A stretch of DNA of 36,296 nt, from NCBI GenBank assembly GCA_019913005.1, contig JAIOHL010000149.1:1-36296 (forward strand). Direction: 5' to 3'. The notes beneath the pieces were generated by a model. The model saw only the letters and a list, made by a program, of their open reading frames with translations. It ran no database searches and was not told the origin of the DNA. This stretch comes from Anaerolineae bacterium. GTDB lineage: Bacteria > Chloroflexota > Anaerolineae > Aggregatilineales > J027. The number at the start of each line of letters is the position of its first letter. The first letter of the stretch is position 1. The position numbers and the translations under genes are program-made. This document shows positions 1-36,296 of the stretch, one piece after another.

Positions 1-3
1 CCC

Positions 4-90
4 CTGACCCCTCCCCAAACATAGGGAGGGGAGTAAAAGGCCTATTGAAGTCCTTCCCTTTGTTAGGGGAAGGGTTGGGGATGGGGTCAG
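4..90. repeat. Imperfect palindromic repeat, C/G-rich
   Basis: The outer arms CTGACCCC (4-11) and GGGGTCAG (83-90) are exact reverse complements. Two smaller hairpins are nested inside: CCCCTCCC (8-15) with GGGAGGGG (24-31), and CCTTCCC (52-58) with GGGAAGG (67-73). A related short hairpin occurs at 8571-8592, and positions 13-33 recur inverted at the right edge of the window. This looks like a dispersed, non-coding palindromic element of this genome. No function can be assigned. Confidence 0.7.
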
Positions 91-159
91 TCTTTAGCCG
101 AATTTGGTATGAGATGTAACAAACTGTAGTGCGGTGAAAAAACCGGACAGAAAGAGGCA

Positions 160-330
160 TTAGTGAAAGAGAGGGCAACGACCCGGCTCAAGGGCGGCCC
201 TCTCAAATTCGATGGGAGTGGCATAATCGAGGACCGAGTGAATCCGCTCGGTCATATACGCAACCTCCAGATTATGCCCAGATTCTCTAGGCTCTCCACC
301 TGCGAGGACGGCTACAATGTGCCCGATTCG
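160..330 (-). pseudogene. IS3-family transposase OrfB, C-terminal remnant
   Basis: Read on the minus strand from 270 down to the TAA at 162-160, the frame gives LEVAYMTERIHSVL followed by DYATPIEFE and a short tail ending in CPLFH. This matches the extreme C-terminus of IS3-type transposases (typically YMTxRIHSALGYLTPAEFE), which is the end of the rve integrase core. A further fragment, RIGHI, at 330-316 resembles the sequence normally just upstream of this motif, but about 15 unrelated residues now separate the two. No DDE catalytic residues or upstream half remain in the window. It is a decayed insertion-sequence relic. The plus-strand open frame over the same bases is its antisense shadow. 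Confidence 0.7.
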
Positions 331-441
331 GAGAGGGTAATGATGCCTACGATTCGTTCACAGGTGCAACCGACAAACACAGGTTTGATGTACCCGCCCG
401 CACACGTTTTTCTGCTCCTACTCTTGTTATGACCCAGATTC

Positions 442-1968
442 CTATGGGCATGGGTTGCCTGTCGCACTTAGGACATCGGCAAGTGGACGATTGGCATACG
501 GCTTGTTGCTACCATCCGCATTGGCACAGTCCTGCCAGTAAAATGACGGGTCAGCCGCTGCTTTCAGCCCAATCAAGACGCTGGCGACTGGGGCTGCAAA
601 CGACGTGCCCGCGATGTACCAATTATCAATGTGATACCACAGCGCCGGAACCAGCACCTCGCCGCTATTGGAATATTCCCATTTGATAGTGGGAGCGGTG
701 GCTGTACTGCCGCTGATGCTAATAACGGTGGGCCAGCTACCGGGTGCAAGTGAGGTCGCAGGTACGGACGCCGTTGACGGCGTAGGTAATGGGGTGGGGG
801 TCGGTGATGTGGTAGTGCTCGATGCTAAATGACCATAGTTCCCTGCCGCCGCAACCGGGATTACAAGAGGTGTGGTTGGTAGGTTGTCAATTAGTTGATC
901 AAGGGGACTAAGATCAAAAAACTCTAGGGGAAGAGTGTGTAGCATATTGCTCAAGAGATAAGTGTACTCATGGATCTGCGACTCCCAGTCGTCTAATATC
1001 AGCGTCTCCCCTGATGGCTCAGGTGGATCCAATTCCGCGAAATTTTGAGCAAGGGAATATCCGCGAATGGCTGTGAAAAGCTGATAAGCGCGGACTTCAA
1101 CCCGTTCATTTGGATCTGGTTCTGTTTTCCTATCAACACAAACGGTGAGCATCTTGTCGGGGGATTCATCTTTTAGGAAGCCCCACAAGCTACCGCGATC
1201 ATAGGCCGTACAGTTTTCCGGATCCACATCAATGAAGCCGGTAATAATATCACCTTCTTGCAAACGACTAGGTGAGTCGTCCGGTACGGCTAAACTGATG
1301 ACTTCCCAACCGGCTTGATTACCAGCGGTCTCTAGGTCAACATCGAGGATTTCGATGATAGAGTCACTCAAATTATATGCCGAGTGGAAACGTTGTATGT
1401 TGATTTTCAAGCGATCCTCGGATAGCTCAATATCGCATGGTACAAGGGCAAAGCTCATATTCAGGACGACATGCGTATATCCGAGACTACCTGCGCCTAT
1501 GATTTGATTTTCCACAACGGTGCGGATATTTTGGAGGTCATATTTTGGAATATTAACGAAGGATACAGTGTGCTGGTTCGGTCCAGCAAGGAATAAAAGC
1601 GTTTGTGTCACACGGTAAACAACATAGCCATGTGTAAGCCCACTCGTCTTTTCCTTATTAGTAAAATCATCCAGCACCAATATCAAAACCTTACCCCCCG
1701 AAGTATTGGCTGGAATGAGGGATGTGTAATCCACAACTCCCTCTGTTTGGGTTGCAGTTACATCCTGAGTAATAACTGAGCCTGTCCCGGGATGGACCCA
1801 GTCTTGACCTAGAACTTGGAGTTCATTGAGGGCACATACGTGCGAAGGTTCACTATCTTGTGCTTTTAGGGGAGCTGCATAGAACAGTGATGCGGAGTCC
1901 AGTACCAACACTAGACCGAACATTAAGAAAAGGTAAAGTATTCTTCGATACATGGGCTGATTAGTCAT
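442..1968 (-). CDS. Secreted subtilisin-like serine protease (S8) with PDZ-like insert
   Basis: The protein has 508 residues. An N-terminal signal peptide or anchor (basic MYRR, then a hydrophobic stretch at about 10-33) predicts export. The subtilase triad can be traced: Asp100 in LVLDDF, His113 in THGYVV, oxyanion Asn376 in AAAGNYG, and Ser456 in AGTSFAAP. About 255 residues separate His from Asn, far more than in subtilisin. Part of this (about 215-300) has a PDZ-like pattern (SPSRLQEGDIITGF, then LTVCVDR). A Ser/Thr/Pro-rich stretch (383-406) sits between the Asn and Ser motifs. The ATG follows AAGGAG at good spacing. It starts 18 nt after the SARP-STAND gene ends, so the two are probably co-transcribed. 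The substrate is unknown. The Asp-His spacing of only 13 residues is short, so activity is likely but unproven. Confidence 0.8.
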   Translation of the reverse strand: MTNQPMYRRILYLFLMFGLVLVLDSASLFYAAPLKAQDSEPSHVCALNELQVLGQDWVHPGTGSVITQDVTATQTEGVVDYTSLIPANTSGGKVLILVLDDFTNKEKTSGLTHGYVVYRVTQTLLFLAGPNQHTVSFVNIPKYDLQNIRTVVENQIIGAGSLGYTHVVLNMSFALVPCDIELSEDRLKINIQRFHSAYNLSDSIIEILDVDLETAGNQAGWEVISLAVPDDSPSRLQEGDIITGFIDVDPENCTAYDRGSLWGFLKDESPDKMLTVCVDRKTEPDPNERVEVRAYQLFTAIRGYSLAQNFAELDPPEPSGETLILDDWESQIHEYTYLLSNMLHTLPLEFFDLSPLDQLIDNLPTTPLVIPVAAAGNYGHLASSTTTSPTPTPLPTPSTASVPATSLAPGSWPTVISISGSTATAPTIKWEYSNSGEVLVPALWYHIDNWYIAGTSFAAPVASVLIGLKAAADPSFYWQDCANADGSNKPYANRPLADVLSATGNPCP

Positions 1969-1986
1969 ACAAAATCTCCTTATAAT

Positions 1987-4701
1987 CTAATTAGAATAAT
2001 CAGATGGGAGCGAATAATTTTTTTCACGCATAAACTGATAGAGCCTATCGAGACGGCTTTTCGTGCCACTTGCCTTCCACAGCATGTGGGCCTGATCAAG
2101 ATGGTGTTGAGCCTCGGTACGGTCACCTATGGTGTGATAGTCTTCACCTAATGAGAACAAGGCCTCTGCCATCCAGTGTCGATTGTCGAGTTCATAGGCT
2201 AGACGATAGGCGTCTTGGTCTGAAGTGAGAGCTAACTCCAACAGACGAAGCACCCGTTCACAGTTGCCACGATTAATCAGGGCCATAAAATGGATTTCAT
2301 GCAGGCCAAGCCGAGCAGCAATTTCTATCGCTTCGTCGCAACATCGACGACTGTTCTCATAGCTCGGTGGCGTTTTTTGCCCTTCGTAAAAACTGCGGTG
2401 ACTGAGTACGTAGGCCCGCCCATGGTCATCGTTATGGTCGAGTGCTAAGGCATATGCCTCTGTATAATAGGGTTCTGGATCGCCCCCCTGTCGAAATTCG
2501 GCGCTGCCGATGATGGTCAGCAGCATAATGGCTCGATTCAGATTGTTCATCAGGCGGGCTAGTTCGAGTGATTCACGATAGGCTTTCAGCCCTAGAGGGA
2601 TGTTTCCCAAATAGATTGCGTAAGCATCGCCATATTTGCCCAACAGATAATGGGCAGGTTCGATCCACTGCTCGGCTTTGGCGGCCTCAATTGCAAGGCG
2701 CATCAGGTACAAAATGCTGGGGCTATAACCGCGTGCCCCAAAATAGGCGGACTCCACTGCCAGTAGGCGCATAATCTCAACCAACTCTTCGCTCAAGTCA
2801 TGCTCATAAGCGGTGAAGGCGGCACCCAGCAAATTGCCCAGTTCGGCATCGAGGGCTGATAACGTATGGGTATGCAGTGCTGCGTATTCACGACAAGCGG
2901 CAATCACGGTATCTTGCGCGAGGGAGGTGTTGGCCTGTGCATAGCTATAGGCCAAATCGTGGACGCGATAGGCTGTCAATTCGTGACCCGTAGCGCTAAG
3001 GCACTCGACTAGTCCGCGCCGTTGAAGTTCAGAGAGGAGTGCAACGATGCTGTCACGAGGTTGGTGCAGACACAGTGCAAGGAGGTCTGGGGTTGCGCCC
3101 GTTGTGAACAAAGCGCCAAATGCCAAAAAAACATCACGTGCCGGGGGATCCAGTGGGGCCATGCTGGCATCTATTAACTCTCTGGCGCTTTCGCGTCCCT
3201 CTTTGGCAAACCAACTTGGCATGGTCATGAGGTGCAGGGACTTGCCGAACCGATTCAGCAATTCCGTAGGAGTGAGGTCATCCACATGCAAAGTTTTGCC
3301 GGCGATTTCCAGCGCAAAGGGATGAAACCCCAAGCGGCGACAGAGTGTTTGCGCGTCACCATCCTGAGCAGGAAATGCCCGATTAGCATGATAACTTAGT
3401 AATGCAATGGCATCTGGTAGTGTAAGTTCGGTCACATTGAGAATTGGCCCAACAGGGATGCGCTGTCGTGATGTAACGAGTACCGGGACCTGTATCGGGA
3501 TGGCTTCCATGACCTGTTTAAGTATCCGCCCATCCTGTGCGTCGTCAATAACAACGAGTTTGACATTCCGTTCAGCCAAGAGGCCCCGCATTTTTTGGAG
3601 CCGCACCTCACCCTCTGTGAGAGCGATCTCACGATGGGCATCAAAAGAGCGGGCCATGGCTTCGAGCAATGCCCCAGTAGGCTCATTTTTTGCGACCAAC
3701 CACAGTACGGGTGTGTGCCCGTCCGCTACCCATGTAGCGACCATTTCGGCAGCCAAAACCGTTTTACCGATGCCGCTGAACCCCTGCAATAGCACACGCC
3801 GCTGGTTGCCCAACAGCCCCTGCAACTGGGCCAACAAGTCAGCCCGCCCAAAAAGAAATTCGGGACGCAGTGGGACATCACTTTCCGTATGAATCAACAA
3901 CGCCGATACGGCAGATGCCATTGGGGGCGCTTCGGTTTTCTTGTTCTTATCAGGAAGCCGCTGGTTACTTGGCGGCAATTCGCCCCGTCGGATGCGTTCG
4001 TATAATTCTGTTGTCTCAGCCGATGGCTCAATGTCGAGTTTCTTCTGCAATAGCTCTCGGCAGTGGTTGTATTTTTGCAGAGCAGCGGTGCGCTCACCGG
4101 AGCGCCACAGTAACTCCATTAGGCGAAGGTATGATTCTTCACGCAGGTGATCCATCTGGAGAAGGGCGGTGGCTCGTGCAATGCCCGCTGGGTAGTTCCC
4201 CGCATCGAGATGACAAACCACGAGCGCGTCCAGTGCGTTTATCGCCCGTCTTCTCATATGTTCTCGTTCGAGGGTGGCCCACGTTTCAAACTCGGTGCTG
4301 TCCACGGAGAACCCCGCCAAAAAATCGCCCCGGTATAACTCCAGTGCCGCTTCTAAGTCACCAATCCTATTGCCAGCAGCTAGGTGACGCTCAAATTCTG
4401 TTGTATCCAACCAGATGTCGCCGTAAGCCTGCAATCCGACAGTCTCGTTAGTGATCTCGATAAATTCGCCCACTGTTTTTCGTAGACTGTGGAGTATCAC
4501 CCGCAAATCGGCGAGCGCCTGCGCTTGGGTACGCCACTCAAACCACTTTTCCGCTAGTTCCTCGCGTGGATAAAATTTACGTTCAGTACCTGCCAAATAA
4601 ACCAATAGCGCAGCGGCCTTACCTGTCAACCCCGCGACCAATTGCCCATTGGTTTGGATGTTCAGTCCCCCAAGTGCGCGAATTTCCAGATGCCCGGTCA
4701 T
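1987..4701 (-). CDS. SARP-family transcriptional regulator with STAND NTPase and TPR-like C-terminus (AfsR-like)
   Basis: The protein has 904 residues with three parts. Residues 1-95 form an OmpR-type winged helix, and 96-240 the bacterial transcriptional activation (BTAD) domain, together a SARP module. Residues 283-600 are an NB-ARC/STAND NTPase with Walker A GFSGIGKT (307-314), Walker B KLVVIDD (381-387) and LVTSR near 408. The remainder is helical and TPR-like (for example ALFSLGEDYHTIGDRTEAQHHLDQAH near the end). Known AfsR-type proteins bind heptamer direct repeats and activate transcription, with the NTPase acting as a switch. Candidate repeats lie just upstream at 4714-4742. It heads a two-gene unit with the secreted subtilase. 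The signal sensed by the TPR region is unknown. Family assignment is firm; the target genes are inferred. Confidence 0.9.
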   Translation of the reverse strand: MTGHLEIRALGGLNIQTNGQLVAGLTGKAAALLVYLAGTERKFYPREELAEKWFEWRTQAQALADLRVILHSLRKTVGEFIEITNETVGLQAYGDIWLDTTEFERHLAAGNRIGDLEAALELYRGDFLAGFSVDSTEFETWATLEREHMRRRAINALDALVVCHLDAGNYPAGIARATALLQMDHLREESYLRLMELLWRSGERTAALQKYNHCRELLQKKLDIEPSAETTELYERIRRGELPPSNQRLPDKNKKTEAPPMASAVSALLIHTESDVPLRPEFLFGRADLLAQLQGLLGNQRRVLLQGFSGIGKTVLAAEMVATWVADGHTPVLWLVAKNEPTGALLEAMARSFDAHREIALTEGEVRLQKMRGLLAERNVKLVVIDDAQDGRILKQVMEAIPIQVPVLVTSRQRIPVGPILNVTELTLPDAIALLSYHANRAFPAQDGDAQTLCRRLGFHPFALEIAGKTLHVDDLTPTELLNRFGKSLHLMTMPSWFAKEGRESARELIDASMAPLDPPARDVFLAFGALFTTGATPDLLALCLHQPRDSIVALLSELQRRGLVECLSATGHELTAYRVHDLAYSYAQANTSLAQDTVIAACREYAALHTHTLSALDAELGNLLGAAFTAYEHDLSEELVEIMRLLAVESAYFGARGYSPSILYLMRLAIEAAKAEQWIEPAHYLLGKYGDAYAIYLGNIPLGLKAYRESLELARLMNNLNRAIMLLTIIGSAEFRQGGDPEPYYTEAYALALDHNDDHGRAYVLSHRSFYEGQKTPPSYENSRRCCDEAIEIAARLGLHEIHFMALINRGNCERVLRLLELALTSDQDAYRLAYELDNRHWMAEALFSLGEDYHTIGDRTEAQHHLDQAHMLWKASGTKSRLDRLYQFMREKNYSLPSDYSN

Positions 4702-4713
4702 CGTTGCCCGCCT

Positions 4714-4742
4714 TTGAACGTTTCCTGAACGCTACTTGAACG
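4714..4742 (+). promoter_or_regulatory. Candidate SARP box: three direct repeats at 11-bp period
   Basis: YTGAACG occurs at 4714-4720, 4725-4731 and 4736-4742, exactly one helical turn apart. SARP proteins are known to bind such heptamer repeats with 11-bp periodicity just upstream of the -10 element. The array lies between the SARP-STAND gene (start 4701, leftward) and the secreted-protein gene (start 4850, rightward). It is only 13 nt from the SARP start, leaving no room for a leftward promoter with a leader. Control of the rightward gene, with possible autorepression, is the simpler reading. Confidence 0.55.
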
Positions 4743-4849
4743 CAGGAACACATGGTCCTTGAGCTATGTGCTAACGGTCATTTCCTAATCTGAGGTTAAA
4801 GGGGTTGCCTCCCCAAAAAACCAATGTAGGAAAGGCCGTGATATAGATC

Positions 4850-5704
4850 ATGAACATTCAAGTTAGTCCAATGGTAACACAAAAATCCCGGAAAAACACC
4901 CAACGTCGGTATGGCAAGGTGATCTGGGCAGTCATAGTAATGTTGAGTCTTGTATTCTACCGGGCGGGAGCTTCGGTACCCCCTACTTTCGCGTTGGGGC
5001 CAGATATGAACGATCTATATGATTTGGTGCAGCAAGGCGAAGGTAATGCGGCTGTCCAACAAGTTGCTGAGTTTGCCCAAGTGCTAGGGGGGTGGGGCCC
5101 CGCTCCCGGTGATGAGGTTGTCTTTGATCCGTATATGGACAGGGATATACGTGGGGCAGCAGTGGGACCCGACTATCCGGCGCACTGCTATGAACGCAAG
5201 GACGTACTGGATCGGGCCGAGTGTATTGAAATTTATCAGACCGTTGAACGCCAAGTGCGTTTTGGGCGCTCGTTGTTCACTACACCTAACCGTGATGGCA
5301 CCGAAACGCTTCGCCCAAAGTTTGACGATTTACTCTCGACTTTCATTGAAGAAGTGGGGCACTCATGGCAGGAATATCTCTATGAGACAGATGGACAGGG
5401 AGGGCCGCGTATACGTGAGACCAGTCAAGCTGAAGCAGAACGGTGGAGAGCAGGCCAAGAATATCAGGTTAAGCGTTACATTCTAAATCTCGACGGAGAT
5501 TTGTTTACGCTCTCTGACCAGCAGCGCGAAACCCTACAAAGTCAAATCTGCGAAGGGTATGCCAATCCTATGAACCACGAAGTCCCGCCTTATGAGGCGC
5601 CGCCGAGTTGGCTCCATTCAGACAGGTGGCCCCTGACCGTGCCCTCAACTTCCGAATTCGATGCTTTCTGCCATAGCGCAAACTTGGAGAGTAGACCCAA
5701 ATGA
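4850..5704 (+). CDS. Secreted protein of unknown function with degenerate metallopeptidase-like motif (EExxH)
   Basis: The protein has 284 residues. A basic N-terminus (KSRKNTQRR) and a hydrophobic helix (about 23-38) predict a signal peptide or single anchor. No family is recognised with confidence. Residues 164-175 (TFIEEVGHSWQE) resemble the zinc-binding helix of HExxH peptidases, often written HExGHxWQ, except that Glu167 replaces the first His. A Glu-rich helix (ETSQAEAERW, 190-199) follows, where such enzymes often place a third ligand. Six Cys are present, at residues 113, 125, 234 and 274 among others not individually confirmed, so disulfides are possible. The start is uncertain: AGGAAAGG is about 14 nt upstream, and an in-frame ATG at 4871 is an alternative. 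It is divergent from the SARP regulator and lies next to the SARP-box-like repeats, so it is probably a target of that regulator. Confidence 0.6.
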   Translation: MNIQVSPMVTQKSRKNTQRRYGKVIWAVIVMLSLVFYRAGASVPPTFALGPDMNDLYDLVQQGEGNAAVQQVAEFAQVLGGWGPAPGDEVVFDPYMDRDIRGAAVGPDYPAHCYERKDVLDRAECIEIYQTVERQVRFGRSLFTTPNRDGTETLRPKFDDLLSTFIEEVGHSWQEYLYETDGQGGPRIRETSQAEAERWRAGQEYQVKRYILNLDGDLFTLSDQQRETLQSQICEGYANPMNHEVPPYEAPPSWLHSDRWPLTVPSTSEFDAFCHSANLESRPK

Positions 5705-6128
5705 GGGCTGAAGGAGGCGAATGAAGAAAACGAAGTCCTGACATGGGGATGAGGCAACTTCAAGGGTATCGAAGTTGCTGCGAAGGTGGGTAATCAGATG
5801 GAGACTCTGTTGGAATAATTGAGTGCCGAGGGGTTCGCGAAGATAGCCTGTGGCGCAAACTCGTTGGCGCCACAGGTCACGGGCCAAGCGCAGTCGAATC
5901 TACAAAGACAATCCCGCGTGTGATTTGGCATCGCACTCTACATGGGTGGCGTGAATTGGTTGTAGTTGACTAAACTGAGTTTTGATAAGTCAGGATACCG
6001 TATGCTTTCAACTAACGAGAGCTAAGGAAAGGTATCCCAACTATGCAGAGCGAACATGTTCCTCATGTGCTAGGTTGTGACTTGGACCCTCCAAGTCCAC
6101 CGTCCGATTCATCCGAACAAAGGCGTAA

Positions 6129-6233
6129 TCACTGACTGCTGGTGACGCATTCCCCGAGGTATGCCTCAATGACCTTCGGGTCGTTGACGATTTCTTCGGG
6201 AATGCCAAAAGCAATCGGTTTGCCAAAATCTAG
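6129..6233 (-). pseudogene. 3' remnant of a LivG-type ABC transporter ATPase
   Basis: The minus-strand frame from 6233 to the TGA at 6131-6129 encodes LDFGKPIAFGIPEEIV followed by NDPKVIEAYLGE and seven extra residues. This is the hallmark C-terminal end of branched-chain amino-acid transporter ATPases of the LivG type (VLDFGxxIAxGTPEEVxxDPxVIxAYLGE). Upstream, the similarity stops abruptly at about 6233, and no Walker or signature motifs remain. The fragment is about 34 codons of a gene lost by deletion or rearrangement. A longer open frame overlapping it is in another phase and is spurious. Confidence 0.75.
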
Positions 6234-6296
6234 GTCTGGTAAATGAGGGTAAACCCCTTTTGATAGGTGCTGTGGGAGGCCGCACCCGCCGTAATC

Positions 6297-6393
6297 AGAG
6301 ACCGTTTGAAAAGACGGTTTGCCACCCCACCCCCTCTATATTTGGTGGAATGGGGCTGGGAGGGTGAGGTTTGTTACTTCTCAAACGGTCTCT
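6297..6393. repeat. 97-bp element with perfect 13-bp terminal inverted repeats
   Basis: AGAGACCGTTTGA (6297-6309) is the exact reverse complement of TCAAACGGTCTCT (6381-6393). The interior is C-rich on the left and G-rich on the right (CCACCCCACCCC, then GGGGCTGGGAGGG), so the whole unit can fold into a long hairpin. There is no coding potential. It resembles a MITE-like or REP-like dispersed element, lying between the livG remnant and the lacI-type gene. Confidence 0.65.
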
Positions 6394-6462
6394 CATCACC
6401 TTGCCATACTGTTCGCCGATCCTGACGACTGGCGTCATGTAGCTTGATTACCGGATAAACCA

Positions 6463-7503
6463 CTAAACTGACTCACGCTCTTCTAACATCCACCTGCTCT
6501 GAAAAAAACGTCCGGGGCCAGATACCTCTCCATCAATCCGTTCAAACAAGATTTCGGCTAATTGCACCCCAATCTCCGGTAAATTGCGCACGACAGTAGT
6601 TAAATGGGGATGAATAATGGTTGCCTCTGGGATGTCATCGAAGCCCATAATCGCAAAATCTTGGGGCACGTGGTAGCCTAAAGTCTGTGCCTCGGAAATA
6701 GCCCCAATCGCCATTAACGCATTCGCGCCAAAAATTGCAGTGGGTGGGTTGGGCTGTGCGAGATATTCATGCATCGCGTGTCGCCCCCCATCTAAGGTAA
6801 AAGCGTGTTTTAAAATATATCCCGGTTCGATAGACAGTCCAGCATCAAACATCGCCCGCTGATAGCCCTTGCAGCGTGCCGGGCCGGGGGGCATATCATC
6901 AATGGTGCTGATAAAACCGATGCGCCGATGTCCTTTTTCCCGAATCAGCCATGTGATGGCTTCATAGGTGGCTGGTTCGCTGGTGCCACCGACTACATCC
7001 ATCAATGTATGTTCAACCTGAGCGCCGAGCGCAATCACCGGAATATGGCTGCGTAGGATAAACTGGTCTAGTTCTTCGGTTGAAAGACGATGGGGAGCCA
7101 TTACAATGCCATCTACCGGACGGCGCAGCACGGTGTCGAGAAAGCGCCGCTCGTTTTCATAAACATGGTCGCTGTTGGAAATCAACACATCATAGTCACG
7201 GGCACGGGCCACATCTTGAATGGCACGGACGATGGGGTGATAAAACGCATTGGAAATATCCCCGATCATGATGGCAATCATTTGCGAACGTTGGGTGCGC
7301 AAACTCCGCGCTGTCATATTCGGTTGATAACCCAATTCTTGGACTGCGTTTAAAATCTTCCGGCGGGTTTCTTCGCTAATAGGTACCTGCGAGGTACTGG
7401 TACTCAATACTCGTGAAACGGTGCTTTGTGATACCCCCGCCAACCGCGCAACGTCGTGCATGGTCGGGTTAGTCGGTCTTGGTTTGTCGTTCTTTTTTGC
7501 CAT
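6463..7503 (-). CDS. LacI-family transcriptional regulator
   Basis: The protein has 346 residues, normal for the family. The N-terminal helix-turn-helix is TMHDVARLAGVSQSTVSRVL (14-33), followed by the hinge (about 48-70, NAVQELGYQPNMTARSLR). From about 75 onward there is a periplasmic-binding-protein-like sensor domain, including GDISNAFYHP and the C-terminal TTVVRNLPEIGVQLAE. These proteins are usually repressors released by a sugar or sugar derivative. It is the last gene of the leftward carbohydrate locus, 82 nt after the epimerase. Its likely operator is the tandem site at 12819-12847 over the ABC transporter promoter, where TGCA-type half-sites flank a central CG as LacI-family operators do. 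The effector is unknown. Confidence 0.93.
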   Translation of the reverse strand: MAKKNDKPRPTNPTMHDVARLAGVSQSTVSRVLSTSTSQVPISEETRRKILNAVQELGYQPNMTARSLRTQRSQMIAIMIGDISNAFYHPIVRAIQDVARARDYDVLISNSDHVYENERRFLDTVLRRPVDGIVMAPHRLSTEELDQFILRSHIPVIALGAQVEHTLMDVVGGTSEPATYEAITWLIREKGHRRIGFISTIDDMPPGPARCKGYQRAMFDAGLSIEPGYILKHAFTLDGGRHAMHEYLAQPNPPTAIFGANALMAIGAISEAQTLGYHVPQDFAIMGFDDIPEATIIHPHLTTVVRNLPEIGVQLAEILFERIDGEVSGPGRFFQSRWMLEERESV

Positions 7504-7585
7504 ACCTTCTGCTGTCTATAGATTTACTATCTCAATTATCTAAGAACAACCAACACTAAAAAAGACCAAAATTTGCTTGAAGACC

Positions 7586-8539
7586 TTAGATCGTGATGCG
7601 TTTATTCTCAATCAGCCAACTCACTGCTTCATACACGGCCTGCAAGGAGCTATAGCGCGGACGATAATCAATGAGACGCTGGGCTTTAACAATACTGGCA
7701 TTGGGGCTGTGGGCAATATGATCCCAAGTCGCAAGGGCATCCGCTTCCGAAACGGTTTTGCGCCATTCCTCCCACCCCAAAAATTTGAGATTGGCGGGCT
7801 GACCAAACCATGCTGCCATCCCTTCGGCATAACCACGCAGCGTAATAGCCTGTGGGGAGACCACATGGAAGTTCTCGCCAATGCTGTTATTCCAATAGGC
7901 AATGGCTTGCATAAAGGCATGGGCGACATCCGCCGCATGGACATGATGTACTGTTTCCAAACCGAGATTGGGCAAGATAAGTTCTTCCCCACGTGCCAAA
8001 CAGCCAAACACCGCCGGATTGAAATTCCCTGCTGGGTTCAGCGGGTTATAGCCCGGCCCAACAATGTGCCCCGGATGCAGCAACGTCGCCGGAAACCCAT
8101 GCTGGCGTGATTGCTTGAGCAGATATGTTTCAATGGCCGCCTTTTGGCCGCCATATTCACCGAATGGATGGCGCGGTTGATCTTCGGTGGCAGGGGCGTG
8201 GGTGGTATGTCCATGGACCCAAACTGTGCCACAATGTAAAAAATGATGGATATGGCCGCGCAAGGCTTCGACCAGATGTTTGGCGCTGGCCTCAGTAAAA
8301 CAAATAAGATCAATCACGATGTCCGGTTTTAGGTCGAGGATCGTCTGACCAAAAGTGCCAGACTGTTCCGCCGCCTCACGGTCAATTTGAACGGCCTCAA
8401 CATCAGTCCAAGCGGCATGAGGCAGATATGGCCCACGCTGGCCCCGTGTCACATTCACCACCGTATGGCCTTTTTCGGCCAGCATCGGGATTAGGTAAGT
8501 GCCTATGTGTCCGCTACCCCCAATGACAATAACACGCAT
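7586..8539 (-). CDS. NAD(P)-dependent epimerase/dehydratase (extended SDR)
   Basis: The protein has 317 residues. The Rossmann nucleotide-binding motif GGSGHIG is at residues 7-13, close to the N-terminus as expected. An SDR-like active-site region follows in mid-protein (CGTVWVHGH, then FGEYGGQKAAIE, a YxxxK-type motif with Tyr and Lys). Length and pattern match sugar-nucleotide or free-sugar epimerase/reductase relatives, but the substrate cannot be read from sequence. It is separated from the upstream binding-protein gene by a terminator (8720-8763) and from the lacI-type gene by 82 nt. A role in converting the imported sugar or polyol is inferred from position only. Confidence 0.82.
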   Translation of the reverse strand: MRVIVIGGSGHIGTYLIPMLAEKGHTVVNVTRGQRGPYLPHAAWTDVEAVQIDREAAEQSGTFGQTILDLKPDIVIDLICFTEASAKHLVEALRGHIHHFLHCGTVWVHGHTTHAPATEDQPRHPFGEYGGQKAAIETYLLKQSRQHGFPATLLHPGHIVGPGYNPLNPAGNFNPAVFGCLARGEELILPNLGLETVHHVHAADVAHAFMQAIAYWNNSIGENFHVVSPQAITLRGYAEGMAAWFGQPANLKFLGWEEWRKTVSEADALATWDHIAHSPNASIVKAQRLIDYRPRYSSLQAVYEAVSWLIENKRITI

Positions 8540-8570
8540 AAGAAATTTCCCTTTTTGTAGGTATTTAAAG

Positions 8571-8592
8571 TCCCTCCTTTTTAGGGGAGGGA
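8571..8592. repeat. Short C/G hairpin of the same type as the left-edge repeat
   Basis: TCCCTCC (8571-8577) and GGAGGGA (8586-8592) are reverse complements around a T-rich loop. This is the same design as the hairpins inside 4-90. It is non-coding and lies between the epimerase gene and the terminator of the upstream gene. Confidence 0.5.
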
Positions 8593-8719
8593 TTGTAAGG
8601 AGAAGCTGGAAATGATCTTGTTAATCGGTGTCGAATTTATAGATGGTGGTCGTCAGATTTGGCCCGTCTGATTCAACACCGTCGTTTCAAGTGTGTCCTT
8701 ATTTTATTCGATGCGCTAC

Positions 8720-8763
8720 AAAAACGAGGCAGAGTTTTTAGGCTAGGGCTTAAAATCTCTGCC
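8720..8763 (-). terminator. Intrinsic terminator after the binding-protein gene
   Basis: On the minus strand GGCAGAG (8763-8757) pairs with CTCTGCC (8734-8728), followed at once by TCGTTTTTG. It begins about 10 nt past the stop of the substrate-binding protein gene. It should end or attenuate the ABC transcript before the epimerase and lacI-type genes, giving them lower or separate expression. Confidence 0.7.
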
Positions 8764-8773
8764 CGACCCACTA

Positions 8774-9757
8774 CTAGCCAGCACGCCAGTATTGACTGTT
8801 GGACTGATTAACAACGACTACACCCGTGTCTACGTTGGGGGGTAGGGGAGAAATGCCAGCGGCTTGCCAATCCGCCACTGATTTGATGTTGCCATGCTTT
8901 ACCATGTACAAGAACATCATGCCCCAGAAGCCCATTTGCCAAGTGCCTTGTGCCAATGACGCACCCAGCTCACCCCGGTCAATGAGGTCAAGAGTGCCTT
9001 CATCAGTATCGAAGCCGATATGGTGAATATCACTCAACATGCCTGCCTCGCGGATGGCTTGGGCCGAACCGACAGCAGCGGGGGCATTGGTACTGAAGAC
9101 CCCTTTGATGTCCGGTTCGGCTTGGAGGAGAGCCGACAGTTTGGTGGCGCTGACGGTGGTATTGTTTTCGTTGTCAATAATCAGGTCTTCACCCACTTCG
9201 ATGTCGGGGAATTCGGCGTGGAGGGTATCAATGAATCCATTGGTGCGCTCCAGCAGGTTGCCTTGCGATGGCACGGTTAACACAGCGGCCTTGCCCGATC
9301 CCATCAGCGGCCCTAAATAACGGGCAGCGATTACTCCTGCGGCATAGTTGCCCGTACCGAGGAAGGCGTAACGTTTGCTCAATGGAGAATCAGCATCAAA
9401 TGTAATCAGCGGCAGGCCGCTATCAATGGCACTGTTAATCGGTGCGACAAGGGCTTCCGGATTGATGACCGTTAGGGCGATTCCAGCAGGCTGTTGGGCG
9501 ATGGTTTCTTCCAACACGCGCACTTCCGCCGTGATGTCATATTCGGGCGTCCCTGTGTAGATGGCTTCTACACCTAGAAAAGCTGCTGCGTCTTGCATTC
9601 CCCGGTAACAGCCTTTCCAATAATCAATCCCGGATACAAAACTGACCATATAATAGGTTTCGCCATCTTGCGCCTTTGCGGGTTTCAGGCCGTGCATCGC
9701 CAATACACCCGCTGCCGTTGTAAGCGTTGAAGCCTTAAGAAAATCTCGTCTGTCCAC
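8774..9757 (-). CDS. Sugar ABC transporter substrate-binding protein (type I periplasmic binding protein, RbsB-like)
   Basis: The protein has 327 residues. The N-terminus MDRRDFLKAS, followed by a hydrophobic stretch and AKAQ, is a Tat-type signal peptide (twin Arg then FLK), so the protein is exported folded. The body matches the peripBP_4 fold of ribose/xylose/galactose binders (for example IAQQPAGIALTVINPEALV, LITFDADSP, HHIGFDTDEG). The start is GTG, with AAGGAAAGGG upstream. It forms a transporter with the permease and two-domain ATPase encoded upstream. The ligand is not identifiable. The divergent alditol oxidase hints at a polyol or pentose. Confidence 0.9.
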   Translation of the reverse strand: MDRRDFLKASTLTTAAGVLAMHGLKPAKAQDGETYYMVSFVSGIDYWKGCYRGMQDAAAFLGVEAIYTGTPEYDITAEVRVLEETIAQQPAGIALTVINPEALVAPINSAIDSGLPLITFDADSPLSKRYAFLGTGNYAAGVIAARYLGPLMGSGKAAVLTVPSQGNLLERTNGFIDTLHAEFPDIEVGEDLIIDNENNTTVSATKLSALLQAEPDIKGVFSTNAPAAVGSAQAIREAGMLSDIHHIGFDTDEGTLDLIDRGELGASLAQGTWQMGFWGMMFLYMVKHGNIKSVADWQAAGISPLPPNVDTGVVVVNQSNSQYWRAG

Positions 9758-9855
9758 TTTTGAACCCTTTCCTTTTAAGTTGTTGTTTTTCTGCTTTGTT
9801 AACGCTACGAAAGGTGTTCAGCCGGCTTGATCTCCTCTCGTGAACGCACCTTACT

Positions 9856-9888
9856 TGGGCTGGCGATTCTGCCAGCATTTCTAGCCCA
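9856..9888 (-). other. Intercistronic stem-loop between permease and binding-protein genes
   Basis: Nested inverted repeats GCTGGC/GCCAGC (9859-9864 and 9871-9876) and TGGGCT/AGCCCA (9856-9861 and 9883-9888) sit in the 225-nt gap. There is no U-tract, so this is not a classic terminator. Such structures are known to set different mRNA levels for binding protein and permease by blocking exonucleases. That role here is inference. Confidence 0.4.
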
Positions 9889-9982
9889 ATCCTCCTTTAG
9901 CCGTTGGCGTAGAAGGAGTAACAGATGGTTCCCCCCACGACGCGCTAGGAGGATTTAAGAAGATTTCGTTGTTCAATGGACC

Positions 9983-11212
9983 TCAAGATGGCTTTGATTT
10001 GCTGTCTGTAAAAAGGTCGCCACTTGCCAAGTGGTTCACCAAGTTCTTGGTTCTGAACCACCAATGGCGGACAGTAGTCTTGATTTCGGCCCAATGTTGA
10101 CCCAGCGTATCGAGTCCTACCGCCAATAACAGCACTACGCCCATCGTCAGTTGTTGATAATAAACGGGCACTTTGGTTAGAATCATGGCATTGTTGATGA
10201 GCGCCACAAAAATCAAACCCAGCAACCCACCTAACACCGTGCCTTTGCCACCACGTAGACTGCACCCGCCGATGATGCAGGCCGCAATCACGCGCAGTTC
10301 TTCGCCTGTCGCTGCGCCGGGATCAGCCACCGTAAAGCGCGACACCGAAAGGACGCCCGCCAATGCTGCCAGCATCCCGGAAAGGACATAGACCCCGATT
10401 TTCACTCGCCGCACATTAATGCCGGAGAGCCGCGCCGCTTCTTCATTGCCCCCCACATAATAAATTTGGCGGAATCGGGCTGAGTGCCGCATCAAAATAT
10501 CGCCAATGATAATGGTGCCAATGCCGATAATAATGAGGTTGGGAAACCCTTTGGTCACGCCTTGTCCCAGCGGATCTACAAAGGAGGGAAAATCTTCAAA
10601 AGCGACAGTGACGGGTGTGCCTTTGGTCAAGACGAGACCTAACCCGCGTGCAATGCCCAACATGCCAAGCGTGGCAATAAACGGATTGATTTTGGCCCAT
10701 GTAATCAGCAGGCCATTCACACCCCCTGCCAAGACTCCGACGCCTACCCCATAAATAATTGCTGTGCCTACGCTGTGCCCATCTCGCAGGACCATTGCTA
10801 CGACGACGCCACCCAGCGCATAAACCGACCCTACCGAGAGATCAAACCCGCCGGATACCAATGCCGCCGTCATGCCAAAAACCATAATCGCGGAGGCTGC
10901 AAATCCCAAGCCGACAGCCCGCAAATTGGCCTCGGTAAAAAAACGCCCTTCGTCTATTGCATACGAGAGGCGTGAATCCAGTTCGCTGATAAGTCGCCCA
11001 TTTTTGGCAGCACGTTCCATTTCCTTACCAAAGCTATTAAAAAACTCACCCGTATAAAGATGTAACCCACACCCGATCAGAATAAGCATGATGACCAAAG
11101 AAAATTCTCTGGCCCGCGCGATTTGTATTAACAACCGTATCAAGGCGTCCGTAATATTTTTTAGCGAAAAGCGTTCCATTAGGGGTTTACGCATCAGCGT
11201 CGTGGTCTCCAC
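9983..11212 (-). CDS. Sugar ABC transporter permease (RbsC/BPD_transp_2 family)
   Basis: The protein has 409 residues with about 8-10 hydrophobic segments. Family hallmarks include GGFDLSVGSVYALGGVV, INPFIATLGMLGIARGL, GGNEEAARLSGINVRRVK (the cytoplasmic loop that contacts the ATPase) and AACIIGGCSLRGGKGTVLGGLLG. It is longer than typical RbsC (about 320) because of an N-terminal extension and a hydrophilic segment after the first membrane helix (residues 58-90). The start is GTG at 11212, with GGGAG about 10 nt upstream; ATG at 11194 is an alternative. It begins 20 nt after the ATPase gene and forms the membrane channel of the importer. Confidence 0.92.
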   Translation of the reverse strand: METTTLMRKPLMERFSLKNITDALIRLLIQIARAREFSLVIMLILIGCGLHLYTGEFFNSFGKEMERAAKNGRLISELDSRLSYAIDEGRFFTEANLRAVGLGFAASAIMVFGMTAALVSGGFDLSVGSVYALGGVVVAMVLRDGHSVGTAIIYGVGVGVLAGGVNGLLITWAKINPFIATLGMLGIARGLGLVLTKGTPVTVAFEDFPSFVDPLGQGVTKGFPNLIIIGIGTIIIGDILMRHSARFRQIYYVGGNEEAARLSGINVRRVKIGVYVLSGMLAALAGVLSVSRFTVADPGAATGEELRVIAACIIGGCSLRGGKGTVLGGLLGLIFVALINNAMILTKVPVYYQQLTMGVVLLLAVGLDTLGQHWAEIKTTVRHWWFRTKNLVNHLASGDLFTDSKSKPS

Positions 11213-11232
11213 AGATTCATGACTCCCGTTTG

Positions 11233-12756
11233 TTAATTGATTTCAATCTTTGAAATTTCAGTGTCAACCTCTAGCTTTCCACTTGCCGAACGCACAATCT
11301 TTTCTTCCGTCGCCTCGGCTGCGCTATATTCCGCCACGATTGACCCTTCGTGCATCACGAGAACGCGGTCACTCATCCCCAAAATTTCCGGCAACTCCGA
11401 CGAAATCATGATGACTCCAACACCGCTTTCCGCCAGCGACCTGAGCAAAAAGTGAATTTCACGCTTTGCCCCCACATCAATGCCCCGCGTGGGTTCATCC
11501 ACAATCAAAATTTTGGGCTGAATAGAGAGCCACTTGGCAACAAGCGCTTTTTGTTGATTGCCGCCGCTTAAGCGCTGTACCTCTTGGTCAATGCCCGATG
11601 TACTGATATTCAATTTGCGAATATATTGCTCGGCTAATTCACGCTCTTTGGGGGCGGAGACAAACCCAATCGCACTCACGTCTTGAATGATGGTGGCTTC
11701 CACGTTCCACTTGAGGCTCATTTCAAGAAATAAACCCGCTGCTTTGCGGTCTTCCGGCAAATAGCCAATACCCAACTTGATGGCTTTTTTGGGGGACTGA
11801 ATATGGACAAGCGACCCGTTTAAGATAACCTCGCCCTCCGCATGGGGTTCTGCTCCAAACACGGCACGGGCCAATTCTGTCCGCCCCGATCCAATCAGGC
11901 CCGCGAAACCAAGAATTTCCCCTTTGTGCAACCTAAAACTGTTATATTGCGAAGCGCCATGCAGTCGAAAACTCTTTACCTCCAAGAGGGTATCTCCCGC
12001 CTGTTGGCTTTTAGGGGGATACATATGACCGAGATCGCGTCCGACCATCATGCGCACGATTTCGTCGGGTGTTACGTCACTTGTATTTTTCGTACCCACG
12101 TATTTGCCATCGCGGAGCACCGTAATGCGATCTGCCAGTGCAAAGATTTCGTTCAATTTATGGCTGATATATAAAATGCCGACCCCACTAGCAGCCAGTC
12201 GCCGCAAAAATCCCAATAGAATGTCCGCCTCATAATCGGTTAGGGCGGAAGTCGGCTCATCTAAAATCAAGACTTTGCAGTTGGAGGAAATAGCTTTCGT
12301 AATTTCGACGAGTTGTTGATTGGCAATCGAAAGGGCCTCAACCCGTGTCCGCGCATCCACTGCGACATTCAGTTGGCTTAACATCCGGGTGGTGTTCCGA
12401 AACAGGGTAGGGTAGCGCACCATGCCAAAAATATTGGTTGGCAAGCGCCCCGGATAGATGTTTTCGGCGACGGTCAACGCGGGTACTAGGCTTAATTCTT
12501 GATAGACAATATTGATGCCATGTCGGAGGGCGTCGTGGGGATTAGCGATGGTGATTGGGCGACCTTCAAAACGGATTTCGCCTGCATCGGGGCTATGCAC
12601 GCCCGCGAGGATTTTCATGAGGGTGCTTTTACCTGCACCATTCTCACCCATAATGGCATGAATTTCACCCGCCCTCAACTCCACGTTCACATGATCGAGT
12701 GCGAGTGTGCCGGGGAATTGCTTCGTGATGTTAACGGCCTCGAGCAGCGCAGTCAT
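11233..12756 (-). CDS. Sugar ABC transporter ATPase, two fused nucleotide-binding domains (RbsA/MglA-like)
   Basis: The product has 507 residues, taking ATG 12756 (MTALLEAVNITKQF) as the start. The reading frame runs open to 12837, but the family begins here, and the extra upstream residues lie over the promoter and operator region. The N-terminal domain has a full Walker A (GENGAGKST) and Walker B (LILDEPTS). The second domain has the degenerate P-loop GLIGSGRTE, the signature LSGGNQQKALVAKWL and IVDEPTRG, as in all RbsA/MglA proteins, where only one site hydrolyses well. It powers uptake through the adjacent permease and binding protein and is the first gene of the leftward operon. Confidence 0.93.
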   Translation of the reverse strand: MTALLEAVNITKQFPGTLALDHVNVELRAGEIHAIMGENGAGKSTLMKILAGVHSPDAGEIRFEGRPITIANPHDALRHGINIVYQELSLVPALTVAENIYPGRLPTNIFGMVRYPTLFRNTTRMLSQLNVAVDARTRVEALSIANQQLVEITKAISSNCKVLILDEPTSALTDYEADILLGFLRRLAASGVGILYISHKLNEIFALADRITVLRDGKYVGTKNTSDVTPDEIVRMMVGRDLGHMYPPKSQQAGDTLLEVKSFRLHGASQYNSFRLHKGEILGFAGLIGSGRTELARAVFGAEPHAEGEVILNGSLVHIQSPKKAIKLGIGYLPEDRKAAGLFLEMSLKWNVEATIIQDVSAIGFVSAPKERELAEQYIRKLNISTSGIDQEVQRLSGGNQQKALVAKWLSIQPKILIVDEPTRGIDVGAKREIHFLLRSLAESGVGVIMISSELPEILGMSDRVLVMHEGSIVAEYSAAEATEEKIVRSASGKLEVDTEISKIEIN

Positions 12757-12818
12757 ATAAGTTTTCCGTAAGTGTTTTTGAGCAAGTCTGCTGTGTAAAT
12801 TCTGGCTCTTATGATTCA

Positions 12819-12847
12819 TGCAATCGTATGCACGCAATCGTATTCAC
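12819..12847. promoter_or_regulatory. Tandem LacI-type operator upstream of the sugar ABC genes
   Basis: A 14-bp unit is repeated head to tail with one mismatch: GCAATCGTATGCAC (12820-12833) and GCAATCGTATTCAC (12834-12847). The first copy is embedded in TGCAATCGTATGCA, a near-palindrome with the central CG characteristic of LacI-family operators. It sits just after the predicted -10 element, where bound repressor would block transcription. The regulator at 6463-7503 is the obvious candidate. Confidence 0.5.
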
Positions 12848-12875
12848 TTTAACATGTGGGATATTTTTTTGTCAA
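12847..12875 (-). promoter_or_regulatory. Predicted promoter of the sugar ABC operon
   Basis: On the minus strand, a consensus -35 TTGACA (12875-12870) is followed after 17 nt by TTAAAG (12852-12847), a weak -10. The surrounding 12757-13189 gap (433 nt) is otherwise non-coding. It also holds an inverted repeat GATATTTTTTTGTC/GACAAAATATC (12860-12873 and 12896-12906) that covers the -35, and a 7-bp repeat pair CCGAGCA/TGCTCGG (12918-12924 and 12970-12976). Confidence 0.5.
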
Positions 12876-13189
12876 GAGAGTTGCTTTTTCTGTTAGACAA
12901 AATATCAGCCGGGAGGGCCGAGCACCCGAAATCCCCCAAGCAGAACTTTCGAAATTTTTCGGTTAATCATGCTCGGTTATGTAATTCCGGTGACGGGTAT
13001 TCTTAGGCGGGTGAGTTTGATCACTTGTTGATTCCAGTTCTTACGTAAAGGCCCAAAATGTCATTCGATTGGACTTGATGTTTCCGTTTAGCGGTTTCCA
13101 GATTCCAGTATCCCCCCATCTGTAGATTCGATTGGTAAGCGACTTATCAGAAGGAGTAAACTACAGAGATAAAAGGCAAAAGGGGGATT

Positions 13190-14452
13190 ATGAAAATTAA
13201 GAACTGGGCCGGAAATTACGAATACAACGCACGTAATGTGTTTTATCCCACAACTATTGAGCAAGTGCAGTCCCTTGTAAAGCAACACAAGAAAATCAGG
13301 GTTATTGGGACGCGGCACTCGTTCAATGGGATTGCAGATTCGCCCGATACCCTTATTTCACTTGAGCGGTACCCATCATTCATCACCATCCATCACGCAC
13401 AAAGTAAGGTGTCGTTTGCGGCGAGTGTGACTTATGCTGAATTGTCTCGCACGCTTCATGCTGAGGGCCTAGCACTGCCCAATCTTGCCTCATTACCCCA
13501 TATCTCAGTGGTGGGAGCTTGCGCGACTGCAACACATGGTTCGGGGGATGGTAATCAGAATTTAGCGGCATCGGTATCCGGTATAGAATTTGTCACCGCC
13601 GATGGGAAATTGGTCAGATTATCACGGGAACAGCATGCTGAATTTTTTGAAGGGACGGTAGTTCATTTAGGTGGATTGGGCGTGGTCGTGAGTCTTACCC
13701 TAGATGTTCTCCCCGACTTTGAAATGACTCAAGTCGTCTACGAGCATCTTCCTATGGCGCAGTTAGAAGTCCATTTCAATGAAATTATGTCAGGTGTCTA
13801 TAGTGTCAGCCTATTCACTGATTGGCAAGGGGATCACATTAATCAAATTTGGTTAAAGCATCGCTCTGGTGATCCTGTTTCATTCAGTCAGACATCTAAC
13901 TTCTATGGTGCGACGCTTGCCACCCATCAGAAACACCCTATCGCTGGTTTTTCGGCTGAGTCCTGTACGGATCAACTTGGGATTGTGGGTGCATGGCATG
14001 AACGCCTACCTCACTTCCGCATGGATGCAGTTCCCAGTGCTGGCAATGAGTTGCAGTCCGAATATTTTGTCCCGCGTGACCATGCAATTAAGGCGATTCA
14101 GGCCGTTGGGACATTGAGGAGTCAGATAGCTCCCCACTTATTGGTGTCCGAGATACGCAGCATTGCTGCTGACAAACTGTGGATGAGTCCCTGTTATCAA
14201 CAAGACTCCATTGCCATCCACTTTACATGGAAACCAGATTGGCCGGCTGTAAGCCAATTGTTGCCCCGCCTAGAAGCTCAACTGGCAGTGTTTGGTGCTC
14301 GGCCCCATTGGGGCAAACTGTTTTCCATGTCGCCACACCGTATCCAATCGTTTTATCCGAAGCTACCACAGTTTCGAGAACTGCTTCAACACTATGACCC
14401 ACAGGGTAAATTCCGCAATCCTTTTCTGGAAGCCATCCTTTGGGGAGATTAA
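13190..14452 (+). CDS. FAD-dependent alditol oxidase (xylitol/sorbitol oxidase type)
   Basis: The protein has 420 residues, almost the length of Streptomyces AldO (418). The N-terminal PCMH-type FAD domain contains IRVIGTRHSFNGIAD. His43 corresponds to the histidine that carries covalent FAD in this family. Further family hallmarks are HISVVGACATATHGSGD (pyrophosphate-binding loop) and, at the C-terminus, HWGKLFSM and YDPQGKFRNPFL. Known members oxidise a terminal hydroxyl of alditols to the aldose and release H2O2; no signal peptide is seen, so it is cytoplasmic. GGGGGATT precedes the ATG. It is divergent from the sugar/polyol importer across 433 nt, suggesting that the importer's cargo is an alditol. 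The exact substrate is not predictable. Confidence 0.87.
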   Translation: MKIKNWAGNYEYNARNVFYPTTIEQVQSLVKQHKKIRVIGTRHSFNGIADSPDTLISLERYPSFITIHHAQSKVSFAASVTYAELSRTLHAEGLALPNLASLPHISVVGACATATHGSGDGNQNLAASVSGIEFVTADGKLVRLSREQHAEFFEGTVVHLGGLGVVVSLTLDVLPDFEMTQVVYEHLPMAQLEVHFNEIMSGVYSVSLFTDWQGDHINQIWLKHRSGDPVSFSQTSNFYGATLATHQKHPIAGFSAESCTDQLGIVGAWHERLPHFRMDAVPSAGNELQSEYFVPRDHAIKAIQAVGTLRSQIAPHLLVSEIRSIAADKLWMSPCYQQDSIAIHFTWKPDWPAVSQLLPRLEAQLAVFGARPHWGKLFSMSPHRIQSFYPKLPQFRELLQHYDPQGKFRNPFLEAILWGD

Positions 14453-14613
14453 AAGAGCTATTCAAGACACAACGCCTTCCTCCCTTAATGCCTGCCATGA
14501 GACCGAGATAATCCCCTAATACAGGTGAATCATCCGAGGGGGCGGCAGATCAAGACGAATGCCCCATAACCCCCGGCATATCATAAACAACACAAATCTG
14601 ATGACATATATCG

Positions 14614-14643
14614 TTGTCGTCTACCATGCCACAGGGGTACAAT
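14614..14643 (+). promoter_or_regulatory. Predicted promoter of the hydrogenase operon
   Basis: TTGTCG (14614-14619), an 18-nt spacer, then TACAAT (14638-14643) fits a sigma-70-type promoter. The expected start point (about 14650) falls inside the Rex-like operator. The rest of 14453-14690 shows no gene. Confidence 0.5.
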
Positions 14644-14647
14644 TTAA

Positions 14648-14665
14648 TTGTGAAAAAATTCTCAA
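14648..14665. promoter_or_regulatory. Rex-like (or CRP-like) operator
   Basis: TTGTGAAAAAATTCTCAA matches the Rex consensus TTGTGAANNNNTTCACAA at every fixed position but one. Rex is a repressor that releases DNA when the NADH/NAD+ ratio is high, and it commonly controls hydrogenases and fermentative enzymes. The same bases also match the CRP half-site pattern TGTGA-N6-TCACA with one change, so CRP is the alternative. The position at the start point favours repression. A second short hairpin CTCAAA/TTTGAG (14661-14677) overlaps it, just before the ribosome binding site. Confidence 0.5.
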
Positions 14666-14690
14666 ACTAATTTTGAGTTAGGAGTGTGAG

Positions 14691-15275
14691 TTGGATAAGT
14701 TGGGTTTACTGCTGGTTGCAGCCTACTGTGCAATCCAAGCGATCCGAACCACGAACTTGCTACTCTCTGTCCTCTGGTTAGCCAGTGTAAGCGCACTCAC
14801 AACGATCATTCTTTTTACGCTAGATGCGCCACAGGCAGCCGTCATCGAAATCAGCGTTGGGGCGGGTTTGGTCGCCGTATTACTCGTGTTCGCCATTAGT
14901 ATTGCAGGTGAAGAAACGCTTCACAATCACGATACCCTCTGGAAGAAGATGCTGCGCCGTTTCCCTCTCATTACCGTCCTGTTCTTACTCCTCTGGATTC
15001 TCCTGCCTCTGCCGGAAACGCAACCGGGTGCAAAGGATACTGCCACATTTAGCACAATCTTGTGGGAAGACCGCGCCCTTGATGTCCTGCTGCAAATCGT
15101 CATTATTTTCAGCGCGGTGTTAAGCCTATTAGGGCTGCTGGCCGATCAAAAATTGCCCGCTGCGGTGCAACATTATGCCGCGCCGCACCCGCTGAATGAA
15201 GCAGCATCGCCAACGGAGCAGGTGGCAATAGTGGACGATGAGCCGATTTTGGAACCGGAAAGGGAGTTGGCATGA
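14691..15275 (+). CDS. Group 4 hydrogenase membrane subunit, MbhD/MbhE-like fusion
   Basis: The protein has 194 residues. The start is TTG, preceded by TTAGGAGTG at good spacing. The first 80 residues hold three hydrophobic helices with the MbhD-type motif (ILFTLDAPQAAVIEISVGAGL). After a basic loop, two more helices follow, including RALDVLLQIVIIFSAVLSLLGLL, which resembles the MbhE pattern (RxxDTLxExxxxFxA). The tail (about 160-194) is hydrophilic. In Mrp and Mbh complexes these subunits belong to the ion-translocating module. It opens the operon and overlaps the next gene by 4 nt (ATGA). Assignment rests on motif shape and context; a fused MbhD+E is my reading. Confidence 0.7.
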   Translation: MDKLGLLLVAAYCAIQAIRTTNLLLSVLWLASVSALTTIILFTLDAPQAAVIEISVGAGLVAVLLVFAISIAGEETLHNHDTLWKKMLRRFPLITVLFLLLWILLPLPETQPGAKDTATFSTILWEDRALDVLLQIVIIFSAVLSLLGLLADQKLPAAVQHYAAPHPLNEAASPTEQVAIVDDEPILEPERELA

Positions 15276-15577
15276 CGGAGGATGAACTGACACTGGTCGG
15301 TGTGGGGATATTATTTGGGGTGGGTGTATATGGGCTGCTGTTGACCCATCACCTGATCAAGATTGTGATTGCGCTTCAGATTATCGGCAAGGCTGTGATT
15401 ATCGCGTTTGCGCTTGCGGGGACGATGAGTGAGCGGGTTCAATTGGCACAAAGCCTGATTGTAACTATCATCGTCGCCGATACGATGGTAGCCGTTATCA
15501 GTCTCGCATTGGTCATTCAAGTGAAACAGCGCCTCGGCACATTAGATGCTAGGGAACTGTCGAATCTGCGGAGGTGA
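15272..15577 (+). CDS. NuoK/MrpC-like membrane subunit
   Basis: The protein has 101 residues with three transmembrane helices, the usual size and topology for NuoK, MrpC and MbhG. Family-like segments are LLLTHHLIKIVIALQIIGKAV and AQSLIVTIIVADTMVAVISLAL, then a cytoplasmic KQRLGTLD tail as in MrpC. The position where NuoK carries its proton-path glutamate in helix 2 reads Gln here (ALQII), which looks more like MrpC than NuoK. It overlaps the preceding gene by 4 nt and is followed 3 nt later by the NuoL-like gene. Confidence 0.8.
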   Translation: MTEDELTLVGVGILFGVGVYGLLLTHHLIKIVIALQIIGKAVIIAFALAGTMSERVQLAQSLIVTIIVADTMVAVISLALVIQVKQRLGTLDARELSNLRR

Positions 15578-15580
15578 GCG

Positions 15581-17329
15581 ATGACAGCATGGTTGGTTGG
15601 TCTCACCATTGGGCTGCCGTGGCTAGGAGCATTGATCGTCTGGCGAATACCAGACCATTATCCACAACGGCAGCATGGGATCGCTGTGATCGCATCCCTC
15701 CTTACCGCAGCAGTTTCGATAGGGTTGCTGACCGCTCATTCAACCGAGGTGGCGCTGCGTCTGCACATCGGCGGCATATTTGGTGATTTTATTCTGGTGC
15801 CGGACGGTCTGGGTGTCCTGCTGGCGGCTATTGCGGCCATCATTGGCAGTCTGACTGTGATCTTCTCTGTCGCTTATATGGAGCATGAAGCCTGCCTGAA
15901 TCGCTACTATGCGCTGGTGCTGATTTTTATTGGCACGATGGCGGGTTTGGGGCTGGCGGGTAATTTGCTGTTGATGTTCTTCTTCTGGGAAATCACCGCC
16001 CTATGCTCCTATGCTCTTATCGCCTTCGACCATGATAATCCGGCGGCAGTGGCGGGTGGCTTAAAGGCACTGGTCATCACCCAGTTAGGTGGTATTGGCT
16101 TACTGATTGGGGCGCTGACGGCCTATGGACGCTTCGGCACAGATGAAATCGCGGTGTTGCTGGCACGGGCGGAAACCCTGCCCAAGACCGAATTAAACCT
16201 GATCGCGTTTAGTTTCTTAATCGCGGCAATGGCAAAATCTGCCCAAGTGCCTTTTCATAGTTGGCTGCCCGGCGCAATGGAAGCTCCCACCCCCATCAGT
16301 GCCCTGATTCACGCGGCCACGATGGTGAACGCGGGCGTCTATCTGCTGGCACGTTTTTATCCGGCCTTTGAGGATGTGACGGGCTGGACAACTGCCGTCA
16401 TGACGGTGGGGATCGTATCGGCACTCATGGCGGCACTCATGGCGTTGGTTGCGAATGATCTCAAGCGTGTCCTCGCCTATTCCACCATCAGCCAGTTAGG
16501 ATATATGGTTTTTGCGGTGGGGGCCGGTGGAATTTTTGCCAGTCAATTCCATCTATTAAGCCATGCCGTGTTTAAAGCGCTCCTGTTTCTTGGTGCCGGA
16601 GCCGTTATCCACAGCGTGGGGACACGCGATATACGGCAGATGGGAGGGCTGTGGCGCTCCATGCCGCAGGTCACCATCGCCTTTGTCATCGGCGCGATGG
16701 CGCTGGTAGGCATTCCCGGCATGAACGGCTTTTGGAGCAAAGAACTGATCCTAGAACGCGGGTTAGATGAAGCATCGCCCGTTTTTGTGGTTGGGCTACT
16801 GATTGGCGTCGGCCTTACCGCCTTATACACGCTCCGACTGGTCTGGTTGGTCTTTGCGGGCACTCCCCGATTTTCCGCTCAGGTACATGAAGCGCCCTCG
16901 GCCATGCGAATTTCATTGGGCATTTTGGCGGTTGGCTCCCTGACCACTTGGCTGCTGGCCTCGCCTTTAAGCAAGATGTTGGCTGAAACGCTGCCCTATC
17001 ACCATCTCCACTCCGAAACGACCCGTGATGTTATTTCAGATGTCATGGCCGCCCCGATTACGGCGCTGGCGCTTGTTTGTGTGGCGCTTGGCTTCCTGCT
17101 GTGGGGGCTTCACGATCGGCTCGGTTGGCTCATTGCCCGGTTGCAGCTTCTTAGCCAGATCGCCAGTCAAGATTTTGGCTTTGAGGCGCTCAATCGTGCC
17201 GTCATGCGCAGCACCAGTACCCTCGCCGAACGCCTGCGCTCGACCCAGACCGGAGAACTCAACTGGAATATCTGGGGGATTGTAGCGGGGCTGGTGGCGA
17301 TCTTAATTTATGTGGCGGTGGAGGTCTGA
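15581..17329 (+). CDS. Proton-conducting antiporter-like subunit (NuoL/HyfB-like)
   Basis: The protein has 582 residues and about 14 transmembrane helices. The charged residues of the antiporter-like proton channel are present: Glu137 in FFFWEITAL, Lys219 in AAMAKSAQVPFHSWLPGAM, Lys295 in NDLKRVLAYSTISQLGYM, and GFWSKEL further on. HAATMVNAGVYLLAR is the NuoL-type signature. It should translocate protons (or Na+) driven by electron transfer in the hydrophilic arm. It is the first of two antiporter-like subunits in this operon. The ATG follows GAGGTGAGCG, 3 nt after the upstream stop. Confidence 0.92.
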   Translation: MTAWLVGLTIGLPWLGALIVWRIPDHYPQRQHGIAVIASLLTAAVSIGLLTAHSTEVALRLHIGGIFGDFILVPDGLGVLLAAIAAIIGSLTVIFSVAYMEHEACLNRYYALVLIFIGTMAGLGLAGNLLLMFFFWEITALCSYALIAFDHDNPAAVAGGLKALVITQLGGIGLLIGALTAYGRFGTDEIAVLLARAETLPKTELNLIAFSFLIAAMAKSAQVPFHSWLPGAMEAPTPISALIHAATMVNAGVYLLARFYPAFEDVTGWTTAVMTVGIVSALMAALMALVANDLKRVLAYSTISQLGYMVFAVGAGGIFASQFHLLSHAVFKALLFLGAGAVIHSVGTRDIRQMGGLWRSMPQVTIAFVIGAMALVGIPGMNGFWSKELILERGLDEASPVFVVGLLIGVGLTALYTLRLVWLVFAGTPRFSAQVHEAPSAMRISLGILAVGSLTTWLLASPLSKMLAETLPYHHLHSETTRDVISDVMAAPITALALVCVALGFLLWGLHDRLGWLIARLQLLSQIASQDFGFEALNRAVMRSTSTLAERLRSTQTGELNWNIWGIVAGLVAILIYVAVEV

Positions 17330-17330
17330 T

Positions 17331-18794
17331 ATGGAGACGAACTCGGTAGCAACTTTGATTGCCCTGCCACTGGCCCTTTCTCCAGCAGCGTACATAGTTG
17401 AGCGCCTATATCGCAAGATTCATCCGGGTTGGCTGGCGCTGCTGATTTTGGCGCTGGCGTGGGGCGTTTTTGGTATAGCGGCCTATGAATTTGACCGGGA
17501 GGGTACGCTGACCTATCGTGTAGGCATGATGCAGCTACAACTCGACGGACTCAGCCTGTTTGCCTGCGGCGCAATTCTGACACTCGGTACATTGACGGTC
17601 ATCTATTCGTTGGATTATATGGCCGAAGAAGGCGCGGCGGACAAATATTATGCCCTCGTGCTGCTGCTGCTTGGCACCATGATGGGGTTGGTCTGCACCC
17701 GCGATCTGTTTAATCTGTGGGTCTGGTTCGAGGCAATGGCGATTTCAGCCTCGTTCTTGGTGGCGTTTTACCGTGAACAGCCAGCCTCGCTGGAAGCCGG
17801 GGTCAAGTATATTGTACAAAGTGCGCTTGGGTCGGCGTTTATCCTGTTGGGCATTGCCCTCGTGTTGGCCGAAACGGGCACGTTGGATTTGCAGGAAATC
17901 GCCCAATTAAACCAAGATTCGGCAATGTTGTGGGCGGCGGGTGGACTGTTTATCGCCGGATTTGGGGTCAAGATGGCGCTCGTGCCGTTCCATACGTGGC
18001 TGCCGGATGCCCATGCCCAAGCCCCCAGTGGCATCAGTGCCTTGCTGTCCGGGTTGGTCATCGAAGTGGCACTCATCGCCTTGCTCCGCGCCCTAACCTG
18101 TGTCGCATTTTCGTGGGGAACACTCCTGATTGTCTTTGGTGCAGTCAACATGCTGGTCGGGAATTTGCTGGCCCTGCGCCAGACCCAGATAAAACGCCTG
18201 TTGGCCTATTCTAGCCTTAGCCAGATGGGGTATATGGTATTCGGCATTGGCGTCGGCATCTATGCGCAAACATTGGATGGGTTTGAGGGCGGGCTATTCC
18301 ATTTCTTCAACCATGCCCTGATGAAAGGCCTCGCATTTTTGGCGGTTGGCGCTTTTATCTACAGCCTCGAGACTCATCAGCCCTTGCAAATAAGCGATTT
18401 GCGTGGTGCATCCCGGCGCTATCCGTATCTAGCATTAGCGCTCAGTCTAGCCTTATTGGGCCTCGGTGGACTGCCGCCGCTGGCCGGGTTTATGTCAAAA
18501 TGGCAGATTTTTGCAGCGGGTATCGCGGTACATGAGCCATTGATTACCCTGCTGGTCATCTTTGCGGCGCTGAACAGTGTTTTGTCGTTGGCCTACTATG
18601 CGCCCATTATCAATGTGCTCTATTCCCGGCAGGTCCAAGTTGAAATGGAGCAGGGTCGCGCTGTCCCACCCATGATGGGGCTGTCTTTGCTGGTGTTGTC
18701 GGTGGCGATTGTGGTCATCGGTGTGTATCCGGGGCTACTGCATGGTGCGCTTGAACCAGCCGCCCGCGTCCTGTTAACCGCGTTTGGAGGGTGA
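17331..18794 (+). CDS. Proton-conducting antiporter-like subunit (MrpD/NuoN/MbhH-like)
   Basis: The product has 487 residues from ATG 17331 (METNSV), chosen because GGTGGAGGT lies just upstream and only 1 nt follows the previous stop. The frame is open further upstream but would overlap the NuoL-like gene. The Proton_antipo_M domain has the expected residues: Glu134 in WFEAMAISASF, Lys214 in VKMALVPFHTWLPDAHAQAPSG, and Lys288 in QIKRLLAYSSLSQMGYM. The WLPDAHAQAPSGISALLSG stretch is typical of MrpD and MbhH. It forms the second ion-pumping unit of the complex. Confidence 0.92.
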   Translation: METNSVATLIALPLALSPAAYIVERLYRKIHPGWLALLILALAWGVFGIAAYEFDREGTLTYRVGMMQLQLDGLSLFACGAILTLGTLTVIYSLDYMAEEGAADKYYALVLLLLGTMMGLVCTRDLFNLWVWFEAMAISASFLVAFYREQPASLEAGVKYIVQSALGSAFILLGIALVLAETGTLDLQEIAQLNQDSAMLWAAGGLFIAGFGVKMALVPFHTWLPDAHAQAPSGISALLSGLVIEVALIALLRALTCVAFSWGTLLIVFGAVNMLVGNLLALRQTQIKRLLAYSSLSQMGYMVFGIGVGIYAQTLDGFEGGLFHFFNHALMKGLAFLAVGAFIYSLETHQPLQISDLRGASRRYPYLALALSLALLGLGGLPPLAGFMSKWQIFAAGIAVHEPLITLLVIFAALNSVLSLAYYAPIINVLYSRQVQVEMEQGRAVPPMMGLSLLVLSVAIVVIGVYPGLLHGALEPAARVLLTAFGG

Positions 18795-18795
18795 G

Positions 18796-19122
18796 ATGAA
18801 CGATTTGTTGTTGCAGCCGCCGGTTGCTTTTTTGATCTATCTTGGATTGGTCTGGGGCCTATCGGCGCTTGGGGGCTGGCTGGCTCCTGAAAAAGCGTCC
18901 GTCAATAAATCGAGCAGTTATGCCAGCGGTGAAGCACCCGCCACCCGTCCGGCGGTTCCCGGTTATCGGCCTTTTTTCGTGGTGGCCCTGTTTTTTGCCG
19001 TCGTGCATTTAGGGGTATTGGTAGCAGGTACAAGCACGCTGACCCCGATGGCGGGCATTTTTCTGACTGGGGTGATGGTGTCGTTATTGGCGCTGATTTT
19101 AGAGTCGAGGGAGGCAGCTTAA
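18796..19122 (+). CDS. NuoA-like (complex I subunit 3-like) membrane subunit
   Basis: The product has 108 residues from ATG 18796 (MNDLLLQPP), which follows TTGGAGGGTGAG and lies 1 nt past the upstream stop. There are three hydrophobic helices. The loop after the first helix (SSYASGEAPATRPAVPGYRPFF) resembles the NuoA loop (YECGxxPxxxxxxRFxxxFY), but without the conserved Cys. The following helix contains VHLGVLVAG. In complex I this subunit sits where the peripheral arm meets the membrane, and Mbh has an equivalent in the same gene position. Assignment is good from order and loop pattern, less so from sequence alone. Confidence 0.72.
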   Translation: MNDLLLQPPVAFLIYLGLVWGLSALGGWLAPEKASVNKSSSYASGEAPATRPAVPGYRPFFVVALFFAVVHLGVLVAGTSTLTPMAGIFLTGVMVSLLALILESREAA

Positions 19123-19123
19123 G

Positions 19124-19597
19124 ATGACATGGCAGCGGGTGGTGGATGATTTTAGAACATGGGCAAGAGTCAACTCGCCTTGGGTGGTGCATTTTAATAC
19201 GGGTTCGTGCAACGGCTGTGATATTGAAATCTTGGCAACCCTGACCCCGCGTTATGATGCCGAGCGGTTTGGGGTCAAGTTGGAAGGCAGCCCACGCCAC
19301 GCCGATGTGTTGATTTGCACCGGGCCTGTTACACGGCAAGCACGGGATCGCCTGCTGCGCGTGTATGAGCAGATGCCAGAGCCAAAATTTGTGATTGCGG
19401 TGGGGTCATGTGCGATCTCCGGTGGGGTGTTTCAGGGGTGTTACAACGTTATCGGGCATATTGACGAAGTGATCCCGGTAGATGTCTATATTCCCGGTTG
19501 TCCCCCCCGCCCCGAAGCCATCCTCGACGGCGTAGTAAAGCTGTTGGGCCACCTCAAAAACCCGGTGCTTGAAGAAACCATACAGGAGGCAGGTTGA
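19124..19597 (+). CDS. [NiFe] hydrogenase group 4 small subunit (NuoB/MbhJ/EchC-like)
   Basis: The protein has 157 residues. The four ligands of the proximal [4Fe-4S] cluster are Cys29 and Cys32 (TGSCNGCDIE), Cys96 (VGSCAISGG) and Cys126 (PGCPPRPEA). Complex I NuoB has adjacent Cys-Cys, whereas here the pair is CxxC as in energy-converting hydrogenases. There is no signal peptide, so the arm faces the cytoplasm. It passes electrons from the ferredoxin-like subunit to the nickel-iron site. It lies 1 nt after the NuoA-like gene, and its stop overlaps the next ATG by 1 nt. Confidence 0.94.
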   Translation: MTWQRVVDDFRTWARVNSPWVVHFNTGSCNGCDIEILATLTPRYDAERFGVKLEGSPRHADVLICTGPVTRQARDRLLRVYEQMPEPKFVIAVGSCAISGGVFQGCYNVIGHIDEVIPVDVYIPGCPPRPEAILDGVVKLLGHLKNPVLEETIQEAG

Positions 19598-20043
19598 TGG
19601 ATACGCAAGAGGCGTTAAAAAGCGCCGAAACATTGCTGACCGACTATCCCAGCACGCGCCCCGAAGAGAACCGTCTGGATGTGACGCTTGCGCCGGAAAA
19701 TCTGAGCGCAGTGGTCAGCAATCTAGTCGCCGCACGCTGGGGCTATCTGATGGCGATCACAGGATTGGATCAGTTAGCACTGGATCAACTTGAAATTCTC
19801 TATCATTTTGGCGCTGGGGCGGCAGTCCTAACGCTGCGAATCTTACTGCCGCGTACTCCAATTCCAAGCGTGGAAAGCATTTGTCCCATCATCCCCTATG
19901 CCAATGTCTATGAGCGCGAATTGGGCGAAATGTTTGGGGTGGAATTTAGGAACAGCCCTAATACGGATCGGCTGTTCTTGCCAGATGACTGGTGCAGCGA
20001 TGTTTATCCTCTCCGTAAAGACGCCGTATTGAACGAGGAGTGA
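19597..20043 (+). CDS. NuoC-like 30-kDa subunit (MbhK/HycE N-terminal-like)
   Basis: The product has 148 residues from ATG 19597, which overlaps the upstream stop by one base (TGATG) and follows CAGGAGGCAGG. The complex I 30-kDa domain is recognisable from NVYERELGEMFGVEFRNSP and DRLFLPDDW near the C-terminus (typical ExxxxDMFGIxFxGHPxxxRxxLPxDW). It is a structural partner of the large subunit without redox centres. In HycE and some other hydrogenases this domain is fused to the large subunit; here it is separate, as in Mbh. Confidence 0.92.
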   Translation: MDTQEALKSAETLLTDYPSTRPEENRLDVTLAPENLSAVVSNLVAARWGYLMAITGLDQLALDQLEILYHFGAGAAVLTLRILLPRTPIPSVESICPIIPYANVYERELGEMFGVEFRNSPNTDRLFLPDDWCSDVYPLRKDAVLNEE

Positions 20044-20044
20044 A

Positions 20045-21235
20045 ATGAAATTGGATACTACTGTACCACAGCGTTTTGTCGTACCAATTGGGCCACAGCA
20101 TCCCGCCCTCAAGGAACCCGGTCATTTTGAATTTACGGTGGACGGTGAACAAGTGACAGGGGCATCCGTGCGCTTGGGGTATGCCCATCGCGGCATCGAA
20201 AAAGCCACCGAGGGACGCAATTGGGTCCAAAATCTCTACCTCTTGGAGCGTATCTGCGGCATCTGTTCACATGTCCATGCCACCGCCTACTGTCTGGGTG
20301 TGGAGAGATTAGCTGGAGTGACAGCCCCGCCCCGCGCCCAAGCCATTCGCCTGTTGGTGGCTGAATTAGAGCGCATTCACAGCCATTTGCTGTGGTTGGG
20401 TGTGGCGGCCCATGAAGCTGGCTTCGATACCTTGTTCATGTATTCGTGGCGTGACCGCGAAACCGTGATGGATATTTTAGAGGCGCTCACGGGTAATCGG
20501 GTTAATTATTCAGCCAATCTGCTCGGCGGTGTCAAATTTGATCTCACTCCTGAATTGACCGATAAGATTTACAAGGGACTTGAGCTTTTGGAGGAGCGTA
20601 CCCATCAATATGTGGATGTGGTCACGTCGGACGCGACCCTGCTGCAACGCACTCGTGGTGTGGGCGCTACCACTCGTGAGCAGGCGGAGGAGTTGGGTCT
20701 GGTGGGACCAACCGCGCGGGCATCGGGGGTAGAACGTGATATTCGCACCGAAGCGCCTTATGCCGCCTACCCTGATTTTCCGGTGCAGGTCGTGACAGCA
20801 ACCGCTGGTGATTTGGAAGCGCGTTTTGTGGTGCGGCTGCAAGAGTTATTTGAAGCGTATCGCCTCATTCGTGCCGTACTGGAAAAATTACCCCCCGGTG
20901 ACTTGCAGGCCCGAATGCCACGTAAAATCAAGCCTGCCGAGACCGTTAGCCGCGTTGAAGCGCCACGTGGGGAACTGTTTTATTTCATCAAAAGCAATGG
21001 CACCGATCAGCCAGAACGCATCAAAGTGCGAACCCCGACCTTGTGTAATCTAGCGTCGGTCTGTGTGCTGGCGATAGGCAGCCAACTGGCGGATGTGCCA
21101 ATGATCCTAGCGGGGGTTGATCCGTGTTTTTCCTGTAATGATCGCATGGTGACGGTCTATTCCGGCGATACGGCTCATACCCAGTGGACATGGAAACAGT
21201 TGCGACAATATGGCATTGATTACTATCGAAGGTGA
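20045..21235 (+). CDS. [NiFe] hydrogenase group 4 large (catalytic) subunit (NuoD/MbhL/EchE-like)
   Basis: The protein has 396 residues. Both nickel-iron ligand pairs are intact: Cys71/Cys74 in ERICGICSHVH and Cys361/Cys364 in DPCFSCNDR. Complex I NuoD has lost these, so this is a true hydrogenase. After Arg367 follow 29 residues (MVTVYSG...YYRR). HycE is known to be cut after the Arg in the same DPCxxCxDR-M context by HycI, and a HycI homologue ends this operon. GVKFDLT and REQAEELGLVGPTARASGV are further group 4 signatures. It catalyses proton reduction to H2 or the reverse. GAGGAGTGAA precedes the ATG. Confidence 0.96.
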   Translation: MKLDTTVPQRFVVPIGPQHPALKEPGHFEFTVDGEQVTGASVRLGYAHRGIEKATEGRNWVQNLYLLERICGICSHVHATAYCLGVERLAGVTAPPRAQAIRLLVAELERIHSHLLWLGVAAHEAGFDTLFMYSWRDRETVMDILEALTGNRVNYSANLLGGVKFDLTPELTDKIYKGLELLEERTHQYVDVVTSDATLLQRTRGVGATTREQAEELGLVGPTARASGVERDIRTEAPYAAYPDFPVQVVTATAGDLEARFVVRLQELFEAYRLIRAVLEKLPPGDLQARMPRKIKPAETVSRVEAPRGELFYFIKSNGTDQPERIKVRTPTLCNLASVCVLAIGSQLADVPMILAGVDPCFSCNDRMVTVYSGDTAHTQWTWKQLRQYGIDYYRR

Positions 21236-21237
21236 AG

Positions 21238-22161
21238 ATGAACACCATTCAAGATTTGTTCACCCTAATGTTTTTCCCCGGTGGTTTGTTCGTGCTGGCG
21301 CTGGGTATGAGTTATGAGTGGGTAGACCGCAAATTGATGGCACGGGTACAAAATCGTGTCGGCCCACGCTGGTTTCAGCCCTATGCCGATATTGCCAAAC
21401 TCCTTGTCAAAGAGGAGGTGATTCCGGCAGACAGCAACCGCCTGCTATTCATTGGCTTGCCCATCTTGGCACTGGCAGGGGCATTGACCGCCGCACTCTA
21501 TGTGCCGCTGGCGGGGTTCGACCCATTGTACAGCTTTAAGGGCGATTTGATTGTGGCGCTCTATCTGTTAAGCCTGCTTACCGTTTGCACCGGACTGGCG
21601 GGGGCAAATACGACGGATCGCTTTTCATTGGTGGGGGCGACCCGTACTTTGACCCAATTGTTTTCGTATGAAGCGCCCTTCCTGTTGGCGATGCTTGGTC
21701 CGGCGGTGGTGGCACGTAGCTGGCAAATCAACGAGATTATTGCGGACGCTGATGGGCAATGGCTGTTGATTGTCCAGCCCGTTGGTTTTGTGGTGGCTTT
21801 GATTGGGCTGCTGGGCAAGCTGGAAATCGCCCCATTTAATGCGCCGGAAGCCGAAACCGAAATCGTCGCGGGCGCGTTGACCGAATACAGCGGGCGGGGC
21901 TTGGCGCTGTTTCGACTGGGGCGACATGTTGAGCTAATCGTCGGGTTAACGATGGTCGCGGCGTTTTACATGGGCGGGGTCAGTGGACTGCCGTTGTTTG
22001 TCCTAAAAACGCTGCTGCTGCTCCTAATCCTCGTGGGGATTCAATCACTAGTGGCACGGTTACGGATAGATCAGACGGTTGGGTTGTGGTGGCGCTGGGG
22101 CGTCTTGTTGGTGCTGGCCCAATGGCTGGTACTGGTTATCTGGGAAGGAGTACAGGCATGA
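21238..22161 (+). CDS. NuoH/MbhM-like membrane anchor subunit
   Basis: The product has 307 residues and about eight transmembrane helices. ATG 21238 follows GAAGGTGA; GTG 21232 is an in-frame alternative that overlaps the previous stop. Hallmarks are YEWVDRKLMARVQNRVGP with RWFQPYADIAKLLVKE (cytoplasmic loop 1), and EIAPFNAPEAETEIVAG with ALTEYSGRGLALF (the acidic E-channel loop). In complex I and Mbh this subunit carries the charged funnel that links electron transfer to ion movement, and those acidic residues are retained. It overlaps the next gene by 4 nt. Confidence 0.94.
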   Translation: MNTIQDLFTLMFFPGGLFVLALGMSYEWVDRKLMARVQNRVGPRWFQPYADIAKLLVKEEVIPADSNRLLFIGLPILALAGALTAALYVPLAGFDPLYSFKGDLIVALYLLSLLTVCTGLAGANTTDRFSLVGATRTLTQLFSYEAPFLLAMLGPAVVARSWQINEIIADADGQWLLIVQPVGFVVALIGLLGKLEIAPFNAPEAETEIVAGALTEYSGRGLALFRLGRHVELIVGLTMVAAFYMGGVSGLPLFVLKTLLLLLILVGIQSLVARLRIDQTVGLWWRWGVLLVLAQWLVLVIWEGVQA

Positions 22162-22577
22162 AACGTCATACCCTGTTGCAATCCGCCATTCAGTCGCTCT
22201 TTCGGCGGGCAGCCACACAGCGTTATCCAGCCGAACGAACCCCCACCCCGGAACGCTTACGGGGCACGCTTCATTGGAAGCCTGAAGGCTGTACCGGATG
22301 CTGTCTATGTAGCAAAGAATGTCCCGCCAACGCGATTGAGATTATCACAATTGACAAGGCCGCCAAGAAGTTTGTCGCACGCTATCACGCGGACCGCTGC
22401 ATTTATTGTGGGCAGTGTGTGGTGAATTGTCGTTTTGGCTGCCTAACAATGTCGCCGGAGGAATGGGAGAATGCCGCGCTCCACAAACAGGTGTTCACGG
22501 TCTACTATGGAGATGCCCCCGATGTCGAACGAGTCTTGGAAGGATTTGTTGCACCAGAGCCTGCATCCAACTCCTGA
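22158..22577 (+). CDS. Ferredoxin-like 2x[4Fe-4S] subunit (NuoI/MbhN/EchF-like)
   Basis: The product has 139 residues from ATG 22158 (MKRHTLLQS), preceded by GGGAAGGAG. The longer upstream frame overlaps the NuoH-like gene and is not needed. Two complete cluster motifs are present: Cys45, 48, 51, 55 (CTGCCLCSKECP) and Cys81, 84, 87, 91 (CIYCGQCVVNC). This is the entry point for electrons, most likely from soluble reduced ferredoxin, because no formate dehydrogenase, CO dehydrogenase or NADH-oxidising module is encoded nearby. Confidence 0.93.
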   Translation: MKRHTLLQSAIQSLFRRAATQRYPAERTPTPERLRGTLHWKPEGCTGCCLCSKECPANAIEIITIDKAAKKFVARYHADRCIYCGQCVVNCRFGCLTMSPEEWENAALHKQVFTVYYGDAPDVERVLEGFVAPEPASNS

Positions 22578-23040
22578 CCATCCCCTAAAAACCGCGATTG
22601 TAGGGATTGGGAATGGGATGTATCGGGATGACGGAGTGGGCGAACGGATTGCCACACGCCTATCAGCGCGACTGGTAGGATGCGACACCGTTCAGATTAT
22701 CGCCGCCGGAATCGCCCCTGAAAATTGTACCGGGTTGCTACGGCGGTTTGAACCCGATTTGGTCATTCTCATAGATAGTGCGAATTTTGATGCACCACCG
22801 GGCACGGTGCGCTGGATAACCCCTGCCGACATTGAGGGCATCAGTGCCTCCACCCATACTCTGCCGCTGTCCCTGTTGGCAAATTATCTCGAAACGAGCC
22901 TCCATTGCCACATCGGATTACTGGCTATCCAACCCCTTGATGTGTCATGGGGGGAAGGTATTTCGTTGCCTGTGCAGATTGCGGCAGATGCGCTTATTGA
23001 AGAACTGGTGAAGGCTTTGCATCAGGACACCCTCAGTTAG
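22522..23040 (+). CDS. Hydrogenase maturation endopeptidase (HycI family)
   Basis: The product has 172 residues from ATG 22522 (MSNESWKDLL), with GGAG 9 nt upstream. It overlaps the ferredoxin gene by 56 nt; ATG 22507 and 22513 are alternatives. The nickel-sensing residues of the family are visible: Asp36 or Asp37 in GNGMYRDDGVGERI, Asp85 in LVILIDSANFD, and His112 in STHTLPLSLLANYL. It removes the C-terminal extension of the large subunit once nickel is inserted. Its presence supports the hydrogenase being functional. No hyp accessory genes are in the window. Confidence 0.93.
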   Translation: MSNESWKDLLHQSLHPTPDHPLKTAIVGIGNGMYRDDGVGERIATRLSARLVGCDTVQIIAAGIAPENCTGLLRRFEPDLVILIDSANFDAPPGTVRWITPADIEGISASTHTLPLSLLANYLETSLHCHIGLLAIQPLDVSWGEGISLPVQIAADALIEELVKALHQDTLS

Positions 23041-23064
23041 CAGACAGACTGCCAACACCTTTTC

Positions 23065-23085
23065 ACCACTCACCACTCACCACTC
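23065..23085. repeat. Three tandem copies of a 7-bp unit
   Basis: ACCACTC is repeated exactly three times, head to tail, directly downstream of the hydrogenase operon. It is a short microsatellite-like run with no evident function. Confidence 0.6.
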
Positions 23086-23086
23086 G

Positions 23087-23191
23087 GAGGCCATACTCCT
23101 CGATCATAAGCACATTGATTATCTGCTAGATCTGTTCCAAATCGAACTTCATTCTCTTTCTATCCGATCTACAAAACTTGTCTCTAATTGA
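23087..23191 (+). pseudogene. Possible hemerythrin-like gene fragment
   Basis: The frame reads EAILLDHKHIDYLLDLFQIE and continues about 14 codons to TGA at 23189-23191. LxxDHxHIxxLLDLxxxEL is the pattern of the first helix of bacterial hemerythrin-like domains, with His as an iron ligand. The frame has no start codon of its own and lacks the later His/Glu ligands. It is therefore either a relic or a chance resemblance. It overlaps the MarR promoter. Confidence 0.3.
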
Positions 23192-23233
23192 CAAAAATAC
23201 GCGATGTGGTACAATATTAGTACGACTATCGTA
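23188..23233 (+). promoter_or_regulatory. MarR-gene promoter with overlapping palindromic operators
   Basis: A perfect -35 TTGACA (23188-23193) and, 16 nt later, TACAAT (23210-23215) form a strong promoter. Two palindromes cover the -10 and start region: GTACAATATTAGTAC (23209-23223, one mismatched pair) and TACGACTATCGTA (23221-23233, perfect 5-3-5). MarR proteins bind such sites and repress their own operons, so autorepression by the downstream gene is likely. Confidence 0.6.
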
Positions 23234-23288
23234 GTATTTGAGTATCGCATAATTCGTATTTCGTACCTAAGAAAGTGTGAGGTGAAAA

Positions 23289-23747
23289 ATGCCCACCGGA
23301 GAAGAGACATCACCTTCGTCTACCCAAGTAGAAGTGATCAGTGATTTATTGCACCAAATCACTTGGGGTATTCGGTTGGATCAACTTGGCACATGGTCAA
23401 AAGCACTGCGTGGCATGGCGCAACTTGATTTACATATTCTCAAACTCATCGCGGAACGGCCCGATATTATTTTGAAGGAAATATGCAGTGAACTTCATAT
23501 TCCCAATAGTACCCTAACCAGCGCAATCAATCGTTTGGAGGAGCGAGGATTGCTGAACCGAGTGATTAGTCGCCGGGATCGCCGTTCCTACGGGTTAGCA
23601 CTGACGACCAAAGGCTGGGAGATTAAGGCCGAACATGATCGAGTGGATCAAATGATTGCCACTAAGGTGATTAAGGCTTTAGAAGGGGACGAAGAAGTGA
23701 CGACCCTGACCACCCTCCTAAGCAAAATTGTGCAGCATTTTGAGTAA
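23289..23747 (+). CDS. MarR-family transcriptional regulator
   Basis: The protein has 152 residues, the standard MarR size. The winged helix is clear: LKEICSELHIPNSTLTSAIN (about 61-80) is the DNA-reading helix pair, followed by the wing RLEERGLLNRVISRRDRRS and LTTKGWEI. Dimerisation helices flank it. MarR repressors typically bind phenolic or lipophilic compounds and control efflux. Palindromes overlapping its own promoter (23209-23233) suggest autorepression of the gene and the ABC transporter that follows 81 nt later. GAGGTG precedes the ATG. Confidence 0.92.
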   Translation: MPTGEETSPSSTQVEVISDLLHQITWGIRLDQLGTWSKALRGMAQLDLHILKLIAERPDIILKEICSELHIPNSTLTSAINRLEERGLLNRVISRRDRRSYGLALTTKGWEIKAEHDRVDQMIATKVIKALEGDEEVTTLTTLLSKIVQHFE

Positions 23748-23828
23748 AGCAGTTTTCATTTAGAGAAAAAATCCCCACATCGCCGCTATCTCAACTGCCA
23801 CCGGGGGTATCCATATGGAGGTAGTGCA

Positions 23829-24533
23829 ATGATAGTGCTAAAGCATGTGTCCAAGAAATATCAGATGGGCGCGGTGACCGTTACAGCCCTAAATGATGTG
23901 TCATTGAATATCGAAGAGGGGGAATTTGTAGTGGTCTTGGGGCCATCGGGGAGTGGTAAGACAACGCTTCTCAATATGATTAGCGCCCTAGACACCCCCA
24001 CTGAGGGTACTATTACCGTCGCTGGGCAAGACATCACCGCCATGAGCCGCTTAAAACAATTTGACTTCCGCCGTAACACAGTCAGTTTTATCTTCCAAAG
24101 TTTCAACCTCTTCCCCAGCCTAACTGCCGAGGAAAATGTCCAGTTTGTGCTCGACATGCACTACAAACGGGGTATCCAGTCCACTGCAAAAGCGGTGCTT
24201 GATAGTGTGGGCCTCGGCCTCCGCTATCAGCATTTCCCGCACGAATTGTCGGGTGGCGAGCAGCAGCGTGTGGCAATTGCACGGGCGCTGGCGACTGGCA
24301 ATCCTGTTTTGTTAGCCGATGAGCCGACAGGTGAATTAGATTTCAAGACGGGTGTCCAAATTTTGCAGCTCTTACGATCCCAAGCAGGCAACGGACGAAC
24401 GGTGCTGGTTGTGACCCACAACCGTGAAATTTCACGGATTGCGGATCGCGTGATTGAATTGAGCAGCGGTGAAATTGTGCGAGATGGTGCGCCAGAAGCG
24501 GGTAAAGCGCCAATTGCTGAGTTGCATTGGTAA
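23829..24533 (+). CDS. ABC transporter ATPase (MacB/LolD-like)
   Basis: The protein has 234 residues. It has Walker A GPSGSGKTT (about 39-47), Q-loop FIFQSFNLFPSLTAEENV, signature LSGGEQQRVAIARAL, Walker B VLLADEPTGELD and H-loop VVTHN. The ADEPTGxLD and QSFNLxPxLTAxENV wording is typical of the MacB/LolD/FtsE group, which works with FtsX-type permeases and often moves lipoproteins, peptides or drugs outward or transmits force. GGAGG lies upstream of the ATG. It pairs with the permease gene that begins 10 nt later. Confidence 0.93.
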   Translation: MIVLKHVSKKYQMGAVTVTALNDVSLNIEEGEFVVVLGPSGSGKTTLLNMISALDTPTEGTITVAGQDITAMSRLKQFDFRRNTVSFIFQSFNLFPSLTAEENVQFVLDMHYKRGIQSTAKAVLDSVGLGLRYQHFPHELSGGEQQRVAIARALATGNPVLLADEPTGELDFKTGVQILQLLRSQAGNGRTVLVVTHNREISRIADRVIELSSGEIVRDGAPEAGKAPIAELHW

Positions 24534-24543
24534 AGAAGGTGAA

Positions 24544-27003
24544 ATGATGAACCTCAAATTTTGGCTTAAGTGGTCTTATCGTGATGCCAAAGAACGCTGG
24601 TTACAAGTGCTGGCGATTGCCGTAATTCTCGCTTTGGGCACAGGCGTCTACAGTGCTTTTGGCAAGCAAAAAGAATGGCGCATCGAATCGCTGGACAAAA
24701 GTATGGCGATGCTTGCCATGTACGATCTCCAAATGGAATTGACAGAAGGGAGCTATCTCGAAAGCACCGCACTCGAATCGGCACTGGCTGATATTGAAGG
24801 GGTCGAAGTGGTTGAAACACGCTTATTGGTTCCAACCCTTGTGGACGCTTCTAAAGAAGGTGAAACGATCCTCTATCCGGGTCGGCTCATTGGTGTGGAC
24901 TTGTCGGACGGCGGCCCGCATATCAGCAGATTGAATATCACCGAAGGGTCAGGGCTAACCGAAGCCGATGCTGGCACAAACAAAGTCATTATGGACTATC
25001 TATTTACCAACTACCGAGAACTGTCGCCGGGGGATAGGGTCAAAATCACAGGGGACATCGAACTGGATTTCGTTGGGCGCGGTCAAATCCCCGAAAACAT
25101 GATGATCATACCGGGTACGGGCGGTTTCATGGAAAACGAAAATACGTTTGCCGTGATGTATATGTCGCGTGACACAGTTCAACAGATTAGCGGACGAGAG
25201 GGGCTAATCAACAATGCCGTCCTTCTATTGGATAAGGGCGCCAACCCTGATGCCGTGATCCACGACATCAAGCAGGTAATGGCTACCCAATTTGCCGACA
25301 CAGGCTTCAACCTGACCCAAAAGGAAGACGATCAGGTTTACAACGCGATGTATACTGACGCACGAGGCGATCAACGTTTTTGGAACATTGTCGCGGGGCT
25401 GTTCCTTATCGGGGCGGCAATGGCAACCTTCAACCTCGCGGGTCGTATTGTAGAATCGCAGCGCCGCCAAATTGGAATTGGGATGGCATTAGGTATCAAG
25501 CGGCATTGGCTGGCTTTACGGCCAATCCTGTTGGGTCTGCAAATCGCGGTGGTGGGAACTATTTTGGGATTGGGATTTAGCTATCTATTCGGGCAAGCGC
25601 TTCTGGGGATATTCAAAGATTTTTACCCGCTTCCCTACTGGGGCAGGCTCTTCTATATTGAGAGCTATCTCAGAGCGTCTGTTCTAGGCGTTCTGGTGCC
25701 TATTATTGCCACGCTGTTTCCAGTTTGGCGGGCCGTGCGTGTCCAGCCAGTGGACGCCATTCAGACGGGTTATCTGGTGGCAAAAGGGGGTGGCCTGTCC
25801 TATCTCATGGAATATGCTCCCCTCCCCGGCAGGAGTTATATGCAAATGCCATTCCGCAATATTTTGCGTTCCCCTTGGCGCAGTTTGATGACGATACTCG
25901 GCGTCTCGATTGCCATTATGCTCTTGGTGGCGATGGCGGGCCTGCTGGATACCTTCAACCGCACGATTCACCGAGGCAGCGATTTCTATATGGAGTCCTA
26001 TCCTGATCGGCTGGATGTGGTGTTGGATAATTTCTATCCGATCAATAGTCAACATATCACTGACTTGCAGCGGCTTGAACAAGACGGGCGGCCTCTATTT
26101 AGTAAAGTGGATGTGGGCCTCGTCATAGCGGGTGAATACGTCAATTCGGACGATGAGGAAATGTTGGCAGTGATTGAGTTGTACGATCCCGCTACCGCCT
26201 TATGGCAGCCAACGCTGGAGGAGGGTAATTTGCCTGATGGTGGACGTGGTATTGTCATTTCCGAGAAAGCCGCCCAAGACCTCGGCGTAAAGGTGGGTGA
26301 AACGGTTCAGATTTCCCTCCCCGTGAGAGAAGGGCTGTTGTCCTATCGGATGGAAGAAATGGCTATTCCAGTGATCGGTATTCACGACAATCCGTTACGG
26401 ATGCAAGCCTATATGAGCCTGAATCAAGCCGAACTGATGAACATGGCAGGTTTGGCAAACACCGTAACCCTCTATCCAGCCGAGGGTGTCACCACAGCGG
26501 AAATGCGGCGTATGATGTTTGCCCAGCCGGGGGTTGCATCCGTGCAGGCCGTTAAGGATATTGCCCAGAGTTTTGAGGAGTCTATCGAAATCTTTAATAC
26601 GGTACTCATCATGATTCAGGGGGTCGTCGTGATACTGGCCTTTCTCATCGCCTTCAATTCCACCACCATCAATGTGGATGAACGGATGCGCGAGATTGCC
26701 ACCATGTTTGCCTTTGGGCTGCGTATCCGCACCGTCACCCGGATGCAGGTCGTCGAAAATGTCGTCACTGGGCTATTCGGTACTATTTTGGGCGTTGTTT
26801 TCGGCTATATGGTGATTGTCTGGATGATGGAAAGTCAAATCAAAGACATGGTGCCGGACATCCAGTTCAATGTCTATATCGCCTCTGGGACGCTGTTGAC
26901 AGCGGCTGTGTTAGGTATTCTCGTGGTGGGGCTAACCCCCTTGTTAAGCATTCGTAAGATGCTCCGAATGGATATCCCTTCCACGCTGCGGGTCATGGAA
27001 TAG
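24544..27003 (+). CDS. FtsX-type ABC permease with two FtsX core domains
   Basis: The product has 819 residues from ATG 24544 (MMNLKFWLKW), preceded by AAGAAGGTG. The longer frame would overlap the ATPase gene. Layout: one membrane helix (about 20-38), a large extracytoplasmic domain (about 45-270), then a three-helix FtsX core ending in AVRVQPVDAIQTG. A second helix, extracytoplasmic domain and FtsX core follow, ending in LLSIRKMLRMDIPSTLRVME. This duplicated architecture is that of the large MacB-like/DUF214 permeases, not of MacB itself. The substrate is unknown; MarR control suggests efflux of a toxic or lipophilic compound. Confidence 0.88.
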   Translation: MMNLKFWLKWSYRDAKERWLQVLAIAVILALGTGVYSAFGKQKEWRIESLDKSMAMLAMYDLQMELTEGSYLESTALESALADIEGVEVVETRLLVPTLVDASKEGETILYPGRLIGVDLSDGGPHISRLNITEGSGLTEADAGTNKVIMDYLFTNYRELSPGDRVKITGDIELDFVGRGQIPENMMIIPGTGGFMENENTFAVMYMSRDTVQQISGREGLINNAVLLLDKGANPDAVIHDIKQVMATQFADTGFNLTQKEDDQVYNAMYTDARGDQRFWNIVAGLFLIGAAMATFNLAGRIVESQRRQIGIGMALGIKRHWLALRPILLGLQIAVVGTILGLGFSYLFGQALLGIFKDFYPLPYWGRLFYIESYLRASVLGVLVPIIATLFPVWRAVRVQPVDAIQTGYLVAKGGGLSYLMEYAPLPGRSYMQMPFRNILRSPWRSLMTILGVSIAIMLLVAMAGLLDTFNRTIHRGSDFYMESYPDRLDVVLDNFYPINSQHITDLQRLEQDGRPLFSKVDVGLVIAGEYVNSDDEEMLAVIELYDPATALWQPTLEEGNLPDGGRGIVISEKAAQDLGVKVGETVQISLPVREGLLSYRMEEMAIPVIGIHDNPLRMQAYMSLNQAELMNMAGLANTVTLYPAEGVTTAEMRRMMFAQPGVASVQAVKDIAQSFEESIEIFNTVLIMIQGVVVILAFLIAFNSTTINVDERMREIATMFAFGLRIRTVTRMQVVENVVTGLFGTILGVVFGYMVIVWMMESQIKDMVPDIQFNVYIASGTLLTAAVLGILVVGLTPLLSIRKMLRMDIPSTLRVME

Positions 27004-27010
27004 TTTTTTA

Positions 27011-27031
27011 TGGGGGAGACAACCTCCCCCA
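27011..27031. terminator. Hairpin between convergent genes (probable terminator)
   Basis: TGGGGGAG (27011-27018) and CTCCCCCA (27024-27031) form an 8-bp stem with a 5-nt loop in the 59-nt gap between the FtsX permease and sat, which face each other. No clean U-tract follows on either strand (a T-run precedes it on the plus strand). Termination in both directions is likely from position but not certain. Confidence 0.55.
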
Positions 27032-27062
27032 ATAGTTCTATCTACTCTGTTTTCGTGCCGAT

Positions 27063-28241
27063 TTATGCTCCTACTTGGTAACTTGCCATCAAAATTCGGC
27101 TGACCTCCGGGCGTGTAAATTCTGTGGGCAGCATCTCACCGCGCGACAACATCTCCCGTACCTGTGTGCCACTTAAGGCGATATGGTCTTCTTTACCATG
27201 TGGGCAGGATTTGAGGCTGACCACGCTACCACACTTTTTGCAGTAAAAGGTGTGTTCAAAAAACAGCGGGGTAATGCCGATTTCCTCCGGGGTAAATTGG
27301 TCAAAGATGTGATGGGCATCATAACTGCCATAATAGTTCCCGACCCCTGCATGGTCACGACCTACAATGAAATGAGAACAGCCATAATTTTTGCGGGCAA
27401 TGGCGTGAAAAATGGCCTCACGCGGGCCAGCATACCGCATGGCAGCCGGGAACGCGCTCAAGACTACCCGATTCAGCGGATAGTAGTGATTGACAATTGC
27501 CTGATAACTTGCCACCCGCACTGCTGCTGGAATATCATCCGATTTGGTTTCACCCACCAGCGGATGAATTAACAGGCCATCCACGATTTCCAGTGCCGTC
27601 TTTTGAATATATTCATGAGCACGATGAATCGGGTTGCGGGTCTGGAAACCGACCACCCGCCGCCACCCGCGTTCGCTGAAAATAGCCCGTGTTTCCGATG
27701 GCGTGAACCGAATATCAGGAAATTCCTCGTGAACACGCTGGGGTAAATTGAGGACGTGGACATCACCTCCCAGCAACACCGACCCCTGTTTATAGAGACG
27801 CGCTACGCCGGGGTGGGCCACTTCCGTTGTGCGATAAACCTGCTGCGCCTCGACTTGGGGGTCATAGGTATATTTATCACTGATGTCCAAAATAGCCAGC
27901 AGACGGGTTTTCCCATGTACCTGCTCGGTCAGCACGGCGGATTGCCCAATCTTCAGATTTTCGGCAAGGCTCTCATCCACCGCCAGCGTCACCGGAATTG
28001 ACCACGCCAGCCCATTCGCTAGGTGCATGGTCTGAACCACTGATTGATAATCGGCCTGATTCATGTATCCTGTTAGCGGACTCAGTGCCCCCACTGCGAT
28101 CATTTCAAGGTCAGCCAAATTCAAATCATTGAGTGGGATTTGGGGCAGGGTGGCGGCGCGTTCAAGGGCGGCTTCACGTTCTGCCCCATCCAAAAGACGG
28201 TTGATGAGTGTCCCCCCATGTGGTGCGATAAGTTTAGACAT
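27063..28241 (-). CDS. sat: Sulfate adenylyltransferase (ATP sulfurylase)
   Basis: The protein has 392 residues, normal for the monomer-type Sat family (unrelated to CysDN). It has an N-terminal PUA-like region, then the ATP-binding motif QTRNPIHRAHEYIQK and the second hallmark GRDHAGVGNYYGSYDAHHIF. Near the C-terminus FYCKKCGSVVSLKSCPH is the Cys pattern common in bacterial Sat. It makes APS from sulfate and ATP. It is the last gene of the sulfate operon and overlaps cysC by 8 nt. The operon context (cysH, cysC, sulfate importer) makes an assimilatory role far more likely than a dissimilatory one. Confidence 0.96.
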   Translation of the reverse strand: MSKLIAPHGGTLINRLLDGAEREAALERAATLPQIPLNDLNLADLEMIAVGALSPLTGYMNQADYQSVVQTMHLANGLAWSIPVTLAVDESLAENLKIGQSAVLTEQVHGKTRLLAILDISDKYTYDPQVEAQQVYRTTEVAHPGVARLYKQGSVLLGGDVHVLNLPQRVHEEFPDIRFTPSETRAIFSERGWRRVVGFQTRNPIHRAHEYIQKTALEIVDGLLIHPLVGETKSDDIPAAVRVASYQAIVNHYYPLNRVVLSAFPAAMRYAGPREAIFHAIARKNYGCSHFIVGRDHAGVGNYYGSYDAHHIFDQFTPEEIGITPLFFEHTFYCKKCGSVVSLKSCPHGKEDHIALSGTQVREMLSRGEMLPTEFTRPEVSRILMASYQVGA

Positions 28242-28788
28242 GATAGGCGGCCTCCTTGACCGGAATCAACTGGCGAGTTTCCAGATAGGCCAAAATCTCC
28301 CCAATGCTTTCTTGTAGGCTCTGGCGATCCGTATTCACTTCGATTTCGGGCTTATGGGGTGCTTCGTAGGGATCATCAATGCCAGTGAAATTTTTGATTT
28401 GTCCGGCAATCGCTTTGGCGTACATGCCCTTAACATCACGGTCAATACACGTTTGCAGCGGAGCATTCACATACACCTCAATAAAATTGGTGGTCTCTTG
28501 GCGCACTTTGTCACGGGTGGCTTGATAGGGTGAGATAAACGAGGCCAGCACCCCGACGCCGTTCCGCGAAAGCAGTTTAGCGACAAATGTCACCCGTTCG
28601 ATATTTTTGTCGCGGTCTTCTTTGCTAAAACCCAAATCGCGGGTCAAGCCTTCGCGCACGGTATCGCCATCCAACCGTTCAACCCGTAGGCCACGCTCTC
28701 GTAATTCCTGTTCCAAAGCGACGGCGATGGTCGTTTTACCCGCGCCGGATAACCCGGTCAACCACAATGTAAAGCCTTGCTCACTCAT
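28234..28788 (-). CDS. cysC: Adenylylsulfate (APS) kinase
   Basis: The product has 184 residues from ATG 28788 (MSEQGFTLWL), which overlaps the cysH stop as ATGA. The frame is open to 28827, but that part lies inside cysH. The P-loop is GLSGAGKTT (12-20). Further family motifs are RVERLDGDTVREGL, LGFSKEDRDKNIERV, ASFISPYQATRDKVR and GMYAKAIAGQIKNFTGIDDPYE. It phosphorylates APS to PAPS. Because the neighbouring reductase has the cluster cysteines of APS-type enzymes, PAPS may be needed mainly for sulfation or for a mixed pathway. That is inference. Confidence 0.95.
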   Translation of the reverse strand: MSEQGFTLWLTGLSGAGKTTIAVALEQELRERGLRVERLDGDTVREGLTRDLGFSKEDRDKNIERVTFVAKLLSRNGVGVLASFISPYQATRDKVRQETTNFIEVYVNAPLQTCIDRDVKGMYAKAIAGQIKNFTGIDDPYEAPHKPEIEVNTDRQSLQESIGEILAYLETRQLIPVKEAAYHV

Positions 28789-29489
28789 GATTCTTGTTTT
28801 GCTCCTGTTGATGTATGAATACCACATTCAGTTTTGGCGCTGTTCGCCCAACGTCCGGCCCGACCATCCGCACCAGCCGTGACGGGTTGGGTACAGGTCG
28901 GCGTGTTGCAGCCAATACTGGGATAACTCTGGTCGTGTAAAGCGTTATAGGGCAGGTCATAGGTATGGATGTACAGCCAAATCATCTCCTCCGTCCATGT
29001 AGCAAAAGGCGACAATTTAACGTTTTGATGTTTGGCATCCCATGAAATAATCGGGGTAGAACCACGTCCGGTTTGGTCACGCCGCAAACCTGTAACCCAT
29101 GCCGGGTAATTGCCCAAAACAGCATCGAGCGGGGCGACCTTGCGAATGTGGCAGCATTGATCCGGGTCGCGTTCCCACAGCGCCTCCCCATATTCAGCCC
29201 CCTGCTGCTCAACTGTTAAGGCGGGGCGTATACGGGTCAAGTTGAGATTAAAACGCTGCTCGACCTCATCCATCAAAGCGTAGGTTTCTGGGAATAACAG
29301 CCCTGTGTCCAACGTGAGCACTGGCATTTGCGGGGCGATTTCACTCAGCATATGCAGCGTAGCGATTCCCGTCGGCTGAAAACTTGTGACTACGGATAAC
29401 CCTGCGCCAAATTCTTCTACAGCCCATTTGAGGATGTGCTGGGGTGCGGCGGTCTCGAAATCTTGGTTTAGACGTTCAAAATCGAGCAT
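28785..29489 (-). CDS. cysH: Adenylylsulfate reductase, [4Fe-4S] type (CysH family)
   Basis: The protein has 234 residues. N-terminal PP-loop-related motifs are SVVTSFQPTG and VLTLDTGLLFPETY. The cluster pair Cys112-Cys113 (DQCCHIRKVAPL) marks the APS-reductase type, and the catalytic Cys222 lies in KTECGIH. The second cluster pair is unusual: Cys194 and Cys199 in SIGCNTPTCTQPV are four residues apart, where the family has CxxC. The codons confirm this reading. The enzyme reduces APS (or PAPS) to sulfite with thioredoxin. The gene is 12 nt after cysA and overlaps cysC by 4 nt. Confidence 0.93.
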   Translation of the reverse strand: MLDFERLNQDFETAAPQHILKWAVEEFGAGLSVVTSFQPTGIATLHMLSEIAPQMPVLTLDTGLLFPETYALMDEVEQRFNLNLTRIRPALTVEQQGAEYGEALWERDPDQCCHIRKVAPLDAVLGNYPAWVTGLRRDQTGRGSTPIISWDAKHQNVKLSPFATWTEEMIWLYIHTYDLPYNALHDQSYPSIGCNTPTCTQPVTAGADGRAGRWANSAKTECGIHTSTGAKQES

Positions 29490-29500
29490 GGTTAGTTCTC

Positions 29501-30565
29501 CTAAAACGGCAGTAAATGAAAATCTTGGATGCCAACAAATACTTCTTGACCGGGTATCGCACCCAATGAACGGACTTTTTCGGGACTCAACAGTACATGC
29601 AGCGGCTTGGCGGCGGAAACATCTATCAGTTGAACCGTAGCACGCTCCAACGACCCGGCGAACGTGATATTAGAGATACGTCCTCGCCCAATCAACGACC
29701 CGCTGACCTGTTCTTGCTGAAGCGCCAAGTCAATTTCTTCGGGACGGCATACCAGATGCACGGCCTGATTTTGCAGATGCTCCGTTTCCGACGGAGCAGG
29801 CAGTGACACCTGATCCACATAGACCGTTTTCCCATTACGTCGTGCATTGAGGACATTAGCTGTCCCCAAGAAATTGGCGGTATAGAGATGTTTGGGGCGG
29901 CGATACAGTTGGGCAGGGGTCCCGACTTCAAGTAGTACCCCCCGTTCAATAATGCCAATCCGGTCAGCCAGTTCAAAGGCTTCCTCTTGATCGTGCGTCA
30001 CCAAAATGGTTGTGATCCGGAGTTGTTGCTGAATCTCGCGTAGGCTGTGACGCAGTTGACCGCGAATCTTGACATCCAGCGCACCGAACGGCTCATCTAG
30101 CAGTAACACACTTGGATTTGGGGCGAGGGCGCGTGCAAGGGCCACCCGTTGCTGCTGACCACCGGAAAGTTGCCCCGGCATCCGGCCACCTAAGCCATCC
30201 AGCCCAATCAATTTCAATAATTCCGTCACCCGCGCTTGACGTTCTTTGCGGGGGGCTTTGCGAACCTTGAGTCCAAATTCAATATTGGCGGCGGCATTCA
30301 GGTGGCGGAACAGCGAATAATTTTGGAAGACAAAACCCGTATCACGCTGCTGTGGCGATAGCCGAGTGACATCTCGCCCATTGAGTTGAACGCTGCCACT
30401 GTCTAAGGGAGTTAGCCCCGCGATCATCCGCAAAATGGTGCTTTTGCCGCTACCACTTGCCCCCAACAGCACAAACAACTCACCCTGCTCAATTTCTAGA
30501 CTGACGTCGCTGACGACAGTCTGCCGTCCATATGTTTTTACCAGATGATCCAGTTGAATGGTCAT
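29501..30565 (-). CDS. cysA: Sulfate/thiosulfate ABC transporter ATPase
   Basis: The product has 354 residues from ATG 30565 (MTIQLDHLVKTYG), preceded by GAGGGTGA. It has Walker A LLGASGSGKST, signature LSGGQQQRVALARALA, Walker B VLLLDEPFGALDVKIR and H-loop LVTHDQEEAFELADR. A C-terminal TOBE-like regulatory part (about 235-354) includes HLVCRPEEIDL. Similar ATPases serve molybdate and other anions, but the neighbouring sbp, cysT, cysW and cysH genes fix sulfate or thiosulfate as the cargo. It starts 7 nt after cysW ends. Confidence 0.94.
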   Translation of the reverse strand: MTIQLDHLVKTYGRQTVVSDVSLEIEQGELFVLLGASGSGKSTILRMIAGLTPLDSGSVQLNGRDVTRLSPQQRDTGFVFQNYSLFRHLNAAANIEFGLKVRKAPRKERQARVTELLKLIGLDGLGGRMPGQLSGGQQQRVALARALAPNPSVLLLDEPFGALDVKIRGQLRHSLREIQQQLRITTILVTHDQEEAFELADRIGIIERGVLLEVGTPAQLYRRPKHLYTANFLGTANVLNARRNGKTVYVDQVSLPAPSETEHLQNQAVHLVCRPEEIDLALQQEQVSGSLIGRGRISNITFAGSLERATVQLIDVSAAKPLHVLLSPEKVRSLGAIPGQEVFVGIQDFHLLPF

Positions 30566-30572
30566 TTTCGAT

Positions 30573-31382
30573 TCACCCTCGTTGACGATCAAGACGCCAT
30601 TTTAGTAGACTCATGACGAGTAATATCAAGACCGAGACGGCCCCCAAGACTAATGAAATGCTGTAGGCCCCGATGCGGTTGCGGTCATGCAAAGCGCGAT
30701 AGACGTACATCGTGGCGGTTTCGGTTTTACCCTCAATCCCACCGCTGACGACTGCCACCGCGCCAAATTCACCCAATGAACGGGCCAATGTCAGTACCAC
30801 GCCATAAATCACCCCGACCCATATTCCCGGCATGACAATGCGCCAGAAGGTACCCCAACGGCTTGCCCCCAATGTATAGGCAGCTTCTTCGGGTTCAATC
30901 GGCAGGCTTTCTAATACTGGCCCAACTTCGCGTGAGACAAATGGCAGGGCGACAAATGTTTTGGCAAGGATGATGCCGGGATAGGCAAACACAATCGCAA
31001 ATGTGGTTGGCTCCAACCAGCCATTCCGCCCAAACAACACAATCATGGTGTAACCCGCGATGACGGGTGAGAATACAAATGGAATATCCACCAGTGCGTT
31101 AACCAATGTCCGACCATAAAAACGCTGACGAGCCAGCACCCACGCGATAATCACCCCAAAAAAGGTGTTGAGCAGGGTCGCTATAATCGAGAATTCAAAG
31201 GTGATGCGGAGGGCGTGTTGTACGCCGTCATCTTGCAGGGTTGCTTTAATCGGCTGCCACCCGCGCTCAATGGCCCCGTCGGAAATCGCATAAATCGGCG
31301 CGATAATCAGAGCCGCTGCATAGGCCAGCACGAGCAAAATCAACAGGATTTGCAGAGGATTTTTCGGCCCAATTTCACGCAT
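30573..31382 (-). CDS. cysW: Sulfate ABC transporter permease CysW
   Basis: The product has 269 residues from ATG 31382 (MREIGPKNPLQ), preceded by GAGGGCGG. The open frame extends further upstream into cysT. There are six hydrophobic helices. The ATPase-contact loop is EEAAYTLGASRWGTFWRIVMPGIW, and LARSLGEFGAVAVVSGGIEGKTETATMYVY is the CysW/CysT signature. It pairs with CysT in the membrane. It overlaps the end of cysT by 8 nt. Confidence 0.95.
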   Translation of the reverse strand: MREIGPKNPLQILLILLVLAYAAALIIAPIYAISDGAIERGWQPIKATLQDDGVQHALRITFEFSIIATLLNTFFGVIIAWVLARQRFYGRTLVNALVDIPFVFSPVIAGYTMIVLFGRNGWLEPTTFAIVFAYPGIILAKTFVALPFVSREVGPVLESLPIEPEEAAYTLGASRWGTFWRIVMPGIWVGVIYGVVLTLARSLGEFGAVAVVSGGIEGKTETATMYVYRALHDRNRIGAYSISLVLGAVSVLILLVMSLLKWRLDRQRG

Positions 31383-32232
31383 GTTTCCGCCCTCGCAAAA
31401 AGTCAATGGATACCGTAATCGTGAAGGCCACCGCCAATAACACCAATGAAATTCCACTGGCGGCCTGCATATTGCCGGATTCGACTTTGGTATAGATATA
31501 AACCGTCGCGGTCTGTGATTTCATCGGAATGTTGCCTGCCACAATGATGATCGAGCCAAATTCGCCCAAGCCGCGTGCAAAACTGAGCAACGCCCCGGCG
31601 ATGATGGCAGGTCGGATAGCCGGAAAAATGATGCGCCAGAACGTTTCCCAATTGGATGCTCCCAATGTCTGGGCCGCTTCTTCTTGATTGAGATCAAGCT
31701 GCATCAAGACGGGTTGCACCGTGCGGATGACAAATGGGTAGCCGACAAACAGCAGAGCCAGCATAATGCCGGGTGGGGCAAATAATATGCGATGCCCCGT
31801 ATTTTCCTCGATAAAAGTGCCGACAATCGTTTGTGGGCCATACAACAGCACCAACATGACCCCCGTAACCAGCGTCGGTAGCGCAAAGGGTAAATCAATA
31901 AAGGCGTTAAAAATGGCCTTGCCGGGGAAGCGATATTTGACCAGCACGTAAGCGGTCAATGTCCCCATAATCGTGTTTATCACTGCCGCGATAGCTGCCG
32001 TGCGCAGCGATAATTTGAGGGCACTATAGGCGATACGATTGTTGATGCTCTCCCAAAAGACCGTCAATCCTTGTTCAAAACCTTTATAACTGACGACGAT
32101 AATCGGTACAGCGATGAGGAGGAACAAATAGCTGACTGCCAGCAAACGCAGACTCCATTTGCCCCATGCGATAGTTGGGAAAGAAAAGGGGCGGGCCATC
32201 AGCCCACCCTTATTCAACGTTTTAACGGTCAT
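31375..32232 (-). CDS. cysT: Sulfate ABC transporter permease CysT (CysU)
   Basis: The protein has 285 residues and about six transmembrane helices. The loop EEAAQTLGASNWETFWRIIFPAI and the signature FARGLGEFGSIIIVAGNIPMKSQTATVYIY identify it as the CysT partner. ATG 32232 overlaps the sbp stop as ATGA, favouring translational coupling. ATG 32199 (MARPFSF), preceded by AAGGGTGGG, is an alternative start. It forms the sulfate channel with CysW. Confidence 0.95.
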   Translation of the reverse strand: MTVKTLNKGGLMARPFSFPTIAWGKWSLRLLAVSYLFLLIAVPIIVVSYKGFEQGLTVFWESINNRIAYSALKLSLRTAAIAAVINTIMGTLTAYVLVKYRFPGKAIFNAFIDLPFALPTLVTGVMLVLLYGPQTIVGTFIEENTGHRILFAPPGIMLALLFVGYPFVIRTVQPVLMQLDLNQEEAAQTLGASNWETFWRIIFPAIRPAIIAGALLSFARGLGEFGSIIIVAGNIPMKSQTATVYIYTKVESGNMQAASGISLVLLAVAFTITVSIDFLRGRKHA

Positions 32233-33272
32233 TCACCCGCAACCTCGGCAATTAATCCAGTGAAACGACCTTCATCACCAAACAGTTCCTTACGAGCCGC
32301 GCTCCAACCGCCAAATTCCTCAACCGTGAACAGGTCTTCGATTTTTGGGAATTTTTCGGCAAGGTCTTCATCAGTGGCAACTTCGGCCACCACTTCTTCA
32401 TTGACCGGACGGAAGCCATTTTCGACAAAAATGCGTTGGGCTTCCGCACTCTGGGCAAAAGCTACAAACGCCTCGGCGACTTCCCGCGTGCCATGTTCGT
32501 CCACATAGGCATCTACGACGGCGATGGGGTTTTCAATTAGGATGGTCGAAGTGGGATAAATGACGCTATACGTGCTGCCCGCTGCTTCACCCGCAAAGAT
32601 TTCGTTTTCATAGGTGATGGCGACATCCCCAATCCCATATTCGAAGGTCAAAATGCTCTCACGTCCATCACGGTCAAAAACAACCACATGCTTCAATAAT
32701 TTGGTCAAAAATTCCGTCGCGCCTTCGTCATCAGCCGCGTAACCTTCCACGAATCCGCGTCGGGCCGCACCATAGGCCGCCAAAATATTCCATTGAGCGC
32801 CGCCGCTGGTCGCTGGGTCGGGGGTAATCACCTCCACATCCCCTGCGAGGTCGTCCCAATCTTCAATTTCCAGTGGATTGCCTTCCCGCGCGGCCAATAC
32901 CACCACTGAATTGGTCACAAAACCGTTGTAATTGGCTTTCCAATCGTGGGTAATGAGTCCTGCGTCCACCAGACGGGTCACATCGCTTTCGACGGACAAG
33001 GCCACAATGTCGGCTTCAAAACCACCCGCTACGGCCCGCGATTGAGCGCCAGATGCTTGGTAGGATTCTTGGACGATGACGGTCTGTCCGGTTTGTTCTT
33101 TCCAATAGGCTTGGAAGGCGGGGATCACATCGCCATAGGCTTCGCGGGGAACGGCATAGGCCGCAAGGATAATCGTAACGGTTTCTGGTTGATCTTGCGC
33201 TTGAGTCGGCACGCCAAACGGAATTAAGCTGAGAAGCAGGGCCAGAATAAGCAGGGTCTTACGGGTTTTCAT
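32229..33272 (-). CDS. sbp: Sulfate-binding protein
   Basis: The protein has 347 residues. A Sec signal peptide (MKTRKTLLILALLLSLIPFG, then TQAQ) directs export; no lipobox is seen. Family motifs are ILAAYAVPREAYGDVIPAFQ, QESYQASGAQSRAVAGGFEADIVALS, TPDPATSGGAQWNILAAYGA and IENPIAVVDAYVDEHGT. It captures sulfate outside the membrane and delivers it to CysTW. It is the first structural gene of the leftward sulfate operon. AAGAGGAT lies 9-15 nt upstream of the ATG, inside a cysteine-rich upstream frame that overlaps the sbp start by 14 nt, so translation of the two is probably linked. Confidence 0.95.
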   Translation of the reverse strand: MKTRKTLLILALLLSLIPFGVPTQAQDQPETVTIILAAYAVPREAYGDVIPAFQAYWKEQTGQTVIVQESYQASGAQSRAVAGGFEADIVALSVESDVTRLVDAGLITHDWKANYNGFVTNSVVVLAAREGNPLEIEDWDDLAGDVEVITPDPATSGGAQWNILAAYGAARRGFVEGYAADDEGATEFLTKLLKHVVVFDRDGRESILTFEYGIGDVAITYENEIFAGEAAGSTYSVIYPTSTILIENPIAVVDAYVDEHGTREVAEAFVAFAQSAEAQRIFVENGFRPVNEEVVAEVATDEDLAEKFPKIEDLFTVEEFGGWSAARKELFGDEGRFTGLIAEVAGE

Positions 33273-33402
33273 GTTGTTTTATCCTCTTTTTTCGTCTAGG
33301 GTCAAAGTCGCCTATAGAGTGGCAACCATCGCAACAACAGCCAGCCATCGTTTGGCTGCTACACATACAGTTACAGGGTTGACACATCTCGTAAGAACGC
33401 AT
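33259..33402 (-). CDS. Cysteine-rich leader ORF (candidate cysteine-sensing uORF)
   Basis: A 47-codon frame from ATG 33402 to TAA 33261-33259 begins MRSYEMCQPCNCMCSS and continues QTMAGCCCDGCHS. Eight cysteines fall in two clusters: residues 7, 10, 12, 14 and 22, 23, 24, 27. The tail is basic (RRKKRIK). AAAGGATAGGG lies 7 nt upstream as a ribosome site. The frame overlaps the sbp start by 14 nt in another phase. A hairpin CAGCCA/TGGCTG (33342-33358) lies between the two Cys clusters. Cys-codon-rich uORFs ahead of sulfur genes are known in mycobacteria, where they act in cysteine-responsive attenuation. By analogy, stalling on Cys codons would open sbp translation. A small metal-binding peptide is the alternative. 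I recognise no named family. Confidence 0.6.
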   Translation of the reverse strand: MRSYEMCQPCNCMCSSQTMAGCCCDGCHSIGDFDPRRKKRIKQHENP

Positions 33403-33448
33403 GAATCCCTATCCTTTCAAAAAGAGGTGACAAAACGAACCAGACAAC

Positions 33449-33479
33449 AAAAAAGCCGCCCCAGATTTGGGAACGGCTT
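33449..33479 (-). terminator. Intrinsic terminator upstream of the Cys-rich leader (possible attenuator)
   Basis: On the minus strand AAGCCG (33479-33474) plus CCC pair with GGG plus CGGCTT (33458-33453), followed by a run of six T. It ends 47 nt before the leader ATG. It is either the terminator of the upstream 179-codon gene or, if the promoter at 33522-33551 is used, a transcription attenuator inside the sulfate-operon leader. Confidence 0.75.
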
Positions 33480-33499
33480 GGTGATTTCCACTCTTGTGC

Positions 33500-33551
33500 T
33501 CTGCCAATTAAATCAAGGCAGATTTAGCCCTCCAACATCCGGGTACGTCAA
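33500..33551 (-). promoter_or_regulatory. Candidate promoter and leader hairpin of the sulfate operon
   Basis: On the minus strand TTGACG (33551-33546), 18 nt, then CTAAAT (33527-33522) is a possible promoter with a weak -10. The transcript would begin near a hairpin TCTGCC/GGCAGA (arms 33522-33517 and 33505-33500) and then meet the terminator. A palindrome TGTTGT-TAGG-ACAACA (33557-33572) lies just upstream of the -35 and could bind a regulator. No known sulfur riboswitch (SAM-I or others) is recognisable here. Confidence 0.35.
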
Positions 33552-33691
33552 CAAACTGTTGTTAGGACAACAACACATCGCGCAATCGGTGGAGAGAAGT
33601 AATGTTCGGCTCATGAAAATTAAGTTACCCTGCCTATGGAAAAAACACAAGAGTTGCTTTGGTGAAATTTGACAAGGGTAGGCAAATTAGT

Positions 33692-34231
33692 CTACGTTTG
33701 CAAATAACTCTCAAAACCCAGCTTTTTTAACTCTCTAAGCGACATTTCCTGCCTATCATGGCGTGAATAATAGATACAGACTGAATTTACAAAATCTCGG
33801 TTTTCGGTCATGTTATATAGATTGCCGCGCTGGTTTTCTTGAACACACAGCAGCGGGTCTACCTCAAATACATACCGTGTTCGATACAGAAAGCAAATTT
33901 GCTCGTCTGGGCTTATATTCCTTCCAAACATTTCGAGCTTGAAGGCAAAAATCCCGTCCTCTCTGGTCAGTTTGGTACTGAAATCAGGCAGATTACGTAT
34001 CTTTTCGCCTTTCTTATAGGGATGATATTCCGCGAGTTTGGTCACAGAAAATTCGGCTTGCGTATCGGTGAGAGGAGAAATCGTGAGCCTACCTTTTACT
34101 ACTGCATTGATGACTTGCCCTCCGCCATCCACCATTTCTAGCGAGCCATCTGTCTCGACTTTTATATGATGTAAATAATCGTACCAATGCGGATTTGCCA
34201 CGAGTACCGTTGGTAACTTCAGTAGTGTCAT
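33692..34231 (-). CDS. Hypothetical protein
   Basis: The protein has 179 residues and no family is recognised. It is soluble, without signal peptide or membrane helix. The first half is rich in beta-type alternation (GSLEMVDGGGQVINAVVKGR, then EFSVTKLAEYHPYKKG). The second half is mixed, with few Cys. A good ribosome site (GAGGAGACAGGAAGTT before ATG) and sensible codon use suggest a real gene. It sits alone in an AT-rich stretch (about 33600-34440) between the sulfate operon and the siroheme genes, so it may be a later insertion. The upstream gap 34232-34439 is AT-rich and holds a palindrome CGTAAC-TGCC-GTTACG (34363-34378) that could be its operator. Confidence 0.65.
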   Translation of the reverse strand: MTLLKLPTVLVANPHWYDYLHHIKVETDGSLEMVDGGGQVINAVVKGRLTISPLTDTQAEFSVTKLAEYHPYKKGEKIRNLPDFSTKLTREDGIFAFKLEMFGRNISPDEQICFLYRTRYVFEVDPLLCVQENQRGNLYNMTENRDFVNSVCIYYSRHDRQEMSLRELKKLGFESYLQT

Positions 34232-34362
34232 AACTTCCTGTCTCCTCTGTATATTTAATTATTTATCAAACAATTATACTATATGAATAACGACGCCTAC
34301 CACATTTCCCGCTTCCTAACGACCATCCACGCTACTCATAATATAATCCTCATCCATAAATC

Positions 34363-34378
34363 CGTAACTGCCGTTACG
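34363..34378. promoter_or_regulatory. Palindrome in AT-rich spacer, possible operator
   Basis: CGTAAC and GTTACG form a perfect 6-4-6 inverted repeat. It lies downstream of a leftward TATAAT-like element (34387-34392 region) and upstream of the 179-codon gene. The -35 is poor, so this is only a candidate site. Confidence 0.3.
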
Positions 34379-34439
34379 AATTCAAATTATACTTATATAA
34401 TCTACAGTAATAGACCGTATGTTCTGAAATAATCTGATG

Positions 34440-35222
34440 CTATTTTCCTCCCTCAAACCAATCTAATCCTACATGGCGCATCCGTGTTACCTCTCCCATC
34501 ACGGTAATCGCTGGGCTTGATAGACCCGCCTCTGTGACTCGACCCGCTATGGATTCCAACGTACCTTCCACCGTGCGCTGATTAGCTGTCGTGCCCCACT
34601 CGATACAAACCACAGGTGTGTCGGCGGAAATGCCCTGCTGTATCAATTCGCGGCAAATTGGGCCAAGCTGGTTGACCCCCATCATCAACACCAGCGTGCC
34701 CAAACGCACCGCAGCAGCAAGGGCGGGGTAATCAATGCTATTCCCTTCTTTGGTTGGGTCGTCATGTCCGGTAAAAACGGTAAAAGCGCTGGCGACATGC
34801 CGATGTGTGACCGGAATTCCGGCATAGGCGGGCACAGCAATCGCGCTGGATACCCCCGGCACAACCTCAAACGGGATATTAGCCGCATAACACGCCAAGC
34901 CTTCCTCCCCGCCGCGCCCAAACACAAATGGGTCGCCGCCCTTGAGCCGCACTACCCTACACCCCTTGCTGGCCCGATCAATCAAAATTTGATTAATCTC
35001 CGACTGGTCAATGCGATGCTTTTGCGGCAGCTTACCCGCGTAAATGAGTTCAGCGTCAGATCGGGTTTCCTTGAGTAATTCCATTGGGATCAGCCGATCA
35101 TAAACCACAACATCGGCTTGGCGAACTAGGCGCAGCCCTTTGACCGTAATCAAATCGGGGTCGCCGGGGCCAGCCCCCACCAAATAAACTTTCCCGACTG
35201 CTGCCGATGGTTGCTCACTCAT
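34440..35222 (-). CDS. cobA: Uroporphyrinogen-III C-methyltransferase (SUMT)
   Basis: The protein has 260 residues, the usual SUMT size. Hallmarks are VYLVGAGPGDPDLITVKGLR (12-31), VVYDRLI, VRLKGGDPFVFGRGGEE, VVPGVSSAIAVPAYAGIPVTHR and VVCIEWGTTANQRTVEGTL. It is the stand-alone methylase, not the CysG fusion. It makes precorrin-2 for siroheme (and possibly B12). It overlaps the CbiX-type chelatase gene by 8 nt, so the two act together. Being beside the sulfate operon suggests siroheme for sulfite reductase. Confidence 0.95.
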   Translation of the reverse strand: MSEQPSAAVGKVYLVGAGPGDPDLITVKGLRLVRQADVVVYDRLIPMELLKETRSDAELIYAGKLPQKHRIDQSEINQILIDRASKGCRVVRLKGGDPFVFGRGGEEGLACYAANIPFEVVPGVSSAIAVPAYAGIPVTHRHVASAFTVFTGHDDPTKEGNSIDYPALAAAVRLGTLVLMMGVNQLGPICRELIQQGISADTPVVCIEWGTTANQRTVEGTLESIAGRVTEAGLSSPAITVMGEVTRMRHVGLDWFEGGK

Positions 35223-36296
35223 TTTCTAACGCCTTTTCCAGTGTCTCCAATGCACGGCTCATCCAGAAATTGCAGGCTTCCCGACAAGGGATGGTGGTGT
35301 AGGTGGGGGCAGCATTATCGGCCCATAAAGGCTGACAAACACACCGACCACAAATGCGCGTGACCAAATCAGCTTGGGTCGCTGCATCTAAACGGGTCAA
35401 TTGGTGATAGTTTCCTGTCTGCCGTTCAAGTGTTGCCGCTAATGGAATGGCCTCAAAGTTGCCATTTTTATGATTAGCCCAATCCGCCAATACCCCCGGA
35501 TAAATGGTCTCGACAATGGCAGGTAAATTGGAAAAATGAGGCGGCTCAATTCGCCAGCCGCACGGTAAATCGCTTGAGGTCGCCAATGGCCGGAAGGGAT
35601 TTTCACGCACGACCCGGCGCAGGATCGGCAAATCGGGGATGAGTTGATAGGGGGTATCGCCCCAAACCTGTACCCCATCCAGTGTAATTTCTAACTCTCC
35701 CAATTTCGCCCGTTTTTCGTAGGCCACCCAATCCAAAAATGCGGCATGACCGACCTTTGGAAAGCCATCCCATGTCGAGCCGTCGGATGGGGGATAAAGG
35801 GCCATGCCCGATTCGCGTACTAACTCAAGGATGACCTCCCCCAACGATGCTTCTACCCCCACCGGACGGGTATAGTAGACCATTCGTCCCTTAATTTGTG
35901 CGGATGTTTGCCCCTCCGCCAAGCCCAATGCTGCTGGTACATCTATCGTGGTATGCGAACCAAGCGCTAGGAAAAACGGCACGGCGACCAAGATGGGAGC
36001 ATCTGTTAAGTTATAAATGTCGGCGATGGCGGGACTGTCATCCAAATAAACGGCCTGTACTTGGGCGACGATACCCCATTGGCTCACCTGCTCGGCTTGG
36101 GTTTCGGTGGCTTTGCGGCTTTCGGGATTACGACGGGTGCTATGCCCAATCACCGCCACCACGACCTGTTGCCCTGCCACACCCAACAATTGCAGTGCGC
36201 CCTCAATTCGCTGACGTACTACTTGGCTTAAATACGGGTGTTCACTCAGGGTGCGGGTATAGCGGATGGCCCGCTCTCCCCTCCCTATGTTTGGGG
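35215..36296 (-). CDS. CbiX/SirB-type chelatase with C-terminal DR2241-like Fe-S domain (5' end off window)
   Basis: The frame stays open to the right edge, so at least 360 codons are present and the start is missing; a TTG at 36189 would give 324 residues but is probably internal. Residues before it (RYTRTLSEHPYLSQVV, then RQRIEGAL) look like the end of a first CbiX domain and echo VYYTRPVGVEASLGEVI at the end of the next, implying two CbiX domains. The second begins VVVAVIGHSTRRNPES. The C-terminal part holds a Cys cluster (ICGRCVCQPLW and TIPCREACNFW) like the [4Fe-4S] domain of DR2241-type proteins. It likely inserts Fe2+ or Co2+ into sirohydrochlorin. It overlaps cobA by 8 nt. Confidence 0.85.
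   Translation of the reverse strand, partial: PNIGRGERAIRYTRTLSEHPYLSQVVRQRIEGALQLLGVAGQQVVVAVIGHSTRRNPESRKATETQAEQVSQWGIVAQVQAVYLDDSPAIADIYNLTDAPILVAVPFFLALGSHTTIDVPAALGLAEGQTSAQIKGRMVYYTRPVGVEASLGEVILELVRESGMALYPPSDGSTWDGFPKVGHAAFLDWVAYEKRAKLGELEITLDGVQVWGDTPYQLIPDLPILRRVVRENPFRPLATSSDLPCGWRIEPPHFSNLPAIVETIYPGVLADWANHKNGNFEAIPLAATLERQTGNYHQLTRLDAATQADLVTRICGRCVCQPLWADNAAPTYTTIPCREACNFWMSRALETLEKALENE
36276..36296. repeat. Inverted copy of the left-edge repeat core
   Basis: The last 21 bases are the exact reverse complement of positions 13-33. They lie inside the open frame of the CbiX-type gene. Either a dispersed palindromic repeat occurs within this gene or the extreme end of the sequence is an assembly join at a repeat. 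Confidence 0.75.

Follow-up and report, generated by a model that had tools for sequence, protein, structure and literature searches.

We conclude that the operon at 14691–23040 on the forward strand of the window (the whole 36,296-nucleotide stretch of DNA that was analysed, from an Anaerolineae bacterium of the Chloroflexota) encodes a solid, widespread but uncharacterised form of a known kind of enzyme, which we take, with a probability of about 0.78, to be a group 4 [NiFe] hydrogenase of the energy-converting type whose membrane arm resembles that of complex I, acting as a ferredoxin-driven, H2-evolving ion pump. The operon is tight, its 11 co-directional ORFs overlapping or lying 1–3 bp apart, and the gene order is J(MbhD/E-like)-K-L-N-A-B-C-D-H-I-hycI (Table 1). 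Ten of the 11 core and membrane subunits of complex I are represented, NuoM being the missing one. Families were assigned by Pfam and NCBIfam profile searches and ORF start sites were refined afterwards; the NuoN/MbhH-like ORF opens at 17310 with its likely start at 17331, and the start of the NuoI-like gene overlaps the preceding NuoH-like gene via ATGA. The upstream neighbour of the operon codes for a FAD-binding lactone-oxidase-like protein and ends at 14452.

Table 1. Genes of the hydrogenase operon and the profile or structure matches that identify them.
Product	Position	Strand	Evidence
NuoJ / MbhD+E-like membrane subunit, 194 aa	14691..15275	+	PF00499 40 bits (cut-off 33.2)
NuoK / MbhG-like subunit, 101 aa	15272..15577	+	PF00420 52 bits; PDB 6CFW_G, 3RKO_K
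NuoL-like antiporter subunit, 582 aa	15581..17329	+	PF00361; TIGR01974 428 bits, over cut-off
NuoN/MbhH-like antiporter subunit	17331..18794	+	PF00361 231 bits
NuoA / MbhI-like subunit, 108 aa	18796..19122	+	PF00507 20.7 bits, below 23.3 cut-off
NuoB / MbhJ-like small subunit, CNGC motif	19124..19597	+	PF01058 124.5 bits
NuoC / MbhK-like subunit	19594..20043	+	PF00329 88.8 bits
[NiFe] large subunit (NuoD / MbhL-like)	20045..21235	+	PF00346 219 bits, PF00374 51 bits
NuoH / MbhM-like membrane anchor	21232..22161	+	PF00146 236 bits
NuoI / MbhN-like protein, two [4Fe-4S] motifs	22158..22577	+	Fer4 families
HycI-type hydrogenase maturation protease	22522..23040	+	TIGR00142, TIGR00072

It can be seen from the catalytic head that this is a group 4 [NiFe] hydrogenase in the broad sense, as a preliminary description of the sequence had proposed. 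The large subunit has both nickel ligand pairs, C71xxC74 (RICGICS) and C361xxC364 (DPCFSCNDR), and homologues of NuoB, NuoC, NuoD, NuoH and NuoI are all present. We take the CNGC motif of the small subunit to be of the hydrogenase type, and propose that the NuoI/MbhN-like protein is the ferredoxin docking subunit. The solved large subunits closest to that of the window are those of Mbh (6CFW_L, 2.8e-84) and formate hydrogenlyase (FHL; 7Z0S_E, 3.6e-78). A C-terminal extension and its cognate protease, which are not universal in group 4, had also been described and both are found here: the extension comprises 29 residues past the second cysteine motif in the alignment, and HycI scores 95.8 bits with TIGR00072 (above its cut-off of 47.45) and 100 bits with TIGR00142 (below its cut-off of 119.1). 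Among 111 rows with at least 2.2 kb of downstream sequence, the window itself excluded, 81 had both extension and hycI, 18 had neither, 11 had the extension only and one had hycI only; row L107, with a HycI-model match and no extension, has less than 2.2 kb downstream and was not counted. Independent contrasts gave support for co-loss of the two features that was too weak to use: starred branches offered four independent pairs, and the sign test had a median p of 0.25. Hyp genes were located elsewhere in the host genome, hypA, B, F, D and E lying on one contig; a HypC-like ORF was also found, recognised by its MCLGVPGQ start.

The gene order of Mbh is D-(E)-G-H-I-J-K-L-M-N, and the operon follows it without the MrpE/F/G-like genes (MbhA-C), just as had been noted; neither these nor an MrpB-like gene (MbhF) was detected in the operon or the 20 flanking ORFs scanned. 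The first position is taken by one NuoJ-like (MbhD+E-like) gene, so that a separate MbhF is missing in addition to MbhA-C. This gene scores 22.4 bits with the MbhD profile PF13244, below the cut-off, and matches PDB chains 6U8Y_D (7e-7) and 6CFW_D (6e-5). A NuoA-like subunit is retained, as previously suggested; its profile score is below cut-off, yet its position in the operon is kept in relatives. The membrane helices of the NuoK/MbhG-like subunit hold Q36, K40 and D70, and a residue census gave glutamine (Q36) at the position of the TM2 glutamate in all 48 clade rows examined, which means that the canonical proton route is partly altered. Conserved acidic residues of the NuoH-like subunit are E147, E198, E210 and E218, the first three of which were present in 57 of 57 clade rows.

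The two antiporter-like subunits of the preliminary description proved to be NuoL-like and NuoN/MbhH-like. The second scores 236 bits with the NuoN model TIGR01770, below its cut-off, and its residues E134, K214, K288, H324, H328, K332 and K390 were present in 53 of 53 clade rows. In an alignment of 22 clade sequences of the NuoL-like subunit, E137, K219, H244, K295, H324, H328, K332 and K387 were among the invariant residues; channel residues are conserved in L, N and H alike. The lateral-helix (HL) region of this subunit is predicted to be short (about 515–554) and to be followed by TM16 at 560–581; hydropathy places the last TM at 560–582. The AlphaFold model has a mean pLDDT of 84.3, falling to about 38–60 in the HL region and TM16, and its best Foldseek matches were complex I/NDH-1 NuoL-type chains. 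Set against a relative with three antiporters, the predicted HL region and TM16 together fall short by about 28 residues, and we propose that the lateral helix is shortened because NuoM is absent. The hydropathy linker measure failed on or misread several rows (L095, L104, L145, L179 and L183, with many returned as None), and its place was taken by the distance from SK[ED] to the C-terminus, along with two AlphaFold models. Of the 56 rows with two antiporters, 51 yielded this distance, as did 26 of the 33 with three; L109 came out at 221 although its hydropathy linker was 55, and the host complex I NuoL gave no value.

In the large-subunit tree the window groups with the cultured genera Leptolinea and Longilinea in an Anaerolineae clade supported at 100/99. 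The rows for Ech (4e), FHL (4a) and Mbh (4d) lie elsewhere, and four Ech rows form a clade of their own (100/99). Leptolinea tardivitalis and Longilinea arvoryzae share the 11-gene order of the window operon. Row L061, the large subunit of another host hydrogenase with a 10-change branch in the first tree, was left out of the careful tree. Judged by sequence, the large subunit is outside the characterised subgroups among the references used, HydDB classes being compared via published labels; placement within such a subgroup, the outcome that would have counted against the preliminary description, did not occur in this tree. Rows from lineages that have been labelled 4g are included, and the tree allows more than one deep order: forcing groups A, B and C into one clade (A being the window's clade) gave p-AU 0.222, and forcing clade A together with Mbh, a grouping absent from the best tree and represented by one named Mbh row only, gave p-AU 0.079. 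The complex had been called intermediate between Mbh/Ech and complex I, and this stands for subunit content but is not supported for ancestry, given these values. Relatives have one, two or three antiporter subunits per locus, and in at least one operon the NuoL seems to have been exchanged for that of complex I, so the two-antiporter complex could equally be a reduced form.

Gene content led us to reject Mbh, Ech, FHL and complex I as the group to which the operon belongs; in the tree, membership in Mbh was not formally rejected, at the p-AU value above. Pyrococcus Mbh (group 4d, PDB 6CFW) shares the gene order and has the closest solved large subunit; however, the window lacks MbhA-C and MbhF, adds a NuoL with HL and has a single NuoJ-like gene for D and E. 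Homologues of complex I subunits A, B, C, D, H, I, J, K, L and N are present, whereas the nickel ligands and the CNGC motif in NuoB set the window apart, as does the lack of NuoE/F/G and NuoM. Ech and FHL share the group 4 core B, C, D, H and I. Each of the Ech loci in our set (6 of 6) has a single antiporter-like subunit and lacks the extension, and the window differs in both; the FHL rows (3 of 3) share extension and HycI with it, but NuoC and NuoD are separate genes in the window rather than fused, and the operon contains no formate dehydrogenase partner.

The nearest published labels are HydDB 4g and the Asgard 'complex I-like' hydrogenase. Like the window, group 4g has antiporter-like subunits alongside a large subunit of the group 4 type; it is entered in HydDB as putatively ferredoxin-coupled with an 'undetermined role' (PMC5037454), has been assigned in Endomicrobium (PMC11257099) and in Omnitrophota and Cloacimonadota (PMC8542988), and has been called polyphyletic (PMC11291895). 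Mrp antiporter-like subunits are also described for group 4 enzymes of Saganbacteria (PMC6349859). The Endomicrobiaceae and Omnitrophota homologues are 49–55% identical to the window, and their loci that are fully in view hold J, K, B, C, D, H, I and a mostly detectable A, plus L, M and N; by contrast, the window clade is separate (100/99): it has two antiporters, its HL region is short, and its NuoK carries Q36/D70 in place of E36/E70. A two-antiporter, helix-HL group 4 hydrogenase has already been described in the Asgard archaea Freyarchaeia and Atabeyarchaeia (PMC11291895). The window resembles it in having L and N and a predicted HL region and TM16 (at low confidence). Compared by description only, the Asgard complex differs in being archaeal, with a full-length HL and synteny with Hdr, a group 3 hydrogenase and ATP synthase (PMC11291895), whereas the window operon stands alone. 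The two-antiporter design is not unprecedented, and in the best tree the clade lies outside the characterised subgroups among the references used.

We infer that reduced ferredoxin, for example from pyruvate:ferredoxin oxidoreductase (a PFOR-like ORF is present in the host genome), would pass electrons to the NuoI-like subunit and from there via the NuoB-like cluster to the NiFe site, where protons would be reduced to H2 as the main direction. Coupling through the NuoH-like and NuoA/J/K-like subunits would drive translocation of H+ or Na+ by the NuoN- and NuoL-like antiporters, L being tied to N by the NuoL lateral helix. Hyp proteins would build the NiFe site, and the operon-encoded HycI would cut off the C-terminal extension of the large subunit. 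The complex would thus probably turn surplus electrons into H2 while pumping ions. In line with the earlier observation that no electron-donor module is encoded, the profile search detected none within the operon or among the 20 flanking ORFs scanned.

An alternative is that the enzyme runs mainly in reverse, taking up H2 and spending the ion gradient to supply reduced ferredoxin for biosynthesis or electron-consuming reactions. The HydDB table describes Ech as physiologically reversible (PMC5037454), and the host has three other [NiFe] large subunits, one adjoining HdrA-like genes and another NuoF-like, that could handle H2. Nevertheless we consider this unlikely, as H2 is a reported fermentation product of described Anaerolineaceae (PMC5481317, PMC4877987) and no carbon-fixation gene was found among the 20 flanking ORFs scanned in the window. 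Less likely still is that an unlinked CO or formate dehydrogenase feeds the hydrogenase, in the manner of group 4 enzymes that respire CO or formate. The catalytic subunit of an anaerobic CO dehydrogenase is indeed encoded in the host genome (TIGR01702, 577 bits), and together with the three other large subunits it would allow other electron sources and directions; however, no CooS, FdhF or HycB-like gene occurs in the operon or the 20 scanned flanking ORFs, and the window has a C-terminal extension, whereas group 4c is listed without one (PMC7294309).

The complete operon, in the same order, was present in all four same-genus genomes searched, with large subunits 87–97% identical, and copies at 64% identity or more were found in 28 of 61 genomes, host included. 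That the 36-kb contig is foreign to the host genome, through contamination or an assembly artefact, might be suspected as the window is an entire contig of a 365-contig draft, but we reject this with near certainty because of synteny in these same-genus genomes (a MarR gene adjoins the operon in three of four and the upstream oxidase in two of four). In clade member L052, B, C, D and I are kept but no membrane-arm gene lies within some 8 kb of them, and therefore a soluble form may exist. Literature searches, mostly at title and abstract level, found no report of the same complex in Anaerolineae and no biochemistry on clade members. Anaerolineae bins and strain UNI-1 are reported to have a NiFe hydrogenase cluster (COG3260-3262), tied to H2 production by isolates, with relatively weak hydrogenase transcription in the bins (PMC4877987); the description of Anaerolineaceae genome CAMBI-1 reports no definite hydrogenase (PMC5481317).

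On the ferredoxin-driven, H2-evolving reading, an enzyme that probably makes H2 and conserves energy can be named for Anaerolineae, a group abundant in anaerobic digesters (PMC5481317). We suggest, tentatively and at rather less than even odds, that the Anaerolineae clade and its relatives form a modular series of H2-evolving complex I analogues, with N, L+N or L+M+N under one type of NiFe head, in which HL is shortened without M, NuoL can be lost repeatedly or give way to the NuoL of complex I, and the clade-wide Glu-to-Gln change in NuoK reflects a rewired proton route. How pumping is divided among the antiporter modules of complex I is a long-standing question, and such a series, if real, would offer a direct route to asking how many ions are pumped per two electrons by each module. 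A hydrogenase family that has one, two or three modules on a similar catalytic head, with Leptolinea tardivitalis and Longilinea arvoryzae among its cultured hosts, would make it possible to measure how the ion/electron ratio changes with the number of modules.

Eleven plus-strand genes, spaced by overlaps or gaps of 1–3 bp, are packed into the operon, which lies on a complete contig of 36,296 bases from a draft genome of 7.6 Mb that is 96% complete. The NuoA-like match scores under the cut-off of its specific model, and HycI scores under its specific-model cut-off and over that of the superfamily model. As the preliminary description had claimed, the large subunit carries both nickel ligand pairs (C71xxC74 and C361xxC364) and a C-terminal extension of 29 residues after DPCFSCNDR; among solved structures, its closest counterparts were MbhL of Pyrococcus (2.8e-84) and HycE of E. 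coli (3.6e-78). The claim that no electron-donor module is encoded also held, in that the 20 flanking window ORFs scanned gave no match to hydrogenase, CO dehydrogenase, formate dehydrogenase or NuoE/F/G families. The hyp genes that were to be sought elsewhere in the genome were found, with hypA, B, F, D and E together on contig C21, plus a HypC-like ORF. Three further [NiFe] large subunits are encoded by the host; one of them lies close to HdrA-like genes and another close to NuoF-like genes. The genome also contains a PFOR-like ORF and a CO dehydrogenase.

Features of the window, of two further host loci (L063, L171) and of two related hydrogenase loci (L043, L052)
Location	Positions	Strand	Content
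Window	13190-14452		FAD-binding D-arabinono-1,4-lactone oxidase-like protein, directly upstream of operon; there in 2/4 genus genomes
Window	14691-23040	+	NuoJ-like (MbhD+E-like), NuoK-like, NuoL-like, NuoN/MbhH-like, NuoA-like, NuoB, NuoC, [NiFe] large subunit, NuoH, NuoI, HycI (5'->3')
Window	23289-27003		MarR-type regulator (adjoins operon in 3/4 genus genomes), ABC ATPase, MacB/FtsX-like permease
Window	27063-36189	-	Sulfate assimilation: ATP sulfurylase, APS kinase, PAPS reductase, sulfate-type ABC transporter, tetrapyrrole methylase, CbiX-like genes
L063 (G000:C220)	2981-4567		528-aa NuoI-like ORF, long Ala/Pro-rich C-terminal tail with repeated motifs; adjoined by 615-aa NuoD-like ORF without nickel ligands
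L171 (G000:C168)	7755-10160		Host complex I NuoL ORF, long (801 aa from first start codon)
L043 (G060:C161)	4235-6148		Complex I-type NuoL within group 4 hydrogenase operon; other subunits near window's
L052 (G018:C39)	8796-11620		Large subunit 71% identical; B, C, D and I alone

The entire operon was present in unchanged order in all four same-genus genomes. A large subunit of at least 64% identity occurred in 28 of 61 genomes (the host and 60 relatives), two of the 28 being fragmentary, and an even draw of the class (298 genomes including the host) gave 28 with one of at least 65% and 17 with one at 47–54%. The best 80 of the 592 loci confirmed in a scan of named genomes included those of Leptolinea tardivitalis and Longilinea arvoryzae, both with this 11-gene order, along with homologues at ~49–55% from Omnitrophota, Elusimicrobiota, Bacillota, Planctomycetota and others. 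These named relatives point to Anaerolineae as the class of the host.

In a careful tree of 71 rows, the 25 members of the Anaerolineae clade that includes the window, Leptolinea and Longilinea (clade A) formed one clade (100/99) with the Ech, FHL (formate hydrogenlyase) and Mbh rows outside; the bootstrap was unsettled and deep forks are left open. Forcing the three complex I-like types together was not rejected (p-AU 0.222), and forcing clade A together with Mbh was not firmly rejected (p-AU 0.079). Passages of PMC11257099 label the Endomicrobium enzyme 4g, and Endomicrobiaceae, the family of Endomicrobium, are among the rows related to the window hydrogenase. The subgroup itself is loosely clustered and uncharacterised in HydDB (PMC5037454, in part) and is called polyphyletic in a passage of PMC11291895; 4g is thus a fitting candidate label. 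The published relative that the window hydrogenase most resembles in design comes from Asgard archaea, a complex I-like hydrogenase that has a lateral helix and two antiporters.

Where at least 2.2 kb of downstream sequence was available (111 rows, window excluded), extension and hycI co-occurred, both being present in 81 rows and both absent from 18, with 11 having the extension alone and 1 hycI alone; a phylogenetic sign test gave no significance. Nine of the 11 extension-only rows are of the multi-phylum type (Omnitrophota, Elusimicrobiota and others), where a divergent hycI may have been missed. Eight of the 17 class matches at 47–54% were examined and represent a related, extension-less Chloroflexota type: in each, the large subunit stops precisely at DLC(I/V)AC(A/V)DR, and hycI was not found in any of the seven that have 2.2 kb or more of downstream sequence. 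The usual proline is absent at this end (L176–L181, L183 and L184). According to part of PMC7294309, the extension is naturally absent from some 4g enzymes.

Three antiporter-like genes were found in 29 of 46 multi-phylum loci, in the order M-L-N-J-K-A-B-C-D-H-I or J-K-L-M-N-A..., the remainder being mostly on short contigs or cut close to the operon; L145 and L165, both multi-phylum, have two. The extension-less type has three in four of eight loci. Clade A has two, NuoL and NuoN, in 50 of 59 rows (window excluded; at least two operons are counted twice). One antiporter was seen in four rows, of which L050 and L103 are truncated where the contig stops and L054 and L092 have NuoN only, and none in five, of which L066, L110, L112 and L115 are cut or at contig ends. 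The fifth, L052, lies deep within a 126-kb contig, and membrane-arm subunits and hycI were not found in the 20-kb stretch examined; it may encode a soluble group 4 enzyme, or the locus may be decaying. A clade-type NuoL was not found elsewhere in the L054 genome, G054 (best match 216 bits, 37%). As L054 and L092 sit in separate supported subclades (97/93 and 98/91), this suggests that NuoL was lost twice in clade A.

The AlphaFold model of window NuoL (22 sequences, mean pLDDT 84.3; 38–60 from residue 511 on) predicts TM15 at 481–509, helical pieces at 515–529 and 535–554, and TM16 at 560–581. For L131 NuoL, from a three-antiporter relative (19 sequences, pLDDT 84.6), the model has TM15 at 479–503, helical pieces within 511–577, including one helix at 533–577, and TM16 at 582–605; the predicted TM15–TM16 gap is 50 residues in the window and 78 in L131. 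The distance from SK[ED] to the C-terminus was 196–208 in 47 of 51 two-antiporter rows measured (56 in all) and 211–246 in all 26 three-antiporter rows measured (33 in all), and since these rows share ancestry and include duplicates (L044 and L094 represent a single locus), the correlation is over few independent events. The four two-antiporter exceptions are L043 and L173, which are one operon fetched twice, L109, with a short hydropathy linker (55) despite its distance, and L150, whose contig starts within NuoL and where M may fall outside view. Passages of PMC9474812 state that lateral helix length varies with antiporter-like subunit number, from one (FHL) to three (complex I), and the window helix fits this series as the two-unit case.

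In L043, NuoL is 37–41% identical to that of the window and the large subunit 78%, and a quick NuoL tree placed the L043 protein with complex I NuoL from the genus of the window (SH-aLRT 99, 56% identity); the native NuoL therefore appears to have been replaced by a complex I NuoL that brought its long helix region along. In that tree, archaeal L145 (two antiporters, distance 199) clustered at a support of 95 with two three-antiporter rows, L155 (225) and L162 (220), hinting that the region was shortened more than once.

The Glu/Lys/His set of the NuoL-like subunit (E137, K219, H244, K295, H324, H328, K332 and K387) was invariant in 22 sequences. Equivalent NuoN-like residues occurred in 53/53 clade rows (H221 in 51/53), and NuoH-like E147, E198 and E210 in 57/57. 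The E36-type TM2 and the TM3 glutamates of NuoK are functionally important. Window NuoK-like Q36 aligns with E. coli NuoK E36, a position that is Q in 48/48 clade, E in 39/39 multi-phylum and K in 3/3 extension-less rows; D70 is present in 48/48 clade rows, both other groups having E, and in our alignment it lies three residues ahead of the complex I TM3 glutamate.

What was observed for the window operon is its composition and conservation, the ligands, the maturation genes and the predicted fold. In the mechanism that we propose, ferredoxin would pass electrons to the NuoI-like subunit, H2 would be produced at the NiFe site, and its formation may be coupled, by acidic residues in the H-like subunit and its loops, to ion movement via NuoN and NuoL, which the shortened lateral helix would join. 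An Anaerolineae NiFe hydrogenase cluster, tied to fermentative H2, and relatively weak hydrogenase transcription are noted in passages of PMC4877987, which do not hold the present analysis. We conclude that the window operon is a real, conserved and uncharacterised energy-converting hydrogenase.
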